Source: Cypionkella psychrotolerans
GTDB lineage: Bacteria; Pseudomonadota; Alphaproteobacteria; Rhodobacterales; Rhodobacteraceae
Assembly: GCF_001294535.1 (NCBI RefSeq)
Contig: NZ_LGIC01000086.1
Coordinates: 248,001-312,000, forward strand
DNA length: 64,000 nt
Reading direction: 5' to 3'
The notes beneath the pieces are model-generated. The model ran no database searches. It saw nothing but the letters and a program-made list of their open reading frames with translations, and was not told where the DNA came from. Position numbers and translations under genes: made by a program. Shown piece by piece: positions 1 to 64,000 of the stretch. Within the stretch, counting starts at the first letter, position 1. Each line of letters opens with the position of its first letter.

Positions 1-220
1 GCGGATGTGGATCAGTCAGGTTGGCACCGCCCGGCGTGGGCGCGGGCAGATCGGCGAGCGAGGTCGGCAGTTCCAAGGCTTTCGGCGGCAGGATTGCAAA
101 TTCATCCGGGCCGTTGCTGTCAGACCGCAGGTTCATCAGATCAGGCGCTTTGTCGCTGCAGGCCGCAAGCGTCAACAACGCTGCGCCCGCGAACGCGAGA
201 ACCACCTTTGCTGATCGCAT
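1..220 (-). CDS. DUF3035-type (BamF-like) outer-membrane lipoprotein, 3' part cut off by window edge
   Basis: The reading frame starts at ATG 220 and runs off the left edge, so only about 73 residues are visible. It begins with a hydrophobic signal sequence and a lipobox (LTLAAC, Cys about residue 21), followed by a proline-rich stretch (ILPPKALELPTSL). This matches the start of DUF3035 lipoproteins, the family to which the alphaproteobacterial BAM-complex subunit BamF has been assigned. It follows lspA, the lipoprotein signal peptidase that would process it, an order usual in Rhodobacterales. The lipobox is directly visible; the BAM role is by family only. Confidence 0.7.
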   Translation of the reverse strand, partial: MRSAKVVLAFAGAALLTLAACSDKAPDLMNLRSDSNGPDEFAILPPKALELPTSLADLPAPTPGGANLTDPHP

Positions 221-276
221 ATTGCTGCCTCCACCAAGTCTTACCATCGTCGTCTTAGCCTATGATCCCGCCCGCG

Positions 277-774
277 TCACGGGGTCTTTCGCCGCTTCGC
301 GCGGGTTGGCTTGGCGGATTTGCCACCAAACACCACCAAACCCAAGGCGCCTGCGAAGATTGCGATGTCGGCGATGTTGAACGAATAGGGGTTTTCAAAG
401 CCGCAGCAGGACATGGTCAGGAAATCGGCGACATAGCCATAGGCAATCCGGTCCACCACATTGCCCAAAGCGCCGCCGATCAGCAAGCCTCCGGCGATCA
501 TCGACCACCGCCCCGGACGTTCGCGCCGCAGCCAGATCAGCACCCAAGCTGAAATCGCAACCGCCACCGCAATCAGCACCCAGCGCATGAACTCGGCACT
601 ATTGGCGAACAAACCGAAATTTACGCCACGATTCTCGGCCCAGCGGAAATTCAGCAGCGGATCGAGCACCTCGATCTCCCCACGCTCGCGCAGGGAAAGC
701 AGGCGGATCACGCCGATTTTGCTCAGCTGGTCCAGCAGAAAGACGATGATCGCGGTGAGGGAAAGCGCGCGCAT
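277..774 (-). CDS. lspA: Lipoprotein signal peptidase (signal peptidase II)
   Basis: An integral inner-membrane aspartyl peptidase of 165 residues that removes signal peptides from prolipoproteins. The two catalytic aspartates are visible in GNVVDR (about D108) and FNIAD (about D136), along with the conserved NFRWAENRGVNFG block near residues 42-54 and four hydrophobic segments. Length is normal for the family. I use ATG 774 and not the upstream in-frame codons because it lies one base after the purH stop (TAAGATG), implying translational coupling. The downstream DUF3035 lipoprotein is a likely substrate. Confidence 0.95.
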   Translation of the reverse strand: MRALSLTAIIVFLLDQLSKIGVIRLLSLRERGEIEVLDPLLNFRWAENRGVNFGLFANSAEFMRWVLIAVAVAISAWVLIWLRRERPGRWSMIAGGLLIGGALGNVVDRIAYGYVADFLTMSCCGFENPYSFNIADIAIFAGALGLVVFGGKSAKPTRAKRRKTP

Positions 775-775
775 C

Positions 776-2362
776 TTAGTGCCGGAAGTGCCGCTGATCG
801 GTGAAGACCATCGCAAGACCCGCCGCATCGGCCGCCGCAATCACCTCATCGTCGCGCATGGAGCCGCCGGGTTGGATGATTGCCGTCGCCCCCGCCTCTG
901 CCGCAGCCAGCAGGCCATCGGCAAACGGAAAGAACGCATCCGAGGCCACAACCGACCCCACGGTGGGGCTTTGTGGCAGGCTCAAAACATCGGCCATATC
1001 GCCCGCCTTGCGCGCGGCGATGCGGGTCGAATCAATCCGGCTCATCTGCCCTGCCCCCACACCCACGGTCGCGCCATCTTTCACATAGACGATGGCGTTC
1101 GACTTCACATGCTTGGCAACTTTCCATGCAAACATCAGATCGGCAAGCTCGGCCTCAGTTGGTGCGCGCTTTGTCACCACTTTCAGATCAGCGGCGGTGA
1201 TGTTGTCGGTGTCGCGGTCTTGCACAAGGAAGCCCCCCGCGACTTGCTTGAACGCCAACGATTTCTCGGTGGGGTCCGGCAGGCCCTTGGTGGTCAGCAG
1301 GCGCAGGTTTTTCTTGCTGGCGAAGATCGCTTTCGCCTCATCAGACGCTCCCGGCGCAATCACCACCTCGGTGAAAATCTTGACGATCTCCTCAGCGGTT
1401 TCAGCATCCAAAGGCTGGTTCAGCGCCACGATACCGCCAAAGGCCGAGGTCTGATCGCAGGCATAAGCGCGCAAATAAGCCTCTTTCAGCGATGCCGCCT
1501 TGCCCACCCCACACGGATTGGCGTGCTTGATGATCGCACAGGCCGGACCCGCGCCCGCAAACTCGGCCACCAGTTCAAACGCCGCATCGGTGTCATTGAT
1601 GTTGTTGTAGGACAGCTCTTTGCCCTGCCATTGCTTCGCTGTCGCCACGCCTTCGCGCTTCGAGCCATCAGTGTAAAACGCCGCCGCCTGATGCGGGTTC
1701 TCGCCATAGCGCAAGCCCTGCGCCAGCACCCCGCCGAAGGATTTCGAGCGCGTAAACGGTTGCCCCAACTGCCCCGAGAGCCAGCCCGAAACGGCAGTAT
1801 CGTAAGCCGCCGTGCGGGAATATGCGGTCAGCGCCAGCTTCTGCCGGAACGCCAAAGTCGTCGCGCCATCATGTGCCTTCATCTGATCAATCAGGCCGGC
1901 ATAATCGGCAGGATCGGTCACAACCGTCACAAAGCGGTGGTTCTTTGAGGCCGCGCGAATCATCGCAGGCCCGCCAATGTCGATATTCTCGATGCAGGTG
2001 TCATGGTCGGCACCTTTGGCGACGGTTTCCTCAAACGGGTAGAGGTTCACGATCAGCAGATCAATCGGCTCGATCCCATGCGCCGCCATCGCCAGCAGAT
2101 GCTCGTCATCATCGCGCAGCGCCAACAGCGCGCCATGCACATTCGGGTGCAGGGTTTTGACACGGCCATCCATCATCTCGGGAAACCCCGTGACATCAGA
2201 AACATCCCGCACCTTCAGCCCTGCGGTGCGCAACATGCCAGAGGTGCCACCTGTGGAAATCAACTCCACCCCCTGCGCGGCCAAAGCGCGGGCAAGGTCC
2301 AAAAGGCCAGATTTATCGGATACGGAAATCAGCGCGCGGCCAATAGGAACAAGATTGGTCAT
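776..2362 (-). CDS. purH: Bifunctional AICAR transformylase / IMP cyclohydrolase
   Basis: This 528-residue cytosolic enzyme carries out the last two steps of de novo IMP synthesis: formyl transfer from 10-formyl-THF to AICAR, then ring closure. The N-terminal MGS-like cyclohydrolase domain covers about residues 1-150 ([29 protein letters not shown]). The transformylase domain follows, with the signature KHANPCG and the YGENPHQ and QPGGSMRD blocks. Length and domain order are standard. Its stop is one base from the lspA start, and it lies 15 bases after the heparinase-like gene, so it probably belongs to the same minus-strand transcription unit. No PurR-type operator or riboswitch was recognised upstream. 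Confidence 0.97.
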
Positions 2363-2377
2363 GTCAGCCCTTTCAAG

Positions 2378-4117
2378 TCAGATCGGAACCGGCATCTCGT
2401 CGCGGTCCAGATCCCGGATGGCCAGCGGAGTATCCTGTGCTTTCGCCAAGGTCCAGCCGATCTGCGTCTCTAACTCCGTCGCGCGGGCCGAAAGGACGAT
2501 CTGCCGCGTCAGACGCGGTTTCAGACGACCCTTTTCCAGAAAAACCGAAGGCTCCAGCGTCAAAGTCGCGAAACCATCATGACGGAACACCCAGATTTCG
2601 CCGCTTTTTAAGGCAAGCGACACCGCCGCCCCGCCCATATCCAGCGCCGCATCGACATCCGGGTGCAGATGGAATCGCACGGCAAAGCCTGCGCCCTGCA
2701 AATGCAACTCATTCATCAGCCGCTCAAACCGGGCGCGCTCAGCTTGGCTGCGGGCGGTCAGCGCATCCAAGCCCACCAATTTGCGGCCATCCTTGGACAG
2801 CAGAAGTTCGCGCGAATGCGTCAGCCCATGCGTCGCCGACCAGCCGGAATGCGCCATGTAAAGGTGCAGCCCATCGGGCAAGTGGCCCTGTCGCAGCGAG
2901 GTCACCTGTGCGCGATCAACCAAGGCATCTTGCGCGAGGGCAAGCCTTGACCCCGATTTCAAACGGCTGGACGAATACCCCTCTACCGCCAAGGTCGAAT
3001 GCGAGGCCGTCGCCCGCCCGGCCTGCCGCCACTCCGCCCCAAACGGCGCGCCCGAGCCGCAGTTGACGATCACCGGACGCCGCCCCGAGGTCAGCTCAAA
3101 CGCCGAGGTCGAGGCATGCGCCCAGATCCCCGCAGCCCCCCCCGGCGGGCGGGCCGCATCAACGATCACCGTGGTGCGGGCCTCTGCCAGCCGCGCAAAC
3201 CCCATCGCCAAACCTAGCCCCACGCTTGACCCCGGCTTCACCCCCGTCGCCGCCAGCGCCAGATCCAACCGCCCCTCCATGCCGCGCCCACCGCCATGAA
3301 ACCGCGCCAGCCCGCCATCGGCATGACGCAAAGCGCGTAAGCTGGGCGCAATCCGCTCCAACGCCGCAACCAACGCGGGCGGAGGCGTATGCCCCGCCTC
3401 GGACAAAGCCTGCTCGGCCCAAGTCAGCAGTGTGAAAACCTCCAGCAATTCCTCAGGGTTGCGGGTGGGTATCCCCCCCATCGCGTCGATCTCACGGCTA
3501 CATTCCACCGCAAGGGCAGCTACAGCAGGGGCGACGCGCGCCTGCATCCCGGTCAGCGCAAGGCCCGCGTAGATCAAGCCTGTCAGTGCCTCAAACCGCG
3601 GCAGTCCAGGGGCGGCATGTGGCCAGCGCCGCGACAAAAACACCACCTGCGCTGACAGGCTGCGGTAATAGGCATCCGATTGCACCCGGTCACGGCCCTG
3701 CAACAGCAGCAAAGCATGGTTGATCCAGCGGATCAGCCGCCGCCCGGTCAGATCCGGCGTCCAGCCCGGCCCTTGGCCGCGACCAAACCGGGTGATCCAA
3801 CCCCAAGTCCACTCCTGCGCGCGGGTGCGGGCGGCGAAATCACCCAAAGCCGCCAGATCATCCAGCCACAAAAACCCCTGCGTCTCGGCAGGCGCGCCCG
3901 GATCATCCAGCGCCACATCCCAGATCGAGGCCCCCGGTGCCTCAACCAACTGCCCGGCGAACTGAAAGTTCCCCGCCACCAACTGCCGCCCGCGCGCATA
4001 AAGCCCGACCGAACGCGGCTCTGGCTGCGAGACAAACCCGGTCGCAGCGGGGCTGCGCAAAGCGCGCCACATTGCCAGCCGATTGCCAAGGCTTGCCTTG
4101 CCGGGTTTGCGTTTCAT
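2378..4117 (-). CDS. Heparinase II/III-like family protein
   Basis: A 579-residue protein of the heparinase II/III-like family. It has an N-terminal alpha-helical toroid-like half (for example GWITRFGRGQGPGW and RLIRWINHALLLLQGRD) and a C-terminal beta-rich half with the typical run FELTSGRRPVIVNCGSG and the SHSTLAVEGYSSS block. Family members are polysaccharide lyases or envelope-associated proteins; the polyanionic substrate cannot be inferred. No signal peptide is obvious from ATG 4117. That start was chosen because it precedes the conserved region and has an AGG-type ribosome site. An upstream in-frame TTG at 4261 would add 48 residues that run through an intergenic repeat. Location next to purH is common in Rhodobacterales. 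Confidence 0.85.
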   Translation of the reverse strand: MKRKPGKASLGNRLAMWRALRSPAATGFVSQPEPRSVGLYARGRQLVAGNFQFAGQLVEAPGASIWDVALDDPGAPAETQGFLWLDDLAALGDFAARTRAQEWTWGWITRFGRGQGPGWTPDLTGRRLIRWINHALLLLQGRDRVQSDAYYRSLSAQVVFLSRRWPHAAPGLPRFEALTGLIYAGLALTGMQARVAPAVAALAVECSREIDAMGGIPTRNPEELLEVFTLLTWAEQALSEAGHTPPPALVAALERIAPSLRALRHADGGLARFHGGGRGMEGRLDLALAATGVKPGSSVGLGLAMGFARLAEARTTVIVDAARPPGGAAGIWAHASTSAFELTSGRRPVIVNCGSGAPFGAEWRQAGRATASHSTLAVEGYSSSRLKSGSRLALAQDALVDRAQVTSLRQGHLPDGLHLYMAHSGWSATHGLTHSRELLLSKDGRKLVGLDALTARSQAERARFERLMNELHLQGAGFAVRFHLHPDVDAALDMGGAAVSLALKSGEIWVFRHDGFATLTLEPSVFLEKGRLKPRLTRQIVLSARATELETQIGWTLAKAQDTPLAIRDLDRDEMPVPI

Positions 4118-4205
4118 CCTGTTCCTGTAACCTGCCAGCCCGCTTGTGCGCGGATCGTTGGCGCACAGCATAGCGCCAAGGCCCCGCCCTGTCACCCGCC
4201 CCGGC

Positions 4206-4240
4206 GATTGCTCTTTCTGAAATACTCCCCGCGGAGCGTT
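4206..4240 (-). repeat. Dispersed intergenic repeat, family A (solo arm)
   Basis: Read on the minus strand this contains CTCCGCGGGGAGTATTTC followed by AGAAAGAGCAA. It is nearly identical to the right arm of the large inverted repeat at 43149-43217 (CTCCGGCGGGAGTATTTC, then AAAAAGAGCAA). Both copies lie upstream of a gene start and read in the direction of that gene. CTCCGCGGGGAG is itself a short palindrome. Confidence 0.6.
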
Positions 4241-4349
4241 CAACCGCCGATGCAAAGCCAAAGGCCGGGCATCACACCCGGCCTATCCGCCCGCGCCAAA
4301 GCCGCCGCGTGCCCCCTCGATGGGGGCCAAGGCGGCACCCCGGTTTGGG

Positions 4350-5486
4350 TCAGTGCTGCACCCGTTCCATATATTGCGCCAATCCGCGCACCTGACCCAG
4401 CCAGCTTTCCAGTAGCTTCGGATCATGCGGTGCGCCATGCACACCCACCGCAATCTCGCGCTTCATCACCGATTCCACCGCGAAAGACACCGGCGTCGAC
4501 ACCAGCCGCGCCATCGCCGATCCACGCGCATCGCCCCAAGCATCCATCGCCCAGGTCTCATGGAACACCGGGCGGCCATCGCGTTCGGCTTTCAGCGACA
4601 CGAACAGGATCACCCGATCCGGCTCTCCCGGCGCATAGGAATTTTCCGCCACAAACTGCGCCGCCATTTCCGCCAATCGCGCATCGCCCGCAGGGCCTTC
4701 CAGCGTTTCGATCTCGCGGAACACTGGAGTCCAAGCGTCTTGCCAGCCGTTCAGCCGGATGGTGCCGCGCACGAAATCCTTGACCTTCCAGTCAGGATCA
4801 AATCGGTAATCTTCCATGAACGGATAGCTGTCGCGGTTGGGGTAAACCTCAAAGCTTTCCGGCACCGGCAGCGGCGCGTCATATTTGGTGATCGCGTCCC
4901 AAGGCCGATTGACCCGCAATTCGGAAAAATTCCGCAAAGACCGCGATGGCGAGCGCAACGCCTTCAACACCCCCAGCGGCGCCCAAGAGAATTTATAGCG
5001 GAACGGGTTCGGGATTTTAGGCACGCCGCCGCAATAGCTGGTGAAAGATATCACGTTATCAATGTGATAGGCCTTCGATGCACGATAGCGCGCCACCAGA
5101 TCATGCGCCATCAGATGGTCAATGCCCGGGTCTAAGCCCACCTCATTGACCGAGACCAAACCCGCCGCACGGAAGGCTTCGTCCAACGCCTTCATCTCGG
5201 GTGCAATGTAGGACGACGACACAAAATGCGCGCCCTTATCCAGACAGGTCTTGGCAATCGCCACATGCTGATCGGCGGGCAGCATCGAGATCGCGATGTC
5301 ATCGGGCTGCAAGGCGTCGGCCAAAGCCTCTAGTGAGTAGGCGCGAATATCCGCGCCAAGATCGCCCACCGCTTCCTGCGCCTTCTCGACCGTGCGGTTC
5401 CACACCACCACCTGATGGCCGTTCTCAATCAGCCGCCGCAAACCCGGGGCCGAGGACAACCCCGTGCCGCACCAATGAATCGTCAT
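4350..5486 (-). CDS. Saccharopine dehydrogenase family protein (LYS9-like)
   Basis: A 378-residue NAD(P)-dependent oxidoreductase of the saccharopine/carboxynorspermidine dehydrogenase family. It opens with a Rossmann fold (IHWCGTGLSSAPGLRRLIENGHQVVVWNRT) and contains the conserved NEVGLDPGIDHLMA segment and the FTSYCGGVP block of the substrate domain. ATG 5486 is preceded by GGGGAG at good spacing; the upstream in-frame ATGs lack support. It lies 13 bases after a LYS1-like saccharopine dehydrogenase on the same strand. The pair could interconvert lysine, saccharopine and aminoadipate semialdehyde. A role in polyamine synthesis (carboxynorspermidine dehydrogenase) is the main alternative. Family is firm, direction and substrate are inferred. 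Confidence 0.85.
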   Translation of the reverse strand: MTIHWCGTGLSSAPGLRRLIENGHQVVVWNRTVEKAQEAVGDLGADIRAYSLEALADALQPDDIAISMLPADQHVAIAKTCLDKGAHFVSSSYIAPEMKALDEAFRAAGLVSVNEVGLDPGIDHLMAHDLVARYRASKAYHIDNVISFTSYCGGVPKIPNPFRYKFSWAPLGVLKALRSPSRSLRNFSELRVNRPWDAITKYDAPLPVPESFEVYPNRDSYPFMEDYRFDPDWKVKDFVRGTIRLNGWQDAWTPVFREIETLEGPAGDARLAEMAAQFVAENSYAPGEPDRVILFVSLKAERDGRPVFHETWAMDAWGDARGSAMARLVSTPVSFAVESVMKREIAVGVHGAPHDPKLLESWLGQVRGLAQYMERVQH

Positions 5487-5499
5487 AGTTTCTCTCCCC

Positions 5500-6552
5500 T
5501 TACAGGCTGGCCGTGTGGCGGGCATATTCTGCCGCAGCACGTCCCCAAACCCCAGAATTCAGATCGCCCAACGTCGCCAAAGAGGCCAACAGTTGCGCCG
5601 CATAATCTTCGCTGCTTTCCACCGGCAGCAGGGACGGCAAGTTGTCAATCGCCGTCACATCCAGCACCGGATTTTCCGCGACACGCAGCGCCGGGGCGTC
5701 CCATTCGGTCACCCGATCATACACCTTGATCGGTGAGAAATCCGAGGTCGGGTCGCAGGCAATGTCACCAATCACCGTGAGTTTCCGCGCAGTATCTTCC
5801 TTGGCCGAAGCCGCCACAAAAACCGGACAGCCGGGGCGGGCGAGGATGCAGTTCAGGAAAATCTCGTGCTGCAAGACTTCCGGGAACGGGCCTCCGCTGG
5901 CGGTTTCGGCCTGATCCCATTGCGTCACCGCAACCCCCATAGCCGCACAAAGGTCGGACGCCCCAGTGCCAACCCGGCCCAAAGCCCCAATCACAATAGC
6001 TTTCGGGCGGGCAAAACCAGCCAGTTCAGCCTCTAAATCCGCCAGCAAAGCCGCCTTACCGGGATATTTCGCCACGGGTCCCGCAATGCCACCGCGCTGC
6101 TGCGCGGCCCAGCATTTCAGCGACACGGCAGCCCCGGCATAACCCGCCCAATAGCCGAACGCCGCCACCCGGCGACCATCCGCACCCACCAGATATTCCA
6201 GATCGAACAGCGTACCGCCGCCCGCCTTGAAGCGCTTGAGCAACACCTGCCCCGCAGGCTGACCCTTATAAGCATGGCCGAACATGATGTGGCGATGGGT
6301 CAGGGCCGTGCCATCTTCGGGCAATTCTTTCAGCCCAAAGATAATCGCATCCGCCGGGGCCTGCGGCCAAAGATTCTCCGCCGCAATCTCACACCCAGCC
6401 GCCTTGTAGCCCTCGATCCCAATCGCGCGGACCGAGCTTTCCTCGACAGTCACCCGGATGCCTGCCTTGATCAGCGCCGCAGCCCCGTCCGGCGTCAGGC
6501 CGACGCGCTCCTCATTCGGGCGCTGCTCTGCCCGGACCCAAAGATGCGTCAT
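5500..6552 (-). CDS. Saccharopine dehydrogenase (NAD+, L-lysine-forming; LYS1-like)
   Basis: A 350-residue enzyme related to alanine dehydrogenase/PNT and LYS1. The N-terminal domain has WVRAEQRPNEERVGLTP, the usual opening of lysine-forming saccharopine dehydrogenases, followed by FGHAYKGQ and the LEYLVGADGRRVAAFG run. The nucleotide-binding segment IVIGALGRVGTGA sits near residue 190. ATG 6552 was chosen over upstream in-frame codons because it begins the conserved N-terminus. With the adjacent LYS9-like gene it forms a two-gene saccharopine module. Bacterial examples in Rhodobacterales have been linked to lysine catabolism; the direction here is inference, and dapD/dapE elsewhere in the window already supply lysine synthesis. 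Confidence 0.88.
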   Translation of the reverse strand: MTHLWVRAEQRPNEERVGLTPDGAAALIKAGIRVTVEESSVRAIGIEGYKAAGCEIAAENLWPQAPADAIIFGLKELPEDGTALTHRHIMFGHAYKGQPAGQVLLKRFKAGGGTLFDLEYLVGADGRRVAAFGYWAGYAGAAVSLKCWAAQQRGGIAGPVAKYPGKAALLADLEAELAGFARPKAIVIGALGRVGTGASDLCAAMGVAVTQWDQAETASGGPFPEVLQHEIFLNCILARPGCPVFVAASAKEDTARKLTVIGDIACDPTSDFSPIKVYDRVTEWDAPALRVAENPVLDVTAIDNLPSLLPVESSEDYAAQLLASLATLGDLNSGVWGRAAAEYARHTASL

Positions 6553-6724
6553 GCCAATCCCTCGCGCTGTGCCATTTTCCCGGCTGAATACCAGATCAGG
6601 GGGCAAGGAACAGGGGGGGCGTGACCGCATGGCCCGAATTTCGCCCAAACTGCGGCGTAGTCAAAGTGGCAAGGCCGCGGCGTTCCGGCTATCGTCACCG
6701 CAATCTGTTTCAAAGAGGCGCGTC

Positions 6725-9238
6725 ATGTCCCTGTTGTCCCTACTGACCGATGTGCTGTTCATTGGTCATTCGCTGGTTGGCCCGACGTTGCCCACCGTGC
6801 TGGATGCGACACTGCGCGAGATGCGTCAGCCGTCTGTGGTGCAGGCGCAGATCATCAACGGCTCATCGCTCGCCTACAACTGGGACAACTCCGCCAATGC
6901 CGAAGGCGTCGACGCCAAGGCGCGGTTGAAGCGGCAACCCACCGATGTGCTGGTCATGACCGAAGCGCAGCCGCTCAAGGGTCAGATCCAGTATAACGCT
7001 ACCTCGGGTTATGTGGCGAAGTTCTCAGGTCTGGCGCTAGAGGCCAATCCGCACACAAGGCTTTATGTCTATGAGACTTGGCCCAGCCTGAACTCCGGCC
7101 CCGGCAATATCACCAAAGACGACCCTGACGCGGGCATCCCGTGGCGCGAACGCATCGCGCTGGATTTGCCATTGTGGGAGAGTGTTGTGGCCGATGCCTC
7201 AGCCAAGGCGGGCCATGAGGTCAAGCTGCTGCCCGTCGGTCAGGCGATGGGGCATCTGGCGGATGAGATCAAGGCGGGCCGGGTGCCAGGGGTCAGCGAT
7301 ATCAAAGAGATGTTCGTCGACGACATTCACCCCAACGGCAAAGGTTTGTATTTCGTCGCCATGGTGCAGGCGGCGTCAATTGTCGGCAAAAGCCCCGAGG
7401 GCGTGCCTGCCAAGGTGACGCGGGCTTGGACGTCGCGCGATGCGGTGATCACGCAGGAACAGGCGCAAGTGTTTCAGCGCATCGCTTGGGAGGCGTTGGA
7501 GGCTTATGTTCCCGGCCAAATCGCGGCACAGATTGCACCTGTTGTGGTGCCTGTTGCGCCGGAGCCTGCTTTGGGGACCATTCCAGACGCGCAAGACCCG
7601 CCGTTCCCCGCCATCAAACAGATCACCAACACCCATCTCGCCTTGGGTCTGGCAGGCGTCAACGATTGGTCGGTACAACAGCCGTTCCTGAACCTGATGA
7701 AAACCGCGCGGCCTTGGATCGGCCATCTGCCCGACCAGTTCGGCGGCTGGACCGAGGCTGATCTGGCCAAAGCGGGGGCATTGGGGCCGCATGGTTGGCC
7801 GGTGAAAATCCCGCCCGAACTCGCGAAAATCTCCACCCTGATCCTGACGGATCTTCCGGAAGATGCCGCAGGCGTCGCGGGCCGCTACATTTTGACCTAC
7901 CAAGGCAAAGGCACGCTGAAAGTCGAAGGCCGCGTGAAGATTGTGACCGAGGCTCCGGGCCAAGTGCAGTTCGATTACACACCCGGCGAAGGCTTGGTGT
8001 CGATCACCCTGCTGGCCTTGGACGCTGCCGATCCGATCCATGACATCGTGGTGGTGCGGGCATCGCGCGCGCAAATGCTGGCCGATGGCGCGATCTTCAA
8101 CCCCGATTGGCTGGCCCGGATTCGTGGCGTGAAAGGCATCCGCTTTATGGATTGGATGATGACCAACGACTCCACCCTGTCAGAGGTCAAAGACCGCCCG
8201 CAGCCCACAGACTACTCCTATGCCCGCAATGGGGTGCCTATTGAGGCGATGGTGGCGCTGGCAAATGAGTTGAAAGCCGACCCGTGGTTCACCCTGCCGC
8301 ATCTGGCCACCGATGATCTGATCCGCACCTACGCCCAGATCACCCACGACCAACTCGACCCCAGCCTTCATGCACAAGTCGAATACTCCAACGAGGTCTG
8401 GAACTGGCAATTCGCCCAAGCCCGCTGGGCCGAAGAACAGGGCATTGCACGTTGGGGGCAGGATAAAACCTGGGTGCAATTCTACGGGTTGCGCGCCGCA
8501 CAAGTGATGGCGATCTGGTCGGATGTGTTCAAAGACGCCCCCACCCGCCTGACCCGCATCGTCGCGGTGCAGACCGGCTGGCTGGGGCTGGAGGAACAGA
8601 TTTTGGACGCACCCTTGGTGGTGGCCGAGGGACTGCCGCCGCCCGTGGTCAGCTTTGACGCCTATGCCGTCACGGGGTATTTCAGCGCGGAGTTGGGTGG
8701 GGATCAGAAATTCACCACCGTGAAGGGTTGGCTGAAGCAATCAGCAGACGCGGCGCGCAAAGATGCCGCTGCACAGGGGCTGACGGGGGCAGCGGCCGAC
8801 ACCTATGTCGCCCAACACCGCTATGATCTGGCCGATAAACTGGCGGGCCAAGAGCTGCGCGACGGCTCGGTCACAGGCAATCCGGCCAATAGCCTGACGC
8901 AAATGTTGGCCGAAACCCTGCCCTACCATGCCGCCATCGCTGCAGACCGGGGGCTGAAGCTGATGATGTACGAGGGCGGCAGTCATGTGGTGGGCTATGG
9001 CGCAGAGGTCGATGATGAGGAATTGACCGCGTTTTTCACCCATCTCAACTTCACGCCAGAAATGGGTGCGCTTTATGCCGAATTGCTGGCGGGGTGGCAG
9101 ATGATCTCGGATCAGCCGTTCAACGCCTTTGTCGATGTGTATCGGCCCGGAAAATGGGGGAGCTGGGGCGCGTTGCGGCATTTGGGCGATAGCAACCCAC
9201 GCTGGGACGCTTTGGCGAAGGGCTGCATCACATGCTGA
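6725..9238 (+). CDS. Two-part protein: SGNH hydrolase-like N-terminus and glycosidase-like C-terminus
   Basis: 837 residues, not a family I can name with confidence. The N-terminal ~250 residues look like an SGNH/GDSL hydrolase: FIGHSLVGP carries a block I Ser (about residue 16), and VDDIHPNGKG (about residues 198-207) carries the Asp-x-x-His pair of block V. A linker and beta-rich domain follow. Then comes a region (about 460-800) with features of a TIM-barrel glycoside hydrolase, including VEYSNEVWNW (about 553-562), which resembles the acid/base Glu of clan GH-A. No clear signal peptide is seen. ATG 6725 begins the hydrophobic N-terminus and follows an AAAGAGG ribosome site. The last seven bases overlap the glycosyltransferase start, so the two are coupled and may act in surface glycan synthesis or modification (inference). 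Confidence 0.6.
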   Translation: MSLLSLLTDVLFIGHSLVGPTLPTVLDATLREMRQPSVVQAQIINGSSLAYNWDNSANAEGVDAKARLKRQPTDVLVMTEAQPLKGQIQYNATSGYVAKFSGLALEANPHTRLYVYETWPSLNSGPGNITKDDPDAGIPWRERIALDLPLWESVVADASAKAGHEVKLLPVGQAMGHLADEIKAGRVPGVSDIKEMFVDDIHPNGKGLYFVAMVQAASIVGKSPEGVPAKVTRAWTSRDAVITQEQAQVFQRIAWEALEAYVPGQIAAQIAPVVVPVAPEPALGTIPDAQDPPFPAIKQITNTHLALGLAGVNDWSVQQPFLNLMKTARPWIGHLPDQFGGWTEADLAKAGALGPHGWPVKIPPELAKISTLILTDLPEDAAGVAGRYILTYQGKGTLKVEGRVKIVTEAPGQVQFDYTPGEGLVSITLLALDAADPIHDIVVVRASRAQMLADGAIFNPDWLARIRGVKGIRFMDWMMTNDSTLSEVKDRPQPTDYSYARNGVPIEAMVALANELKADPWFTLPHLATDDLIRTYAQITHDQLDPSLHAQVEYSNEVWNWQFAQARWAEEQGIARWGQDKTWVQFYGLRAAQVMAIWSDVFKDAPTRLTRIVAVQTGWLGLEEQILDAPLVVAEGLPPPVVSFDAYAVTGYFSAELGGDQKFTTVKGWLKQSADAARKDAAAQGLTGAAADTYVAQHRYDLADKLAGQELRDGSVTGNPANSLTQMLAETLPYHAAIAADRGLKLMMYEGGSHVVGYGAEVDDEELTAFFTHLNFTPEMGALYAELLAGWQMISDQPFNAFVDVYRPGKWGSWGALRHLGDSNPRWDALAKGCITC

Positions 9239-10059
9239 CCCCACGGCTGAGCGTGATCATTCCGGCCAGCAATGAGGCGGCGTATATCGGCGCGTGTTTG
9301 ACGGCGCTGTTTGCGTCCGGTCCGATCAATGCGGAATGTATCGTCGTTGCCAACGGCTGCCGCGATGCCACCGCAGCGGTGGCGCGGGGATTTACGGCGC
9401 AGGCGGAGGCGGCGGGTTGGGCGCTGACGGTGCTGGACTTACCGCAAGGCGGCAAACCCAATGCGCTGAACGCAGGGGACCGGATCGCCAAGGCTGCGAT
9501 GCGGGCCTATCTGGATGCGGATGTGGTCGTCTCGCCCGATCTGATGGCGCAACTGCTCGCAGCACTTGACGGCGATACCCCGCTCTATGCAACAGGAACC
9601 GCCCATATCCCCCGCGCCAAAAGCGCCGTCACCCGCGCCTATGCAAGGTTCTGGCAACGCCTGCCCTTCGCGCAAAGCCCGGCCCCCGGCCATGGCCTGT
9701 TCGCCACCAATGCCGCTGGTCGCGCGCGCTGGGCGGAGTTTCCCGGCATCATCTCGGACGACACCTTCGTGCGGCTGCAATTTGAGTCTGACGAGCGGGT
9801 GCAGTTCCCCGCGACCTACGAATGGCCGATGATCGAGGGCTTCGCGGCCCTGACCAAAGTGCGACGGAGACAGGATGCCGGGGTGGCTGAGATTAATCGG
9901 CTTTATCCCGGACTTTTGGCGCGGGAAGCGAAAGCGCCGCTGACCAAAGCTCGCCTGCTAGACCTCGCGCTGCGTGATCCCATCGGCTTCACCACCTATG
10001 CCGCCGTTTCCGTAGCGGTGCGCCTCAAGCGTGGCAAAGGCTGGAGCCGTGGCCGGTAA
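9232..10059 (+). CDS. Family 2 glycosyltransferase
   Basis: 275 residues of the GT-A type: it opens with LSVIIPASNEAAYIGACLTAL, the standard nucleotide-sugar binding start. The metal-binding acidic motif is in AYLDADVVVSPD (about residue 95-106), and GIISDDTFVRLQ follows where the catalytic base is expected. No transmembrane segments are evident, so it is probably a cytosolic or peripheral transferase. ATG 9232 overlaps the preceding gene by seven bases (ATGCTGA), indicating translational coupling with the SGNH/glycosidase-like protein. Donor and acceptor sugars are unknown; a surface polysaccharide or glycolipid is the likely product. Confidence 0.85.
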   Translation: MLTPRLSVIIPASNEAAYIGACLTALFASGPINAECIVVANGCRDATAAVARGFTAQAEAAGWALTVLDLPQGGKPNALNAGDRIAKAAMRAYLDADVVVSPDLMAQLLAALDGDTPLYATGTAHIPRAKSAVTRAYARFWQRLPFAQSPAPGHGLFATNAAGRARWAEFPGIISDDTFVRLQFESDERVQFPATYEWPMIEGFAALTKVRRRQDAGVAEINRLYPGLLAREAKAPLTKARLLDLALRDPIGFTTYAAVSVAVRLKRGKGWSRGR

Positions 10060-10061
10060 AG

Positions 10062-10106
10062 CGGAATTCGCGCGAATTCCGTGCACGATTTCCGCGCGGA
10101 AATCGT
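10062..10106. repeat. Two tandem perfect palindromes between convergent genes
   Basis: The 48-base gap between the glycosyltransferase and xthA holds a 20-bp perfect palindrome at 10062-10081 (left half CGGAATTCGC) and a 22-bp one at 10085-10106 (left half ACGATTTCCGC), separated by three bases. The second ends one base from the xthA stop. Each would fold into a stable hairpin in both transcripts, so a bidirectional terminator is a reasonable reading, although neither has a strong U-run. Confidence 0.8.
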
Positions 10107-10107
10107 C

Positions 10108-10896
10108 TTACAGATCAAACGTCGCGAAAACTGGGGCGTGGTCGGAGGGTTGTTCCCATCCGCGCACCGGGCGCAGGATGCGGCTGCCATGCGCGGATTT
10201 GGCAATATCAGGTGTTGCCCAGATGTGATCCAGCCGACGCCCCTTATCGGCGGCGTCCCAGTCGGGCGAGCGATAGCTCCACCAGCTGTAAAGATTGCCC
10301 GTCGGAATGTCAGCGCGGGTGACGTCGACCCAAGCGCCCGACTCCATCGCCGCGCCAAAATGCTCCACCTCAATCGGCGTATGGCTGACGATCTTCAACA
10401 ACGCCTTGTGGTTCCACACGTCATCCTCACGCGGGGCGATGTTCAGATCGCCGACCAGAATGGCTTTTGTGGGCTTCTCACCATGAAACCAATCGCGCAT
10501 CTCGGTCAGGAAATCCAGCTTCTGGCCGAATTTCACATTCTGCGCCCGGTCGGGAATATCGCCACCTGCAGGCACATAGCAGTTGTGGATCACCACGCCG
10601 TTCTCCAGCCGGGCAGCCACATGCCGCGCATGACCCATGGTGACGAAATCACGCCCCCCGGCATCCTCCAGCGGCAGCTTGGAGACGATCGCCACGCCGT
10701 TATAACCCTTCTGCCCGCGTGCCACCATGTAGCGATAGCCAAACGCGCGGAACTGCTCCACCGGGATCATCTCGACCGGGCTTTTGCATTCCTGCAGGCA
10801 CAGCACATCGGGGGCCTCCTCGGCCATCAGCTTGGCCACCAGACCTTCGCGCAGACGGACCGAGTTGATGTTCCAAGTGGCGAGGGTGAAGGTCAT
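10108..10896 (-). CDS. xthA: Exodeoxyribonuclease III
   Basis: A 262-residue metal-dependent AP endonuclease / 3'-5' exonuclease of base-excision repair. Visible family blocks are TLATWNINSVRLR at the N-terminus, DVLCLQECKSP (metal-binding Glu), KGYNGVAIVSK, LVGDLNIAP and the terminal SDHAPVFATF with the catalytic His. Length matches the family. The start at ATG 10896 has AGGAG upstream; longer in-frame starts would run through the small-RNA candidate at 10992-11057. It converges with the glycosyltransferase. Confidence 0.95.
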   Translation of the reverse strand: MTFTLATWNINSVRLREGLVAKLMAEEAPDVLCLQECKSPVEMIPVEQFRAFGYRYMVARGQKGYNGVAIVSKLPLEDAGGRDFVTMGHARHVAARLENGVVIHNCYVPAGGDIPDRAQNVKFGQKLDFLTEMRDWFHGEKPTKAILVGDLNIAPREDDVWNHKALLKIVSHTPIEVEHFGAAMESGAWVDVTRADIPTGNLYSWWSYRSPDWDAADKGRRLDHIWATPDIAKSAHGSRILRPVRGWEQPSDHAPVFATFDL

Positions 10897-10991
10897 TGGC
10901 TGCTCCTGATCAAGAGCAATCAGCCTAAGCTGCGCCGCCCGCGTTCTCAAGAGGGCAAAGCCCCCGACGATAGGCTGAGCAGCAACTACAC

Positions 10992-11021
10992 AAAAAGTCG
11001 CCCAGCCAATGTGGCCGGGCG
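10992..11021 (-). terminator. Rho-independent terminator of small RNA candidate 1
   Basis: A 9-bp stem formed by 11021-11013 and 11007-10999 (one G-U pair) with a 5-base loop is followed by ACTTTTTG on the minus strand. It lies 96 bases upstream of the xthA start, so it would end transcripts coming from hemP or from the small RNA. Confidence 0.75.
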
Positions 11022-11057
11022 GGAGGTCCAACAGGGAGGTAATGTCGTACATATACC
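10992..11057 (-). ncRNA. Candidate small RNA 1 with anti-Shine-Dalgarno segment (sibling of 26650-26720)
   Basis: On the minus strand the order is: a hairpin at 11057-11038 (GGUAUAUGU / ACAUUACC, one bulged base, ACG loop), an unpaired CU-rich segment down to 11022, a GC hairpin at 11021-10999 (9 bp with one G-U), then a U-run at 10996-10992. The 16 bases CCTCCCTGTTGGACCT (11039-11024) are identical to those of the second copy at 26693-26678. The CCUCCC part could pair with GGGAGG ribosome sites. The 5' end is not determined. It lies between hemP and xthA, both on minus. A processed leader of xthA or a terminated hemP tail are alternatives. Confidence 0.6.
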
Positions 11058-11157
11058 ATAGAATACTGCGCATTTCCGTCCGCTGGTGCAAATTACCCAA
11101 GCCATGGCTTTTTGGCCACAACCCAAGATTGCGTCATGCGCAAGGCAGGCTTTGCGC

Positions 11158-11352
11158 CTATTTGGTCAGGATCAGCTTTGCCGATTTGGTGATGCGCAGG
11201 GTGTAAATCTGCCCGTCCAACTCGATCAGCGCGGTGCCCGCCCCCCCCGTCAGCGCCCGCGCGTCGTAGCGGAGGGTGCGGTCTGCGGATACGGGTTCGG
11301 CAGCGGCTTGCGACGCCAGAAACTGAGGGGTCAGGATTTGAGTTTCGTACAT
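11158..11352 (-). CDS. hemP: Hemin uptake protein HemP
   Basis: A 64-residue protein whose C-terminal half has the HemP/HmuP signature: the DARALTGGAGTALIELDGQIYTLRIT segment followed by SAKLILTK. HemP proteins are small factors encoded with heme-uptake genes; in some bacteria they are needed for expression of the heme receptor. The start ATG 11352 follows GGAG at good spacing. It lies 163 bases downstream of hmuV on the same strand but has its own upstream region with an inverted repeat (11443-11461), so independent iron-responsive expression is likely. Confidence 0.9.
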   Translation of the reverse strand: MYETQILTPQFLASQAAAEPVSADRTLRYDARALTGGAGTALIELDGQIYTLRITKSAKLILTK

Positions 11353-11437
11353 GTTGCGCTCCGCAAGAGATTAGGGTTGGCACTGAAAGACCGGCTTCCC
11401 AGAGGCGGGTGGCATGGCGATGGCCTATACCTAGCAA

Positions 11438-11461
11438 ATTTGTCAGGAATATAAAACCTGA
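11438..11461 (-). promoter_or_regulatory. Candidate iron-responsive operator upstream of hemP
   Basis: The inverted repeat TCAGG-N9-CCTGA occupies 11443-11461. On the minus strand the 13-mer ATTCCTGACAAAT (11450-11438) matches ATTCCTGACAGAT upstream of the heme receptor gene (15396-15408) at 12 of 13 positions. The flanking GATTCTTT is shared with the region upstream of the imelysin operon. The binding regulator (a Fur-family or Rrf2-family protein) is not identifiable from the window. Confidence 0.5.
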
Positions 11462-11515
11462 TTCTTTTACTTATCTTTAGCAGACCCCTGCGCTGCGGCA
11501 GGGCTGCAACGCCCG

Positions 11516-12292
11516 TCAGCTGGCCACCGCCTGTGGCAGAAGCCAAGTGCCGTGGCTGGGCAGCGCATTGATGCGAATCGGGCAGCCGTAGGCGTTCGAC
11601 AGCAATGCATCCGTCAGCACGGTATCTGGCCTGCCTGCGGCGACCAAAGCGCCTTCAGCCAGCAGCGCCAACTTGTCGGCGAACATCGCGGACAGGTTCA
11701 GATCATGCATTACCGCCACCACGCCGCCGCCTGCATCGGCAAATCGGCGGGCCAGCCGCATCACTTGCAACTGATGGCCCAAATCGAGGCTGGCCACGGG
11801 TTCATCCAAGAACAACCAGCGCGCGCCGCCTGCACCGACCGGGTTCCAGACCTGTACCAAAGCACGGGCGAGTTGCACGCGCTGCCGTTCGCCCCCCGAG
11901 AGGTCTTGGTAATTGCGTGCGGCGTGGTGCAGCAGGCCCACCTCGGCCAAGGCGCGCTGCGGCAGATCGCGGGCATCTGCGTTCTCGCCCATGCTCAGGC
12001 CCAGCCGGATCACCTCCAGCACGGTGAACGGGAACGCCAGTTGGGTTTCTTGGGCCATCACCGCGCGGATCGCCGCCAACTGCCATGCTTTCGCGCGCGC
12101 CACATCAAGCCCGTTCAGCGTGACCTTGCCCTGATAGGCGACCTCACCTATGAGTGCGCGCAACAGCGTGGTTTTGCCTGATCCGTTCGGCCCGACAATC
12201 GCGGTCAGCGTGCCGGGCCGGGCGGTCAGGCTGACACCGCACAGCACCGGGCGGCGGTTCAGGGCCACACAGATATTTTCGACCTGAAGCAT
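11516..12292 (-). CDS. hmuV: Heme ABC transporter ATP-binding protein
   Basis: A 258-residue ABC ATPase of the FecE/HmuV group that powers import of heme across the inner membrane. Walker A is GPNGSGKTT (about residues 34-42), the signature is LSGGERQRV, and Walker B is WLFLDEPVASLD, followed by the switch His in VMHDLN. Length is typical. Start ATG 12292 lies three bases after the hmuU stop. It is the last gene of the hmuSTUV operon, consistent with a partnership with HmuU and HmuT. Confidence 0.93.
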   Translation of the reverse strand: MLQVENICVALNRRPVLCGVSLTARPGTLTAIVGPNGSGKTTLLRALIGEVAYQGKVTLNGLDVARAKAWQLAAIRAVMAQETQLAFPFTVLEVIRLGLSMGENADARDLPQRALAEVGLLHHAARNYQDLSGGERQRVQLARALVQVWNPVGAGGARWLFLDEPVASLDLGHQLQVMRLARRFADAGGGVVAVMHDLNLSAMFADKLALLAEGALVAAGRPDTVLTDALLSNAYGCPIRINALPSHGTWLLPQAVAS

Positions 12293-12295
12293 CGT

Positions 12296-13366
12296 CTAAA
12301 TCCCCACAAGGCCCTGACGGCGCATCAAAATCCATAGGAATACCGGCGCACCCAGCACGGCAGTCACGATGCCAATCGGCAGTTCGGCCGGGGCGACGAT
12401 GGTGCGGGCGATCATATCGGCTCCGACCAGCAGGCTTGCCCCTAGCAGAGCGGCATTGGGCAAAAGGTAGCGGTGGTTTGGCCCGGTAGAGATGCGCAAA
12501 AGATGCGGCACGACGATGCCGATAAAGCCGATACCCCCCGCCACCGCCACCGCAGCGCCAGTAGCCGCCGCCACGCCGAGGATAATCAGTTGTTTCAGCC
12601 GTTCGACTTCGATGCCCAGATGCGCCGCTTGCGCCTCACCCAAGGCCAGCGCGTTCAGGCCGCGCGCCATCAGGGGGGAGAACAGCAGCACCGGCAGAAT
12701 CAGCGGCAAAGCGGTTGCCAGCTTGCCCCAGCCCGCGCCGGCCAGTGACCCCATGCTCCAAAACGTCAAATCGCGCAGTTGTTTGTCATCGGCGAGATAG
12801 ACGAGGATGCCGGTAAATGCCCCCGCCAAAGCCCCCAGCGCGATACCCGCCAGCAGCATATTGGCGACCGAGGTGTGACCGCCGCGTGTCGCCAGACGGT
12901 AAAGCAGCAGGGTCGCGCCCCAACCGCCCAGAAATGCCGCCAAAGGCACCAGTTGGCCGCCGAAATGCACCGCAATCCCGGCGGGCAGCAGCCCGCCCAC
13001 CACAATCGCCAACACCGCACCAAGCCCCGCGCCAGCACCGACCCCGACGATACCGGGATCGGCTAAAGGGTTGCGGAACAGACCCTGCATCAGCGCGCCC
13101 GACACCGCCAAGGCAGCCCCGATCAGCAGGCCCATCGCCAGACGCGGCAGGCGGATGTTCCACAGGATCACCTGATCTCGTGTCGAAAGCTCGCCCTTGA
13201 TCGCCGCATGCGCCAAGTCAGCAAGGTTCAACCCCGCCGCTCCGGTGCCCAAGGACAGCACCGATACCACAAGCAAAAGTCCGATCAGCGCGCGCAGCAT
13301 CAAAGCCGCGCGGGCCTCACGTTCGCCACCCGTGCTACGGCTGCGTCCCAAGGCGAGTGACAGCAT
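12296..13366 (-). CDS. hmuU: Heme ABC transporter permease (FecCD family)
   Basis: A 356-residue polytopic inner-membrane permease. The FecCD hallmarks are visible: WNIRLPRLAMGLLIGAALA near residue 70, the NPLADPGIVGVGAGAGLG segment, and the C-terminal GIGFIGIVVPHLLR loop that contacts the ATPase. I chose ATG 13366 because it sits one base after the hmuT stop (TGAGATG). An in-frame ATG further upstream at 13432 would overlap hmuT by 65 bases. The first ~20 residues before the first membrane segment are charged and poorly conserved, so the exact start is uncertain. Confidence 0.92.
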   Translation of the reverse strand: MLSLALGRSRSTGGEREARAALMLRALIGLLLVVSVLSLGTGAAGLNLADLAHAAIKGELSTRDQVILWNIRLPRLAMGLLIGAALAVSGALMQGLFRNPLADPGIVGVGAGAGLGAVLAIVVGGLLPAGIAVHFGGQLVPLAAFLGGWGATLLLYRLATRGGHTSVANMLLAGIALGALAGAFTGILVYLADDKQLRDLTFWSMGSLAGAGWGKLATALPLILPVLLFSPLMARGLNALALGEAQAAHLGIEVERLKQLIILGVAAATGAAVAVAGGIGFIGIVVPHLLRISTGPNHRYLLPNAALLGASLLVGADMIARTIVAPAELPIGIVTAVLGAPVFLWILMRRQGLVGI

Positions 13367-13367
13367 C

Positions 13368-14231
13368 TCAGCCAGCCTGCGGATAGAGCGCGTCATACAG
13401 CGCGCGCGCCGCATCCGGTGTGCGCGGGCCAAAGCCCAGCAACATCATCCCATCCATCCGCACAATCGCCCCCGCCTGCGCCGCAGGAGTTTGCGACAGG
13501 GTCGGATGCGCCATCACATCCGCATTGCCGATCGCCAGATCGCCTTCGCGGTCCATTATCAGGATCAGATCGGGAGCGGCGGCGAGAACTGCTTCATCCG
13601 TCATCTGCTTGTAACCCTGAAACCCGGTCGCGGCATTGATACCCCCGGCCAAGGCGATGATGCCTTCCGCCGAAGACCCCTCGCCCCCCGCCATCACCCG
13701 CCCACCTTGCAGCGACAGCACGAACAGCACGCGTTTTTTGTCCGTCACCGCAGCGGCGCGGGCTTCGGCCTCGGTCAGCCCGGCTTGAACGTTAGTTGCC
13801 AAAGCCTCGCCTTCCGCATCACGCCCCAAGGCTTCAGCCACCGCTTTAATCTTATCAACCACCCCCGCAGGGGTCGGATCGCCCGGCATCCGCAGGAACG
13901 GCACGCCAGCGGCGGTCAACACATCCACCGCTGCGGGCGGGCCGGCGTCGGCTTCGGCCAAGATCAAATCCGGGGCAACCGACAAAACCCCTTCCGGCGA
14001 CAACGCGCGGATATAGCCGACATCCGGCAAAGCGGCGATCGCGGCAGGGTAATTCGAGGTCGAATCCCGCGCCACCAGCAGATCGCCAGCCCCCAACGCC
14101 ACAGCGATTTCGGTGACCGAGCCGCCCAGCGTCACGACGCGCTTGGCGTCCTCGGCCCCCGCCGGGGCGGTCAGGGCGACTGACAAAGCCAGTGCCAGAC
14201 CTGCCCGCAAAGCATTCACCCCCCGCATCAT
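13368..14231 (-). CDS. hmuT: Periplasmic heme-binding protein
   Basis: A 287-residue class III periplasmic binding protein delivering heme to HmuUV. It has a signal peptide (ALALSVALTAPAGA then EDAKR), then VVTLGGSVTEIAVALGAGDLLVARDSTSNYP and a second lobe with LAGGINAATGFQGYKQMTDEAV. The start ATG 14231 overlaps the hmuS stop (ATGA); a second ATG immediately follows. ALSPEGVLSVAPDLIL is a typical block for heme-binding members and distinguishes it from cobalamin binders. The operon position between hmuS and hmuU supports the assignment. Confidence 0.92.
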   Translation of the reverse strand: MMRGVNALRAGLALALSVALTAPAGAEDAKRVVTLGGSVTEIAVALGAGDLLVARDSTSNYPAAIAALPDVGYIRALSPEGVLSVAPDLILAEADAGPPAAVDVLTAAGVPFLRMPGDPTPAGVVDKIKAVAEALGRDAEGEALATNVQAGLTEAEARAAAVTDKKRVLFVLSLQGGRVMAGGEGSSAEGIIALAGGINAATGFQGYKQMTDEAVLAAAPDLILIMDREGDLAIGNADVMAHPTLSQTPAAQAGAIVRMDGMMLLGFGPRTPDAARALYDALYPQAG

Positions 14232-15268
14232 GCCATCTCCGCTTCCAGCACCGGAAGCGCCATCACAAAGGCATCCCAAGCCAGCGGCGGGGCATCCTTG
14301 CGATAGCCGAAGATTTGCAGGATCAAACCACCCTCGGCATCAAATGCCTCAACCGAGATCGCATCGCCGCGCTGGGTCGGCTTGGTCACGCGCCAGACTT
14401 CGCTGATGTGATCCCCGCGCAGATGCAGGTTAAAGCGCGGGTCCATCACGTTGATCCATGGCCCCATCGGCACCACCTTTTCAATCGGCCCGCCGTGAAT
14501 CTGGATGCAACCTGCATTGCCAACAAAGATCATCAACGGGATTTTCTGATCGGCAGCGGCGTGCAGCACTTGGGTGATCGCATCGCGCGCAACCGGGACC
14601 GCATAGGGTGCGCCGACCATCCGGTTCGCGCCCAAACGGTTGAACTTCAACCGTCGCGTCAGTTTCAGGAACTGATGCGTGTCGGTCATCGCCTTCCACT
14701 CGGCCCGCAGATCAGCGACCCGCGCCGGATCACCCTTTGGCCCCTCGACGGGTTCGCGCGGAACCAGAGTCAGCTGATCGGACTGCTCGGCCAAGCGCAG
14801 CGCAGAAACCAAGGCATCAAACGCCACCACGTTCGACTCAGGTTTCAGATGCACCTTATGCACCGCGTCGCCCGCCGCATCGAACACCTGAATGCTGCGC
14901 TTCGGGCCATCTTCGCCCGCCTCCACCACCGCAAAGCCGAATTTCCAATGGCTGGGGAACATCCGCATATCAATCTCGGCCCCCAGCACCATCGCGGCAT
15001 GGGGACCGGAGTGGTAATCTTTGTAGATCCCCCGCCGCTCATGCACACAGCTTTCGTTGCGGGTCAGCGCCATCACTTCGCCCAGTTCCCCAATCAACGG
15101 AAACAAGGCGTCGGGGGTCGCGTCAATCGCCGTGGTGCTGTGTCCGACATAGGCTGCAACCAGTTCAGCCTCGGTGATTCCCTGCATCGCCACAAAATCG
15201 CGGGCGCGCGCCTTCGGGTTTTCAGCGCGCAAAGCGCGAATCTGTGCGGGTATATGCGTATGGGTCAT
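14228..15268 (-). CDS. hmuS: Hemin-degrading factor / cytoplasmic heme-binding protein
   Basis: A 346-residue protein of the HemS/ChuS/HmuS family, which binds imported heme in the cytosol and hands it on or degrades it. The family's tandem-duplicated domain structure is evident: MALTRNESCVHERRGIYKD and VLGAEIDMRMFPSHW in the first half, and MIFVGNAGCIQIHGGPIEKV and DPRFNLHLR in the second. It is the first gene of the minus-strand operon, divergent from the receptor gene with 223 bases between starts. hmuT overlaps its stop. Confidence 0.93.
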   Translation of the reverse strand: MTHTHIPAQIRALRAENPKARARDFVAMQGITEAELVAAYVGHSTTAIDATPDALFPLIGELGEVMALTRNESCVHERRGIYKDYHSGPHAAMVLGAEIDMRMFPSHWKFGFAVVEAGEDGPKRSIQVFDAAGDAVHKVHLKPESNVVAFDALVSALRLAEQSDQLTLVPREPVEGPKGDPARVADLRAEWKAMTDTHQFLKLTRRLKFNRLGANRMVGAPYAVPVARDAITQVLHAAADQKIPLMIFVGNAGCIQIHGGPIEKVVPMGPWINVMDPRFNLHLRGDHISEVWRVTKPTQRGDAISVEAFDAEGGLILQIFGYRKDAPPLAWDAFVMALPVLEAEMA

Positions 15269-15395
15269 GCCAGAATCCTAAGTTTTACGAGGGGGTGCGG
15301 ATCTGGCAGGCCATCGGGCCGTGGCTGGAGCGCAAGGGTCAAAACATATCTGCAGAGATATACTTGACAGTTATAGTCTGGATTTCTATGAGCTT

Positions 15396-15418
15396 ATTCC
15401 TGACAGATCAAGTCGGAA
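15396..15418 (+). promoter_or_regulatory. Candidate iron-responsive operator upstream of the heme receptor
   Basis: An imperfect inverted repeat, TTCCTGAC (15397-15404) against GTCGGAA (15412-15418), lies in the divergent hmuS/hmuR region 74 bases before the receptor start. Its left part shares 12 of 13 bases with the hemP upstream element. A TTGACA hexamer at 15364-15369 lies just upstream and could be a -35 element. Confidence 0.5.
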
Positions 15419-15491
15419 TATAACTCTGCCCGCCAGCTTGCCGCCATGACGGCAAGGCCAGCCATTTGCAGACCTTAAACAAGGAAAGCCA

Positions 15492-17603
15492 ATGCTGCCT
15501 CGCCGCCTCCCCGCCCTGCGCGGTCAACTGCTGTTATCCACCTTTGCGATTGCGCTGATCGCCGCGCCCGTTGCCGCGCAAGAGACGGATGAAGGCGTGT
15601 TTCAGATGCTGGGCCGGATCATCTTCGGCGCAGGTACGGCCAAGGTTGCCATCGACACGCCGCAGGCCGTCACCGCGCGCGAGCAAGCCGATCTCGACCG
15701 CGCCCAGCCCAACACCATGGGCGATGTGCTGAAGGGCATCCCCGGCGTGCAGGCCACGGGATCGTCTGCGCGGCCCATGGGTCAGGCGTTCAACATTCGC
15801 GGCATCGGCAATACCGAGCAAACGGCATCCGAAGCCCGCATCGCGGTCAGCGTCGATGGCGCACCCAAGTTTTTCGAGCAATACCGCCTCGGCTCGTTCT
15901 TCGGTGATTTTGAGCTGTTCAAGCGCATCGAAGTGCTGCGCGGCCCGGCCTCGTCCACGCTGTATGGTGCGGGTGCGATTGGCGGCGCGATTGCCTTCAC
16001 CACCAAGGATGCCAGCGATTTCCTCGAAGAGGGCAAGACCACCACTTTGCGGTTTAAGACTGGCTATAACAGCAACGGCGATAGCAAAAAGCTGGGCATT
16101 ATCTTTGCCACCAAGCAGGGCAATGCCGAATACTTGGGCTCGCTGAACTATTCCAGCGGTGGCGAGATCAAAGACGGCGGCGGCACTGTGCTGGCGGGCA
16201 CCGCGCATGAAAGCCTGTCGGGCCTGCTGAAAGGCAAATGGACGCTGGGGCAGGATGACGACCAAAGCCTGACCCTGTCGCTGTCGCGCACCGATACCGA
16301 TCTGGACGATACGCTGCTGGCACAAACCGGAGGGGCTGCGGCGGTGTTCTTCGGCACCGCAGATATCCATTCGGTGGACGACACGGTGTCGTTGAAATGG
16401 AACAACAGCTTTGCCGAGAACCCGCTGCTCGACCTGTCGGTGCAACTTTCCCACACCAACACCACCGTCGATAAGAGCAACTTCTCGCTCGGCGCTGGCT
16501 GTCGCCTCGGGTCCAGCCAAGTGCTGTGCGCAGGTGATTTCGGCTATGCCACCACCACGCTCAAGGTTGAAAACACCGCAGAATTCGGCGGCAGCGGCTG
16601 GGATAACCGGGTGATCACCGGTGTGCAACTGTCGCAGCAAGAGCGCAGCGCGCATTCCAGCCTCGGCCCGTACAGCTTCCATCCGCAGGGCACCGACACC
16701 AAAGTCGGCGTCTATGCGCAAGGCGAGTTTGTCTACAGCGAACGCCTGACCCTGATCTCCGGCGTGCGGATTGACTTCGGCCAGTTCAGCGCGGGCGATA
16801 TTGCGGGCGGTCTGGACACCGACGATACCGCGATCTCGCCGAAACTGGCGATGATGTATAAGATCAACGACAACCTCTCGGTGTTCGGCTCTCTGGCGCA
16901 CACCGAACGGATGCCGACGCTGGACGAACGCTATTCGACCGAGGCGGCTAGCACCTTGCCAGAACGGCTGGCGAGTGTGGATCTGGCCAAAGAAGAAGCG
17001 GATTCGGTCGAGTTGGGCTTCACCCTGCGCCATGAAGACCTGCTGTCCGACGGGGATAGCCTGCAACTGAAGATGACGGCTTTCCACAATGACGTGGAAA
17101 ACATGATCGCCACCACGCCGCGCGTCGCGGGGGGGCCGGCGGTGCCCTATTACTCCAACATTGCGGCGGCAGAGCTGTGGGGCGCGGAACTGGAAGCCAG
17201 CTATGACACCGAACGCTGGTTCAGCAATCTGTCGTGGAGCAAAGTGCGCTCCAAGAACAAAAACCCCGCCGTTGGCGCGACCTCGACCACCCTGCCCGAC
17301 ACCCCGGCAGAAGCGATTGCGCTAACCATCGGGGGTAAACTGCCGGTGCAGAACCTGAACATTGGCTGGACTGGCTATTACTACGACAACATCAAAACTT
17401 CGTCGGCCACCACGACGGGCGATTCCTACCAGACCCACGATCTGTTCGTGAAATGGTCGCCACAAGAGGGCGTTCTCAAAGGCTTGGACGTGAACTTTGC
17501 CGTCGAGAACATGTTCGACGAGAAGTATAAAAACAACCTCGCCCTCGATAATGGTGTTGGCCGCAACTACAAACTGTCAGTCGCCAAATCGGTGAGCTGG
17601 TGA
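15492..17603 (+). CDS. hmuR: TonB-dependent heme receptor
   Basis: A 703-residue outer-membrane receptor. A signal peptide ends near VAAQ^ET, followed by a plug domain (NTMGDVLKGIPGVQA, GQAFNIRGIG, IEVLRGPASSTLYGAGAIGGAIAF) and a 22-strand barrel closing with an aromatic terminal residue (SVSW). The heme-receptor FRAP-type segment appears as ERMPTLDERY (about residues 470-480). The FRAP letters themselves are not conserved, as in other alphaproteobacterial heme receptors. It is the first gene of the receptor-exbB-exbD-tonB operon and is divergent from hmuS. The AAGGAAAGCC ribosome site precedes ATG 15492. Heme specificity rests on context. Confidence 0.92.
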   Translation: MLPRRLPALRGQLLLSTFAIALIAAPVAAQETDEGVFQMLGRIIFGAGTAKVAIDTPQAVTAREQADLDRAQPNTMGDVLKGIPGVQATGSSARPMGQAFNIRGIGNTEQTASEARIAVSVDGAPKFFEQYRLGSFFGDFELFKRIEVLRGPASSTLYGAGAIGGAIAFTTKDASDFLEEGKTTTLRFKTGYNSNGDSKKLGIIFATKQGNAEYLGSLNYSSGGEIKDGGGTVLAGTAHESLSGLLKGKWTLGQDDDQSLTLSLSRTDTDLDDTLLAQTGGAAAVFFGTADIHSVDDTVSLKWNNSFAENPLLDLSVQLSHTNTTVDKSNFSLGAGCRLGSSQVLCAGDFGYATTTLKVENTAEFGGSGWDNRVITGVQLSQQERSAHSSLGPYSFHPQGTDTKVGVYAQGEFVYSERLTLISGVRIDFGQFSAGDIAGGLDTDDTAISPKLAMMYKINDNLSVFGSLAHTERMPTLDERYSTEAASTLPERLASVDLAKEEADSVELGFTLRHEDLLSDGDSLQLKMTAFHNDVENMIATTPRVAGGPAVPYYSNIAAAELWGAELEASYDTERWFSNLSWSKVRSKNKNPAVGATSTTLPDTPAEAIALTIGGKLPVQNLNIGWTGYYYDNIKTSSATTTGDSYQTHDLFVKWSPQEGVLKGLDVNFAVENMFDEKYKNNLALDNGVGRNYKLSVAKSVSW

Positions 17604-18391
17604 TGCGCCACGTTTGCGCCTTTATCATCGGGGTGGGCCTTTTGGCCCATCCTGCCTTTGCCCAAGACATTGCCGCTGGCCTTGCAGCACCCCATGCCAG
17701 CACCGATCTGTTCAGCATTATCCTGTCGGCGCATTGGGTTGTGCAGGCGGTGATGGTGATCCTTGCGGTGGCCGCCTTTGCCGCCCTCACCATCATGGTG
17801 CAGAAAATCGCCGAACTGACGCTGGCCCTGCGTGCCCTGCGCCGCAGCGCCTTGAAACTGACCGCCGCCACCGATCTTCCTTCGGCGATCCGTGCGATGG
17901 CCGCACAACGCGACCCCGCCACCCAGATGATCCGTGTGGCGCATGAGGAATTTGTCAGCCTCGCCGATTTCCCGGTCGATCCCGTCTATGCCCATGCCGC
18001 ACAACAGCGCACCCGTTTGGCGATGGACCGGATAGAGGCCAGCGCGCTTGCCCGTCTGCGCGCAGGTTCGGGGTTGCTGGCATCCATCGGGGCGACCTCG
18101 CCCTTCATCGGCCTGTTCGGCACGGTGTTCGGCATTATGAACGCCTTTCTCGCCATTGCTGAAACCAAAACCACCAGCCTCGCCGTCGTCGCCCCTGGTA
18201 TTGCCGAGGCGCTGTTTGCCACCGCCATCGGCCTGCTGGCTGCGATCCCGGCGGTGTTGATCTACAACGGACTGTTGCGCGCGATCACCGCCTATCGCCG
18301 CAAGCTGGCCGATGCTTCAGCGCAGATTGAACGGTTGCTCAGCCGTGATCTCGACCGCCGCAGCGCCGCCCATTTCAAAGCCGCGAGTTGA
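17603..18391 (+). CDS. exbB: TonB-system proton channel subunit ExbB
   Basis: A 262-residue MotA/TolQ/ExbB family protein. It has a cleavable-looking N-terminus (LLAHPAFA), a first membrane segment in ILSAHWVVQAVMVILAVAAFAAL, and the paired C-terminal segments with LLASIGATSPFIGLFGTVFGIMNAF and APGIAEALFATAIGLLAAIPAVLIYN. ATG 17603 overlaps the receptor stop (TGATG); a GTG three bases earlier is also possible. It forms the energising complex with ExbD and TonB encoded directly downstream and is probably dedicated to the heme receptor. Confidence 0.93.
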   Translation: MRHVCAFIIGVGLLAHPAFAQDIAAGLAAPHASTDLFSIILSAHWVVQAVMVILAVAAFAALTIMVQKIAELTLALRALRRSALKLTAATDLPSAIRAMAAQRDPATQMIRVAHEEFVSLADFPVDPVYAHAAQQRTRLAMDRIEASALARLRAGSGLLASIGATSPFIGLFGTVFGIMNAFLAIAETKTTSLAVVAPGIAEALFATAIGLLAAIPAVLIYNGLLRAITAYRRKLADASAQIERLLSRDLDRRSAAHFKAAS

Positions 18392-18394
18392 ACT

Positions 18395-18835
18395 GTGGCA
18401 ATCATCCCCAGCAGCCGCAGCGATGACGACGATGATGCGATGGCCGACATCAACGTGACACCGTTCATCGACGTGATGCTGGTGCTGTTGATCGTGTTTA
18501 TGATTGCAGCGCCTCTCTCAACGGTGGATGTGCCGCTGAACCTGCCAACCTCCTCCGCCAAGGCCACCCAGCGCCCGGAAGACCCAATTTGGCTGAGCCT
18601 CGCGCCCGATCTGACGCTGACCTTGGGCAACCAGCCTTTGAGCGGGGCCGATCTGCAAGCGGCGCTTGACGCCCAAACCAAAGCCCAGCGCGATGTGCAG
18701 GTGTTCCTGCGCGCCGACCGCGTGGTGCCTTATGGCGATCTGATGACCGTCCTCGATCAGTTGCAGGTGGCGGGCTATCTGAAAGTCGCCCTCGTTGGGC
18801 TGCAAAGCACGACCGAAACGCAGGCCACGCCATGA
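18395..18835 (+). CDS. exbD: TonB-system subunit ExbD
   Basis: A 146-residue single-span protein of the ExbD/TolR family. ADINVTPFIDVMLVLLIVFMIAAP carries the membrane segment with the essential Asp (about residue 26), and the periplasmic domain shows VFLRADRVVPYGDLMTVLDQLQVAGY. The start is GTG 18395, three bases after the exbB stop. Its stop overlaps the tonB start (ATGA). Length is normal. Confidence 0.93.
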   Translation: MAIIPSSRSDDDDDAMADINVTPFIDVMLVLLIVFMIAAPLSTVDVPLNLPTSSAKATQRPEDPIWLSLAPDLTLTLGNQPLSGADLQAALDAQTKAQRDVQVFLRADRVVPYGDLMTVLDQLQVAGYLKVALVGLQSTTETQATP

Positions 18836-19755
18836 GCCACCCCTTCCGCAACTGTCCGGTATCCTGCCCGATCGCCGCCTCCGCGCAGCAGCCGCGCACA
18901 TGGCTCAGCTGGACCCTGTCGGCCACCATCACCGCGCTTATTCTTAGCGCCGCAAGTGCCTTGGCGCTGACCTCAACCCTTGCCCCCATTTTGGATCAAC
19001 CGATCTTCCTCACGCTGCCGCCCGCCCCGGCTGCCGCCGAAAGCGTCGCCGCCATATCCGACCCTGCTCCGCTGGCCAGTGCCGAAGCACCCAGCCAAAC
19101 CGCCGCCGCAGCGCCCGAAGTCGATACTCCCCCCGATATTTCCGAACCCCAGCCCGCAGCCAAGCCCATCCCACCCGAAATGGCAAAGCCCGAGCAACTG
19201 GCCGATGCCAAGCCCGCGATGGACGCCCCCCCGCAGCCACCCGATCCGCAGCCGGCGCCTGACGCGCCGCCCGCCGCGGCGAAGCCACCTTCGCCCGCAC
19301 CAAAACCACCAGAAGCAACCAAACCAAAGGTAGAAAAGGCCGAAGCGAAACCGAAAAAAGCCGAGAAGAAGCCAACCAAAACCAAAAAGACCGACGAGCC
19401 CGCACCGAAGAAAACCGCCAAAGCCAGTTCGGCGCCCCCTAATGCGGGCGGCGCTATGGCCGCTTCAAAAGCGGCCAAGGCCACAGCACAAAGGCAATCG
19501 CCTGCGACCTACCAAAAGGCGGTGATGAAGAAAATCCGTGGTACCAAAAAGGGATCTAACCCCGGCAAGGGCAGCGCCGTGGTGGGCTTTGCGATCTCGG
19601 CAGGCGGTGGTCTATCACTGGTGAAGATCGTCAAAAGTTCCGGCTCGCCCGCCTTGGATGCGGCGGCGGTGGACCATATCCAACGCTCCGCTCCATTCGG
19701 GCCACCGCCCGCAGGGGTATCAACCCGGTTTTCATTTGAGTTTGTTGGGAAGTAA
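18832..19755 (+). CDS. tonB: Energy transducer TonB
   Basis: A 307-residue protein with a short cytosolic N-terminus, one membrane anchor (about residues 23-50), a long Pro/Ala/Lys-rich spacer (about 65-200), and a C-terminal TonB domain. The domain has YQKAVMKKIRGTKKG, VVGFAISAGGGLSLVKIVKSSGSPALDAAAVDHIQRSAPFGPPP and a closing SFEFVGK strand. The spacer is Lys-rich in its second half (KAEAKPKKAEKK), usual for periplasm-spanning linkers. The start overlaps the exbD stop. Its TAA directly abuts the convergent DUF1513 stop (TAATTA), leaving no room for a separate terminator. Confidence 0.92.
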   Translation: MSHPFRNCPVSCPIAASAQQPRTWLSWTLSATITALILSAASALALTSTLAPILDQPIFLTLPPAPAAAESVAAISDPAPLASAEAPSQTAAAAPEVDTPPDISEPQPAAKPIPPEMAKPEQLADAKPAMDAPPQPPDPQPAPDAPPAAAKPPSPAPKPPEATKPKVEKAEAKPKKAEKKPTKTKKTDEPAPKKTAKASSAPPNAGGAMAASKAAKATAQRQSPATYQKAVMKKIRGTKKGSNPGKGSAVVGFAISAGGGLSLVKIVKSSGSPALDAAAVDHIQRSAPFGPPPAGVSTRFSFEFVGK

Positions 19756-20814
19756 TTAGCTGAGCGCGATCAAATGGTTATCCCAAGCGGTCGCATTGCG
19801 GCTAAGGGATGCCAGACCATCATGGCCATAGCTCCAAACTCCGCCCTGCCCATCGGTGAGCCGCAAGCCATCGCCCAAAGCCGCAGCACCCGAGACATCG
19901 GCACGTTGGTCGGTCGCAAGCCAGCCACCCGCGCCGTCAAACAGCATCACCACGCCGGCAGGGGCCGAGGTCAGCGCGATCAGATCACCCGCTCGGGCAA
20001 CCGCAATCGACCCGGCATAGCCCTTCATCGCAAACGCCTGTTCATCCGGCGGCGGGCACAGTTGCGGCGCGGACCCCGGCACCCAAAGCCCCAGTTGTGC
20101 GACAGGCTCAGACGTATCACCCTCCCACTGCATCGCAAAAGCCACGCCCTCGCCATGCAAAGCCAGATGGCGGATTGAGTTTTGGTGCAACTCATCCGCC
20201 AATTCCACCTGATCCAACAGCGCACCATCGGCAGACAGCAGCGTCAGATTGGGCCGCATCGTGTTGATGTTCAGCTTGGTGCGGTCGCCGGGATCGGTTT
20301 CAATCCCGCCATTCGCCACCACAATCCGGCCATCCGCCAACCGCCGGATGTCATGCGGGCCAATGCCGTGACTGTCCCACTCGGCAATGCGGACAAAGCC
20401 CGCCGTCTCCCACAACCCAATCCGCCCCGCCGAGCCTTCGGCAACCACTTCCGAGGTCATCAGCAGCGCCCCATCCGCCGAGAACGCGCCATGGCCGTTA
20501 AATTGTCGCCCTTCAGGTGGGGTTAGACGGTGCCGGACAGCCCCGGTCAAACAATCCAGCACCAGCGCAAACGTGCCGGGGCGGCGCGCAAACGCCACCG
20601 CCAAAGCCTGCGACGGATGTGCCGCCGCCGCATGGCCACGCGCGGGCAAGCCAATCTCAAACAGGCTTTCCCCCACCGCACTCAAGCCATGCAGCACAAA
20701 TTCATCGCCCAGCTTCCCCGCAGCAAGGCAAGCAGGCGAGCCGACCTCGGCCCAAGACACTCGCGGCAAGCTGGCCGCCACCAAACCCGCCAAAAACGCC
20801 CGCCGCGTTGCCAT
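19756..20814 (-). CDS. DUF1513 domain protein of the imelysin iron cluster
   Basis: 352 residues with a twin-arginine-like signal (TRRAFLAGLVAASLPRVSWA), predicted to fold as a beta-propeller in the periplasm. Conserved DUF1513 features include FNGHGAFSADGALLMTSE, SHGIGPHDIRRLADGRIVVANGGIET and the LHQNSIRHLA run. DUF1513 genes usually accompany imelysin-like and DUF1111 di-heme genes in iron-regulated clusters, as here. No catalytic role is established. ATG 20814 lies one base after the preceding imelysin stop (TGAGATG). Convergent with tonB. Confidence 0.82.
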   Translation of the reverse strand: MATRRAFLAGLVAASLPRVSWAEVGSPACLAAGKLGDEFVLHGLSAVGESLFEIGLPARGHAAAAHPSQALAVAFARRPGTFALVLDCLTGAVRHRLTPPEGRQFNGHGAFSADGALLMTSEVVAEGSAGRIGLWETAGFVRIAEWDSHGIGPHDIRRLADGRIVVANGGIETDPGDRTKLNINTMRPNLTLLSADGALLDQVELADELHQNSIRHLALHGEGVAFAMQWEGDTSEPVAQLGLWVPGSAPQLCPPPDEQAFAMKGYAGSIAVARAGDLIALTSAPAGVVMLFDGAGGWLATDQRADVSGAAALGDGLRLTDGQGGVWSYGHDGLASLSRNATAWDNHLIALS

Positions 20815-20815
20815 C

Positions 20816-21787
20816 TCAGTCTCCATCCGCCGCGTTAAAGCCGACGCCGACATCCAGTTCGGGGCCAAGCTCAGCCATCACAGTATCAATCAAGGCACTG
20901 ACGGCCTGCTGCAAAATCTCAACCTTCAGATGGCCCTGTGGCGTCGCAACCCCAGCGAAGGTCGGATCGTCCAACGTCTCTGCCAGCTTGATCGCACGGT
21001 CAAACCCCGCCAAAGTCAGCGGCGCATCCGGTGTCATCGTCACCACCATCGCGCGCAGAGTTTGCAGCGACAACAGCACGTTGCGCTGACTGCGGCCCGA
21101 GGCAATCGCCTCGGCCCGTTCCGGGCGCGGTTTGTCAAACGTGCCCAAGGGGCGACCAAGCCGTTGATCTTTATCAAACTCCAGCGCCGCCACCACTTGC
21201 GTGAACAGCGTTTGCCGCACTTCGGGCCGGGTCTGGAAGGTGGTGTTGCCGAGATCGCCCGCCGTCAGCACGGTTTTGGAATAAGTGTTGATCCAAGTGT
21301 CGTTGATGATCTTCGCCATGCGGGCAAGGTCCAACGTGGTGGCTTGGATCAGCGCGCAAGGGTCAGCGGGCAAAGGTTCCGCCGGATAGAGCAACCGCTC
21401 TAACCCCGTCAGACCGCGTGCCGCTACCGATTGATCAGGGAAATGCTCAGGGGTCAATTGCGCCGGATCGCCCAACAACAGCGCCCGCTGCGATTTCGCG
21501 CCCGAGCCTTTCGGATCAGGCCAAAACGCAATCGCCACCGAAAGCCCATCCGCCTCGGCCGGACCAAAACGCAGGTGTTGGACCGCAACCCAGGCATCAT
21601 AGGCGGTGTTGAAGGCGGGTTTCAGACCATCAGCCTTGCAATCCTTTGCGGCGGCATCAGACAACGCCTGCGTGCTGGCTGCGAAAGCCGCATAACTGGG
21701 CAGGATATGATCGGATAACGTCTGTTCAAAATCCGCCAGCGCTGGGGTGGCGAGGCAAAGCGAAAGCAGCAAAGAACGAAGCAGCAT
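20816..21787 (-). CDS. Imelysin-like periplasmic protein (no GxHxxE motif)
   Basis: 323 residues with a signal peptide (LLSLCLATPALA then DFEQ) and an imelysin-like all-helical fold. Supporting blocks are DAWVAVQHLRFGPAEADGLSVAIAFWPDPKG and FPDQSVAARGLTGLERLLYP. In metallopeptidase-like imelysins a GxHxxE motif stands where this protein has GLTGLE, so the His is missing. Binding and not catalysis is then more likely (inference). It lies two bases after the DUF1111 gene, within a four- or five-gene minus-strand operon. Confidence 0.8.
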   Translation of the reverse strand: MLLRSLLLSLCLATPALADFEQTLSDHILPSYAAFAASTQALSDAAAKDCKADGLKPAFNTAYDAWVAVQHLRFGPAEADGLSVAIAFWPDPKGSGAKSQRALLLGDPAQLTPEHFPDQSVAARGLTGLERLLYPAEPLPADPCALIQATTLDLARMAKIINDTWINTYSKTVLTAGDLGNTTFQTRPEVRQTLFTQVVAALEFDKDQRLGRPLGTFDKPRPERAEAIASGRSQRNVLLSLQTLRAMVVTMTPDAPLTLAGFDRAIKLAETLDDPTFAGVATPQGHLKVEILQQAVSALIDTVMAELGPELDVGVGFNAADGD

Positions 21788-21789
21788 GA

Positions 21790-23298
21790 CTACAAACTTT
21801 CCAGAAATGCGAGAATAGCGTCGCGGTCGCCTTTCGGCAAAGCCACTACGGCGTCACGTTGCGCTTGCGCCTCACCGCCATGCCACAGCACCGCCTCCAG
21901 CAGGTTGCGCGCCCGTCCGTCGTGCAGAAATTCGGTGTGGCCCGATACTTGGCTTGTCATGCCAATTCCCCACAGCGGCGGGGTTTTCCATTCCGACCCG
22001 CTGGCCCGACCCTCGGGGCGGTTGTCGGCTAATCCCGGCCCCATGTCATGCAGCAGCAGATCGGTATAGGGCCAGATCAGCTGGAAACTTTGCTCGGGCT
22101 GGTCTTTCAACCGGTCCGTGACGTATTTCGGCGTATGACAGGACGTACAACCGATGTCGTAAAACACCTGCTTGCCGCGCAACACTTTCGGATCATCCAC
22201 CCCGCGCCGCTCTGGCACGCCCAAATTGCGGGCGTAAAACGTCACTAGATCAAGGCTTTGGTGATCCACCTCTAGCCCATCGCGCACGCCCGGTTCTTGC
22301 CCGCTGATTGCCAAGCGGCAGGCGTCTTCCACCTTGGTGCAATCGCCCCACGGATCGGGATGCAGCGAGGTCGCGAGCCCCATATCGCCCGCGAAAGCCC
22401 CCGCTGATTGGTCGCGGATACTGGCCTTGCCGCCCTTGAAGCCAAAGCGGCCCAGCATTGGTTTGCCATCAGAACCGCCCGGCACAATGCTGGCGCGGCC
22501 CGAAATGCCATCGCCATCCGCGTCAGTCTCATCAACCTTGGCCAGAATATCTGCCTCGGGAATCGCCTCTAGCAACCCCAAGCCGATCATCTGCGGCGCC
22601 ACACGCGGCGATAGCATCACATCCTTGGCCATCGGCCCATAAGCCAGATCCGCCACCGCATAGGCAGGCGCACGCAAACTGACCATCGTGCCATCGCCCA
22701 AGATCACCGGAACCTCGGTATAGTCGATCACCATCCGGCCCTCAGCGGCGATGCCGGTCGCGGCGAAATCCTGAAACTGCCCGCCATAAGTCGGCTCGTC
22801 CTGCGTCGCCAACCAATCCTTGATCTCTGCCGGGTTGCTCCCCCCCGGCACAGACAGCCGCAGGAACATCGACACAGCACTTTCTTCGAGCCCCGCAGGG
22901 ACATGCCCGCGCCCGTCTTTCAGATGGCAATCCTGACAACCGCGCGCGTTGAACAACGGCCCCAAGCCGTCCGAGGCCAAGGTCGAGGCAGGCGACGGCA
23001 CCCACGTCTTGGTGAACAACGCATTGCCAAGGTTGAAATTCATCTGCCGGTCAAACGGCATATTGCCCGAGAATTGCGAGAACGCATCCGCCGTGGGCCG
23101 CACCCGCACCGTCGCCGCGCCGCCCGGTTTCGCCTCAAACTTCTCAGACGCACTGAAATCTTTGGGGGCCGCCAACACCCCTGCAATCCGGGTAACCTCT
23201 GCCTTGGTGCGAGGGATCACGTTCAGCGGTTGATCATCTGCCCCTTGCGCAAAAGCAGGTCCGGCTAGCAGCGGTAATATCAAAAGGACGCGCAGCAT
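21790..23298 (-). CDS. Di-heme DUF1111 (thiol oxidoreductase-like) c-type cytochrome
   Basis: 502 residues: signal peptide (LLILPLLAGPAFA), two heme c attachment sites CQDCH (about residue 118) and CTSCH (about residue 383), and the DUF1111 blocks FNARGC, LGLLEAIPEADIL and GRFGFKGGKASI. It is related to bacterial di-heme peroxidases, so a periplasmic redox role, perhaps in iron reduction or oxidation during uptake, is plausible. ATG 23298 begins the signal peptide; a longer start at 23352 is possible. It sits between two imelysin-like genes, the classic arrangement of this iron cluster. Confidence 0.88.
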   Translation of the reverse strand: MLRVLLILPLLAGPAFAQGADDQPLNVIPRTKAEVTRIAGVLAAPKDFSASEKFEAKPGGAATVRVRPTADAFSQFSGNMPFDRQMNFNLGNALFTKTWVPSPASTLASDGLGPLFNARGCQDCHLKDGRGHVPAGLEESAVSMFLRLSVPGGSNPAEIKDWLATQDEPTYGGQFQDFAATGIAAEGRMVIDYTEVPVILGDGTMVSLRAPAYAVADLAYGPMAKDVMLSPRVAPQMIGLGLLEAIPEADILAKVDETDADGDGISGRASIVPGGSDGKPMLGRFGFKGGKASIRDQSAGAFAGDMGLATSLHPDPWGDCTKVEDACRLAISGQEPGVRDGLEVDHQSLDLVTFYARNLGVPERRGVDDPKVLRGKQVFYDIGCTSCHTPKYVTDRLKDQPEQSFQLIWPYTDLLLHDMGPGLADNRPEGRASGSEWKTPPLWGIGMTSQVSGHTEFLHDGRARNLLEAVLWHGGEAQAQRDAVVALPKGDRDAILAFLESL

Positions 23299-23428
23299 CC
23301 GGGTCTTCCCTATATCAGTTGGCAGCGCAGTGGTCCGTTTACCCCGCGCCACCTGCCTACTCAGAGTGGGTTTCAGCGGGTTTTGTCAATCGTGGCTCAC
23401 GACCGACAAAGCCCCGTTAACGCAAGCG

Positions 23429-24694
23429 TTACTGGAACACCGCACCCGGATTATCAAGGCTGTCCGAGCCTTCAATGCTGGTGCCGGTCAGCCCCAAAGT
23501 GGTGATCGCGCGCTCAATCGAGGCGGTCTGGGTGACCAAAGCGTTGACGCCGCCCATCACCAAAGCCTCGCCTTCCTTATTGCCCGCCGCCAGCATCTGA
23601 TCATAGGCCATGCCGCCATCCGACGCTGCTTTGATCGCACCCAAAGCCGTCACTGTCGCCGTCAGTTCCGCCTTCAACTGCGTATCGACAGCCGGGTCAG
23701 CCGCCGCCACAAGTTCCGACACCGACGGCCCCGACACAACGCTGCCATCGACGCGAGTGTATTTGCCGAGATAGACGTTCTGGATGCCGATGCCATCATA
23801 GTAATGGCTGTTGGCAGTGTTGTCCGAGAAGCAATCATGCTCCTCCTCTGGGTCGTTCAGCATCAGGCCCAGACGCATCCGCTGGCCTGCAACCTCGCCA
23901 TAGGACAGGCTTCCCATGCCGGTCAGAATCGCCGACAAAGCCGCCTTCGGATCGTCTTCAATCGTGGCGCGCGCAGCGCCCCCGGTGGCCCATTGCCCGG
24001 CCATATCCTCCAGATCGCTGACCAACAAATCGGTCGCCGCCTTCAAATACGCCGCACGGCGGTCACAGTTGCCGCCGGTGCAACCATCCCCCTGCACATA
24101 ATCAGTAAACGGCCGATTGCCCGCCCCCGGCCCGGTGCCGTTCAGATCCTGGCCCCACAGCAGAAATTCGACCGCGTGATAGCCCGAAGCCACATTCGCC
24201 TCAATCCCGCCCGCCTCTTGCAGCGTGCCCGAAATCAATTCCGGCGTGATCGTCGTCGCATCGACCTCGACGCCCGAAATCTTGAACTTCGGGTTGGCAA
24301 TCACGTTCAGCGTCGCAAGATCGTTTTCCTCCGACTTGCCGTAAGACGGGTCGACATAGTCGATCAGCCCCTCATCCAGCGGCCAGGCGTTGACCTTGCC
24401 CTCCCAATCATCCACCGCCGCATTGCCAAACCGGAACGCCTCGGTCTGCATGTAAGACGGACGCGCAGCGATCCATGCCGCACGCGCTGCCTTCAGGCTG
24501 TCTTCCGAAGGTGCGGCGATCAGCGCATCGACCGCCCCTTGCAGCGCCTTGGCGGTGATCAGGCTGTCTTCATAGCCTGCTGCGGCGATATCGGCGTAAT
24601 TCTTTGCAATCGCTGCCGGATCGGCGGCAAACACGGGTTGGACTGCCGACCCAAAGGCGGTGGTGGCAAGAAGCATGAAGAACGTGGGGCGCAT
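23429..24694 (-). CDS. Imelysin family protein (IrpA-like) with GxHxxE motif
   Basis: 421 residues with a signal peptide (AVQPVFA then ADPAA). The imelysin signature GYHAVEFLLWGQD (GxHxxE, about residues 170-176) is intact, along with DPSYGKSEENDLATLNV and EEEHDCFSDNTANSHYYDG, characteristic of the IrpA/ICMP branch of iron-regulated periplasmic proteins. 130 bases separate it from the downstream DUF1111 gene, longer than the other gaps in the cluster. The short gene 24707-25213 precedes it by 12 bases. Confidence 0.9.
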   Translation of the reverse strand: MRPTFFMLLATTAFGSAVQPVFAADPAAIAKNYADIAAAGYEDSLITAKALQGAVDALIAAPSEDSLKAARAAWIAARPSYMQTEAFRFGNAAVDDWEGKVNAWPLDEGLIDYVDPSYGKSEENDLATLNVIANPKFKISGVEVDATTITPELISGTLQEAGGIEANVASGYHAVEFLLWGQDLNGTGPGAGNRPFTDYVQGDGCTGGNCDRRAAYLKAATDLLVSDLEDMAGQWATGGAARATIEDDPKAALSAILTGMGSLSYGEVAGQRMRLGLMLNDPEEEHDCFSDNTANSHYYDGIGIQNVYLGKYTRVDGSVVSGPSVSELVAAADPAVDTQLKAELTATVTALGAIKAASDGGMAYDQMLAAGNKEGEALVMGGVNALVTQTASIERAITTLGLTGTSIEGSDSLDNPGAVFQ

Positions 24695-24706
24695 ATGGGA
24701 TCTTTC

Positions 24707-25213
24707 CTAGTGACGCGTGGCGGTGGTGGCGGAATGGCTGCCGTTGGCGGAGAGACGGTGGATCATATCAAGCGTCGCCCGGCCGACATATTCTGCAATC
24801 TGCACGGCTTCAAAAGCGATGTCGGGCGGCAGCATGGTCAGCGCGAACGCCATCGCATCTTCGCGATCGCCCGCCGTGGCCGCGGCCACCATCTGCGCGA
24901 CGGCACTTTCATCACCGCCAAGGCAAGCGCATTGCGTGTGATGCCGCATCAACGGGCGGCGGCCCATTTGCACCATCAGCGTGATCAGATGCGCGAGGTT
25001 ATTCACCTCAAGCGCCGCTCGCTCGGCCCCGAAAACCGCGGTGAAATCTTCGGCGACTGCAATACGACCCGCCTCGCCATCGCACCATTGCCGCAGAAGT
25101 TGCACCACACCGCGCTCCAGCGGCGGCATATCGGCCAGCATCCCCACCGCAGCACCGCCACGCACCGGGCTGGCAGGGGTGGGCTTCGACGATTTGAACC
25201 AAGAATAGCTCAT
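24707..25213 (-). CDS. Unknown 168-aa protein leading the imelysin operon
   Basis: I do not recognise the family. The protein is cytosolic-looking (no signal peptide) and predicted mostly helical, with a Cys pair in HHTQCACLGGDES (about residue 95-107) and a conserved-looking C-terminus (LTMLPPDIAFEAVQIAEYVGRATLDMIHRL). ATG 25213 was chosen because the upstream in-frame sequence overlaps the promoter region. It is the first gene of the operon, 12 bases before the IrpA-like gene, so a regulatory or metal-handling role is possible. Confidence 0.65.
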   Translation of the reverse strand: MSYSWFKSSKPTPASPVRGGAAVGMLADMPPLERGVVQLLRQWCDGEAGRIAVAEDFTAVFGAERAALEVNNLAHLITLMVQMGRRPLMRHHTQCACLGGDESAVAQMVAAATAGDREDAMAFALTMLPPDIAFEAVQIAEYVGRATLDMIHRLSANGSHSATTATRH

Positions 25214-25298
25214 GACTTCCAACTGCCTTTCGAGACTGCACGTTGCAACCAACGCCCTGCCGACAGGTTGGGCCTTGGGTATTAACTGATGGATTCCC

Positions 25299-25316
25299 TC
25301 GGAAATGTAAATCCGA
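25299..25316 (-). promoter_or_regulatory. Candidate operator of the imelysin operon
   Basis: The inverted repeat TCGGA-N8-TCCGA lies 86 bases upstream of the operon start. Including its flank (GATTCTTT on plus), it resembles the hemP element: the two can be aligned over about 30 bases with about 19 identities. This suggests one regulator for both loci. Confidence 0.45.
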
Positions 25317-25401
25317 TTCTTTCTGTCGGCTAATCGCAGATGAAGCCCGCCAAACCCTGCCCATCTTGACCCCACCGCGCGTGCCATGCAGTCATGCCGC
25401 C

Positions 25402-26637
25402 ATGACCCAAAACGCGCTCTGGCAAAACCGCAACTTCCGCCTGATGTTCGCCTCATCTGCCGCCACCAACCTTGGCGACGGCCTGATCACGGTGGCGGTA
25501 GCGTGGCTCGCCACCTTGCTGACGCATGACCCTTTCCTGATCGGCCTCGTCGCCACCGCCCGCAGCCTGCCGTGGTTTCTGTTTGCTTTGCCCGCAGGCG
25601 TGATCACCGACCGCATCGAGCATCGCCGCCTGATCATCGGAGCCGATTGCGTGCGGATCGTGATTTCCCTCGCCCTGCTGAGCCTCGCGCTCACAGCCAG
25701 CCCCGGCACCGTGCCCGTGCTGCTGATGGCCGCCCTCTCCTTCGCCTTAGGCAGCGCCGAGGTGTTGCGCGACAACACAGCACAAACCTTTACCCCCTCG
25801 GTGATTGAGAAATCCCAACTGGAACAAGCCAATGGCGCAATGTGGAGCGCCGAACAGCTCGCAGGCCAGTTCATCGGCCCACCACTCGCCGGCCTGCTGA
25901 TCGGCATATCAGTGGCATTGCCGTTCGGCATCCAAGCAGGACTGCTGGCGGTCGCCGTTGTGCTAACCCTGAGCATGAAAATGCCAAAACGCGTGCAAAC
26001 CACCCCACATCTGCCCATGGTCGCGGCCTTGAAAGAAGGCATGCTCTGGCTCTGGCGCGACATCCCCTTGCGACGTTTGGCCTTCATCTTGGGCGGCTTC
26101 AACTTCATCGGCTACGGCTTTGCCGCCATACTGGTGCTGTACAGCCAGCGCGTTCTCGGCCTTGACGCCTTCGGCTTCGGCATTTTCCTGACCCTTCCGG
26201 CCATCGGCGGCCTCGCCGCCACCCTGATCGGCCCGCGCATCTTGCGCCACATCACCCCAAGATCGGCCATCCTGCTCGGCATGGCCGGATTCACCGCCGC
26301 CGCCCTCGTCTTGGCGCTACAAGCCCCGCTCTGGCTGATCGCCATTTTCTTGGTGCTCGATGGCTTTTCCGGTATGCTCTGGAACATCGCCCAAGTCAGC
26401 TACCGCCAACGCCACATTCCCGCGCCCCTCTTGGGCCGCGTCAACTCCGCCTTCCGCTTCATCGGCACGGGTCCTGCGGCGTTTGGCGCGTTCACCTTCG
26501 GCTGGCTGATCTCATGGGCGGGTTCGGGGGCCGAGCCTTGGGGCACGGCTGAAGCCGTCTTGCTGCCCTATTGGGTGGCCTTCGCCATCGCAGGGGCACT
26601 CACACTCTATGCCGCCGCCCGCCTGCAACTGCGATAG
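25402..26637 (+). CDS. MFS transporter (enterobactin-exporter/MFS_3-like)
   Basis: A 411-residue major facilitator with about 12 hydrophobic segments. The N-terminus (LWQNRNFRLMFASSAATNLGDGLITVAVAWLATLLTHDP) and the loop-2/3 motif AGVITDRIEHRRLIIGADCVR are typical of the MFS_3/EntS branch. DNTAQTFTPSVIEKSQLEQANGAMWSAEQLAGQFIGPPLAG is another signature of that group. Substrate unknown; the position divergent from the imelysin operon (188 bases between starts) makes siderophore or drug efflux conceivable. ATG 25402 begins the conserved region. Confidence 0.85.
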   Translation: MTQNALWQNRNFRLMFASSAATNLGDGLITVAVAWLATLLTHDPFLIGLVATARSLPWFLFALPAGVITDRIEHRRLIIGADCVRIVISLALLSLALTASPGTVPVLLMAALSFALGSAEVLRDNTAQTFTPSVIEKSQLEQANGAMWSAEQLAGQFIGPPLAGLLIGISVALPFGIQAGLLAVAVVLTLSMKMPKRVQTTPHLPMVAALKEGMLWLWRDIPLRRLAFILGGFNFIGYGFAAILVLYSQRVLGLDAFGFGIFLTLPAIGGLAATLIGPRILRHITPRSAILLGMAGFTAAALVLALQAPLWLIAIFLVLDGFSGMLWNIAQVSYRQRHIPAPLLGRVNSAFRFIGTGPAAFGAFTFGWLISWAGSGAEPWGTAEAVLLPYWVAFAIAGALTLYAAARLQLR

Positions 26638-26649
26638 AAGGCGCGGAAT

Positions 26650-26677
26650 AAAAAAAGGCCGGGCACAAGGCCCGGCC
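26650..26677 (-). terminator. Rho-independent terminator of small RNA candidate 2 / response regulator
   Basis: A perfect 8-bp stem (GGCCGGGC with GCCCGGCC) around an ACAAG-type loop is followed on minus by seven T. It is about 170 bases after the response-regulator stop. On the plus strand the same hairpin could also slow transcripts from the MFS gene, but it lacks a U-run in that direction. Confidence 0.85.
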
Positions 26678-26720
26678 AGGTCCAACAGGGAGGGTGCTGT
26701 GTCATAACCCCGACACAGCA
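26650..26720 (-). ncRNA. Candidate small RNA 2 with anti-Shine-Dalgarno segment (sibling of 10992-11057)
   Basis: On the minus strand the elements abut without spare bases. A perfect 9-bp hairpin spans 26720-26695 (TGCTGTGTC / GACACAGCA, 8-base loop). A 17-base unpaired segment, 26694-26678, contains CCTCCCTGTTGGACCT. A perfect 8-bp GC hairpin spans 26677-26657, and seven U follow (26656-26650). The 16-mer is identical to candidate 1 although the flanking hairpins differ in sequence, the pattern expected of paralogous sRNAs with a conserved seed. It lies between the MFS and response-regulator genes and could also be a 3'-UTR product of the latter. Confidence 0.65.
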
Positions 26721-26846
26721 AGGGGAACTTTTGGCCGCCGGGCGGGGAGGACGCCATCTGGCCTGATCCGATAGATAATCATTCAATCAGGCAACAATAA
26801 GACCCGTAAGTGACGAAAACCTTACCCAAAGCGACCAATCTTAACC

Positions 26847-27533
26847 TTAGGCGACCAGCTTATAGCCGCCATTCTCCGTCACCAGCAGCCTTGCATTGCT
26901 TGGATCAGACTCAATCTTCTGCCGCAGACGATAGATGTGGGTCTCCAACGTATGGGTCGTCACCCCCGCGTTATAGCCCCAAACCTCATGCAGCAGCACA
27001 TCCCGCGCCACCACGCCTTGTTGCGCGCGGTAGAGATACTTCAGGATATTGGTTTCCTTTTCGGTCAACCGCACCTTCTTGTCCTTGGCATCGACCAGCA
27101 TTTTCTGTGCCGGTTTGAACGTATACGGCCCCATCTGGAACACCGCATCTTCCGATTGCTCATGCGTGCGCAACTGTGCGCGGATCCGCGCCAACAACAC
27201 CGGAAACTTGAACGGCTTGGTCACATAATCATTGGCACCCGAATCAAGCCCCAGAATGGTGTCGCTGTCGGTGTCATGGCCGGTCAGCATCATGATCGGG
27301 CATTTCACCCCGGCCTTGCGCATCCGACGGCACAACTCACGGCCATCCGTATCCGGCAGACCCACGTCCAAAATCACCAGATCAAACAGACCCGCCTTCA
27401 CCTTCTCCATGCCTTCCGCGCCTGTACGGCCCTCAAACACGTCGAAATCTTCGGTCATCACCAACTGCTCGCTCAGCGCCTCGCGCAGATCGTCATCGTC
27501 ATCGACCAGCAGAATTTTGCGTAACGTTGCCAT
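26847..27533 (-). CDS. OmpR-family two-component response regulator (possibly CenR-like)
   Basis: 228 residues: a receiver domain with VDDDDDLRE acidic pocket, phospho-acceptor Asp in [10 protein letters not shown] (about residue 53), and the conserved Lys in VTKPFKFP. A winged-helix DNA-binding domain follows ([49 protein letters not shown]). No histidine kinase is adjacent, so it is an orphan locally. Its sequence style resembles the envelope regulator CenR of alphaproteobacteria, but I cannot verify orthology. ATG 27533 is the first start consistent with the receiver fold; a 46-residue upstream extension is unlikely. Confidence 0.88.
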
Positions 27534-27684
27534 GTGGGCCTCCATCAGCCGAGCCGTTTGCTCTTGCGTAAACACATGCGCCCGCCTCACGGTTCCGACA
27601 AGATTTGCTACAATCGTCTCACGCGGTCGTGTCGCTGGCTTGGGAAATGTTTCAATTCGTTCCAGTTTCACCTATGTAACCCGC

Positions 27685-28770
27685 ATGAGCCTCCGCCCCT
27701 CCACCCCCGAAATCCTCGCCCGTGCCCGCGCTGACCTGCGGCTGGGGTTGCCCATTGTGCTGACAGGCGGCGGCCAAGCCATGCTCTGCGCGGCTGTCGA
27801 GGAACTCACCGCCGACCGCCTGAGCGCCTTACGAGCCGAAGGCCCCCCCGAACTGGCGCTAACGGCCCGCCGGGCTGAGACGCTGAAAGCCATCCCCTAT
27901 GACGGCGATCTCGCCCGCCTCCGCGTGCCTTCCGACGCCGATCTGCGCTGGCTCCGCGCCGTCGCTGATCCCGCCGACGATCTCAACGTGCCAATGAAAG
28001 GCCCGCTTGTCGCGTTGCGCGACGGCCCCGCCACCCTGCATCGCACCGCCATAGCCCTTGCAAAATCCGCGCAACTGCTGCCCGCGATGCTGCTGGTTCC
28101 CGTCAGGGATGGCCTCGCTCTCGCCGTCCGCAACAACCTAACGCTACTGGCGAATACCGATTGCGCCGACCTGGACCGCCTCGCGCCTTTAGCCCCGGTG
28201 ATCTCGGCCCGCCTGCCGATGGCCGCCGCGGCAGCTGGCCGTTTGCACATCTTCCGCCCTGATGATGGCAGCGCCGAACACTACGCCGTTGAGATTGGCC
28301 GCCCCGACCGCGACAAACCCGTGCTGGCACGCCTACATTCCGCCTGCTTCACCGGAGACGTTCTGGGCAGCCTGAAATGCGACTGCGGCCCGCAACTGCA
28401 CGCCGCCCTCGCCCAGATGGGGCAAGAAGGCGCAGGCGTTCTGCTGTATCTCAACCAAGAAGGCCGCGGCATCGGTCTGGCCAACAAAATGCGCGCCTAT
28501 TCTCTGCAAGATCAAGGCTTTGACACGGTGGAAGCCAACCACCGCCTCGGCTTTGAGGATGACGAGCGCGACTTCCGCATCGGTGCCGAGATCCTGCAAA
28601 AGATGGGTTTCGCGCAAGTCCGCCTGCTCACCAACAACCCGAAAAAGCTTGCCATGCTGCAAGCCTGCGGTCTGACCGTGACCGAGCGCGTCCCTCTCCA
28701 CGTCGGGAAAAACCCCACAAACAGCGCCTATCTCGCCACCAAGGCCGCCAAATCCGGGCACCTGCTATGA
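27685..28770 (+). CDS. ribA: GTP cyclohydrolase II with long N-terminal extension
   Basis: 361 residues, against about 200 for classical RibA. The C-terminal ~175 residues carry the complete GTP cyclohydrolase II signature: [21 protein letters not shown] with the zinc Cys residues, [33 protein letters not shown] and [10 protein letters not shown]. It opens GTP to the first riboflavin precursor. The N-terminal ~185 residues (for example [23 protein letters not shown]) replace the RibB synthase half found in fused RibBA and lack recognisable RibB catalytic motifs. The stop overlaps the next gene (ATGA). No FMN riboswitch is visible upstream. Confidence 0.9.
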
Positions 28771-29267
28771 AATCCCGCGACCTGATCCTGACCCCGATGG
28801 GTCTGCTGTTCCAAAACCGCCGTTTCCCCTGCACCATCGGGCGCGGCGGCGTAACTTCCGACAAACACGAAGGCGACGGCGGCACTCCAACGGGAACCCA
28901 CCGCATCGTCGGTATGCTCTACCGCCCTGATCGTATCGCGCGCCACACCCTCCCCGATTGGGCCGTCCCAATCCGCCCCGGCGATCTGTGGTCCGACGAC
29001 CCCAACGATTTCGACTACAACCAACTGGTCCGCGGGCCCTACCCCTACAGCCACGAACGTCTGACCCGCGCCGACCCGCAATATGATCTCATCCTGATCA
29101 CCGATTGGAACTGGGACGATCCCACGCCCGGCCAAGGTTCCGCCATCTTCATCCACACATGGCGCAGCCCCAGCCACCCCACCGCAGGCTGCATCGGACT
29201 ATCCCGCCAAAGTCTTTTGTGGATCGCCAACCGCCTGCGCCCCGAAAGCCGGTTGATTGTGCGCTAA
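28767..29267 (+). CDS. L,D-transpeptidase catalytic-domain (YkuD-like) protein
   Basis: 166 residues with the YkuD-type active site [19 protein letters not shown]: a His near residue 130 and the nucleophile Cys at about residue 142. The N-terminal half shows the usual [23 protein letters not shown] block. These enzymes cross-link peptidoglycan or attach proteins to it. No signal peptide is visible, which is odd for a periplasmic enzyme; a cytosolic or non-classical role is possible, as in other short members. It overlaps ribA by four bases. Confidence 0.85.
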
Positions 29268-29321
29268 GGCTTCCCAAAGCGGTTCGGATTTCTTATCCTA
29301 ACTCCAAATCGGGGGGATAAG

Positions 29322-31193
29322 ATGGCCAAAGCTGCAAAACCGGACGACCAGATTTTCGCCCTGCGCATGGCGCGCTCTGCCCCCGATCTGTGGCCGATGC
29401 TGGAACAGCTTTACGGCCAACACCCCAACTACAACCACTTCTGCACCGATCTGAGAGCCGCTCTCGCCGACGGCTGGAAAGCCCGCCCCACCGACCTTAA
29501 ACTGCTGGACCTAAAGCGCGATTTAGAGCCCGACTGGTTCCAGTGCGCCGATATGGCGGGCTATGTGTTCTACATCGACCGCTTTGCGGGCAACCTGCGC
29601 GGCGTGCTTGATCACCTTGATTACCTCGAAGACCTCGGCATCACCTACGTCCATTTCATGCCCTGCCTGAAGCCTCGTCCCGGCGATTCCGATGGCGGTT
29701 ATGCGGTGATGGATTACCGCAGCATCAACCCAGCTTACGGCACGCTGGATGATTTCAAAGCGGTTTCAACCGAACTGCGCAAGCGCGGCATTTCGCTGTG
29801 TATCGACTTGGTGCTGAACCACACCGCCAAAGAACACGATTGGGCGCAGGCTGCCGCGCAAGGCGACAAAGCCGCGCAAGACCTCTACTGGATGTTCGAC
29901 ACCCCCGACCTGCCCCAAGCCTATTCCAAAACGCTGGTCGAGGTTTTCCCGGACAATGCCCCCGGCAATTTCACCCATTACCCCGACTTCGGCAAATGGG
30001 TCTGGACCACTTTCAACGAACACCAATGGGATCTGAACTGGTCTAACCCGCAGGTTTTCCTTGAAATAACCCGCATCATGCTGCACCTCGCCAACACCGG
30101 CGTTGATGTGCTGCGCTTGGATGCCGTCGCCTTCATGTGGAAACGCCTCGGCACCCGTTGCCAGTCGGAACCCGAGGTGCATATGCTGCTGCAAGCCCTG
30201 CGCGCCTGTTGCCGCATCACCGCCCCAGCGGTGATCCATCTGGAAGAGGCCATCGTAAGCCCGCAAGAAATGCTGCCCTATTTTGGACGCGGCAAACATG
30301 ACGGTCGCGAGGGCAATCTGGCCTATCACAACTCCCTTATGGTGCAATTTTGGAGCGCGCTTGCCACCCGCGACACCAGCCTGATGACGCATGTGCTGGC
30401 CAGCCACTTCCCGGATCGCCTCACCAACGCCACCTACGCCACCTATATCCGCTGCCATGATGACATTGGCTGGGCCGTCACTGACGAAGATGCGAGTGCC
30501 GTGGGCATTTCCGGCCCCGCGCATCGCCGCTTTCTGTCGGATTTCTACGAGGGCACGTTTCCCGGCAGTTTCGCCCGAGGTGCGCCGTTTCAGGTCAACG
30601 AGGCTACCGGAGACAAACGGATTTCCGGCAGCTTTGCCTCGCTTGCGGGGCTAGAGGCGACAGATGAGCATGACCGTGAAATGGCCGTGCAGCGCATGCT
30701 GATGGGCCATGCGCTGATCGCGGCGTTCGGAGGTATTCCGTTGATTTACATGGGCGATGAATTGGCCCTGTTGAATGACCACAGCTATCTGAATGATCCC
30801 GCCCACGCCCATGACAGCCGTTGGATTCACCGCCCGCGGATGGATTGGGCGCTGGCGGATGCGCGGCATTCCGGCAATTCTCTGTCCTCACAATGCTTCC
30901 TTGGCACGCAACACATCCTTGCCAGACGCCGCGCCACGCCAGGACTGCATGGCGCGCATCCGACGCAGATCGTGCAAACCGGGAATCCGGCGCTGTTCGC
31001 GGTGCAACGTGCAGCACCAACCGGGCCGATTCTATGCCTGTTCAACTTTTCGCACCACTGGCAGCATGTCGCGGGCGGATGGCTGCAAGGGCACGGCATC
31101 ACACATTGGCACGATGCTTTGTCGGATCAGATCGTGACGCTGCATGGCGATTACCTCGCGCTGCCACCCTACGCGCGGGTTTGGCTGACTTAA
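29322..31193 (+). CDS. Amylosucrase-like GH13 enzyme
   Basis: A 623-residue alpha-amylase-superfamily protein of the amylosucrase type, making alpha-glucan from sucrose or acting as a related glucosyltransferase. It has the N-terminal helical domain (NYNHFCTDLRAAL), then GH13 region I DLVLNHTAKEHDW, region II VDVLRLDAVAFMW with the nucleophile Asp, region III HLEEAI with the general acid Glu, and region IV RCHDDIGW with the third Asp. The start ATG 29322 follows GGGGGGATAAG. No signal peptide. It stands alone between an L,D-transpeptidase and yggS, and overlaps the convergent yggS stop by two bases. Sucrose specificity is by family resemblance. Confidence 0.85.
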   Translation: MAKAAKPDDQIFALRMARSAPDLWPMLEQLYGQHPNYNHFCTDLRAALADGWKARPTDLKLLDLKRDLEPDWFQCADMAGYVFYIDRFAGNLRGVLDHLDYLEDLGITYVHFMPCLKPRPGDSDGGYAVMDYRSINPAYGTLDDFKAVSTELRKRGISLCIDLVLNHTAKEHDWAQAAAQGDKAAQDLYWMFDTPDLPQAYSKTLVEVFPDNAPGNFTHYPDFGKWVWTTFNEHQWDLNWSNPQVFLEITRIMLHLANTGVDVLRLDAVAFMWKRLGTRCQSEPEVHMLLQALRACCRITAPAVIHLEEAIVSPQEMLPYFGRGKHDGREGNLAYHNSLMVQFWSALATRDTSLMTHVLASHFPDRLTNATYATYIRCHDDIGWAVTDEDASAVGISGPAHRRFLSDFYEGTFPGSFARGAPFQVNEATGDKRISGSFASLAGLEATDEHDREMAVQRMLMGHALIAAFGGIPLIYMGDELALLNDHSYLNDPAHAHDSRWIHRPRMDWALADARHSGNSLSSQCFLGTQHILARRRATPGLHGAHPTQIVQTGNPALFAVQRAAPTGPILCLFNFSHHWQHVAGGWLQGHGITHWHDALSDQIVTLHGDYLALPPYARVWLT

Positions 31194-31843
31194 GCGTAAG
31201 TGCGCGCGCCGAAAATCGCGGATCCGACCCGCACATGCGTCGCCCCGGCGGCAATCGCGGCTTCAAAATCGCCGCTCATCCCCATCGACAACCCGCTGAG
31301 CCCATGGCGCGCGGCCATATCGGCCAAGGCGGTGAAATGCGGCATCGAATCCTCGCCCTCGGGCGGGATGCACATCAGGCCCGCCAAGCTGAGATCCATC
31401 TTACGGCAATCAGCGATAAATCCATCCAGCGCCTCGGGCAGAATCCCGGCCTTCTGCGGTTCGGCCCCGGTATTCACCTGCACGAACAACTGCGGGCAGA
31501 CCCCGCGCGCCTGCGCCAGCTTTGCCAGTTTCTCGGCCAAGGACGCCCGATCCACGGTATGGATCGCGTCAAACAACTCGACCGCCAGTTTTGCTTTGTT
31601 GGTTTGCAGCGGCCCGATCATATGCACCTGGACGGCGTCAAATGCCGCCCGGAACGCCGGCCATTTCGCCTGCGCTTCCTGCACATAGTTCTCACCAAAC
31701 AGCCGATGGCCCTCGGCCAGCACATCACGCACCCGCGCGTCAGGTTGCACCTTGCTGACCGCGATCAGCTGCACCGAACGCGGAACCCGTCCCGCCGCTG
31801 CCTCTGCCGCCCGCACCCGCGCTAAAATCACCTGCAACGCCAT
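31190..31843 (-). CDS. yggS: YggS/PROSC-type PLP-binding homeostasis protein
   Basis: 217 residues of the alanine-racemase N-terminal fold. The PLP Lys is in QLIAVSKVQPD (about residue 32); FGENYVQEAQAKW, VHMIGPLQTNKAKLAVELFDAIHTVD and the phosphate-binding MGMSGDFEAAIAAGATHVRVGSAIFG are all present. The family buffers PLP and affects amino-acid and keto-acid balance without known catalysis. ATG 31843 has GGAGA upstream. Downstream it converges with the amylosucrase gene. Confidence 0.95.
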   Translation of the reverse strand: MALQVILARVRAAEAAAGRVPRSVQLIAVSKVQPDARVRDVLAEGHRLFGENYVQEAQAKWPAFRAAFDAVQVHMIGPLQTNKAKLAVELFDAIHTVDRASLAEKLAKLAQARGVCPQLFVQVNTGAEPQKAGILPEALDGFIADCRKMDLSLAGLMCIPPEGEDSMPHFTALADMAARHGLSGLSMGMSGDFEAAIAAGATHVRVGSAIFGARTYA

Positions 31844-31900
31844 ACTATCTCCACGTTTATTGGGCCCCTGCTTTGACCGCACTTGATCACTGCCCCGCAC

Positions 31901-31933
31901 AAAAGAAAAGAGCGGGCACAAGGCCCGCTCTTT
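31901..31933 (-). terminator. Rho-independent terminator of the porin gene
   Basis: A perfect 11-bp stem (AAAGAGCGGGC with GCCCGCTCTTT) around ACAAG, followed on the minus strand by a T-rich run. It starts 24 bases after the porin stop. The loop matches that of the terminator at 26650-26677. Confidence 0.9.
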
Positions 31934-31956
31934 CCGAAGTGTTTTGATCGGTTAGA

Positions 31957-32967
31957 TCAGAACGACATACGCACGCCGAGATCAGCACGCAGGTCGCCAC
32001 CGAAGCCCGACTCAACCGCGCCAGCCAAGGTTGCGCCACCGAGGTCGTAGGCAGCGCCGAGACCGTAAGCGGTATCAGCGTTGTCGACGTCGGAGTCAGA
32101 AACATAACCACCAAGGGTGATACCATTGATGGTATAGTTACCATACAAAGTGATCGTCTTGCCAAGGCTCACACTAGGAGCGGCCACGTTGATCGAGGTA
32201 GCAGCGCTAGCTTCGCTGATACCATTGTCGTTGTAGTTCAAGCCCACCGAACCAGCGTCGCTGAATTTGTACGCAGCACCGACGAACGTAAGGTAGTTGC
32301 CTTCGATGCCAGCGCCATTGTCAACGTAAGCCGCAGCCACGGTGAATTGGCCAGTGGTGAAGTCAGCAGCGATCGAGCTTTCATCAGCGCCATCGGTCCC
32401 TTTCACGCCGGACGTGCCACCAGTAGCATTCTGGTCAGACTGAACATACGATGCTTTCAGATTGACGCCCGAATAAGAATAAGCTGCGTAGATACCAACC
32501 CGGTTTGCTTCATCAGCGCTGTAAGCGCCGCTGTTGAAGGAGTAGTAATTGCCTTGCGGATCACCGAACGAACGCTCTTGGAAGCCGATTTCCGGATTGT
32601 ACATCAGCGCAACCGAGTCATAGGCGGTGTTGGAGTTACCAACTTCAACACGAACGCCGCTTGCTTCAATGTACAGCATTGCGGGGCTGAAAGATGCAGC
32701 GGTGCTGCCGTTGCTGTTTTGGAAACGGATACGACCGCCGTAGGTCACGCCGTTGTCAGCTTCGAACTTTGCGTCAACGTTGATGCGCAAACGGTAAGCC
32801 AATTGGGTTTCGCTGAATTCTACGAGCGTTCCCGGAATGTCTGCGCCGTTGCTACGGTTTTCAGCATAGTCCAGACCAAAACGGCCCGAACCGCTCAGGG
32901 TCACTTCAGCCGAAGCAGCGCCAGCGAACAGAGCCAGCATGGTGGTGGAGAGAAGAATTTTTTTCAT
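31957..32967 (-). CDS. Rhodobacter-type general porin
   Basis: 336 residues: signal peptide MKKILLSTTMLALFAGAASA then EVTLSGSGRFGLDY, the standard opening of alphaproteobacterial 16-strand trimeric porins. Further strand and loop features are KFEADNGVTYGGRIRFQNSN and VRVEVGNSNTAYDS, and it ends with the aromatic terminal motif (VRMSF) recognised by the BAM complex. ATG 32967 begins the signal peptide; the upstream in-frame codons overlap the promoter region. Codon use is strongly biased and AT-richer than neighbours, in line with high expression. A strong terminator follows. Confidence 0.93.
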   Translation of the reverse strand: MKKILLSTTMLALFAGAASAEVTLSGSGRFGLDYAENRSNGADIPGTLVEFSETQLAYRLRINVDAKFEADNGVTYGGRIRFQNSNGSTAASFSPAMLYIEASGVRVEVGNSNTAYDSVALMYNPEIGFQERSFGDPQGNYYSFNSGAYSADEANRVGIYAAYSYSGVNLKASYVQSDQNATGGTSGVKGTDGADESSIAADFTTGQFTVAAAYVDNGAGIEGNYLTFVGAAYKFSDAGSVGLNYNDNGISEASAATSINVAAPSVSLGKTITLYGNYTINGITLGGYVSDSDVDNADTAYGLGAAYDLGGATLAGAVESGFGGDLRADLGVRMSF

Positions 32968-33256
32968 GGTGTTTCCTCGTTTTTTCTCAAAGACGTGACC
33001 ATACTCAAGCAATGCAGAAGCAGGTATGCCGTTGTTTTCCACCTCCACGCCCATGAATGCAACGGGAAGCGCACCAATAGGGCCAATCGCGCACTCGGTG
33101 ATGCACCCTTGCCACAGTGCAGTTCCCCGCCGTTTCGACAGTTATATGCGCGCGTTGAAGGCTGTCGCGGCCCGGAAACCCGTTTTAGATGGGAAAAGCC
33201 TTGGCACGCCCGAAGCTGTCAGTATAAACAGCGACAGGTTGGCATGGGGAAACCGG

Positions 33257-33772
33257 ATGATCTTGCGTCGTATCATGGATAAAGCGCTGAATTTTGGCCT
33301 AATGGCCGCGCTTTTGACCGGGATTTCCGCCTGCGGCATGCTTGGTAAAGCTGGCGGCGGGTCATATGACCCGAAAGTGCAGGCCGAACTGTCGCGCGAA
33401 AACCGCGATGCGGCGCGCGGTCGCCAAACCGGCATTGGCCAGCTGTTCCGCAAATCCGACAACCCCAACACAACGGTTGAGGTGAACAAATATCTCTGGA
33501 AGGCCAGCCTCGACATTCTGAACTTCCTGCCCATCGAATCGGTGGACCCGTTCACCGGCGTGATCGTCACCGGCTACGGCACACCTCCGGGTGGGGGCCG
33601 CTCGGTGCGTGCGACGATTTATGTGCAGGACCCGGCCTTGGATGCGCGCAGTCTGAAGGTGGCGATGCAGGGCAGTGGTGGCGGTTCTGTCTCACCCGAA
33701 ACCATCCGCGCGGTGGAAGACGCCATCCTGACCCGGGCGCGTCAGTTGCGTATTCAAGACAGCGGCTTGTAA
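33257..33772 (+). CDS. DUF3576 domain lipoprotein
   Basis: 171 residues with a lipobox (LLTGISAC, Cys about residue 26) followed by GMLGKAGGG. The DUF3576 region is NTTVEVNKYLWKASLDILNFLPIESVDPFTGVIVTGYG and RSVRATIYVQDPALDARSLKVAMQ. Function unknown; probably a periplasmic-facing outer- or inner-membrane lipoprotein. ATG 33257 and ATG 33275 are both possible starts. It lies 80 bases before leuS, as is common in alphaproteobacteria. Confidence 0.85.
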   Translation: MILRRIMDKALNFGLMAALLTGISACGMLGKAGGGSYDPKVQAELSRENRDAARGRQTGIGQLFRKSDNPNTTVEVNKYLWKASLDILNFLPIESVDPFTGVIVTGYGTPPGGGRSVRATIYVQDPALDARSLKVAMQGSGGGSVSPETIRAVEDAILTRARQLRIQDSGL

Positions 33773-33852
33773 GGCGCTAATCTCTAACCGCCACTGGACC
33801 TTGCCCCCCAAGCCAGTGTATTCGCGCCTAGGAACTGACCGAGGGGCCTAAG

Positions 33853-36489
33853 ATGTCGCGCTACGAACCCAAAACCATCGAAGCTAAATGGCAAGCGGCT
33901 TGGGAGAGCGCCGAGACGTTCAAGGCGCGGCGCGATCCATCCAAGCCGAAGTATTATGTTTTGGAGATGTTTCCCTATCCGTCGGGCCGCATCCACATGG
34001 GCCACGTCCGCAACTATACCATGGGCGATGTGGTGGCGCGCTATAAGGCAGCGCAAGGGTTTTCCGTGCTGCATCCGATGGGCTGGGATGCCTTCGGCAT
34101 GCCCGCCGAGAACGCCGCGATGGAACGCGGCGGCCATCCCAAGGAATGGACCTACGGCAACATCGCCGACATGCGCGCGCAAATGAAACCCTTGGGCCTG
34201 TCCATCGACTGGTCCCGCGAATTCGCCACATGTGACCCGGAATATTACGGCCAACAGCAGGCGATGTTCATCGACATGATGGCCAAGGGCTTGGTGTATC
34301 GCAAGAACGCCGTGGTGAACTGGGATCCGGTCGATATGACCGTGCTCGCCAATGAACAGGTGATTGACGGCAAAGGCTGGCGCTCCAACGCTCCCGTTGA
34401 GCGCCGTGAGTTGACACAGTGGTTCTTCAAAATCAGCGATTATTCGGCGGAATTGCTGTCGGCTTTGGACGGCTTGAAAGACTGGCCGGAAAAGGTCCGG
34501 CTGATGCAAGCCAACTGGATCGGCCAATCGCGCGGCCTGCAATTTGCCTTCACCACGACAGGCGCGCCGGATGGCTTTGACCGGCTAGAGGTTTACACCA
34601 CCCGCCCCGATACCCTGCTCGGTGCCTCCTTTGCCGCAATCAGCCCCGACCATCCGCTGGCGAAACATCTTGAGCGTCACGACTCTGCCGTGGCCGCTTT
34701 CACCGCCGAATGCCGCAAGGGTGGCACCACCGCCGAGGCGATGGAAACCGCCGAGAAGATCGGCATGGATACCGGCATCCGCGTGCTGCATCCGTTTGAT
34801 AACACTATAGAACTCCCGGTCTATATCGCCAACTTCATCCTGATGGATTACGGCACTGGCGCGATCTTCGGCTGCCCCGCGCATGACGTGCGCGACTTTG
34901 AATTTGCGTCGAAATACGGCCTGCCGATCCCTGCGGTCTTTATCCCCGAAGGCGAAGAAGAAGCCGCGCTGGATGAACCCTACGTCCCGATGAAATCCGA
35001 GCGCGTGCAGTATATCCGCGGCTTTGCAGGCAACGATCTGCAAACCGGAGAAGAAGCCATCGCCGCTGCCATCGCTGAATGTGAAGCCCGTGGCATTGGC
35101 CGCGGCGTCACCAACTACCGCCTGCGCGATTGGGGCATCAGCCGCCAACGCTATTGGGGCTGCCCGATTCCGGTGATCCACTGCGCGACCTGCGGCGTGG
35201 TGGCCGAGAAGAAAGAAAACCTGCCCGTCCGTCTGCCCGATGATGTCACCTTCGACATCCCCGGCAACCCGCTGGATCGTCACCCAACCTGGCGCAACTG
35301 CACCTGCCCGAATTGTGGAGCCGACGCCCGGCGCGAAACCGACACGATGGACACGTTCGTGGATTCAAGCTGGTATTACGCCCGCTTCACAGCACCCCAT
35401 GCCACCACCCCCACCATCGCGGAAGACGCCGAGTACTGGATGAACGTCGATCAATACATCGGCGGCATCGAACACGCGATTCTGCACCTGCTCTATTCCC
35501 GCTTCTTCGCCCGCGCCATGCATGCCACGGGTCATTTGCCCGCGAAAGCCATCGAGCCGTTCAACGCCCTGTTCACGCAAGGCATGGTGACGCATGAGAT
35601 CTACAAAACCACCGACGCCAATGGCCGCCCGATCTATCACCTGCCGGAAGATGTGACGAGTTTCAGCTTGGCCGACCGCCGCGTCACCGTGCTGGGCGAT
35701 GTGCCTCCGCCCGATCCCGATATGATCGCCGACATCGACGCGTGGTTGCAGGGTCTGAACGACGAAGGCTCATTGGTCGAAGTCATCCCCTCCGCCAAGA
35801 TGTCGAAATCGAAGAAAAACGTCGTCGATCCGATGAATATCATCGAAGCCTTCGGGGCCGACACCGCCCGCTGGTTCGTCATGTCCGACTCACCCCCAGA
35901 ACGCGATGTGGAATGGACAGCCTCCGGCGCCGAGGCCACCTTCAAACACCTGTCCCGCGTCTGGGCGCTATGTTCGCGCATCGGCGACATGCCCGCCGAC
36001 CATCAGGGCATCGGTGACCAAGACATCGCCCGCGCCACCGCCAAAGCCGTCGAGGAAGTCACCCGCAGCATCGAAACCTTCGCCTTCAACAAGGCCATCG
36101 CTGCGCTCTATGGCCTGACCAACACCCTCGCCAAAGCCAACGGCTCCACTGATGCGATGAAACAAGCCATCCGTACCCTTGCGCAACTGATGTGCCCGAT
36201 GACCCCGCATATCGCCGAATCGATCTGGACGTTCCAAGGCGGCGCAGGCCTCTGCGCCACCGCCCCATGGCCGAAAGCCGATCCGGCGCTGCTGATCGAC
36301 GATACCGTCACCCTGCCGATCCAGATCAACGGCAAACGCCGCGCGGAAATCAGCGTGCCGAAAGGCATGCCCGCTTCCGAGGTTGAAAAGATCGCGCTGG
36401 CGGATGAAGCTGTGGTGAAGTTCCTCGCAGGCGCGCCTGTGAAGAAGATCATCGTTGTGCCGGGGCGCATCATCAATGTCGTCATTTAA
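33853..36489 (+). CDS. leuS: Leucyl-tRNA synthetase
   Basis: An 878-residue class I aminoacyl-tRNA synthetase. The HIGH motif is HMGH within [19 protein letters not shown] (about residue 50), the CP1 editing insert follows ([31 protein letters not shown]), and KMSKSKKN marks the second signature. A zinc-type CPNCGA motif is present in the inserted region. Length is usual. The start follows GAGGGGCC. The end overlaps lptE by 14 bases. No T-box or leader peptide is apparent. Confidence 0.98.
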
Positions 36490-36964
36490 CCGCCGCTCGT
36501 TTTTGCTGACGCCGCTGGTCCTCGCGGCCTGCGGCTTCCAACCCGCCTATGGCCCCGGCGGCCCGGCGCAAGGCATCCAATCCAGCATCCGCGTCGCCGA
36601 CCCAACCGACAAAAACGCCTTCGACCTCGTGGAGCGCCTCGAAGAACGCCTCGGCCGCCCGAAAGCCGACCACTTCGATCTGACCTACACGATCAAAACC
36701 ACCGCCACCGGAGTCGGCATCACCCCCGACAACGCCATCACCCGCTATAACCTGAACGGCACAATCGACTGGGCTCTGACCAACCGCGCGACAGGCACCC
36801 GCGTCACCGGTGGCCAAGTCAAAAGCTTCACCTCCTACTCCGCCACAGGATCGACAGTTGCAGGCTTGGCGGCCCAAGAAGATGCCGCCCGCCGCCTGAT
36901 GCGCATCCTCGCCGACCAGATCACCGCAAGACTGCTGGCAACCTCCGGCAGCTGGAACCAATGA
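36476..36964 (+). CDS. lptE: LPS-assembly lipoprotein LptE
   Basis: 162 residues with a lipobox (TPLVLAAC, then GFQPAYG), the standard LptE opening. The rest is a small alpha/beta domain ([32 protein letters not shown]). LptE plugs and assists LptD in outer-membrane LPS insertion. ATG 36476 overlaps leuS by 14 bases. The leuS-lptE-holA order is conserved widely, although here an oxygenase gene is inserted before holA. Confidence 0.9.
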
Positions 36965-37611
36965 CCGCGCCCGCAGATTTTGCAAAGACGGGCAGGCTGT
37001 GGCTGCGCAAAGCCCTAAGCGAAGCCGATCTCACCCCCTATGACGCCATCGCGAACTGTAACCACGGCCCCGGCGCGCGGTTGGATCTGGGCGGCGGCTT
37101 TGGCGTGCAATCTGCCCTCACCCGCGCCGTAACCGCAATATTTCCCGATTTCCAAGCTGTCCGTGCCGTTGTTTTCAACAAGACCGAGGCCAACAACTGG
37201 GGTGTCCCTTGGCATCAAGACCGCCTGATCCCTGTCGCTGCACGGCACGAGATTGAGGGCTTTCACAACTGGTCGCAAAAAGCTGGCGTCTGGCATTGCG
37301 AGCCGCCCTTGGCCTTCCTCAACCAAATGCTGTTTGTGCGCCTGCACCTTGATCCCACTGATGCCGACTCCGGTCCGATGGAAATCGCCCTTGGCAGCCA
37401 TCGCGCCGGACTGATCCCCAGCGCAGCGTCCGACGCCACCTCCGCCACGCATGAAACCGAGCTTAGCACAGCTCAGCGCGGCGATATCCTGATCCTGCAC
37501 ATGCTAACCCTGCACCGCTCTCGCCCAGCGCAGCTGCCGAGCGCCCGCCGCACTCTCCGTATAGACTTCGCCAAAGCCGCCCTGCCCGCACCACTCGAGT
37601 GGGCAGCATGA
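36961..37611 (+). CDS. Phytanoyl-CoA dioxygenase (PhyH) family oxygenase
   Basis: 216 residues of the non-heme Fe(II)/2-oxoglutarate oxygenase type. The metal His-x-Asp is in VPWHQDRLIP (about residues 83-85). The distal His and cosubstrate Arg are suggested by LHMLTLHRSRPAQLPSARRTLRIDF. LFVRLHLDPTDADSGPMEIALGSHR is the usual PhyH strand block. Substrate unknown. Coupled by four-base overlaps to lptE upstream and holA downstream, so it is co-transcribed with LPS-transport and replication genes. Lipid A or fatty-acyl hydroxylation is a speculative role. Confidence 0.85.
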   Translation: MTAPADFAKTGRLWLRKALSEADLTPYDAIANCNHGPGARLDLGGGFGVQSALTRAVTAIFPDFQAVRAVVFNKTEANNWGVPWHQDRLIPVAARHEIEGFHNWSQKAGVWHCEPPLAFLNQMLFVRLHLDPTDADSGPMEIALGSHRAGLIPSAASDATSATHETELSTAQRGDILILHMLTLHRSRPAQLPSARRTLRIDFAKAALPAPLEWAA

Positions 37612-38624
37612 AACTCGCCGGGATCGAGGCCTCCCGCTACTGCGCCAAACCCGACCCCAACCGCGCGGGCCTGCTGATTTTCGGTGCCGACACCATGCGC
37701 GTGGCCCTGAAACGGCAAGAGGCCATCGCCGCATTGATTGGCCCTCAGGGCGAAGCCGAAATGCGCCTGACCCGCATCCAAGCGGGCGATCTGCGCAAAT
37801 CCCCCAGCCTTTTGACCGATGCCACCCGCGAAGCAGGCTTCTTCCCCGGCCCCCGCGTGGCTTTCCTGGAAGACGCCACCGACGGCCTCACCGCCTCTAT
37901 CGCCGCCACCCTGCAAGACTGGCGCGCGGGCGATGCGCAGATCGTAGTGACTGGGGGGAACCTGACGGGCAAATCCACCCTGAAAACCCTGTTCGAAAAA
38001 CACCTGAATGCCGTCAGCATCGGCCTCTATGACGACCCGCCCACTCGCGAAGAAATCGAAGCCGAACTCGCCAAAGCTGGCCTGAAAAACTTCGCCCCCT
38101 CCGCGATGGCCGACCTCGCCACCCTCGCCCGCGCCCTCGATCCCGGTGATTTCCGGCAAACCCTAGAGAAAATCGCGCTTTACAAATACAACGACCCGAC
38201 CCCGCTGACGCCCGAGGAAATCCACGCCCTCGCCCCCGCCACCATCGAGGCCGAGGTCGACGATCTGATCGCCGCCGCCGCCGACCAAAACGCCAATCTG
38301 ATCGGCCCGCTGCTGCGCCGCCTTGAGGGCCAAGGCATCCTGCCCGTCACCCTTTGTATCGGCGCACTCCGCCATTTCCGCAGCCTGCATATCGCCGCTT
38401 CCGACCCCGGCGGTATTTCATCGGGCATCATGAAAGCCCGCATCTTCGGCCCCCGCCGCGACTCCATGCAGCGCCAAGCCTCCAACTGGGGCATGCTGCG
38501 CCTGGAAGATGCCCTCAGCCTGCTGGTCGAAACCGACCTCACCCTACGCTCCACCTCCCGCGCCCCTGCAATGGCCGTTATGGAGCGCGCGTTGATCCGA
38601 TTGGCGATGATGAAACGCGGTTAA
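37608..38624 (+). CDS. holA: DNA polymerase III subunit delta
   Basis: 338 residues, the clamp-loader delta subunit that opens the beta clamp. N-terminal LIFGADTMRVALKRQEAIAALIG and FFPGPRVAFLEDATDGL, the mid region DPGDFRQTLEKIALYKYNDPTPLTPEEI, and the C-terminal GPLLRRLEGQGILPVTLCIGALRHFRSLH match alphaproteobacterial HolA. The start ATG 37608 overlaps the PhyH gene stop (ATGA); an upstream GTG at 37599 is less likely. Length is normal. Confidence 0.92.
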   Translation: MKLAGIEASRYCAKPDPNRAGLLIFGADTMRVALKRQEAIAALIGPQGEAEMRLTRIQAGDLRKSPSLLTDATREAGFFPGPRVAFLEDATDGLTASIAATLQDWRAGDAQIVVTGGNLTGKSTLKTLFEKHLNAVSIGLYDDPPTREEIEAELAKAGLKNFAPSAMADLATLARALDPGDFRQTLEKIALYKYNDPTPLTPEEIHALAPATIEAEVDDLIAAAADQNANLIGPLLRRLEGQGILPVTLCIGALRHFRSLHIAASDPGGISSGIMKARIFGPRRDSMQRQASNWGMLRLEDALSLLVETDLTLRSTSRAPAMAVMERALIRLAMMKRG

Positions 38625-38627
38625 CCC

Positions 38628-38702
38628 CTAAATCTATCTAAAATTGTCATCCTCTGCGCTCAAATATCCCACGGGGGTCTGGGGGTGTGAAACCCCCAGC
38701 TG
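38628..38702 (+). repeat. Dispersed intergenic repeat, family B, copy 1
   Basis: Matches 47973-48045 over about 70 bases with roughly 85-90% identity: both run TATCTAAAATT..CATCCTCTGCGC..CAAATAT.. and end GGGGTCTGGGGGTGTGAAACCCCCAGC. The 3' end contains a perfect 8-bp hairpin (CTGGGGGT with ACCCCCAG). Both copies sit just after a stop codon, on the coding strand. Confidence 0.75.
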
Positions 38703-38778
38703 CAACGCCCACCCCAAGCCAAACCTTGACCTCCCCCGCCCCACCTGCTTCAACCCAACCAAACCAATGCAGGCAGCC

Positions 38779-39117
38779 ATGGCCAAACAGCTCTCCCCGA
38801 TTGAGACCTTCCTCGTCCCCCTCACCAAACTCGCCCTTAAATACCCCGAGGTTGAGGCCGAAGTGATCTGGGCCAATGGTCCCGAATGGGAACCGCAACA
38901 AGGCACCGATGCGCTGCTAGAGGCCGAGGAAATCCCGTTCTACGCCGAGGGCCTGCTGCTGGAAGGCTTCCAGATGCACTACCAAATCCTCGCCGATACC
39001 GATGCCCCGAAAGATCCCGCGCATGTCCGGCTGTTCTTCTGGCAAACCGAAGTCCCCAGCTTGCCCACCCCCGAACTGGGTCTTGCTCTGATCGCCGAGG
39101 CAACATGGACTACCTAA
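38779..39117 (+). CDS. Conserved-looking hypothetical protein, 112 aa
   Basis: A small acidic protein (KQLSPIETFLVPLTKLALKYPEVEAEVIW, EEIPFYAEGLLLEGFQMHYQILADTD) without signal peptide, membrane segment or recognised domain. Two starts are possible (ATG 38767 and 38779); neither has a good ribosome site. The last 13 bases overlap the HPP gene start, so the two are probably coupled. Confidence 0.6.
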   Translation: MAKQLSPIETFLVPLTKLALKYPEVEAEVIWANGPEWEPQQGTDALLEAEEIPFYAEGLLLEGFQMHYQILADTDAPKDPAHVRLFFWQTEVPSLPTPELGLALIAEATWTT

Positions 39118-40193
39118 AGCACTTTTTGCACAGCCTCGGCCCCGCGATGCCTGCGCCAAAAGCCGTTGAGGCGTTGCGGGCCGGCACAGGTGCCGCCATT
39201 GGCCTCGGCCTTGCAGCGGCTCTCTTATGGCTGCTCGATCCAACCGCGAACATGATAGATCATCCACTGCTGATCGCCCCGTTTGGTGCTTCGGCTTTCC
39301 TGATCTTCGCCGTGCCGAACAGCCCGATGGCGCAACCGTGGTCGGCGGTGTTGGGCAACAGCGTCTCAGCCCTCGCCGCAATCCTTATCCTGCACGCGGG
39401 CCTGCCGGTGCTGCCCGCCGCCGCGCTTGCGGTGATGCTGGCGGTCCTCGCCATGGCCGCCTTGCGCGCCATGCACCCGCCCGGCGGTGCCGTGGCGCTT
39501 GCCACCGTGCTTTCCGCCCATCCCGACGCCTTGCCGGGCCTGCAGTATCTGCTGCTTCCGGTCGCCAGCGGCAGCCTTGCGCTTGTCGGCCTCGGTATCG
39601 CTTGGGCACACGCCACAGGTCGGCGCTACCCGTTCCGCATCGCGCCCGAGCCGACCCAGCACGGCACCAAAGACCCCGCCCCGGACCGCCGCTTCATCCC
39701 GTCGGAACAAGTGCTCGCCGCCACCCTCACCCGCCTGCGGCTCAGCGCCAACTTGGGCGTCGAAGACCTCGCCCGCCTGATCGAGACAGCCGAGACTGAG
39801 GCCAACGCCAGCCACCTCGGTCCGACCACCGCCGATCAAATGATGTCGCGCGACCTGATCCAAGTCGCCCCCGACACCCCGCTGCCCGTGCTTGCGGAAA
39901 GCTTCCGCGGCCACCGCTTCAAAACCCTGCCCGTGCGCAATCCCGATGGCAGCTTCGGCGGCCTCGTTTCGCAATCGGCTTTGGTGGGCCGCGCCGAGCC
40001 CAACCTGACCGCCCACCAGCTGATCGAGAGCGACCTGCGCAGCGCCAGCCCGCAAACGCCGCTCGCCGAACTGATCGCCCTGCTTGCCGACGGCGGCCAA
40101 CAAGCCGTGCCGGTGCTGGAGGCCAACCGCCTTGTCGGCCTGATCACCCGTTCAGATATGATCGCCCTGCTGTCCGGCCACATGCCCACTTAA
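39105..40193 (+). CDS. HPP family membrane protein with tandem CBS domains
   Basis: 362 residues. The N-terminal ~150 contain four membrane segments with the HPP signature MHPPGGAVALATVLS and the PLLIAPFGASAFLIFAVPNSPMAQP block. From about residue 240 two CBS domains follow (MMSRDLIQVAPDTPLPVLAESF, and ALLADGGQQAVPVLEANRLVGLITRSDMIALL). HPP proteins include nitrite transporters of cyanobacteria and plastids; CBS domains usually sense adenylates. The transported ligand is unknown here. ATG 39105 overlaps the preceding gene. Confidence 0.88.
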   Translation: MDYLKHFLHSLGPAMPAPKAVEALRAGTGAAIGLGLAAALLWLLDPTANMIDHPLLIAPFGASAFLIFAVPNSPMAQPWSAVLGNSVSALAAILILHAGLPVLPAAALAVMLAVLAMAALRAMHPPGGAVALATVLSAHPDALPGLQYLLLPVASGSLALVGLGIAWAHATGRRYPFRIAPEPTQHGTKDPAPDRRFIPSEQVLAATLTRLRLSANLGVEDLARLIETAETEANASHLGPTTADQMMSRDLIQVAPDTPLPVLAESFRGHRFKTLPVRNPDGSFGGLVSQSALVGRAEPNLTAHQLIESDLRSASPQTPLAELIALLADGGQQAVPVLEANRLVGLITRSDMIALLSGHMPT

Positions 40194-40212
40194 CACCCCA
40201 CGGAGACTGCAA

Positions 40213-40644
40213 ATGCCCCAAGTCTACGACACCCTGCACACCGCCTGTGCCGCCCTCGGCACCCGGCTGTTCACCGTCACCGTGCAAGACCTGAAGCTGG
40301 ACGTGGCCCGCCGCGCCTATACCTCGCATCCGGTCGAATACCCGGTATCCGGCACCAAACCGCTAACCCGCGACGGCTGGTATGACCACTGCATCACCGG
40401 CCAGCACACCTTCGTCGCCAACACCACGCCCGAATTCGCCAAGTACTTTTTCGACCACGAACTGATCTCCTCCCTCGGCCTCGGCTCCTGCATCAACATC
40501 CCGCTGGTGGAAGCCGGCCATGTCCTCGGCACCGTCAATCTGCTGGCTGAAGAACACCACTTCACCCCAGCGAAACTGGCCGCTTACGAGGCCCTCGTTG
40601 CCCAACACCACGCCGCCCTTGCCACTGAAATGGCCAAAGGCTAA
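40213..40644 (+). CDS. GAF domain protein
   Basis: 143 residues, essentially one GAF domain: TRLFTVTVQDL, ELISSLGLGSCINIPLVEAGHVLGTVNLLAEEHHFTPAKLAAYEALV. Such stand-alone proteins bind small molecules; the ligand and role are unknown. No output domain is attached. It follows the HPP/CBS gene by 19 bases and has a strong hairpin after it. Confidence 0.8.
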   Translation: MPQVYDTLHTACAALGTRLFTVTVQDLKLDVARRAYTSHPVEYPVSGTKPLTRDGWYDHCITGQHTFVANTTPEFAKYFFDHELISSLGLGSCINIPLVEAGHVLGTVNLLAEEHHFTPAKLAAYEALVAQHHAALATEMAKG

Positions 40645-40664
40645 GCCGACCCTTACTGCACACG

Positions 40665-40687
40665 GGGCGGGTGACAGCCCGCCCTAC
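40665..40687 (+). repeat. Short palindromic repeat, family C, copy 1
   Basis: A perfect 7-bp hairpin (GGGCGGG with CCCGCCC, loop TGACAG) followed by TAC, 20 bases after the GAF gene stop. It shares the pattern ..GGG(C/T)GGG(T)..ACCC(A/G)CCCTAC with copies at 42015 and 49651. It may act as a transcript end. Confidence 0.6.
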
Positions 40688-40841
40688 CCGACTTGATGCC
40701 TGCACATTTCCATCGCCTCGATCTATCGTTTGATCAAAAAACTGCCGCCGCCCCGCGATTTTCTGTTGCGAAACAGCCCCACCCCGCTACCCTGATGCCA
40801 TGACCGGGAACCCGGCTTCGCTCAATCACAGGGAGCTTTCC

Positions 40842-42008
40842 ATGACCAAAACCCATAAAGCGGCCACAACCGCAGCACTTCTCGCCAGTCTCGCCACAGC
40901 CATCACCCCCGCCTTCGCCGAGATGACCGAGGTTGGCGCCTCGGAAGGCCAAGTCAATATCGTCGCTTGGCCGGGCTATATCGAGCGCGGCGAAACCGAC
41001 AAGGCCTATGACTGGGTCACGAAATTCGAGGCCGAGTCGGGCTGTAAGGTCAACGTCAAGACCGCCAACACCTCGGATGAAATGGTCGCCTTGATGAACG
41101 AAGGCGGCTTCGATCTGGTCACCGCTTCCGGCGACGCCTCTCTGCGCCTTGTCGCGGGTAAGCGCGTGCAGGCGGTCAATACCGCCTTGATCCCGTCTTG
41201 GTCAAAAATCGACCCCCGCCTGCAAGATGCCAAATGGTTCACCGTCGATGGCGTCCACTACGGCACCCCCTATCTCTGGGGGCCGAACGTATTGATGTAT
41301 AACACCGATGTCTTCAAAGAAGCGCCGAAGTCGTGGAACATCGTGTTTGAGAAAATGGACCTGCCCGATGGCAAATCCAACGAAGGCCGGGTGCAGGCCT
41401 ATGATGGCCCGATCCATATCGCCGATGCTGCGCAATATCTGATGTTCCACAAGCCGGAACTGAAAATTACCTCGCCCTATGAGTTGAACGAAGATCAGTA
41501 CAAGGCAGCGCTCGACCTTTTGCGTGAGCAACGCAAACTGGTCAGCCGCTATTGGCACGACGCCTATATCCAGATGGACGATTTCAAGAACGAAGGCGTG
41601 GTGGCCTCCGGCTCTTGGCCGTTCCAGGTCGGCCTGCTGCAATCTGAGAAACTCCCGATCGCCTCGACCATCCCCGAAGAAGGGGCCACCGGCTGGGCCG
41701 ACACCACCATGCTCGCCGCCGATGCCGCCAACCCGAATTGCGCCTATAAATGGATGGAGCATACGCTGAACTCTAACCTGCAATCGGATCTTTCGGTCTG
41801 GTTCGGTGGCAACCCGGTGGTGCCCGCCGCCTGCACCGACAAATCGGGGATGCAGACAGCCGAGGGCTGCACCGCCAACGGTCTGGATAACTTCGACAAA
41901 ATCCGCTTCTGGACCACTCCCACCGCCAATTGCGCCCAAGGCGAAGGCGCTTGCGTGCCCTACTATCGCTGGGTGTCGGATTACATCGGCGTGATCGGCG
42001 GTCGGTAA
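40842..42008 (+). CDS. Polyamine-type ABC transporter substrate-binding protein
   Basis: A 388-residue periplasmic binding protein of the PotD/PotF group. Signal peptide ends ITPAFA then EMTEV. The mature protein opens GQVNIVAWPGYIERGE, and has YGTPYLWGPNVLMYNTDVF and WPFQVGLLQSEKLPIASTIPEEGATGW, typical for spermidine/putrescine-like ligands. ATG 40842 has GGGAG upstream. Four-gene operon in D-A-B-C order; the exact ligand (polyamine, choline-like or other) cannot be read from sequence. Two stem-loops separate it from the ATPase gene. Confidence 0.88.
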   Translation: MTKTHKAATTAALLASLATAITPAFAEMTEVGASEGQVNIVAWPGYIERGETDKAYDWVTKFEAESGCKVNVKTANTSDEMVALMNEGGFDLVTASGDASLRLVAGKRVQAVNTALIPSWSKIDPRLQDAKWFTVDGVHYGTPYLWGPNVLMYNTDVFKEAPKSWNIVFEKMDLPDGKSNEGRVQAYDGPIHIADAAQYLMFHKPELKITSPYELNEDQYKAALDLLREQRKLVSRYWHDAYIQMDDFKNEGVVASGSWPFQVGLLQSEKLPIASTIPEEGATGWADTTMLAADAANPNCAYKWMEHTLNSNLQSDLSVWFGGNPVVPAACTDKSGMQTAEGCTANGLDNFDKIRFWTTPTANCAQGEGACVPYYRWVSDYIGVIGGR

Positions 42009-42014
42009 GAAAAA

Positions 42015-42089
42015 CCAGCGGTGGGTGAAACTGCGCAAAAGCGCAGAACCACCCACCCTACACGTTTGGCAGGGGTAAATGCCCCTGCC
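42015..42089 (+). repeat. Tandem stem-loops between binding-protein and ATPase genes (includes family C, copy 2)
   Basis: First hairpin: GGTGGGT (42020-42026) with ACCCACC (42051-42057), enclosing a perfect inner stem CTGCGC-AAAA-GCGCAG. The flanks AACCAGC and CTAC match copy 3 at 49651 read on the opposite strand. Second hairpin: GGCAGGGG (42068-42075) with CCCCTGCC (42082-42089). Such structures after a binding-protein gene usually stabilise its mRNA and lower downstream expression. Confidence 0.75.
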
Positions 42090-42124
42090 GTCCCTCCCGC
42101 TCCGGCGGATAAAGGCCCATATTC

Positions 42125-43123
42125 ATGCCCGCAGCCGTAGAATTCCGCAGCGTTTCCCGCCATTTCGGCCCCGCCTCCGCCCCGATCAAAGCCGTCGATG
42201 GCGTTGATCTGACCATCGCCGAGGGCGCGTTCTTCGCCATGCTCGGGCCCTCTGGTTCCGGCAAAACCACCTGCCTGCGGCTGATCTCTGGCTTTGAATC
42301 CCCCACGGCGGGTGAAATTTGCATCTTTGGCGAAAATGTCTCGAACACCCCGCCGCATCTGCGCAACGTCAACACGGTGTTCCAAGACTACGCCCTGTTT
42401 CCGCATATGAACGTCCGCGATAACGTCGCCTACGGGTTGATGGTCAAAGGCATGGCAAAGGCCCAGCGCTATGCCAAGGCCGAGGAAATGCTCGCCCTTG
42501 TCCACCTCGACGCCTACGGTAACCGCAAACCCGGCCAACTGTCGGGCGGTCAGCGCCAACGCGTCGCCCTCGCCCGCGCTCTGGTCAATGAACCGAAAGT
42601 CCTGCTGCTCGACGAACCCCTCGGCGCTTTAGACCTGAAACTGCGCGAAGCCATGCAGGATGAACTCAAATCCCTGCAACAACGCCTCGGCATCACCTTC
42701 GTCTTCGTCACCCACGACCAACACGAAGCCCTCTCAATGGCCGATAGCCTTGCGGTGTTCAATGACGGCAAAATCGCCCAAATAGGCACCCCCGCCGAAA
42801 TCTACGCCCAACCGAAAACTCGCTTCGTCGCCGATTTCGTCGGCTCCTCCAACGTCCTGCCCCCCATGCTAACTCAGTCCCTCGGCGGCCCCGCCAAATG
42901 GTCCTCTTTGCGCCCCGAAACCCTGCATCTCGACCCCACGGGAGCCCTGCAAGGCATCGTCACCTCCCTGCGCTACCTCGGCTCCGGCCACCGCATCGCC
43001 CTCACCGCCCAAGGCCAAGACATCGCTGCCATCCTGCCCACCGGCACTCCCCTCCCCGAACCCGGCCAAGAAATCCGCCTCGGCTTCACCCCCGACGCCC
43101 TGCACATCATGGATGAAGCCTGA
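42125..43123 (+). CDS. Polyamine-type ABC transporter ATP-binding protein
   Basis: 332 residues, PotA-like. ATPase core: GPSGSGKTT (Walker A), LSGGQRQRVALARAL (signature), VLLLDEPLGALDLKLR (Walker B) and VTHDQHEALSMADSLAVFNDG. A C-terminal TOBE-type regulatory domain follows (RPETLHLDP). It energises the permeases encoded next; a 112-base gap with a large inverted repeat separates it from the first permease gene. Confidence 0.92.
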   Translation: MPAAVEFRSVSRHFGPASAPIKAVDGVDLTIAEGAFFAMLGPSGSGKTTCLRLISGFESPTAGEICIFGENVSNTPPHLRNVNTVFQDYALFPHMNVRDNVAYGLMVKGMAKAQRYAKAEEMLALVHLDAYGNRKPGQLSGGQRQRVALARALVNEPKVLLLDEPLGALDLKLREAMQDELKSLQQRLGITFVFVTHDQHEALSMADSLAVFNDGKIAQIGTPAEIYAQPKTRFVADFVGSSNVLPPMLTQSLGGPAKWSSLRPETLHLDPTGALQGIVTSLRYLGSGHRIALTAQGQDIAAILPTGTPLPEPGQEIRLGFTPDALHIMDEA

Positions 43124-43148
43124 TGCGCCGCAATTTCATATTGGCAGC

Positions 43149-43217
43149 AAATACTCCCGCCGGAGGCACCCCCCGCCAATGTGGAAGCCTCCGGCGGGAG
43201 TATTTCAAAAAGAGCAA
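43149..43217 (+). repeat. Large perfect inverted repeat inside the transporter operon (family A)
   Basis: A 19-bp perfect inverted repeat: 43149-43167 (AAATACTCCCGCCGGAGGC) pairs with 43187-43205, loop 19 bases. It is followed by CAAAAAGAGCAA, a tail shared with the solo arm at 4206-4240. It lies 19 bases before the start of the first permease gene, so it could attenuate or process the transcript. Confidence 0.85.
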
Positions 43218-43235
43218 ATCCAAGGGGGTCGCACC

Positions 43236-44168
43236 ATGACCGCCATCCTCCCCGCCAAATCCCTCGCCGACCGCCTCACCACCCTGTTCTGGCGCAAACC
43301 GAAGCTGCTGCTGGCGCTGCTGATCACCCCACCGCTGCTTTGGCTTGGAGTGATCTACCTCGGCTCCCTCGCTGCCCTGCTGCTGCAATCCTTCTATTCC
43401 ATCGACGAATTCTCCGGCATGGTGGTCCGTGAGTTCACCCTGAAAACCTATGGCGAACTGCTGCGCCCGCAAAACTACGACATCATCCTGCGCACGCTCA
43501 CGATGTCCGCCGCCGTCACAATCGGTTCAGTCATCCTCGCCTTCCCCATCGCCTACTACGCCGCGCGCTATGCCCGAGGCCGCTGGAAAGCCGTGTTCTA
43601 CCTCGGCATCATGCTGCCCTTGTGGTCGTCCTACCTCGTCAAAGTCTACGCTTGGAAACTGATCCTCGCGAAAGAGGGCATCATCACCTGGGCCGCCACA
43701 AAAACCCACACCAACTTCCTGCTCGACGCCGCGCTTGCGCTGCCCGGCATCGGCGGCAACTCGCTGTCGACCAGCTATATCGGCATGTTTCTGGTGTTCA
43801 CCTATGTCTGGCTGCCGTTCATGATCCTGCCGATGCAGGCCTCCTTAGAACGAGTCCCAACCTCAATGCTGGAGGCCTCCCAAGACCTCGGCGCAACCCG
43901 TGCGCAGACCTTCCGCACCGTGATCGTCCCCCTCGCGCTACCGGGAATCATCGCCGGATCGATCTTCACCTTTTCCCTCACCATGGGCGATTACATCATC
44001 CCGCAGATCGTCGGAAATTCCGCCAATTTCATCGGCATGGCGGTCTACCAACTGCAAGGCACCGCCGGAAATACCCCGCTTGCCGCCGCTTTCGCAGTGA
44101 TTCCGATCGTGATCATGCTGATCTACCTCAGCCTCGCCAAACGTGCCGGAGCTTTCGATGCGCTCTGA
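43236..44168 (+). CDS. Polyamine-type ABC transporter permease 1 (PotB-like)
   Basis: 310 residues with six hydrophobic segments and the binding-protein-dependent permease EAA-type loop (MLEASQDLGATRAQTFRTVIVPLALPGIIAGSIFTFSLTMGDYIIPQIVG). The preceding LPLWSSYLVKVYAWKLIL is typical of PotB. ATG 43236 is preceded by AAGGGGG. It overlaps the next permease gene by 11 bases. Confidence 0.9.
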   Translation: MTAILPAKSLADRLTTLFWRKPKLLLALLITPPLLWLGVIYLGSLAALLLQSFYSIDEFSGMVVREFTLKTYGELLRPQNYDIILRTLTMSAAVTIGSVILAFPIAYYAARYARGRWKAVFYLGIMLPLWSSYLVKVYAWKLILAKEGIITWAATKTHTNFLLDAALALPGIGGNSLSTSYIGMFLVFTYVWLPFMILPMQASLERVPTSMLEASQDLGATRAQTFRTVIVPLALPGIIAGSIFTFSLTMGDYIIPQIVGNSANFIGMAVYQLQGTAGNTPLAAAFAVIPIVIMLIYLSLAKRAGAFDAL

Positions 44169-44970
44169 CCCCAATGCCGCCCCACTCTCGCTCAAAATCG
44201 CAGCCATCGGCGGCCTGCTGTTCCTGCACCTGCCGATCCTGCTGATCTTCCTCTACGCCTTCACCACCGAGGAACGCACCTACGCTTTCCCGCCCCCCGG
44301 CGTGACCCTGAAATGGTTCGCCGCCGCTTGGGAGCGCCCGGATATCTGGCAAGCCCTGACCCTGTCACTGCAAGTCGCCACCGCCGCCACCCTGCTCGCC
44401 CTCATCCTCGGCACCCTGATCTCCGCCGCCATGGCGCAAGCGCGGTTCTTCGGGCGTGAGCAAATCTCACTCTTGATCATCCTGCCCATCGCTTTGCCCG
44501 GCGTGATCACCGGCATGTCCTTGCGCTCCGCCTTCGGCCTGATGGACATCCCGTTCTCAACCCTCACCATCATCCTCGGCCACGCCACCTTCTGCATCGT
44601 CATCGTCTACAACAACGCCGTTGCCCGCTTTCGCCGCCTGTCCGGTGGCGTGCTAGAGGCGTCAGCCGACCTCGGTGCCAACGCTTTTCAGACCTTCCGC
44701 TACATCCTACTGCCCAACCTCGGCACCGCACTCCTAGCCGGAGGCATGCTCGCCTTCGCGCTGTCGTTCGATGAAGTCATCGTCACCACCTTCACCGCAG
44801 GCCAGCAAGCGACCCTGCCGATCTGGATGCTGGAAGAATTGATCCGCCCCCGCCAACGCCCGGTCACCAACGTCGTCGCCATGGTGGTCTTCGCGGCGAC
44901 GTTCTTCCCGATCCTGCTGGCCTATTACCTGACCCGCAACGGCTCCGAGACCGCGGGCGCGGGCAAATAA
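44158..44970 (+). CDS. Polyamine-type ABC transporter permease 2 (PotC-like)
   Basis: 270 residues, six membrane segments. The EAA loop is VLEASADLGANAFQTFRYILLPNLGTALLAGGMLAFALSFDEVIVTTFTAG, closely matching PotC-type permeases. ATG 44158 lies within the end of the previous gene. It completes the D-A-B-C operon and is followed by a hairpin at 45048-45081. Confidence 0.9.
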   Translation: MRSDPNAAPLSLKIAAIGGLLFLHLPILLIFLYAFTTEERTYAFPPPGVTLKWFAAAWERPDIWQALTLSLQVATAATLLALILGTLISAAMAQARFFGREQISLLIILPIALPGVITGMSLRSAFGLMDIPFSTLTIILGHATFCIVIVYNNAVARFRRLSGGVLEASADLGANAFQTFRYILLPNLGTALLAGGMLAFALSFDEVIVTTFTAGQQATLPIWMLEELIRPRQRPVTNVVAMVVFAATFFPILLAYYLTRNGSETAGAGK

Positions 44971-45047
44971 CCCCGCCGCAATTCGGTCGAAAAGTTAAGA
45001 TATGGGGAAAATGTGGTCCTGCCGACCTCTGCGGCGCGGCCATAGCA

Positions 45048-45081
45048 CTGATGCGGTAGCCCAAAAGGCCCGCCGCATCAG
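45048..45081. terminator. Hairpin between convergent transporter and GNAT genes
   Basis: A perfect 9-bp stem (CTGATGCGG with CCGCATCAG) encloses a 16-base loop with an inner GCC/GGC pair. It lies 78 bases after the permease stop and 7 bases beyond the GNAT stop. No U-run, so termination efficiency is uncertain, but placement suits a bidirectional end. Confidence 0.55.
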
Positions 45082-45087
45082 CGCGCT

Positions 45088-45510
45088 TCAAAGCGCCATC
45101 ACCATATCGCGATGATCAATCCCGGCATCGTCATAAACCGGGCCAAACGCCTGAAACCCCAAGCCTTCATAAAACCCAAGCGCATGCATCTGCGCGCCGA
45201 GTTTGGCTTGCATCACCCCCGGTACTTCGCGAAACCGCGCCACCGCCGCCTTAATCAAAGCCGCACCAATCCCGCTGCCGCGCGCCTGTTGCAAAACACA
45301 AACCCGGCCAATCTTGCCGACCTCGCTCTGCACCAACAACCGGGCCGAGCCCACCGCCTCACCCCCGACCAAAGCCAACAGATGCAGCGCGACCTCATCG
45401 AGATCATCCACCTCATCAGCCTCTGAAACACCCTGCTCCTCGATGAACACCACCCGCCGCAGCTTCCGGCACAGCGCAATATCCCGAGTCTCAACAATCT
45501 CCAAAGTCAC
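45088..45510 (-). CDS. GNAT family N-acetyltransferase
   Basis: 140 residues of the ElaA-like GNAT type: [25 protein letters not shown] at the N-terminus and the acetyl-CoA loop [26 protein letters not shown], closing with [27 protein letters not shown]. Substrate unknown. It overlaps the dapE stop by four bases, so the two are translationally coupled. Confidence 0.88.
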
Positions 45511-46661
45511 GCGAAATAGTCCCGCAGCACCCGCGTATAAATCGCCTTCAATGCATGGATCTGCGCCACTTCGACCCGCTCATCGACCTGATGCATGGTC
45601 TTGCCGACCAGCCCAAACTCCACCACCGGGCAGTGATCCTTCACAAACCGCGCGTCGGAAGTCCCCCCCGAAGTCGAATATTCCGGCACCCGCCCGGTTT
45701 CCGCCTGCACCGCCTTCGCAACCAGTGCCGAAAACTCCCCCGGTGGCGTCAGAAAGCTTTCGCCCGACACTGTCACCCGCATAGCAATCTCCACCCCGGT
45801 CGCAACCTGAACGGCATCCGCATGGCCCTGCAGCCACGCCGTCAAAGACGCCCCCGAATGGCTGTCATTAAACCGGATATTCACCGTAGCCGTTCCCCGC
45901 GCAGGGATCACATTCGTCGCCTTATTGCCGCAATCCATCGTGGTGATCGCCAAGGTCGAGGCGTCAAAATGCGCCGTGCCCTGATCCAAAGGCTCCGCCT
46001 CCAACCGCGCCATCAACGCCACCAAAGCACTCATCGGGTTCTTCGCCCGATGCGGATAGGCGGAATGGCCCTGCACCCCCACGGCGGTAAAGTAACAGGT
46101 CATCGAACCGCGCCGCCCGATCTTCATCATCTCGCCCATCTCATTCGGGCAGGTCGGCTCGCCCACCAGACAATGCGTCATCCGCTCGCCGTTCAACGCC
46201 ATCCAGTCCAGCAAAGCCACCGTGCCATCCAGCGCATCAGCCTCCTCATCCCCAGTGATCGCCAAAATCACCGCCCCATCCGGCGGCGTCTGCCGCACGA
46301 AATCCACCGCCGCCGCCGCAAAGGCCGCGACCCCAGATTTCATATCGGTCGCCCCCCGGCCATACATCCAGCCGTCCACCACCGCCGCGCCAAACGGGTC
46401 TTGCGTCCAAGCCGCCAGATCGCCCACCGGCACCACATCGGTATGGCCATTAAACCCAAACGACTTGTTCGCTCCCGCCACGCCCCAGCGCGCGTACAAA
46501 TTGCAAATCCCGCCGCGATCCACCCGCGTGCAGGCAAACCCCGCCGCTTCCAGAACTCCCGCCAGCAGCACCAACGCGCCGCCCTCATCCGGCGTGACCG
46601 AGGCACAACGGATCAGATCAGCGGTCAGTTTTTCCGGGTCGAGTGCAAGATGTGCAGCCAT
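45507..46661 (-). CDS. dapE: Succinyl-diaminopimelate desuccinylase
   Basis: A 384-residue M20 metallopeptidase releasing succinate from N-succinyl-LL-diaminopimelate, in the lysine and peptidoglycan precursor pathway. Features: [26 protein letters not shown] (metal His/Asp, about residues 72-74), [27 protein letters not shown] (catalytic Glu pair) and [11 protein letters not shown], the DapE-type signature near the C-terminus. ATG 46661 begins the conserved start; a longer frame from 46778 is unlikely. dapD lies 2.9 kb away on the same strand. Confidence 0.95.
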
Positions 46662-46967
46662 GACGATAGCCTTTTTGCTGATAAAACATGTGCCTCTGGG
46701 ATACCGCCTTGGCCAAACCAATGCAACGCCCGCCCAATCTGTGACTCTCGCGCCACCATCGCGCCCGCCCTCAGCCACAACTGCACATTGCCGTAGTCCC
46801 GCGCCGCATCCTGCCCTACCTTAACGGCAATACCATGCGCTGGGGCCAACGAGCCCCCGAAGTAACAGCGCCATGGCAACCGAGGCAAAGATGACAGCGG
46901 GCGACTTGCGCACCCCGACCAATCCGTCACCCCCCCCGATAGCCTCGGGCCGATTGGGGATGCGCTG
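46662..46967. other. Divergent intergenic region between dapE and the Hint gene
   Basis: No gene is firmly supported here. A 101-codon minus frame at 46625-46930 (containing [26 protein letters not shown]) overlaps the dapE start and has no clear ribosome site. It could be a remnant or a small real gene. Otherwise the region should hold the dapE and Hint-gene promoters; no repeat or strong hairpin stood out. Confidence 0.4.
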
Positions 46968-47969
46968 ATGTCCTACAGCTTCCACCAAGGCTGGGTCGCG
47001 CTGTCGGATCGCGGTCTGCTTACTCCCGCGACGCCCGACGCCATGCTGCACCAAGGCCTGTTCGTGATGGAACTCGCCCTGCCGCTGCAGAACGCCAGCC
47101 TGCTGCTCGATCATCAATCCAACACCGGCTGGCCGCGCACCTTTGCGATCTTTCACGATCCGGCCACCGGCATCGTCATCCTACACCGCCAAGGCAAAGA
47201 TGTCGCCCGCCATGTCCTGCCCGGCCCCTTGCCACAAGGCAAAGGCACCGCCCGGCTGTCGTTTCATTTCAACGCCCCGGCCCGGTACTGGAGCCTATCC
47301 TTTGAACTCCTCGGCACCGACCCGCCGGTGGCCATCACCGCCGAGGGCCAAAACCCGCTGCCAATTCCGCTGTCCGATCTGCAAACCCTCTGCACCCGTG
47401 CCCGCCCCTCTGGCCCGGTGCTGTGGTTCGGCCTGACCGAAGGCGCAGCCCCGCCCGGAGCCGCACCCTGGATCGGCCTGCGCAACCCGGTCGAAACCAG
47501 CCTAGGCCCGGTCCTCGCGGGCCATCTGAAACCCGGCGACATCCTGATCACCGAAGACGGCCCGATGCCCCTGCGCGCCGCCCAGCGCCTCGCGCTGCCC
47601 GCCCGCGGCAGCTTCGCCCCCGTGCTGCTGCGCGCGCCGTTTTTCGGCCAAACCCAAGACCTGCTGGTCTCCGCCGATCAACTGCTGGCAATCTCTGGCC
47701 CCGAGGTCGAATATATCTTCGGCACCGACGCCGTCCTCATGCCCGCCGGAGCCTTGGTCGACGGCCGCACCGCCCTGTCGGATCAACGCCGCGCCATCAC
47801 CGGATCGGTCGCATTAGACCTCGGCAGCCCTGCGCTCATCGAGTCCAACGGCTGCCTCTTGGCCATCGGCCAAGACCAAACCTGCGACCTGCCGCTGCGC
47901 TGCCTGCAAACCTACGAGGTGCTCACTCTGATGACGCTGCTCGGTCGCACCCCGCGCCGCGCCGCGTAA
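46968..47969 (+). CDS. Hint-domain (Hint_2-type) protein lacking the N-terminal Cys
   Basis: 333 residues. The C-terminal ~170 match the Hint_2 type common in Rhodobacterales: LKPGDILITEDGPMPLRAAQRLALPA, LLVSADQLLAISGPEVEYIFGTDAVLMPAGALVDG. Canonical members start this domain with a Cys nucleophile (CFTPGT-like). Here the position reads SLGPVLAG, so autoprocessing is unlikely. The N-terminal ~140 residues form a beta-sandwich-like region of unknown role (LSFHFNAPARYWSLSFELLG). ATG 46968 has GGGGA upstream. Followed by repeat family B. Confidence 0.75.
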   Translation: MSYSFHQGWVALSDRGLLTPATPDAMLHQGLFVMELALPLQNASLLLDHQSNTGWPRTFAIFHDPATGIVILHRQGKDVARHVLPGPLPQGKGTARLSFHFNAPARYWSLSFELLGTDPPVAITAEGQNPLPIPLSDLQTLCTRARPSGPVLWFGLTEGAAPPGAAPWIGLRNPVETSLGPVLAGHLKPGDILITEDGPMPLRAAQRLALPARGSFAPVLLRAPFFGQTQDLLVSADQLLAISGPEVEYIFGTDAVLMPAGALVDGRTALSDQRRAITGSVALDLGSPALIESNGCLLAIGQDQTCDLPLRCLQTYEVLTLMTLLGRTPRRAA

Positions 47970-47972
47970 ACT

Positions 47973-48045
47973 CCCTAAAGCTTATCTAAAATTATCATCC
48001 TCTGCGCGCAAATATCTCACTGGGGTCTGGGGGTGTGAAACCCCC
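47973..48045 (+). repeat. Dispersed intergenic repeat, family B, copy 2
   Basis: Counterpart of 38628-38702, again directly after a stop codon and in the same orientation as the upstream gene. The terminal hairpin CTGGGGGT/ACCCCCAG is fully conserved while the middle has point differences (CCCACGG vs CTCACTG). Confidence 0.75.
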
Positions 48046-48104
48046 AGCGGCCAGCCCATCGCGCAACTTCAGCCAAACATCATCCGGCACCCGGTAGCCG
48101 CGCG

Positions 48105-48278
48105 CTATATTTTAACAGCTGACAGCTGGGGACGATAGAAAAGCAGCAGACCTTTTTCGTTTCGAACTTCGACACTGTCCGTGTTGTCCGCGATGCTTTG
48201 GCTGACTCCGTGCTGTTTGTCCCTGCGCTTGCAGGATAAAATCCGGGGGGTTCTTTTCAAAAGAATCCGATACGGCAT
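48105..48278 (-). CDS. Possible small basic protein, 57 aa
   Basis: A short frame (MPYRILLKRTPRILSCKRRDK..., ending RPQLSAVKI) starting at ATG 48278, which has an excellent GGGGAGG ribosome site six bases upstream on the minus strand. The surrounding 300 bases are less GC-rich than neighbours. No family recognised; Lys/Arg-rich N-terminus. Without homologues it could be chance. Confidence 0.4.
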   Translation of the reverse strand: MPYRILLKRTPRILSCKRRDKQHGVSQSIADNTDSVEVRNEKGLLLFYRPQLSAVKI

Positions 48279-48426
48279 CACGACCTCCCCAAATTTCGTG
48301 GCAGTACCTAAAAAAGCCACAAAAATGCGGCTGCAATATGGCGAGCATTGGAATGTCGGCCCAAAATCTACCAGTGCCGCCCCCGCAACCGCACCGAAAA
48401 ACCACTTAAGCCATTGATTTTATGTA

Positions 48427-48747
48427 TCAGTCAAAGAACGGCGTCATCTGCGCCACAACCACCGAATTCTCCGCCAAAGCCCGCGCCATCAGATCGCGTT
48501 CCTCAGCATCAATCTCATCGCCAGCCGCCAGACGCTCCTCCAGCGTGCCGTAACCGGACACATCCAGCGGTGCCAGATCCGCCTGCTTCAAGATCGCCAC
48601 GGTTTCGCGCACCGCCTCGGCCTCGTCGACGCCCGAGGCATAGATCAGCAAAGCCGCCCCGGTCGCCTTATCCGGCAAGCCATCGCCCGGCTTGCGCCCC
48701 ACTTCCACCGTCAAGGTATAAACCTGCTGTTTGCTGCCCTCTGACAT
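48427..48747 (-). CDS. Hypothetical protein downstream of dapD, 106 aa
   Basis: A small acidic protein (VYTLTVEVGRKPGDGLPDKATGAALLIYASGVDEAEAVRETVAILKQADLAPLDVSGYGTLEER) with alternating strand/helix character. No recognised domain. It starts six bases after the dapD stop and so is co-transcribed with it; coding-like composition and the tight gap support a real gene. Confidence 0.7.
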   Translation of the reverse strand: MSEGSKQQVYTLTVEVGRKPGDGLPDKATGAALLIYASGVDEAEAVRETVAILKQADLAPLDVSGYGTLEERLAAGDEIDAEERDLMARALAENSVVVAQMTPFFD

Positions 48748-48753
48748 CGGCCT

Positions 48754-49581
48754 TCAGTCCCTCAGCAATTCGTTGATCGAGGTCTTGCTGCGGGTCTTCG
48801 CATCGACCTTTTTCACGATCACCGCGCAATAGAGGTTGATCCCATTCTTCGACGGCATCGACCCCGCCACCACGACCGAACCGGCAGGCACTTCGCCATA
48901 CATCACCGCCCCGGTTTCGCGATCGACGATCTTGGTCGATTGGCCGATAAACACGCCCATGCCCAGAACCGAGCCTTCGCGGATGATGCAGCCCTCAACC
49001 ACCTCAGACCGAGCCCCAATAAAGCAGTTGTCCTCGATGATCGTCGGCCCCGCCTGCATCGGCTCCAACACGCCGCCAATGCCGACACCGCCCGACAAAT
49101 GCACATTCTTGCCGATCTGCGCGCAAGACCCGACCGTGGCCCAGCCGTCCACCATCGCGCCCTCATCAACATAAGCGCCAATGTTCACGAACGACGGCAT
49201 CAGCACCACGCCCTTCGCGATATAGGCGGAACGGCGCACGATACTGCCCGGAACCGCCCGGAACCCCGCTTTGCGCCAATCCGCCTCGGTCCAGCCCTGA
49301 AACTTCGACGGCACCTTGTCCCACCAGTTCGAGCCGCCATTGCCGCCAGAAATCTCGGACATATCGGTCAGCCGGAACGACAGCAGCACCGCCTTTTTCG
49401 CCCATTGGTTGACATGCCAATCGCCATTGCCGCGCTTTTCCGCCACCCGCAACGCACCACTGTCCAGCGCCGTCAACGTGGCTTCAATCGCATCGCGCGC
49501 TTCGCCCTTGGTGGTGGTCGAGATCGTGTCCCGCGCCTCCCAAGCAGCCTCAATCGCAGTCTCCAACGCGGCATAGCTCAT
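48754..49581 (-). CDS. dapD: Tetrahydrodipicolinate N-succinyltransferase
   Basis: A 275-residue trimeric left-handed beta-helix enzyme of the succinylase branch of DAP/lysine synthesis. N-terminal helical domain, then hexapeptide repeats with [32 protein letters not shown] and [33 protein letters not shown]-like steps; both blocks are diagnostic for DapD. ATG 49581 begins the conserved start. The partner dapE is on the same strand at 45507-46661, separated by the plus-strand Hint gene. Confidence 0.97.
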
Positions 49582-49650
49582 GGCAATCTCCTCAAAGCTT
49601 TGCAGCCCTATAACGACGCAGACCTTGCCATGCAATCGCATCAGGCACGG

Positions 49651-49676
49651 TAGGGTGGGTGCAACCCACCGCTGGT
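49651..49676. repeat. Short palindromic repeat, family C, copy 3
   Basis: GGTGGGT (49654-49660) pairs with ACCCACC (49664-49670); the flanks GTAG and GCTGGTT are the reverse complement of those around copy 2. It lies between the dapD start and the phytase-like gene end. Confidence 0.65.
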
Positions 49677-49801
49677 TCAGATTTGGCGCAACGTTCAAAA
49701 CCAATCGCCGCCCCTCAAATATTAAGGTACGACGATGATCCTAACCTGCAAACAGACCCACTCGCGTCCGACGCCCAAAGCCCCCGACGCAAGCGCCCTG
49801 C

Positions 49802-51973
49802 TTACTTCACTTCCCCAATCGACCAGAACAGCGTCTCACCCGAGCTGTCATCGACGCCGTCATTGTCCGTCACCACCCAGCCATTGCCTGCGGCGTCAAT
49901 CGTAAAGCCTTCGACCTTATCGACAATATAGCCCTTCAGCACGCCCAGATCGGGCACCAAATCCCGCACCAGTTCTTTCTTCACCACCGGAAGCGTGCCG
50001 CCCAACTCAACCGGAGCCAACTGGCTCACCGCCACCCGGTACAGCTTCTTGGTCACGGCTTTGTCGGCAATCTGGTTGTCCCGCTCGATGATATAAGCCC
50101 AATCACCCTTCACCGTGATTTCCGACAACCCCATCCAAGCGCCTTCAGCGGGCGCATCCAACGGATAATGCACCGCACCCCAAGTTTCCTCTTTGGTGTT
50201 ATAGGCCAGCAACTTGACCATGCCTTTCGGATCGTCCTTCCACTCGCGCTGCACCGCCATCCACAGGGTGTCACCCACCACCGTGATACCCTCAAACCCA
50301 TAGCGCGTCTCTTGCGCCAGCAGTTCCTCTGGCAGCGCAATCTCCTGATCAATCGCGCCCTCGGCATCGACATGATAGATCGCATGTGGCACCAGCTTGT
50401 CGCTGCGGCCTTCCGAAGCCAGCCAGAAGCCACCCTCGCCATCCGCCGCAATGCCCTCCAGATCCAGCTTCTGCGCCGCATCGCCGCCGCGCGTCACCAC
50501 CATCGCGCTGGTGATCTTCGCCGGGGTCTTCGTGGCATCAATGCTGAAAATCGTCGGTGCCGCCGCGTAAACGCTGTCCGACACCGCATAAAGTTTGCCC
50601 GCTTCCTTCGGATCAGCCGCCAGACCCGAAAGCGCGCCCCAACCGATCAGATTTTCACTGCCTGCCGAAGTGATCATCGGATAGGCCGCAGGCCCTTCCG
50701 CCAGTTGGTAAATCATCACATGCGCAGGCGCGCCGCCATCTTCGCGCAGATCAACCTCATTCGCCGAAATCAGCAGATTGCGCTGCGGAATAGCCACCAT
50801 CCCCTCGGGCGAAATCCCCGACGGCAACAGTTGCTTCAGCACCGGAGCCTTCGGGTCGGTCAGATCATAAACCCCAATCACCGAAGCCCGTTCCGACGCC
50901 ACAAACGCCATCGGCGTCTCGCCAAACGTCGCCACCTCAACCGATTCCAACTCGACACCTTTGGTCTTGCTGCGATGCTCCGGGTAATGCCCGATCTCAG
51001 CAATCGCCCGCTCCAAGCTGGCACCGCTTTCATAGACAACCGAGCCATCGCGGTTGAAAATTGTCCAACTGCGCGAGCCGCCCTTGTAGTCGCCCTCATT
51101 CGCCACCGCGAAGTGATCGGCATCCACCCATTTCACCCCATCCGGCTCACGCAAGGCACCCTCACGCTTGCCGGTGAAATCCAACCGACCATCGCGCTTG
51201 GTATCAATGCCGTCCAGATCAACCGCCCCGGCGCTGAAATGCCCCGAAACCTTGCCATCCGCGCCGATCAAAACGATCTCGTTGTTCTCCTGCATGGTCA
51301 GAACAATTTCACCCGCCGCATTGATATCCAGAAACTCCGGCTCGGGGTCATCGCCGCCAACACCCGCCAGCCCGGTCATCTCGATCTTCTGCAACCCGGC
51401 GCAATCGACCACGTCCGCCTTCACCGGCAGCTTCACCACAAAGCCCGTCGGCATCTGCGGCAGCTCACCGTCGTTCACATCCTCATCGCGCTCATTCTCG
51501 ATCGCAATCGCCAGAAACGAGCCATCCTTCGCCGCCGCCACCGAATCCGGCTGACCGCCCAATTCGCATTCCGCCACCACAGCCTTGGTCGCCAGATCGA
51601 CGCTGACCAGCTTGCCCGAGGTGTTGACATAATCCTTCGACGTATTCACCGCCGCAAAAGCCGTCCCGCCGATGATCTTCGCCGTGGTCGGCTCGCCGCC
51701 CACTACGATATTGCCCAACGGCTTCGGCGCGGCCGCATCGGTGATATCAATCAACCCGATCACCCCCAACGGGCTGTCGGTATAAACCAAAGTCATGCCA
51801 TCTTCCGAGGCCGAAATGATCTCAGCACTGGTCGCCCGCGCCAAATCCTCGCCCGCCGCCATGTTCAACGGCGTGGCAAAGCTGGCAATACGGTTGAAGC
51901 TAGGTTCGGCCAAAGCAGGCAAAGCCGCGCAAATCGCCAGAGCAGAGGTCAGGCCAGAGATCGGAAAACGCAT
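49802..51973 (-). CDS. Phytase-like (esterase-like activity of phytase) periplasmic protein
   Basis: 723 residues with a signal peptide (SALAICAALPALA then EPSFN) and two beta-propeller-like parts. Residues about 20-420 show YVTN-type repeats (GEPTTAKIIGGTAFAAVNTS, EPDGVKWVDADHFAVANEGDYKGGSR, LPSGISPEGMVAIPQRNLLISANEVD). The C-terminal ~300 match the phytase-like family (LSGLAADPKEAGKLYAVSDS, LDLEGIAADGEGGFWLASEGR, YGFEGITVVGDTLWMAVQREW, VEGFTIDAAGNGWVVTDNDG). A secreted phosphoester hydrolase is likely, but the substrate is unproven. ATG 51973 has AAGGA at good spacing, unlike the ATG at 51982. Confidence 0.82.
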   Translation of the reverse strand: MRFPISGLTSALAICAALPALAEPSFNRIASFATPLNMAAGEDLARATSAEIISASEDGMTLVYTDSPLGVIGLIDITDAAAPKPLGNIVVGGEPTTAKIIGGTAFAAVNTSKDYVNTSGKLVSVDLATKAVVAECELGGQPDSVAAAKDGSFLAIAIENERDEDVNDGELPQMPTGFVVKLPVKADVVDCAGLQKIEMTGLAGVGGDDPEPEFLDINAAGEIVLTMQENNEIVLIGADGKVSGHFSAGAVDLDGIDTKRDGRLDFTGKREGALREPDGVKWVDADHFAVANEGDYKGGSRSWTIFNRDGSVVYESGASLERAIAEIGHYPEHRSKTKGVELESVEVATFGETPMAFVASERASVIGVYDLTDPKAPVLKQLLPSGISPEGMVAIPQRNLLISANEVDLREDGGAPAHVMIYQLAEGPAAYPMITSAGSENLIGWGALSGLAADPKEAGKLYAVSDSVYAAAPTIFSIDATKTPAKITSAMVVTRGGDAAQKLDLEGIAADGEGGFWLASEGRSDKLVPHAIYHVDAEGAIDQEIALPEELLAQETRYGFEGITVVGDTLWMAVQREWKDDPKGMVKLLAYNTKEETWGAVHYPLDAPAEGAWMGLSEITVKGDWAYIIERDNQIADKAVTKKLYRVAVSQLAPVELGGTLPVVKKELVRDLVPDLGVLKGYIVDKVEGFTIDAAGNGWVVTDNDGVDDSSGETLFWSIGEVK

Positions 51974-52072
51974 CGAGAGCATCCTTGGTCAGATTAAATC
52001 AGACCCAGCCATGCCCTGCCCGGATGAAACCAAGACGACGCACACATGACAGTTTTACAACCGCCCCCACCG

Positions 52073-53104
52073 CTAATCCTGATACCCCTCGCCCCGCGCC
52101 GCCCGCAACGTATCGCGCGGACAAAGCCCAAACCGCGCCCGATACATCTCTGCAAACCGCCCGAAATGCGCAAATCCCCAGCGCAACGCCACCTCTGTCA
52201 CCGATCCCGCCCCCGCAACCAGATCGGCATGCGCATGCGCCAGCCGCATGTCACGCCAGAACCCCAGCGGAGTCGTCCCCCGGTGCTGCCGAAACGCCAG
52301 TTGCAACGCGCGCGGGCTGATCCCGGCCTCGGCGGCAATCGCCTCAACCGTTAGCGGCTGATCCAGATGGGCCGCGATATAGCCCTCTGCCAGCCGCAAA
52401 TGCCGGGGCCGCGGTGCCGCCCGCCGCCGCCCCAGATGCGCCGCATGATCATGGCGATGCGCCTCCAGCAGACCCGACAGCAGAGACGCCTCCACCGCCC
52501 GCCCCATCAACCCCGCCCCGATGGGTGATCGCCCCGCATCCGCCTCTGCCACCAGAAACAACACCAGCCGCCGCAGTGCCGCTCCCGCCCCACTGCGCAG
52601 ATCAAACCCGCCTGAAAACGTCAAAGGCCGCAAAGCTGGCGCCCCCAACTGTGCGGAAAGATGATCCTGCATCGCCTGACGGTCGATCTGGATCAGCACC
52701 TGCCGCGTACCTTCCGCCCAGATCATCGTGGTGGGCTGGTGCGGGTTCAAAACCGCCGCCACCTCCGGCGAGGAATAATACCGATCCGCCCCATGCGAAA
52801 TCATCGCGCCCCCCGAAAGCGGGATCTGCACCAGATAAAACCGCTCCAGCTCTCCCGGTGCGATCAGCGTCTTGGCGCCGTATTGAATGTAGTTCAGGCT
52901 CAACCGCTCGCCCGGCAAATGGTGCTGGCGGGCATCCAGCACGCCCGTGCCGATGCGGTCCAACCGATGCGGACAAAACACCGCCGCCACCCGCGCGCGG
53001 GCTTCGTCAAGGTCATGCGTGCGAAACAGCGCATGACGTTCCAGCGGGGCGGCAAGCTGCGGCATCAGCCTCATTCTCTGCAAATCAAGGCCAAAGCCTA
53101 CCAT
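52073..53104 (-). CDS. AraC/XylS-family transcriptional regulator
   Basis: 343 residues. The N-terminal half is an AraC-binding-like sensor (LSLNYIQYGAKTLIAPGELERFYLVQIPLSGGAMISHG). The C-terminal ~100 residues form two helix-turn-helix motifs (LTVEAIAAEAGISPRALQLAFRQHRGTTPLGFWRDMRLAHAH and SVTEVALRWGFAHFGRFAEMYRARFGLCPRDTLR). It is divergent from the SDR gene that opens the monooxygenase locus, with a direct-repeat candidate operator between them. It probably activates that locus in response to an aromatic substrate. ATG 53104 is a choice among several starts; ATG 53074 is also possible. Confidence 0.88.
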   Translation of the reverse strand: MVGFGLDLQRMRLMPQLAAPLERHALFRTHDLDEARARVAAVFCPHRLDRIGTGVLDARQHHLPGERLSLNYIQYGAKTLIAPGELERFYLVQIPLSGGAMISHGADRYYSSPEVAAVLNPHQPTTMIWAEGTRQVLIQIDRQAMQDHLSAQLGAPALRPLTFSGGFDLRSGAGAALRRLVLFLVAEADAGRSPIGAGLMGRAVEASLLSGLLEAHRHDHAAHLGRRRAAPRPRHLRLAEGYIAAHLDQPLTVEAIAAEAGISPRALQLAFRQHRGTTPLGFWRDMRLAHAHADLVAGAGSVTEVALRWGFAHFGRFAEMYRARFGLCPRDTLRAARGEGYQD

Positions 53105-53159
53105 GCTTTGCCGCCTCGCCAGCAGATTCCTGCAGTTTGATGACGATTTTTTCGTTTTG

Positions 53160-53192
53160 CGGATAGTCGCCCCGTTCCCCGGATAGCGCCCC
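53160..53192 (+). promoter_or_regulatory. Candidate AraC-type operator: direct repeats with 20-base period
   Basis: CGGATAG occurs at 53160 and 53180, each followed by (T)CGCCCCG. Two direct repeats about two helical turns apart are the expected AraC/XylS-dimer site; XylS/BenR half-sites carry GGNTA, matched here by GGATA. It lies 46 bases before the SDR start and just upstream of the regulator's own start, so it may serve both promoters. Confidence 0.55.
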
Positions 53193-53237
53193 GCCCCGCG
53201 CAGATCAAAGCTGACCCCATCAACGGGAGGAAATCCA

Positions 53238-54002
53238 ATGCGCGGACTAGCAGGCAAAGTGGCGATTGTGCCGGGCGGCAGCACCAAGATCGGCCAAGCC
53301 ATAGTGGCAGCCTTCCGCGCCGCCGACGTGCGGGTGATGGTGGCCGACATCGCCCCCGCCGCCGAATCCGAAGGCGTCGGCTTCCAGCCCTGCGATCTGC
53401 GCGACGATACCCAGATCGCGGCCCTCGTTGCCGCCACCAAAACCAAGTTTGGCCGGATTGATTTTCTGGTCAATGTCGCCTGTTCCTACCTCGACAACGG
53501 GCTTGCCACCACCCGCGCCGATTGGCTGACCGCCCTGGATATCAACCTCGTCGGCTCGGTGATGCTGATGCAGGCCGCGCAGGCGGACCTCGCCGCGAAC
53601 AAGGGGGCCATCGTCAATTTCAGCTCGATTTCCTCGCGCGTGGCGCAGACGGGGCGCTGGGTTTATCCGGTGTCGAAAGCCGCCATTCTGCAACTGACCC
53701 GCAGTCAGGCAATGGATCTGGCCCCGCAGGGCATCCGCGTCAACGCGGTGTCGCCCGGTTGGACGTGGAGCAATATAATGGATCAGCTGACCCACGGCAA
53801 CCGCGCCAAAACCGATGCCGTTGCCGCCCCCTTCCACATGCTGGGCCGCGTCGCCGATCCCGAAGAAGTCGCCGCCGCCGTGCTGTTTCTCTGCTCGGAC
53901 GAGGCTAGCTTCATCACTGGCACTGATATCTGCGTTGATGGCGGCTATACCGCGATGGGGCCGGAACAAGCCGTGCCAGCGATCCCGAAGCTGATGGAAT
54001 GA
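53238..54002 (+). CDS. Short-chain dehydrogenase/reductase (first gene of the monooxygenase locus)
   Basis: 254 residues. The cofactor loop is unusual (VAIVPGGSTKIGQAI in place of TGxxxGIG). The catalytic set is present: Ser in NFSSISSR, then YPVSK (Tyr-x-x-x-Lys), and the C-terminal FITGTDICVDGGYT is typical of SDRs. The Asn-Asn-Ala-Gly motif is replaced by NVACSY. Substrate unknown; as part of the AraC-controlled locus it may oxidise a dihydrodiol or hydroxylated product of the adjacent monooxygenase. GGGAGG precedes ATG 53238. Confidence 0.85.
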   Translation: MRGLAGKVAIVPGGSTKIGQAIVAAFRAADVRVMVADIAPAAESEGVGFQPCDLRDDTQIAALVAATKTKFGRIDFLVNVACSYLDNGLATTRADWLTALDINLVGSVMLMQAAQADLAANKGAIVNFSSISSRVAQTGRWVYPVSKAAILQLTRSQAMDLAPQGIRVNAVSPGWTWSNIMDQLTHGNRAKTDAVAAPFHMLGRVADPEEVAAAVLFLCSDEASFITGTDICVDGGYTAMGPEQAVPAIPKLME

Positions 54003-54047
54003 ACGCCCCACGGGCGCGAACCGAAAACCAATTCAAAGGGGCTAGAC

Positions 54048-55280
54048 ATGCGTAAATTCACCATCATCGGCGGCGGCCAATCCGGTCTTCAGCTTGGCAT
54101 CGGCTTGCTGCAAGCGGGCCATCAGGTGCGCGTCGTGCAAAACCGCACCGCGGAAGACGTGGCCCAAGGCAAAGTCCTGTCCAGCCAGTGCATGTTCTCC
54201 AACGCCGTGCAGCATGAACGCGACCTTGGCATTGATTTCTGGTCCACCGATTGCCCCCCGGTTCAGGGCATCAACTTCATCGTGCCAAACCCCGATGGCT
54301 CTGGCACCAAGCTGATCGACTGGGCCGCCCGGCTGGATCAGAACGCCTATTCCGTCGATCAACGGGTGAAAATCCCGCGCTGGATGGCTGAATTCAGCCG
54401 CCTCGGGGGTCAAATGGTGATCGCCGACGCAGGCATTGCCGAGATTGAAACCTACGCCCGCCAGGACGATCTGGTGATCATCGCCTCAGGCAAGGGCGAT
54501 GTCGGGCGGCTGTTCACCCGTGACGTTGAAAAATCCCCCTTCGACAAACCAATGCGCGCTTTGGCCCTGACCTATGTGACAGGCATGACGCCCCGGCAGC
54601 CCTATTCAGCGGTCGAATTCAACCTGATCCCCGGCGTCGGCGAATATTTCGTGTTCCCGGCGCTGACCACCACCGGCCCGTGCGAGATCATGGTGATGGA
54701 AGGCATCCCCGGCGGCCCGATGGATTGCTGGGCCGATGTAAAGACCCCCGCGCAGCATCTGGACACCGCACTGAACATCCTGAAAACCTTCTTGCCATGG
54801 GAATATGAACGCTCCAAAACCTGCCAACTCACCGACGACAACGGCATCCTGTCAGGCCGCTTCGCCCCCACCGTGCGCCACCCGGTCGCCACCCTGCCCT
54901 CGGGCCGCAAAGTTCTCGGCCTTGGCGATGCGGTCTGCCTGAACGATCCGATCACCGGGCAGGGCTCGAACAACGCCGCCAAAGCCGCCGCGATCTACCT
55001 CAACCGCATCATCCAACACGGTGACCGCCGGTTTGACGCCGCTTGGATGCAGGCCACGTTCGATCAGTTCTGGGATTACGCGCAATGGGTGGTTGGCTGG
55101 ACCAACATGCTGCTGCAACCGCCGCCGCCCTTCATCCTCGACATCATGGGCAACGCCCAAGGCCTGCCCACGCTGGCCTCGCGCATGGCCAACGGCTTTG
55201 ACGATCCGCGCGATTTCTTCCCGTGGTTCGCCGATCCCGACGCCGCCGCCAGCTATCTGGCCGAATTGAAAGCCGCCTGA
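54048..55280 (+). CDS. StyA/IndA-like FAD monooxygenase (group E)
   Basis: 410 residues related to the oxygenase component of styrene and indole monooxygenases. FAD-binding GxGxxG is at IIGGGQSGLQLGIGLL (residues 5-20), followed by the StyA-typical LSSQCMFSNAVQHERDLG. The second FAD segment is LGLGDAVCLNDPITGQGSNNAAKAA (about residues 284-308). These enzymes use FADH2 delivered by a separate reductase to epoxidise styrene or indole-type double bonds. The reductase gene follows one base after its stop. Styrene, indole or a related bicyclic heteroaromatic is the likely substrate class. Confidence 0.87.
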   Translation: MRKFTIIGGGQSGLQLGIGLLQAGHQVRVVQNRTAEDVAQGKVLSSQCMFSNAVQHERDLGIDFWSTDCPPVQGINFIVPNPDGSGTKLIDWAARLDQNAYSVDQRVKIPRWMAEFSRLGGQMVIADAGIAEIETYARQDDLVIIASGKGDVGRLFTRDVEKSPFDKPMRALALTYVTGMTPRQPYSAVEFNLIPGVGEYFVFPALTTTGPCEIMVMEGIPGGPMDCWADVKTPAQHLDTALNILKTFLPWEYERSKTCQLTDDNGILSGRFAPTVRHPVATLPSGRKVLGLGDAVCLNDPITGQGSNNAAKAAAIYLNRIIQHGDRRFDAAWMQATFDQFWDYAQWVVGWTNMLLQPPPPFILDIMGNAQGLPTLASRMANGFDDPRDFFPWFADPDAAASYLAELKAA

Positions 55281-55281
55281 G

Positions 55282-55782
55282 ATGAGCGTGATCGACACCC
55301 AATCCTTCCGCGCCGCAATGGCCCGTTTTCCGGGTGCCGTCACCATCGTCACCGCCCGCGCAGGTGCAGGCTCCGACGCCCGACGCGGCATCACCGCCAC
55401 CGCCGTCTGTTCCGTCACCGCCGATCCGCCCAGCCTGTTGGTCTGCCTCAACCGCCAGACCGGCACCTGCGCCGCGGTTGCTGCCAGTGGGCGCTTCAAC
55501 GTCAACCTGCTGCCCGGAGACGGCGGTCCGCTCGCCCTGCATTTCGCAGGCGCGGGCGGCGTAACCGGAGCCGACAAATTCACCACCGGCGCTTGGTGCG
55601 ACGACCCCCACGGCACCCCCATCCTGCAAGACGCGGCCCTCACCTTCTGCTGCACCGTCAGCGAAACCCTGCAAGCCGGATCGCACAGCATCTTCATCGG
55701 CCAAATCACCAGCCTCACCCACGGCGCAGGCCCAGCCCTGATCTACGCCCAAAGCGGCTTCCACCGCCTACAACCGCTCTAA
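55282..55782 (+). CDS. Flavin reductase (StyB-like) paired with the StyA-like oxygenase
   Basis: 166 residues of the flavin-reductase-like domain family: FRAAMARFPGAVTIVTA, TATAVCSVTADPPSLLVCLNR, then GRFNVNLL and SHSIFIGQI. It should supply reduced flavin to the preceding monooxygenase. Starts one base after that gene. The end overlaps the convergent MarR-type gene by four bases. Domain is firm, pairing inferred from context. Confidence 0.88.
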   Translation: MSVIDTQSFRAAMARFPGAVTIVTARAGAGSDARRGITATAVCSVTADPPSLLVCLNRQTGTCAAVAASGRFNVNLLPGDGGPLALHFAGAGGVTGADKFTTGAWCDDPHGTPILQDAALTFCCTVSETLQAGSHSIFIGQITSLTHGAGPALIYAQSGFHRLQPL

Positions 55783-56345
55783 GCCCGCCGATGCGTGGCA
55801 GCGACCCGCGCCACCTCCTCATAAATCCCGGTCAACACGTTCAACACCCGCGCGGCTTCAGCTAACCGGGTTGAGAACCCCGGCAAATTCCCCAACTCCG
55901 CCAACAACAACCGCCGCCGCAACGCACCGTAATCATCCGTCACCCGCCGCCCCTCGTCGGTCACCTCGTAAGTCACCCCCGACCGCCCCGCGCCCTTGCG
56001 CACCACCAGCCCGCCCCCGATCAGCTTGCGCAACGAATACTGGATGTTCGGCACATCATCGCGGTTGGCCAGCCGTGCTAGTTCCTTGATGCTTTTCGGG
56101 CGGTCATGCATCCGAATGATGTGTAGAAGCGCATTCTCCGGCCCCGAAGCAGGCATCTCGCACACCCCCGCCAGACATTCCGACTGCCAGCGCCCGAATC
56201 CCTCAAACGCCCGCATCAGCGCGAATTCCAACTCGGTAACCTCAACCTCAACTGCCGTTTCCGCCAGATGCCAGCGGTAATCCAACGCCTGCCCAGCGCC
56301 CTGCCCGCCGGTATCATTTTGAGTTTGAACCTTTTTTTCCGCCAT
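55779..56345 (-). CDS. MarR-type winged-helix transcriptional regulator
   Basis: 188 residues with a winged helix: ENALLHIIRMHDRPKSIKELARLANRDDVPNIQYSLRKLIGGGLVVRKGAGRSGVTYEVTDEGRRVTDDYGALRR, flanked by helices for dimerisation. Family resemblance is to MarR-like regulators of aromatic catabolism. It is divergent from the luciferase-family monooxygenase gene and probably represses that half of the locus. ATG 56345 follows GGGGCTGGGG; a 15-residue longer start (56390) is possible. Confidence 0.8.
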   Translation of the reverse strand: MAEKKVQTQNDTGGQGAGQALDYRWHLAETAVEVEVTELEFALMRAFEGFGRWQSECLAGVCEMPASGPENALLHIIRMHDRPKSIKELARLANRDDVPNIQYSLRKLIGGGLVVRKGAGRSGVTYEVTDEGRRVTDDYGALRRRLLLAELGNLPGFSTRLAEAARVLNVLTGIYEEVARVAATHRRA

Positions 56346-56389
56346 CACCCCAGCCCCTTGCCTGCCTGCATCCTCATCCGCCAAACCCA

Positions 56390-56417
56390 TTGACGCAATG
56401 CGAATTTACGATAGACT
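56390..56417 (+). promoter_or_regulatory. Candidate sigma-70 promoter of the RutA-like gene
   Basis: TTGACG (56390-56395), 16-base spacer, TAGACT (56412-56417). An AT-rich stretch with AATCAT repeated at 56422 and near 56439 follows and is a candidate MarR site. Confidence 0.5.
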
Positions 56418-56464
56418 TTCAATCATAAAATATAACCTAAAATCATCCTGACAGGGAGCCTACC

Positions 56465-57556
56465 ATGACCAACAACCCGATGCTCTCGGGCGATCGCTTT
56501 CGCTTGGGCACGTTTTCCTCCAACTGTTCCTCCGGCATGACCCCCACCAAAATCGCCGAACGTTGGGACAATTCCTGGGACAACAACCTCACCCTCGCCA
56601 AAATGCTGGACGAGGCGGGCATCGACTTCATGCTGCCCATCGCCCGCTGGATCGGCTACGGCGGCGAGACCGATTTTCACGGCAACGTGCTGGAAACCAT
56701 GACTTGGGCCGCAGGTCTGCTCGCCGCCACCAAGAATATCGCGGTGTTCGCCACCATCCACACCGTCGCCAATCACCCGGCGGTGGTCGCCAAGCAAATC
56801 GCCACCATTGATCAGATCGGCCATGGTCGCGCCGGACTGAACATCGTCGCGGGCTGGAACAAGCCCGAATACGAAGCCCTCGGCCTGACCCTGCCCGATG
56901 ATCACGAAACCCGCTATGCCTATGCACAGGAATGGTTCGATCTGGTGCGCAAACTCTGGGGGTCAAAGGAGCATTTCGACTGGAACGGCAAATATTTCAA
57001 AGCCAAGCAAATCAAGGGCGATCCCGCCCCGACCCGCGGCTCGGTGCCGATCATCAACGCCGCAGGCTCACCGCAGGGCCGCAACTTTGCCACCGACAAC
57101 GCCGATTTCCTGTTCACCCCGGCGATTGATCTCTCGCGCTCGGTCGGGGAAATCGCTGACCTGAAGGCGCAAGCCAAGGCCAAAGGCCGCAAGATCGACG
57201 TGCTGACCTTCAGCCATGTGATCTGCCGCCCCTCGCGGGATGAGGCCGAAGCCTTCCTGCACCACACCGCCGTCGCCAATACAGACACCGCAGCGGTGGA
57301 CAATCTGGTCAACCTGCAATTCGCCCACGCCCAAAGCTTCCCGCATGATCTGCTGGCCCAGATCAAGCACCTGTTTGCGATGGGTCACGGCGGCTTCCCC
57401 CTCGTCGGCACCCCGGATGATGTGGCCGAAGGCATCCTGAAACTCCACGCCACCGGATTTGCAGGCACCACGCTTTCCTTTGTGGATTATGTCAAGGAAT
57501 TCCCCTATTTCCGCGATACTGTGCTGCCAAAACTGCAAGAGGCGGGCATCCGCTGA
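56465..57556 (+). CDS. RutA-like luciferase-family flavin monooxygenase (group C)
   Basis: 363 residues of the LLM/bacterial luciferase TIM-barrel family. Blocks resembling RutA and related enzymes are WIGYGGETDFHGNVLETMTWAAGLLAATKNIAVFAT, QIGHGRAGLNIVAGWNKPEYEALG and the C-terminal FVDYVKEFPYF. RutA cleaves an amide C-N bond of uracil with a flavin-N5-oxide; relatives attack other heteroatom-containing substrates. No other rut genes are nearby, so the substrate is not simply uracil. A separate flavin reductase gene follows, completing a two-component system. It is divergent from the MarR-type gene. Confidence 0.85.
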   Translation: MTNNPMLSGDRFRLGTFSSNCSSGMTPTKIAERWDNSWDNNLTLAKMLDEAGIDFMLPIARWIGYGGETDFHGNVLETMTWAAGLLAATKNIAVFATIHTVANHPAVVAKQIATIDQIGHGRAGLNIVAGWNKPEYEALGLTLPDDHETRYAYAQEWFDLVRKLWGSKEHFDWNGKYFKAKQIKGDPAPTRGSVPIINAAGSPQGRNFATDNADFLFTPAIDLSRSVGEIADLKAQAKAKGRKIDVLTFSHVICRPSRDEAEAFLHHTAVANTDTAAVDNLVNLQFAHAQSFPHDLLAQIKHLFAMGHGGFPLVGTPDDVAEGILKLHATGFAGTTLSFVDYVKEFPYFRDTVLPKLQEAGIR

Positions 57557-57578
57557 CGGCTTGGGCCGCTGATTCCTT

Positions 57579-57604
57579 GCGGCACCGCCCCAACGCGGTG
57601 CCGC
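57579..57604 (+). repeat. Perfect 10-bp hairpin between RutA-like and reductase genes
   Basis: GCGGCACCGC (57579-57588) with GCGGTGCCGC (57595-57604), loop CCCAAC. Position inside the operon suggests mRNA processing or partial attenuation so that less reductase than oxygenase is made. Confidence 0.65.
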
Positions 57605-57622
57605 CCAAACCGCGAGTGCTCT

Positions 57623-58114
57623 ATGTCCGAACCAACGCCCAAGCACTTCCGCGACGCCATGCGCGCTTTCGTTGGCAACTGTAGCCTGATCACCACCGGG
57701 CAAGCCGAGGCCGCCACCGGTCTGATCGTCACCTCCGCCATTTCCCTTTCCGCCGAACCGCCGCTGCTGCTGGCCTGCGTCAACCGCAACTCGTCCAGTT
57801 GGCCCGTGCTGAAAGAAACCGGCAGCTTCGGCTGGTCCAGCCTTGGGGCCGCCCATCAGGGCGTCGCCGAACGCTTCTCCGGCTTCAACGGCACCAAGGG
57901 CCTCGCGCGCTATGACGGTGCCGAATGGGAAACCGCCGTAACGGGCGTCCGCCTGCTGAAAGGTGCGCCCACCGCCTTCGATTGTAGCATCGAAGAAATG
58001 ATCGACCGTGGCACCCATTCCATCCTGATCGGCCGCGTCCAAGCCATCCGCACCAACCCCGGCGCGGGCGCTTTGATCTACTGGAACGGCGGCTATCGCA
58101 GCCTTGCGGAGTGA
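57623..58114 (+). CDS. Flavin reductase (RutF-like) paired with the RutA-like oxygenase
   Basis: 163 residues: FRDAMRAFVGNCSLITT, TGLIVTSAISLSAEPPLLLACVNRNSSSW, GVAERFSGFNGTKGLARYD and GTHSILIGRVQAIR, the complete flavin-reductase-like signature. It lies 66 bases after the RutA-like gene on the same strand. It is more similar in style to RutF/HpaC reductases than to the StyB-like one upstream. Confidence 0.9.
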   Translation: MSEPTPKHFRDAMRAFVGNCSLITTGQAEAATGLIVTSAISLSAEPPLLLACVNRNSSSWPVLKETGSFGWSSLGAAHQGVAERFSGFNGTKGLARYDGAEWETAVTGVRLLKGAPTAFDCSIEEMIDRGTHSILIGRVQAIRTNPGAGALIYWNGGYRSLAE

Positions 58115-58268
58115 TCGTCGGCGCTAAGCCAGACGCCTGCTCTCGACCTCTAGCCAATGCCCGGCCCGTTTCCTGCGCATTCTCCATCCCCTGCGCCACA
58201 ACCGCAAGATACGGGTCGCTGCACGAAACCCTCACCGCCTAAGTCCCCGTCATACAAAACGGAAAGGC

Positions 58269-59030
58269 ATGACCATGGACCTCAACAACAAAACCATCCT
58301 GATCACCGGCGCAAGCAGCGGCATCGGTGCCGCCGCCGCCCTGCTATTCGCAGCGGAGGGCGCGCAACTGGTGCTCGGCGCACGCCGCCAACCCGAGTTG
58401 CAGCGGCTTGTCGACCAGATCACCGAAAGCGGCGGCAAAGCCATCTGCCTCGCAGGCGATGTCACGGATGAGACCTACGCCACAGCGCTGGTAGACCTCG
58501 CCGAAAGCCATTTCGGCGGCCTCGACGGCGCGTTCAACAACGCGGGCATCATCGGCGATATGGTTCCCCTGCCCGCCATGGCCACCGAGAACTGGCACAA
58601 CGTCCTCGCCACCAATCTCAGCAGCGCCTTCTTCTGCGCCAAAGCCCAACTCCCCGCGCTCGCCAAACGCGGCGGCGGATCGCTGGTGTTCACCGGATCC
58701 TTCGTCGGCTTTAGCAACAGCGGATTGCCCGGCATGGCCGCCTATGCAGCGTCGAAAGCCGGGCTGATCGGCCTGGTGCAATCCTTGGCCGCTGATCATG
58801 CCGCCGAAGCCATCCGCATCAACGCCATCCTCCCCGGCGGCACCAAAACTGCTTTGGCAGGCGACGACCCTGGCACCCATGATTTTATCGCCAACCTGCA
58901 CCCGATGAAGCGCATGGCCACCCCGACCGAGATCGCGCAAGCCGCCCTGTTCCTGCTGTCAGACCGCGCCAGCTTCGTGACAGGCGCAGCCCTTGCCGTA
59001 GACGGCGGTATGGCCGTGCGCTTGCTGTAA
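58269..59030 (+). CDS. Classical SDR oxidoreductase at the end of the locus
   Basis: 253 residues with all SDR landmarks: ILITGASSGIGAAAALLF, FNNAGIIGD, Ser in VFTGSFVG, YAASK, and FVTGAALAVDGGMA. The substrate is unknown; it probably oxidises or reduces an intermediate of the same pathway. ATG 58269 follows GGAAAGG; a second ATG lies two codons on. A strong hairpin follows the stop. Confidence 0.9.
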   Translation: MTMDLNNKTILITGASSGIGAAAALLFAAEGAQLVLGARRQPELQRLVDQITESGGKAICLAGDVTDETYATALVDLAESHFGGLDGAFNNAGIIGDMVPLPAMATENWHNVLATNLSSAFFCAKAQLPALAKRGGGSLVFTGSFVGFSNSGLPGMAAYAASKAGLIGLVQSLAADHAAEAIRINAILPGGTKTALAGDDPGTHDFIANLHPMKRMATPTEIAQAALFLLSDRASFVTGAALAVDGGMAVRLL

Positions 59031-59049
59031 TTTCCCGCGCAAACCCCTT

Positions 59050-59079
59050 GATCGTTGGCCGCAAACCCGGCCGACGATC
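59050..59079 (+). terminator. 12-bp hairpin after the catabolic locus
   Basis: GATCGTTGGCCG (59050-59061) pairs with CGGCCGACGATC (59068-59079) with one G-U, loop CAAACC. It lies 19 bases after the SDR stop; no T-run follows, so it may be Rho-assisted. Confidence 0.6.
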
Positions 59080-59269
59080 GCTCAAAGCGATCCCCATCCA
59101 GCCAAGCCCTTCGCCCGAAATCCTTAATTTTCTGTTAAAAAAATCGCAACCATCTGAATATTCTATACTTTCAAACGGTCCCAACTCGGGACCACCCCCA
59201 CCCCACCCTTCCAAACCCTCCCAAAACCCGCTACCCCTAGCCTCAACACGCCCCAATCAAGGCCACCCG

Positions 59270-60088
59270 ATGACCGAAGAAACCCGCCCCCACCCATTCC
59301 GAGACTCCGTCCAAGACGTGGCCGCCACCAACCGCCTGCCCGACACCCCGCAAACCCGCTCCCCCGCCTACCGCCTCGCTTTCAACGACCCCGACTTCCT
59401 GACCCGGGAAGACCTCCGTCCAGTCCGCCTCCAGTTGGAACTGCTGAAACCCCAACTGATCCTGGACGAGATGGGCATCACATCCACCGTCGTCCTGTTC
59501 GGCGGCGCCCGCATCCCTGATCCCGCGCACAAATCCATCGCGAAAACCCCGATGCTGGCGGATCTCACGAAATACTACACCGAAGCCCGCAGCTTCGCCC
59601 GCATCATCACGGAAAGAAGCCTGCAAACCTACGGCCATGAAAACGTGATCTGCACCGGGGGCGGGCCGGGGGTGATGGAGGCGGGGAACCGGGGCGCCGA
59701 TGATGCAGGCGGGCAGTCGATTGGCCTGAACATCGTGCTACCGCACGAGCAGGCCCCGAACCAATATGTGACGCCGGAATTGTCCTTCAACTTCCACTAT
59801 TTCGCGATCCGAAAGATGCATTTCCTGATGCGGGCGCGGGCGATTTGTGTGTTTCCAGGCGGCTTTGGTACGCTGGATGAGATGTTTGAAAGCCTGACCT
59901 TGATTCAAACCGGCCGGATGAAACCGATCCCGTTTCTGTTGTTTGGCCGCAGCTTTTGGGAGCGGTTGATTGACTGGAATATGCTGGCCGAGGCTGGGGT
60001 GATCTCGGCTGCGGATTTGAAGCTGTTTCAGTTTGTTGAGACGGCAGAGGAGGCGGTGGCGGCGATGGATGGCTGGGGCAAGGAATAG
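59270..60088 (+). CDS. LOG family protein (cytokinin riboside phosphoribohydrolase-like)
   Basis: 272 residues of the lysine-decarboxylase-like/LOG family: TSTVVLFGGARIPDP, VICTGGGPGVMEAGNRGADDAGGQSIGLNI and the signature FPGGFGTLDEMFE. Family members hydrolyse nucleoside 5'-monophosphates to base and ribose phosphate. The ~60-residue N-terminal extension before the Rossmann fold is common in alphaproteobacteria. ATG 59270 is the first ATG in frame near the conserved part, but its ribosome site is weak. Confidence 0.87.
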   Translation: MTEETRPHPFRDSVQDVAATNRLPDTPQTRSPAYRLAFNDPDFLTREDLRPVRLQLELLKPQLILDEMGITSTVVLFGGARIPDPAHKSIAKTPMLADLTKYYTEARSFARIITERSLQTYGHENVICTGGGPGVMEAGNRGADDAGGQSIGLNIVLPHEQAPNQYVTPELSFNFHYFAIRKMHFLMRARAICVFPGGFGTLDEMFESLTLIQTGRMKPIPFLLFGRSFWERLIDWNMLAEAGVISAADLKLFQFVETAEEAVAAMDGWGKE

Positions 60089-60552
60089 CCTGGGTTTGGC
60101 GGTGTCCACGCGTGGACAAAATTCCGACCTATACATTTCAATGGGTTACTCTGCCTCCGTTCATGGATTTTTAACACTTCTGCCATTTACGCCACACGCA
60201 GAATATTTGCCTTAGGATGCTGACTGAGGCTTCAAATCGCACAACACAGGGCAGCGCCTGACCGCCGGGTGAGCGCTGCAACAGTGGCTCTAGGTGCTTT
60301 ATGCCTCAGCAAATCCCCCAGATATTCTAAGCAGGACAGCGCAGAAGCGCCCGCCCGAGGGGGCGGTCAGGCGCTGCCCGGCGGCGCTGAAGCGCCTTGA
60401 TTCCGGGCTGGGGGCTTTGCTTGGGAGGTTGGAAGTTTGTAGTACAGCAGACAGAAAAATTTTTCCCTAATTCCAATCGAGGAATAGCTCGTAAACGACG
60501 AGGGCTTCTGTGAGTTTGGAACGCAATTGAAAACATACGAAATGAGGGCGAA
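60089..60552. other. 464-base intergenic region with palindromes, no gene
   Basis: No convincing coding frame. Contents: a 16-bp perfect palindrome at 60103-60118 (left half TGTCCACG), an 18-bp inverted repeat (60249-60266 and 60362-60379), a second short GGCGCTGAAGCGCC hairpin near 60383-60396, and a lower-GC stretch leading into the following gene. It looks like the edge of an accessory islet. Confidence 0.6.
60249..60379. repeat. 18-bp perfect inverted repeat flanking 95 bases
   Basis: GGGCAGCGCCTGACCGCC at 60249-60266 is the exact reverse complement of 60362-60379. No transposase lies between or beside; the enclosed 95 bases carry no gene. Confidence 0.8.
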
Positions 60553-61008
60553 ATGGATGTGAAATCTGCGCAGTCAACTGGAAATGCAGCACTGCACTAT
60601 GCTGCTTGGCAGCTTTCACGCAAAGGCTGGAACGTCATGGCTACCGCGCGCAATGCAAAAGGCAGCGATCTGTTCTGTGTGAATGACGATGAATCAATAA
60701 AGTTTGGCGTTCAAAGCAAAGGTCTGTCGAAACGCGATCCAGTTGGCCTTGGCGTTGACCTGAAAAATTTGCGCTCTGAATGGTGGATTATAACTATAAA
60801 TGCCAAACAAGATAACCCGGTATGCTTCATACTGTCGCTGGCAGAGGTGAAAAACCTTTGCTTTCACAGCGACCCAGCCAAAAGCAAAACCGGGGCACAA
60901 TCATATTGGCTGCAACCAACCAAATATGATCAACCTCAATTCAAGGAAGCGTGGCACAGATTAAATCCCCAAAGTTTACAAACAGCGGGTGATGTTTCTA
61001 TTTTATAG
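60553..61008 (+). CDS. Putative PD-(D/E)XK nuclease-like protein of an accessory islet
   Basis: 151 residues, clearly richer in A+T than neighbours and with different codon use, suggesting transfer. Sequence pattern fits a small PD-(D/E)XK fold: helix ALHYAAWQLSRKGWNV, then GSDLFCVN (Asp) and KFGVQSKGLS (Gln-x-Lys), followed by WWIITIN. No name can be given; resolvase-like or restriction-like nucleases share this pattern. ATG 60553 follows GAGGG. It has no partner gene, so a defence role is only a possibility. Confidence 0.6.
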   Translation: MDVKSAQSTGNAALHYAAWQLSRKGWNVMATARNAKGSDLFCVNDDESIKFGVQSKGLSKRDPVGLGVDLKNLRSEWWIITINAKQDNPVCFILSLAEVKNLCFHSDPAKSKTGAQSYWLQPTKYDQPQFKEAWHRLNPQSLQTAGDVSIL

Positions 61009-61053
61009 AATCCAGCCATAGATGCGATTTGCATCTTACTTTAGCCACACCCC

Positions 61054-61701
61054 TCAAACCGGAACAAACCCGCCCTTTGCCGGATCAAACTGCTGCAACT
61101 CACCCTCGCCGGTATCGGTCCACAACCCGTGCAGGGTCAGGCGGTCATCCTCGACGGCGGCTTTGATGAAGGGGAAGGTCATCAGGTTTTCCAGCGACAC
61201 CAGCACCGCCTCACGCTCCAAAGCGGGTTGTTGCAACTCGGGGGGCAGGCCCGCAATGCGCTGATAGCCGGGGCGCAGGATGTCCATCCAGCGGCCGACG
61301 AAGCTGGTTTTCTCTAGGAGTTCTGGGGCATGGCCGGAGCACATATCAAGGCAGCCCTTGACGCCGCCACAGTTGGAATGGCCGAGCACCACGATATGAG
61401 CAACGCCAAGACTCATCACCGCATATTCGACGGTGGCCGAGGTGCCGTGATACTCACCATCGGGGTTATGCGGGGGGACGAGGCCCGCGATATTGCGGTG
61501 GATGAAGAATTCGCCTTCGTCCGCGCCGAAGATTGAGGTGACATGCACGCGGCTGTCACAGCAGGAAATTACCATAGCGCGCGGGTGTTGGCCGCTAGCG
61601 GCAAGCCTACGATACCAAGCCTTATTGTCTTGATATGTCGTGGCTTTCCAGCCCTGAAACCGTTGCACCAGATAGTTTGGCAGCGCGCGAATGTGGTTCA
61701 T
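61054..61701 (-). CDS. Beta-class carbonic anhydrase
   Basis: A 215-residue zinc enzyme interconverting CO2 and bicarbonate. Zinc ligands and the Asp-Arg dyad are in ISCCDSRVH (C47, D49, R51) and GHSNCGGVKG (H108, C111). The IHRNIAGLVPP segment and SATVEYAVMSLGV are also characteristic. Length and start (ATG 61701) are standard. It is probably monocistronic. Confidence 0.95.
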   Translation of the reverse strand: MNHIRALPNYLVQRFQGWKATTYQDNKAWYRRLAASGQHPRAMVISCCDSRVHVTSIFGADEGEFFIHRNIAGLVPPHNPDGEYHGTSATVEYAVMSLGVAHIVVLGHSNCGGVKGCLDMCSGHAPELLEKTSFVGRWMDILRPGYQRIAGLPPELQQPALEREAVLVSLENLMTFPFIKAAVEDDRLTLHGLWTDTGEGELQQFDPAKGGFVPV

Positions 61702-61836
61702 GGTGATCCTTCTCGGCTTGGCTCTTGCCCGTCATTATGCTGCAATCGCAGAAAATTCGAGGGATTTCTTTGACGGGCAGCAACGATTTCTTCAGCACAA
61801 CGGCGCAAGGTGGGCGTGGGTGTGTCGGAGGGTATG

Positions 61837-62229
61837 ATGGAAAACGTGGTGGCTTTGCAGCCAAAGGAACGGGTGCGGCAGGATGCCGAACCGATTGCGA
61901 CGATTTATCGGAATTTGGGCACCACTGGCGCGGAGCAGGTGGTGGCGCGCGCTTTGGGCGAATTGGCGCTGACCATGGCGGGCTTGGCGTCACAGGTGCG
62001 GGCGCATGAGATGGGCGATCTGACGCGGCAACTGCGGCGGTTGCAGCGGATGGCGGAGACTCTCGGGATGGTGTCTTTGGGGGTGGTGGCGGGGGATTTG
62101 CGCGCCTGTATGGAGCGCGCCGATACCACGGCGTTTGCTGCTGTTTGGGCGCGGCTGTTGCGGATCGCCGAGCGGTCATTGGCCTCGGACAAGGCGCTGC
62201 TGGAGCAGTTGGATCAGACGCCGTTCTGA
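61837..62229 (+). CDS. Hypothetical helical protein, 130 aa
   Basis: No family recognised. The protein is predicted all-helical, with a long amphipathic region (AEQVVARALGELALTMAGLASQVRAHEMGDLTRQLRRLQRMAETLGMVSLGVVAGDLRACMERAD), resembling Hpt-like or four-helix regulatory modules but without a clear phospho-His motif. Of two adjacent ATGs, 61837 has the better spacing from GGAGGG. It is divergent from the carbonic anhydrase gene. Confidence 0.65.
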   Translation: MENVVALQPKERVRQDAEPIATIYRNLGTTGAEQVVARALGELALTMAGLASQVRAHEMGDLTRQLRRLQRMAETLGMVSLGVVAGDLRACMERADTTAFAAVWARLLRIAERSLASDKALLEQLDQTPF

Positions 62230-62318
62230 GGTTGGGCGCGGGTTTAGGCCGGGGCTTGCGGCGGCGGATGGAAGCGCTAGGGTTCGGGCAGGTTTGAGGC
62301 TATGGCCTCGGGCAGGTT

Positions 62319-63710
62319 ATGAAGGATGCGCCGATGGGTCCCGCTTTTGCTGATAATGCTGCTGCGTCGCGGCCGCTCTATGTGGTGGGGGCCGAGGGGC
62401 TGGCTGGGTTTCTGGCGGGGCAGGATGCGGCGGTGCGTGGGTGGCTGACGGATGCAGGGTTTGAGGCAGCCTTGGGCGATCTGCGGCTGGTCCCCGGTGC
62501 GCATGGCGTGGCTGCGGCGGTGATTGGGTTTGGCACTGCGAAGACCCACGCGCGGCAACGGTTTGCTTTGGCGAAGGCTGTAGGGTTGCCCGGCGGCGCT
62601 TGGCATCTGGTGGGCGATTTGACGCAAAGCCAGCGCGATGAGGCGGCTTTGGGCTGGCTTCTGGCGCAGTATCGCTTTGATCGCTATCGCAAGGCGAAGG
62701 TGGTGGAACCTGCTCGGTTGGTGCTGCCCGAGGGTTGCGATGGTGCGCGTCTGCTGGCGATGGCGGCGGGCGAATATCTGACTCGCGATCTGATCAACAC
62801 GCCGGCGCAGGATATGGGGCCGGATGAGTTGGAGGCGGCGTTTGTGGCGCTGGCGGAGCGGTTCGGCGCACGGGCCAAGGTGGTGAAGGGCGCGGCGCTG
62901 CTGGAGCAGAATTTCCCGATGATCCATGCGGTGGGGCGGGCCTCGCCGCGGGAGCCTCGGTTGTTGGAGATGCATTGGGGGTCTGCGGGACCAAGCCTGA
63001 CTTTGGTCGGCAAGGGCGTGTGCTTTGACACCGGGGGTCTGAATATCAAGACGGCGGGCATGCTGCTGATGAAGAAGGATATGGGCGGGGCGGCGACGGT
63101 GATGGGGCTGGCGCAGATGATCATGCAGCTGGGATTGGCCATAAGGTTGCGGGTGATCGTGGCGGCGGTGGAGAATGTGATCGCGGGCAATGCTTTGAAG
63201 CCGAAGGATATTCTGACCTCGCGGAAGGGGCTGACGGTTGAGGTGAATGACACCGATGCCGAGGGCCGTCTGGTGCTGGGCGATGCTTTGGCGCTGGCTG
63301 TGGAAACCCCGACCGATGTGCTGATCTCAATGGCAACGCTGACCGGGGCGGCGCGCACCGCGCTTGGCCCCGATCTGGCACCCTATTACACCGATGACGT
63401 GGGAATGGCGGAGGCCTTGGAACAGGGCGCTAAAGACACCTTCGACCCGGTCTGGCGACTGCCATTCCACACGCCCTATGAGCATATCATCGAGCCTGGC
63501 ATCGCTGATCTCGATAACGCGCCAGGCTGGGGGTTTGCGGGGTCGGTCACGGCAGCGCTATTCCTGCGGCGCTTTGCCGATCATCCGCGCTATATGCATT
63601 TCGACATCTACGGCCATACGCCTGCCGATGCGCCTGCGCGGCCCAAGGGCGGCGTCGGTCAGGGTGCGCGGGCCATTCTTGCGGGGCTGCCCGCCATGTT
63701 GGGATTGTAA
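62319..63710 (+). CDS. Leucyl aminopeptidase family (M17) protein
   Basis: 463 residues. The catalytic domain has VGKGVCFDTGGLNIKTAGMLLMKKDMGGAATVMG (metal Lys/Asp), ENVIAGNALKPKDIL and the M17 signature NDTDAEGRLVLGDAL. It removes N-terminal residues in peptide turnover. The N-terminal domain is divergent, as in the Rhodobacterales subgroup. Start uncertain: ATG 62319 (weak ribosome site) or ATG 62334 (AAGGA at good spacing). It is followed one base later by an NlpC/P60-type gene. Confidence 0.92.
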   Translation: MKDAPMGPAFADNAAASRPLYVVGAEGLAGFLAGQDAAVRGWLTDAGFEAALGDLRLVPGAHGVAAAVIGFGTAKTHARQRFALAKAVGLPGGAWHLVGDLTQSQRDEAALGWLLAQYRFDRYRKAKVVEPARLVLPEGCDGARLLAMAAGEYLTRDLINTPAQDMGPDELEAAFVALAERFGARAKVVKGAALLEQNFPMIHAVGRASPREPRLLEMHWGSAGPSLTLVGKGVCFDTGGLNIKTAGMLLMKKDMGGAATVMGLAQMIMQLGLAIRLRVIVAAVENVIAGNALKPKDILTSRKGLTVEVNDTDAEGRLVLGDALALAVETPTDVLISMATLTGAARTALGPDLAPYYTDDVGMAEALEQGAKDTFDPVWRLPFHTPYEHIIEPGIADLDNAPGWGFAGSVTAALFLRRFADHPRYMHFDIYGHTPADAPARPKGGVGQGARAILAGLPAMLGL

Positions 63711-63711
63711 G

Positions 63712-64000
63712 ATGGATCGTCGTTTAACCCCCGCCACCGCGCGCGTTGCCCATATCTCGCTAAAGGGGCTGGTGGACGCGCCGCACTTCACCGAAGGCGA
63801 GAAACGCCGTATCGCGATGCCACTGGCGGATCTGCTGCGAAGCCCCGGTGGCGCGCGGGATCGTCAGGTGCTGCTGGGCGAAGCCTTCACGGTGATCGAC
63901 CACCAAGATGGCTATGCCTTTGGCTTTGCTGCCAAAGACGGCTATTGTGGCTGGCTGGCCGAGCAGGCCTTGGGCGAAAGCCCGAAGCCCACGCATTGGA
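63712..64000 (+). CDS. NlpC/P60-type peptidase, N-terminal part (cut by window edge)
   Basis: The visible 96 residues (MDRRLTPATARVAHISLKGL, ADLLRSPGGARDRQVLLGEAFTVIDHQDGYAFGFAAKDGYCGWLAEQALG) form the SH3-like N-terminal domain of C40 peptidases that usually follow this aminopeptidase gene in Rhodobacterales. The catalytic Cys/His region lies outside the window, so the peptidase assignment rests on the SH3 part and context. The start is one base after the preceding stop (TAAGATG). Confidence 0.75.
   Translation, partial: MDRRLTPATARVAHISLKGLVDAPHFTEGEKRRIAMPLADLLRSPGGARDRQVLLGEAFTVIDHQDGYAFGFAAKDGYCGWLAEQALGESPKPTHW

Follow-up and report, generated by a model that had tools for sequence, protein, structure and literature searches.

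Two separately regulated flavin-dependent oxygenase modules of Cypionkella psychrotolerans probably belong to one indole/oxindole route through isatin

In Cypionkella psychrotolerans, two different two-component flavin monooxygenases are encoded side by side, raising the question of whether they act in one catabolic route and, if so, at which steps. In the consulted portion of a review of indole degradation, the part played by isatin is listed as an open question and the isatin hydrolase gene is flagged as deserving functional study (PMC6221969). Coordinates given below are positions in the window, the whole 64,000-nucleotide stretch that was analyzed (contig NZ_LGIC01000086.1, 248,001-312,000, forward strand), unless another contig is named.

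Gene content and layout of the locus

All eight genes that the original prediction had placed at 52073-59030 were found there. In module 1, the gene for an AraC/XylS-type regulator (52073 to about 53104, reverse strand; Pfam AraC_binding_2, 145.8 bits, and HTH_18) is divergent from three forward-strand genes encoding SDR1, an IifB-like short-chain dehydrogenase (53238-54002; NCBIfam PRK08265, 370.7 bits, above the cut-off of 294), IndA, a group E two-component indole monooxygenase (54048-55280; Smoa_sbd, 152.9 bits, cut-off 25), and FR1, the flavin reductase partner of IndA, whose gene adjoins the end of that for IndA (55282-55782; Flavin_Reduct, 126.1 bits). In module 2, the gene for a MarR-like winged-helix regulator (55779-56390, reverse strand; HTH_27, 45.2 bits) is divergent from forward-strand genes for LLM, a group C FMNH2-dependent two-component monooxygenase (56465-57556; Bac_luciferase, 197.9 bits), and its flavin reductase partner FR2 (57623-58114; Flavin_Reduct, 113.5 bits). 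Because module 1 and the MarR-like gene run towards each other and share their last 4 bases (55779-55782), the modules form two transcription units. The eighth gene encodes a second short-chain dehydrogenase, SDR2 (58269-59030, forward strand; NCBIfam PRK07478, 379.8 bits, above the cut-off of 267).

The open frame of the AraC-type gene reaches a TTG at 53473, overlapping SDR1, while its called homologues at two other loci (L038 and L052) begin near ATG 53065-53104; judged from these homologues, translation likely starts at the ATG at 53104, 53074, or 53065. The closest NCBIfam model to this regulator is AndR, the anthranilate dioxygenase regulator (146.6 bits, below the cut-off of 350). The divergent promoter region between the MarR-like and LLM genes (56391-56464) contains TTGACGCAA and GATAGACTTTCAATC. 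A dyad, GATAGA-CTT-TCTATC, is perfect in one related locus (L041) and has one mismatch in the window; of 20 chosen regions, 13 contain TTGACGCAA and 15 contain GATAGA, and of 64 divergent ones, 21 and 29 do, respectively. The dyad is possibly a MarR operator lying over the promoter.

LLM loci were compared as 80 stretches of at most 10 kb on each side of LLM. A MarR homologue lies within 67 of these and an FR2 homologue within 49, and SDR1 is present in 13 of the 14 that also contain IndA. SDR2 is missing from one otherwise syntenic locus (L033) and partial in another (L032), and apart from this partial copy the other LLM loci of the comparison contained no SDR that reaches 45% identity with SDR2. 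In looser clustering SDR2 groups with SDRs located near genes for ACMR-like proteins (aminobenzoyl-CoA-type oxygenases) at 29-40% identity, and its tie to the pathway is uncertain.

Family identity of the two oxygenases

The first oxygenase had been predicted to be StyA/IndA-like, of which the indole-monooxygenase part stood and the StyA part did not. IndA scores 634 bits against its nearest solved relative, PDB 7z4x, versus 124 bits against StyA (3ihm), and its 216.4 bits against the NCBIfam StyA equivalog model lie below the cut-off of 550. We take 7z4x to be VpIndA1, the indole monooxygenase of Variovorax paradoxus; it has the group E indole-monooxygenase fold and fingerprint in common with the locus and corresponds to its first oxygenase only. 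The residues of this fingerprint, S46-Q48-M50-V/I73-I76-A96 (PMC13101512), are found in IndA as S45, Q47, M49, V72, and I75, with numbering one lower; position 95 is Arg, and we infer that the Ala pair at 93-94 is equivalent to A96. Styrene as a substrate of IndA is disfavoured by the fingerprint.

The AraC regulator, SDR, group E indole monooxygenase, and flavin reductase of module 1 all have counterparts, the last three being IifB, IifC, and IifD, in the iif/ind (dho/ipo) clusters of Acinetobacter, Cupriavidus, Burkholderia, and Pseudomonas, as given in the consulted portions of reports on these (PMC6221969, PMC12538310). Within those portions the iif/ind descriptions name no LLM, in agreement with the prediction that such loci are without a RutA-like module. 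The window's genome differs from these clusters in giving no close match to the gene taken as IifA; isatin hydrolase, IorAB, and the LLM module are present instead. The query for the putative IifA, a 415-residue dienelactone-hydrolase-type protein encoded by the first gene of the Burkholderia pyrrocinia cluster and assigned by position, gave only partial matches of 34-38% identity in the window's genome and full-length matches of 74-75% in four Cupriavidus genomes. The Providencia gene in the A position has been described as encoding a cyclase (PMC9871250).

The second oxygenase had been predicted to be RutA-like. LLM is equally near to RutA (128 bits) and SfnG (132 bits), and scores below the cut-offs of both NCBIfam equivalog models (159.5 versus 498.3 bits for RutA, TIGR03612; 180.3 versus 382.95 bits for SfnG, TIGR04021). 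Residues L57, T97, N126-x-V128, and F217 of LLM match the RutA O2 reactivity motif L65, T105, N134-x-V136, and F224 (PMC7662398, PMC8234197), where the published numbering was taken as chain numbering plus 19 from the fit of all five letters. The first four residues are kept in 79 of 79 sequences and F217 in 78, the window included. RutA shares with LLM the group C fold, this motif, and a flavin reductase partner, but differs in its sequence (27-28% identity) and gene neighbourhood; among solved structures SfnG is the nearest in both sequence and fold, yet carries Ala at the O2-motif Thr in the alignment. Pockets of the RutA type are not confined to enzymes like RutA, whose targets are electrophilic carbons such as those of amide carbonyls, but are also present in others, among them DmoA and CmoJ (PMC8234197). 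No description of LLM was found in the literature searched.

Isatin hydrolase and lower-pathway genes accompany LLM

Every part of an isatin pathway set, consisting of isatin hydrolase, IorAB, and an aminobenzoyl-CoA-type oxygenase, is present in the window's genome. The isatin hydrolase gene lies outside the window on another contig (C88, 35413-36198), and its product matches almost the whole of the Labrenzia aggregata isatin hydrolase 4j0n (490 bits), which is described in the consulted part of PMC6117287. IorA is encoded at 38244-40382 of the same contig with IorB adjoining; with 268.4 bits against a cut-off of 650.9, the IOR_alpha model does not class it as a standard indolepyruvate enzyme, and isatinate would be the substrate of IorAB. 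The ACMR-like protein (contig C6, 114857-117139), which NCBIfam names salicylyl-CoA 5-hydroxylase/oxidoreductase, is encoded with RidA, a thioesterase, and beta-oxidation genes.

Searching 49 isolate genomes that had been picked by LLM similarity (from 50 of the 80 loci) revealed isatin hydrolase in all 49, spanning 23 genera and passing the background limit of 1e-60 throughout, with 58-94% identity to the query in 31 genomes and 47-54% in 18. The best PDB matches are solved isatin hydrolases, at 490-498 bits for the Rhodobacterales proteins and 451 bits for that of Cupriavidus. Among 292 genomes of the window's order, isatin hydrolase occurs in 7/7 with LLM versus 43 overall (p ~1e-6) and in 5/5 with IndA, while IorA occurs in 7/7, 5/5, and 50 overall. 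A genome with a 47% LLM homologue (G393) yielded no isatin hydrolase.

At four Cupriavidus loci (L090, L093, L096, and L097) the order among the genes tested is MarR, divergent from LLM-FR-isatin hydrolase-IorA-IorB-thioesterase-ACMR-like, and a Marinobacter locus (L102) brings together IndA, SDR1, LLM, FR, ACMR-like, isatin hydrolase, and IorAB. The f15 FAD-oxidoreductase, which adjoins isatin hydrolase and is a candidate for another isatin-forming enzyme, was not found in the Marinobacter genome at 1e-100. An Iodidimonas locus (L088) contains LLM, isatin hydrolase, IorAB, and ACMR-like; as its genome gave no match to IndA at 1e-20 or to f15 at 1e-100, LLM probably provides the entry to isatin. 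Isatin can also be made by other enzymes, since 36 of the 43 isatin-hydrolase genomes of the order are without LLM and a plasmid of Alloyangia pacifica carries the pathway genes in linkage but has no annotated LLM within the 25 kb shown.

The two modules are linked yet separable

In support of the original prediction, the two halves of the locus occur together more often than chance would give. Of the 80 LLM loci, 14 include IndA within the stretch compared; these show four or more gene arrangements and span several alphaproteobacterial genera and one Marinobacter. In the order sample, LLM was found in 3 of 5 IndA genomes (IndA matches of 70% identity or more, leaving aside a sixth at 24%) versus 7 of 292 overall (p ~8e-5), with the modules on different contigs in two of the three and one of the seven LLM matches partial (G171, residues 122-281). 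Yet the modules are separable, as only 21 of the 49 LLM genomes have IndA (54-84% identity), one further genome having a 32% homologue. No IndA match was found in the other 27 or in 4 of the 7 LLM genomes of the order sample, and LLM therefore cannot rely on the product of IndA alone. MarR-LLM-FR2 is kept in the close relative L033, where module 1 is missing at the same site, and in L032, where the AraC and SDR1 genes have internal deletions; solo MarR-LLM(-FR) loci occur in Mesorhizobium and Rhizobium.

Proposed route and alternatives

We place the locus in this pathway with confidence, and the modules are probably two oxygenase operons, each with its own regulation, that serve a single aerobic indole/oxindole route through isatin. 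We infer what each enzyme of the window acts on and forms, and in which order, as follows. IndA/FR1 would epoxidize indole at C2-C3, and SDR1 would convert the resulting indole-2,3-dihydrodiol to 3-hydroxyoxindole (dioxindole), with some oxindole perhaps also formed. An indolic lactam may relieve repression by MarR. With FMNH2 and O2, LLM/FR2 would oxygenate the lactam at C3, from oxindole to dioxindole and/or from dioxindole to isatin hydrate, yielding isatin, a reaction that we favour on balance. The remaining enzymes are encoded elsewhere in the genome: isatin hydrolase would open the ring to isatinate, IorAB would produce anthraniloyl-CoA, a bifunctional flavoprotein (monooxygenase and Old Yellow Enzyme-type reductase) would dearomatize this for beta-oxidation, and RidA may assist removal of the amino group.

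The earlier expectation was that an N-heteroaromatic is oxidized to a lactam whose ring is then opened; the partner genes support an indolic lactam pathway, but not the RutA-like enzyme as opener. In that role, a flavin N5-peroxide of LLM would attack oxindole, dioxindole, or isatin at the C2 carbonyl and directly cleave C2-N1, for which the conserved O2 motif, the match to RutA, and the N5-peroxide amide cleavage in the literature (PMC7662398, PMC8234197) all speak. However, isatin hydrolase, a hydrolytic opener found in 49/49 LLM genomes and encoded after LLM-FR in the four Cupriavidus loci, would make an oxidative opener of isatin redundant, and LLM falls short of the RutA cut-off with SfnG as close by sequence and fold. 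We consider such cleavage unlikely; isatin hydrolase is the better candidate for opening the ring, and its constant presence makes it more likely that LLM acts upstream of isatin. If LLM instead came after isatin hydrolase, its peroxide attacking the alpha-keto acid isatinate and decarboxylating it oxidatively to anthranilate, the association with isatin hydrolase would be accounted for equally, and nucleophilic peroxide chemistry suits alpha-keto acids; but with IorA, the likely isatinate oxidoreductase, also in 7/7 LLM genomes of the order, the isatinate step would be doubled, making this very unlikely. That LLM is a sulfone or sulfonate monooxygenase of the SfnG/SsuD type with no tie to indole is barely credible given the score below the SfnG cut-off, the Ala at the T97 position, and the isatin hydrolase association, even though SfnG is both the top structural match and the top NCBIfam model by bits.

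The modules could also be independent neighbours, IndA serving indole and LLM serving another indolic lactam, for instance 2-oxindole-3-acetate or exogenous oxindole, with only the lower isatin pathway in common. The separate regulators, the LLM genomes without IndA, the module 1 losses in L033 and L032, and the solo loci are consistent with this reading, but a linkage that recurs in four or more gene arrangements and the enrichment of LLM among IndA genomes, even if largely on different contigs, argue against it, and we regard it as fairly unlikely. Returning to C3 oxygenation by LLM, we tentatively propose, just short of an even prospect, that a widespread two-component FMN monooxygenase family with a RutA-type O2 pocket converts oxindole/dioxindole to isatin by C-H oxygenation rather than amide cleavage. 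Under this proposal isatin would be a genuine intermediate, and the route from indole through dioxindole, isatin, and isatinate to anthraniloyl-CoA would circumvent both IifA and free anthranilate.

The locus and its relatives provide a defined group of genes: an indole monooxygenase is accompanied by isatin hydrolase, an IorAB-type oxidoreductase, and an aminobenzoyl-CoA-type oxygenase, and by LLM as a candidate for the missing isatin-forming step. If true, this would give a function to a Bac_luciferase subfamily found with isatin hydrolase in 23 genera, extend RutA-type flavin enzymes to indolic lactams, and make the isatin question in indole degradation testable. The word "luciferase" is absent from the main text of two papers on the iad auxin (IAA) locus (PMC9613470, PMC12633357). 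In the consulted portions of these papers, the iad pathway begins, unlike our locus, with the Rieske-type IadCDE acting on IAA, and shares with it the intermediates dioxindole, isatin, and isatinic acid, iorAB-type genes, and MarR regulators.

Organization of the locus and assignment of the first oxygenase

Family searches placed all eight genes named in the original prediction at the positions and in the broad families proposed for them. The genes include two converging transcription units: module 1, comprising AraC (-) and SDR1-IndA-FR1 (+), where IndA is a group E indole monooxygenase and FR1 a flavin reductase, and module 2, comprising MarR (-) and LLM-FR2 (+), where LLM is a RutA-like FMN monooxygenase of the Bac_luciferase family (56465-57556, +). 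FR1 and the MarR-like gene overlap at their 3' ends by 4 bases, and SDR2 (58269-59030, +) starts 154 bases after FR2. The window is one part of a 5.08 Mb genome (G000).

The best solved relative of IndA is 7z4x (634 bits, versus 124 bits for StyA 3ihm), which was deposited as a dehydrogenase/oxygenase subunit and which we take to be the Variovorax indole monooxygenase VpIndA1. With the NCBIfam model for StyA, the styrene monooxygenase, IndA scored 216.4 bits, far below the cut-off of 550. Residues S45, Q47, M49, V72 and I75 match the indole-monooxygenase fingerprint as given in PMC13101512, and the alanines at 93-94 probably represent its last position. Given the low StyA score and the presence of the indole fingerprint, styrene oxidation was rejected as the main role, and the enzyme is of the indole-monooxygenase type rather than a StyA.

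The window shares with iif/ind clusters a common core of an IndA-type oxygenase, SDR1 and FR1. According to PMC6221969 and PMC12538310, IifCD forms indole-2,3-dihydrodiol, IifB 3-hydroxyindolin-2-one and IifA anthranilate. A Burkholderia pyrrocinia gene, taken by its position as putative IifA, gave only partial matches of 34-38% in G000, and full-length matches of 74-75% in four Cupriavidus genomes. On the B. pyrrocinia plasmid (L114), the iif-type cluster is followed by a transporter, a serine hydrolase, a hypothetical gene, and then (2Fe-2S)- and molybdopterin-binding genes that possibly constitute an oxindole-forming route. IndA of Cupriavidus sp. UYMMa02A (G334, contig C34) appears to be in two pieces or frames, reflecting gene decay or an assembly error.

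The two modules are associated but not strictly coupled

Because ORF calling was crude, presence was counted by tblastn with hand-set identity thresholds or by genome searches. With the LLM protein as sole query, 80 named loci were obtained, in 14 of which IndA lay within the same stretch (at most 10 kb on each side, often less) in differing arrangements; as flanks are cut in many of the loci, this count and that for isatin hydrolase (21/80) are lower bounds. The order AraC-SDR1-IndA-FR1 then MarR-LLM was found in L032, L035, L038, L042, L044, L045, L052 and L106, while Kaistia L057, Agrobacterium L060 and L064, and Rhizobium L075 carry AraC-FR1-SDR1-IndA then MarR-LLM followed by a gene for an aminobenzoyl-CoA-type oxygenase (ACMR-like). 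Module 1 is inverted in L053, and in Marinobacter L102 the linked modules are accompanied by isatin hydrolase, the proposed isatinate oxidoreductase IorAB and ACMR-like.

In the window's order (292 genomes), five genomes have IndA at ≥70% identity (one further match, of 24%, was discarded), with LLM in seven (the match of G171 being partial) and both in three, giving p ~8e-5 when genomes that are in fact related are treated as independent. The modules lie on different contigs in two of these three genomes, and IndA was not found in 4/7 LLM genomes of this sample. No IndA match was obtained in 27 of the 49 LLM genomes searched, which argues against strict coupling of the modules.

Compared over window positions 48400-61000, locus L033 is syntenic with the window on both sides and lacks 52061-55773, essentially all of module 1, as well as SDR2. 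In L032, AraC, SDR1 and SDR2 have internal deletions relative to the window, and MarR-LLM-FR2 is matched in full (MarR and LLM at 95 and 98% identity, respectively). Except for the remnant in L032, SDR2 was not found beside LLM elsewhere at ≥45% identity. This speaks against a role as a pathway enzyme, but SDR2 grouped in loose clustering with SDRs near ACMR-like genes (29-40% identity), and such a role is uncertain.

Isatin hydrolase accompanies LLM

Apart from MarR and the reductase, which rank first, the genes found most often in the 80 LLM loci were IorB-like (22/80), cyclase-family (21/80), IorA-like (21/80) and ACMR-like (18/80) genes. The cyclases of L038 and G000 matched the Labrenzia isatin hydrolase 4j0n with 498 and 490 bits, respectively, and that of Cupriavidus L096 matched isatin hydrolase 5nmp with 451 bits. 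Isatin hydrolase was present in 49 of 49 genomes from isolates that encode a close LLM; these cover 23 genera by record title and were drawn from 50 of the 80 loci. Of the 30 loci left out, all but L104 and L108 (isolates) and L095 (same record as L093) are metagenome-assembled or uncultured. All 49 matches pass a stricter background limit, the background being the 292 order genomes queried with the L038 isatin hydrolase, and identity to this Rhodobacterales query was 58-94% in 31 and 47-54% in 18. In the order sample itself isatin hydrolase occurs in 43/292 genomes, including 7/7 with LLM (p ~1e-6) and 5/5 with IndA (p ~6e-5), again with related genomes treated as independent. IorA (50/292) and ACMR-like (123/292), which were searched in this sample and not in the 49, were each present in 7/7 LLM genomes. 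Rhodosalinus apparently belongs to both samples, since the coordinates obtained for G124 and G311 are identical. Among 100 Burkholderiaceae genomes queried with the L096 protein, isatin hydrolase was found in 10, including 3/3 with LLM at ≥68% identity, of which G332 and G337 were already among the 49 and only G412 is new; of two weaker LLM homologues, the 42% one was accompanied by isatin hydrolase and the 47% one was not. LLM, IndA and isatin hydrolase are all present in the cultured relatives Rhodobacter sp. SGA-6-6, Tabrizicola oligotrophica and Hoeflea alexandrii.

In G000, a single cluster on contig C88, adjacent to genes for a family-5 ABC importer, comprises isatin hydrolase (35413-36198), the FAD-oxidoreductase f15 (36205-37773), a MarR-type gene, IorA (38244-40382) and IorB. 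In this region (L118, C88:26000-45900), two FAD oxidoreductases, f13 and f15, flank isatin hydrolase next to the importer, and f15 has carotenoid-desaturase-like NCBIfam matches below cut-off. The ACMR-like gene (C6:114857-117139) neighbours RidA, thioesterase, acyl-CoA dehydrogenase, enoyl-CoA hydratase, hydroxyacyl-CoA dehydrogenase-like and kynureninase-like PLP enzyme genes; some neighbour names on both contigs were assigned from sequence rather than by family search. Its product is classed by NCBIfam as a salicylyl-CoA 5-hydroxylase/oxidoreductase (1252.7 bits, above the cut-off of 1078), and we infer that anthraniloyl-CoA is favoured over salicylyl-CoA as substrate, since RidA fits amino-group removal after dearomatisation. 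The kynureninase-like enzyme beside this beta-oxidation cluster (L119:11110-12240) scored 85.8 bits, below its cut-off of 246.4.

Properties and proposed reaction of the second oxygenase

LLM is a group C flavin monooxygenase that is equally near the dimethylsulfone monooxygenase SfnG (131.7 bits) and the pyrimidine monooxygenase RutA (128.4 bits), and it reaches neither curated NCBIfam cut-off. Its nearest named relatives are from Cypionkella and Pseudorhodobacter metagenome-assembled genomes (98% each). A fold search with the predicted structure (mean pLDDT 87.6) returned SfnG first and RutA next among PDB matches, at 25-28% identity. The RutA O2-pocket residues L65, T105, N134, V136 and F224, as listed in PMC7662398 and PMC8234197, correspond to L57, T97, N126, V128 and F217 of LLM, if the published numbering is presumed to run 19 ahead of that of the chain. 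In an alignment of 79 sequences including the window, from which L103 and L106 were dropped (stop or short hit), the first four were each kept in 79/79 and F217 in 78/79; SfnG aligns an alanine at T97. The LLM of L106 appears to be in two pieces or frames, again gene decay or an assembly error. As the pocket residues are kept, LLM can be expected to use a RutA-like O2 site. The motif has also been listed for CmoJ, DmoA and DszA and does not fix the reaction of LLM.

Isatin hydrolase accompanies LLM more strictly than IndA does. Iodidimonas L088 combines LLM with isatin hydrolase, IorAB and ACMR-like in a genome that yields no match to IndA (1e-20) or f15 (1e-100). In Marinobacter L102, whose genome likewise gives no f15 match, LLM is flanked by IndA/SDR1 on one side and isatin hydrolase on the other. 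Most simply, LLM would thus carry out the step into isatin by oxygenating oxindole or dioxindole at the acidic C3 position; from dioxindole, isatin hydrate would result. Other enzymes are known to hydroxylate oxindoles at C3: conversion of 3-methyloxindole to 3-hydroxy-3-methyloxindole is reported for Rhodococcus, and conversion of 2-oxoindole-3-acetate to a C3-hydroxylated product for IacE. The hydroxylation of a carbon acid via a flavin N5 peroxide proposed for MsuD makes a RutA-type O2 site compatible with such a step. The main mechanistic rival, that LLM opens the lactam directly as RutA does, would be redundant for isatin, although not for oxindole. The original prediction of a single indole-type pathway stands, while its RutA-like ring opener is probably wrong given isatin hydrolase in 49/49 LLM genomes. 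The two-oxygenase combination had been put forward as undescribed; among the matches listed, the open-access literature yielded neither a description of it nor an account of this LLM.

In genomes that lack LLM, dioxindole might be oxidized by f15. The idea that f15 simply substitutes for LLM was rejected, since its occurrence in 46/58 genomes of the set does not support strict complementarity. A 205 kb Alloyangia pacifica plasmid (L112) carries the IndA cluster, ACMR-like, RidA, isatin hydrolase, f15 and IorA together, with homogentisate genes beside them and LLM not annotated within the 25 kb shown.

The MarR/LLM intergenic region

The motif TTGACGCAA occurs in 13 of 20 selected MarR/LLM regions, most of them from kin of the window, and in 21/64 of all divergent regions, and GATAGA in 15/20 and 29/64, respectively; the shared motif is thus present in a minority of the 64 and kept mostly among close kin. 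The window's region (56391-56464) contains no exact 6+6 inverted repeat, and a dyad, GATAGA-CTT-TCTATC, is visible by comparison only, being perfect in L041 and having one mismatch in the window. Judged from sequence, this dyad is possibly a MarR operator over a promoter.
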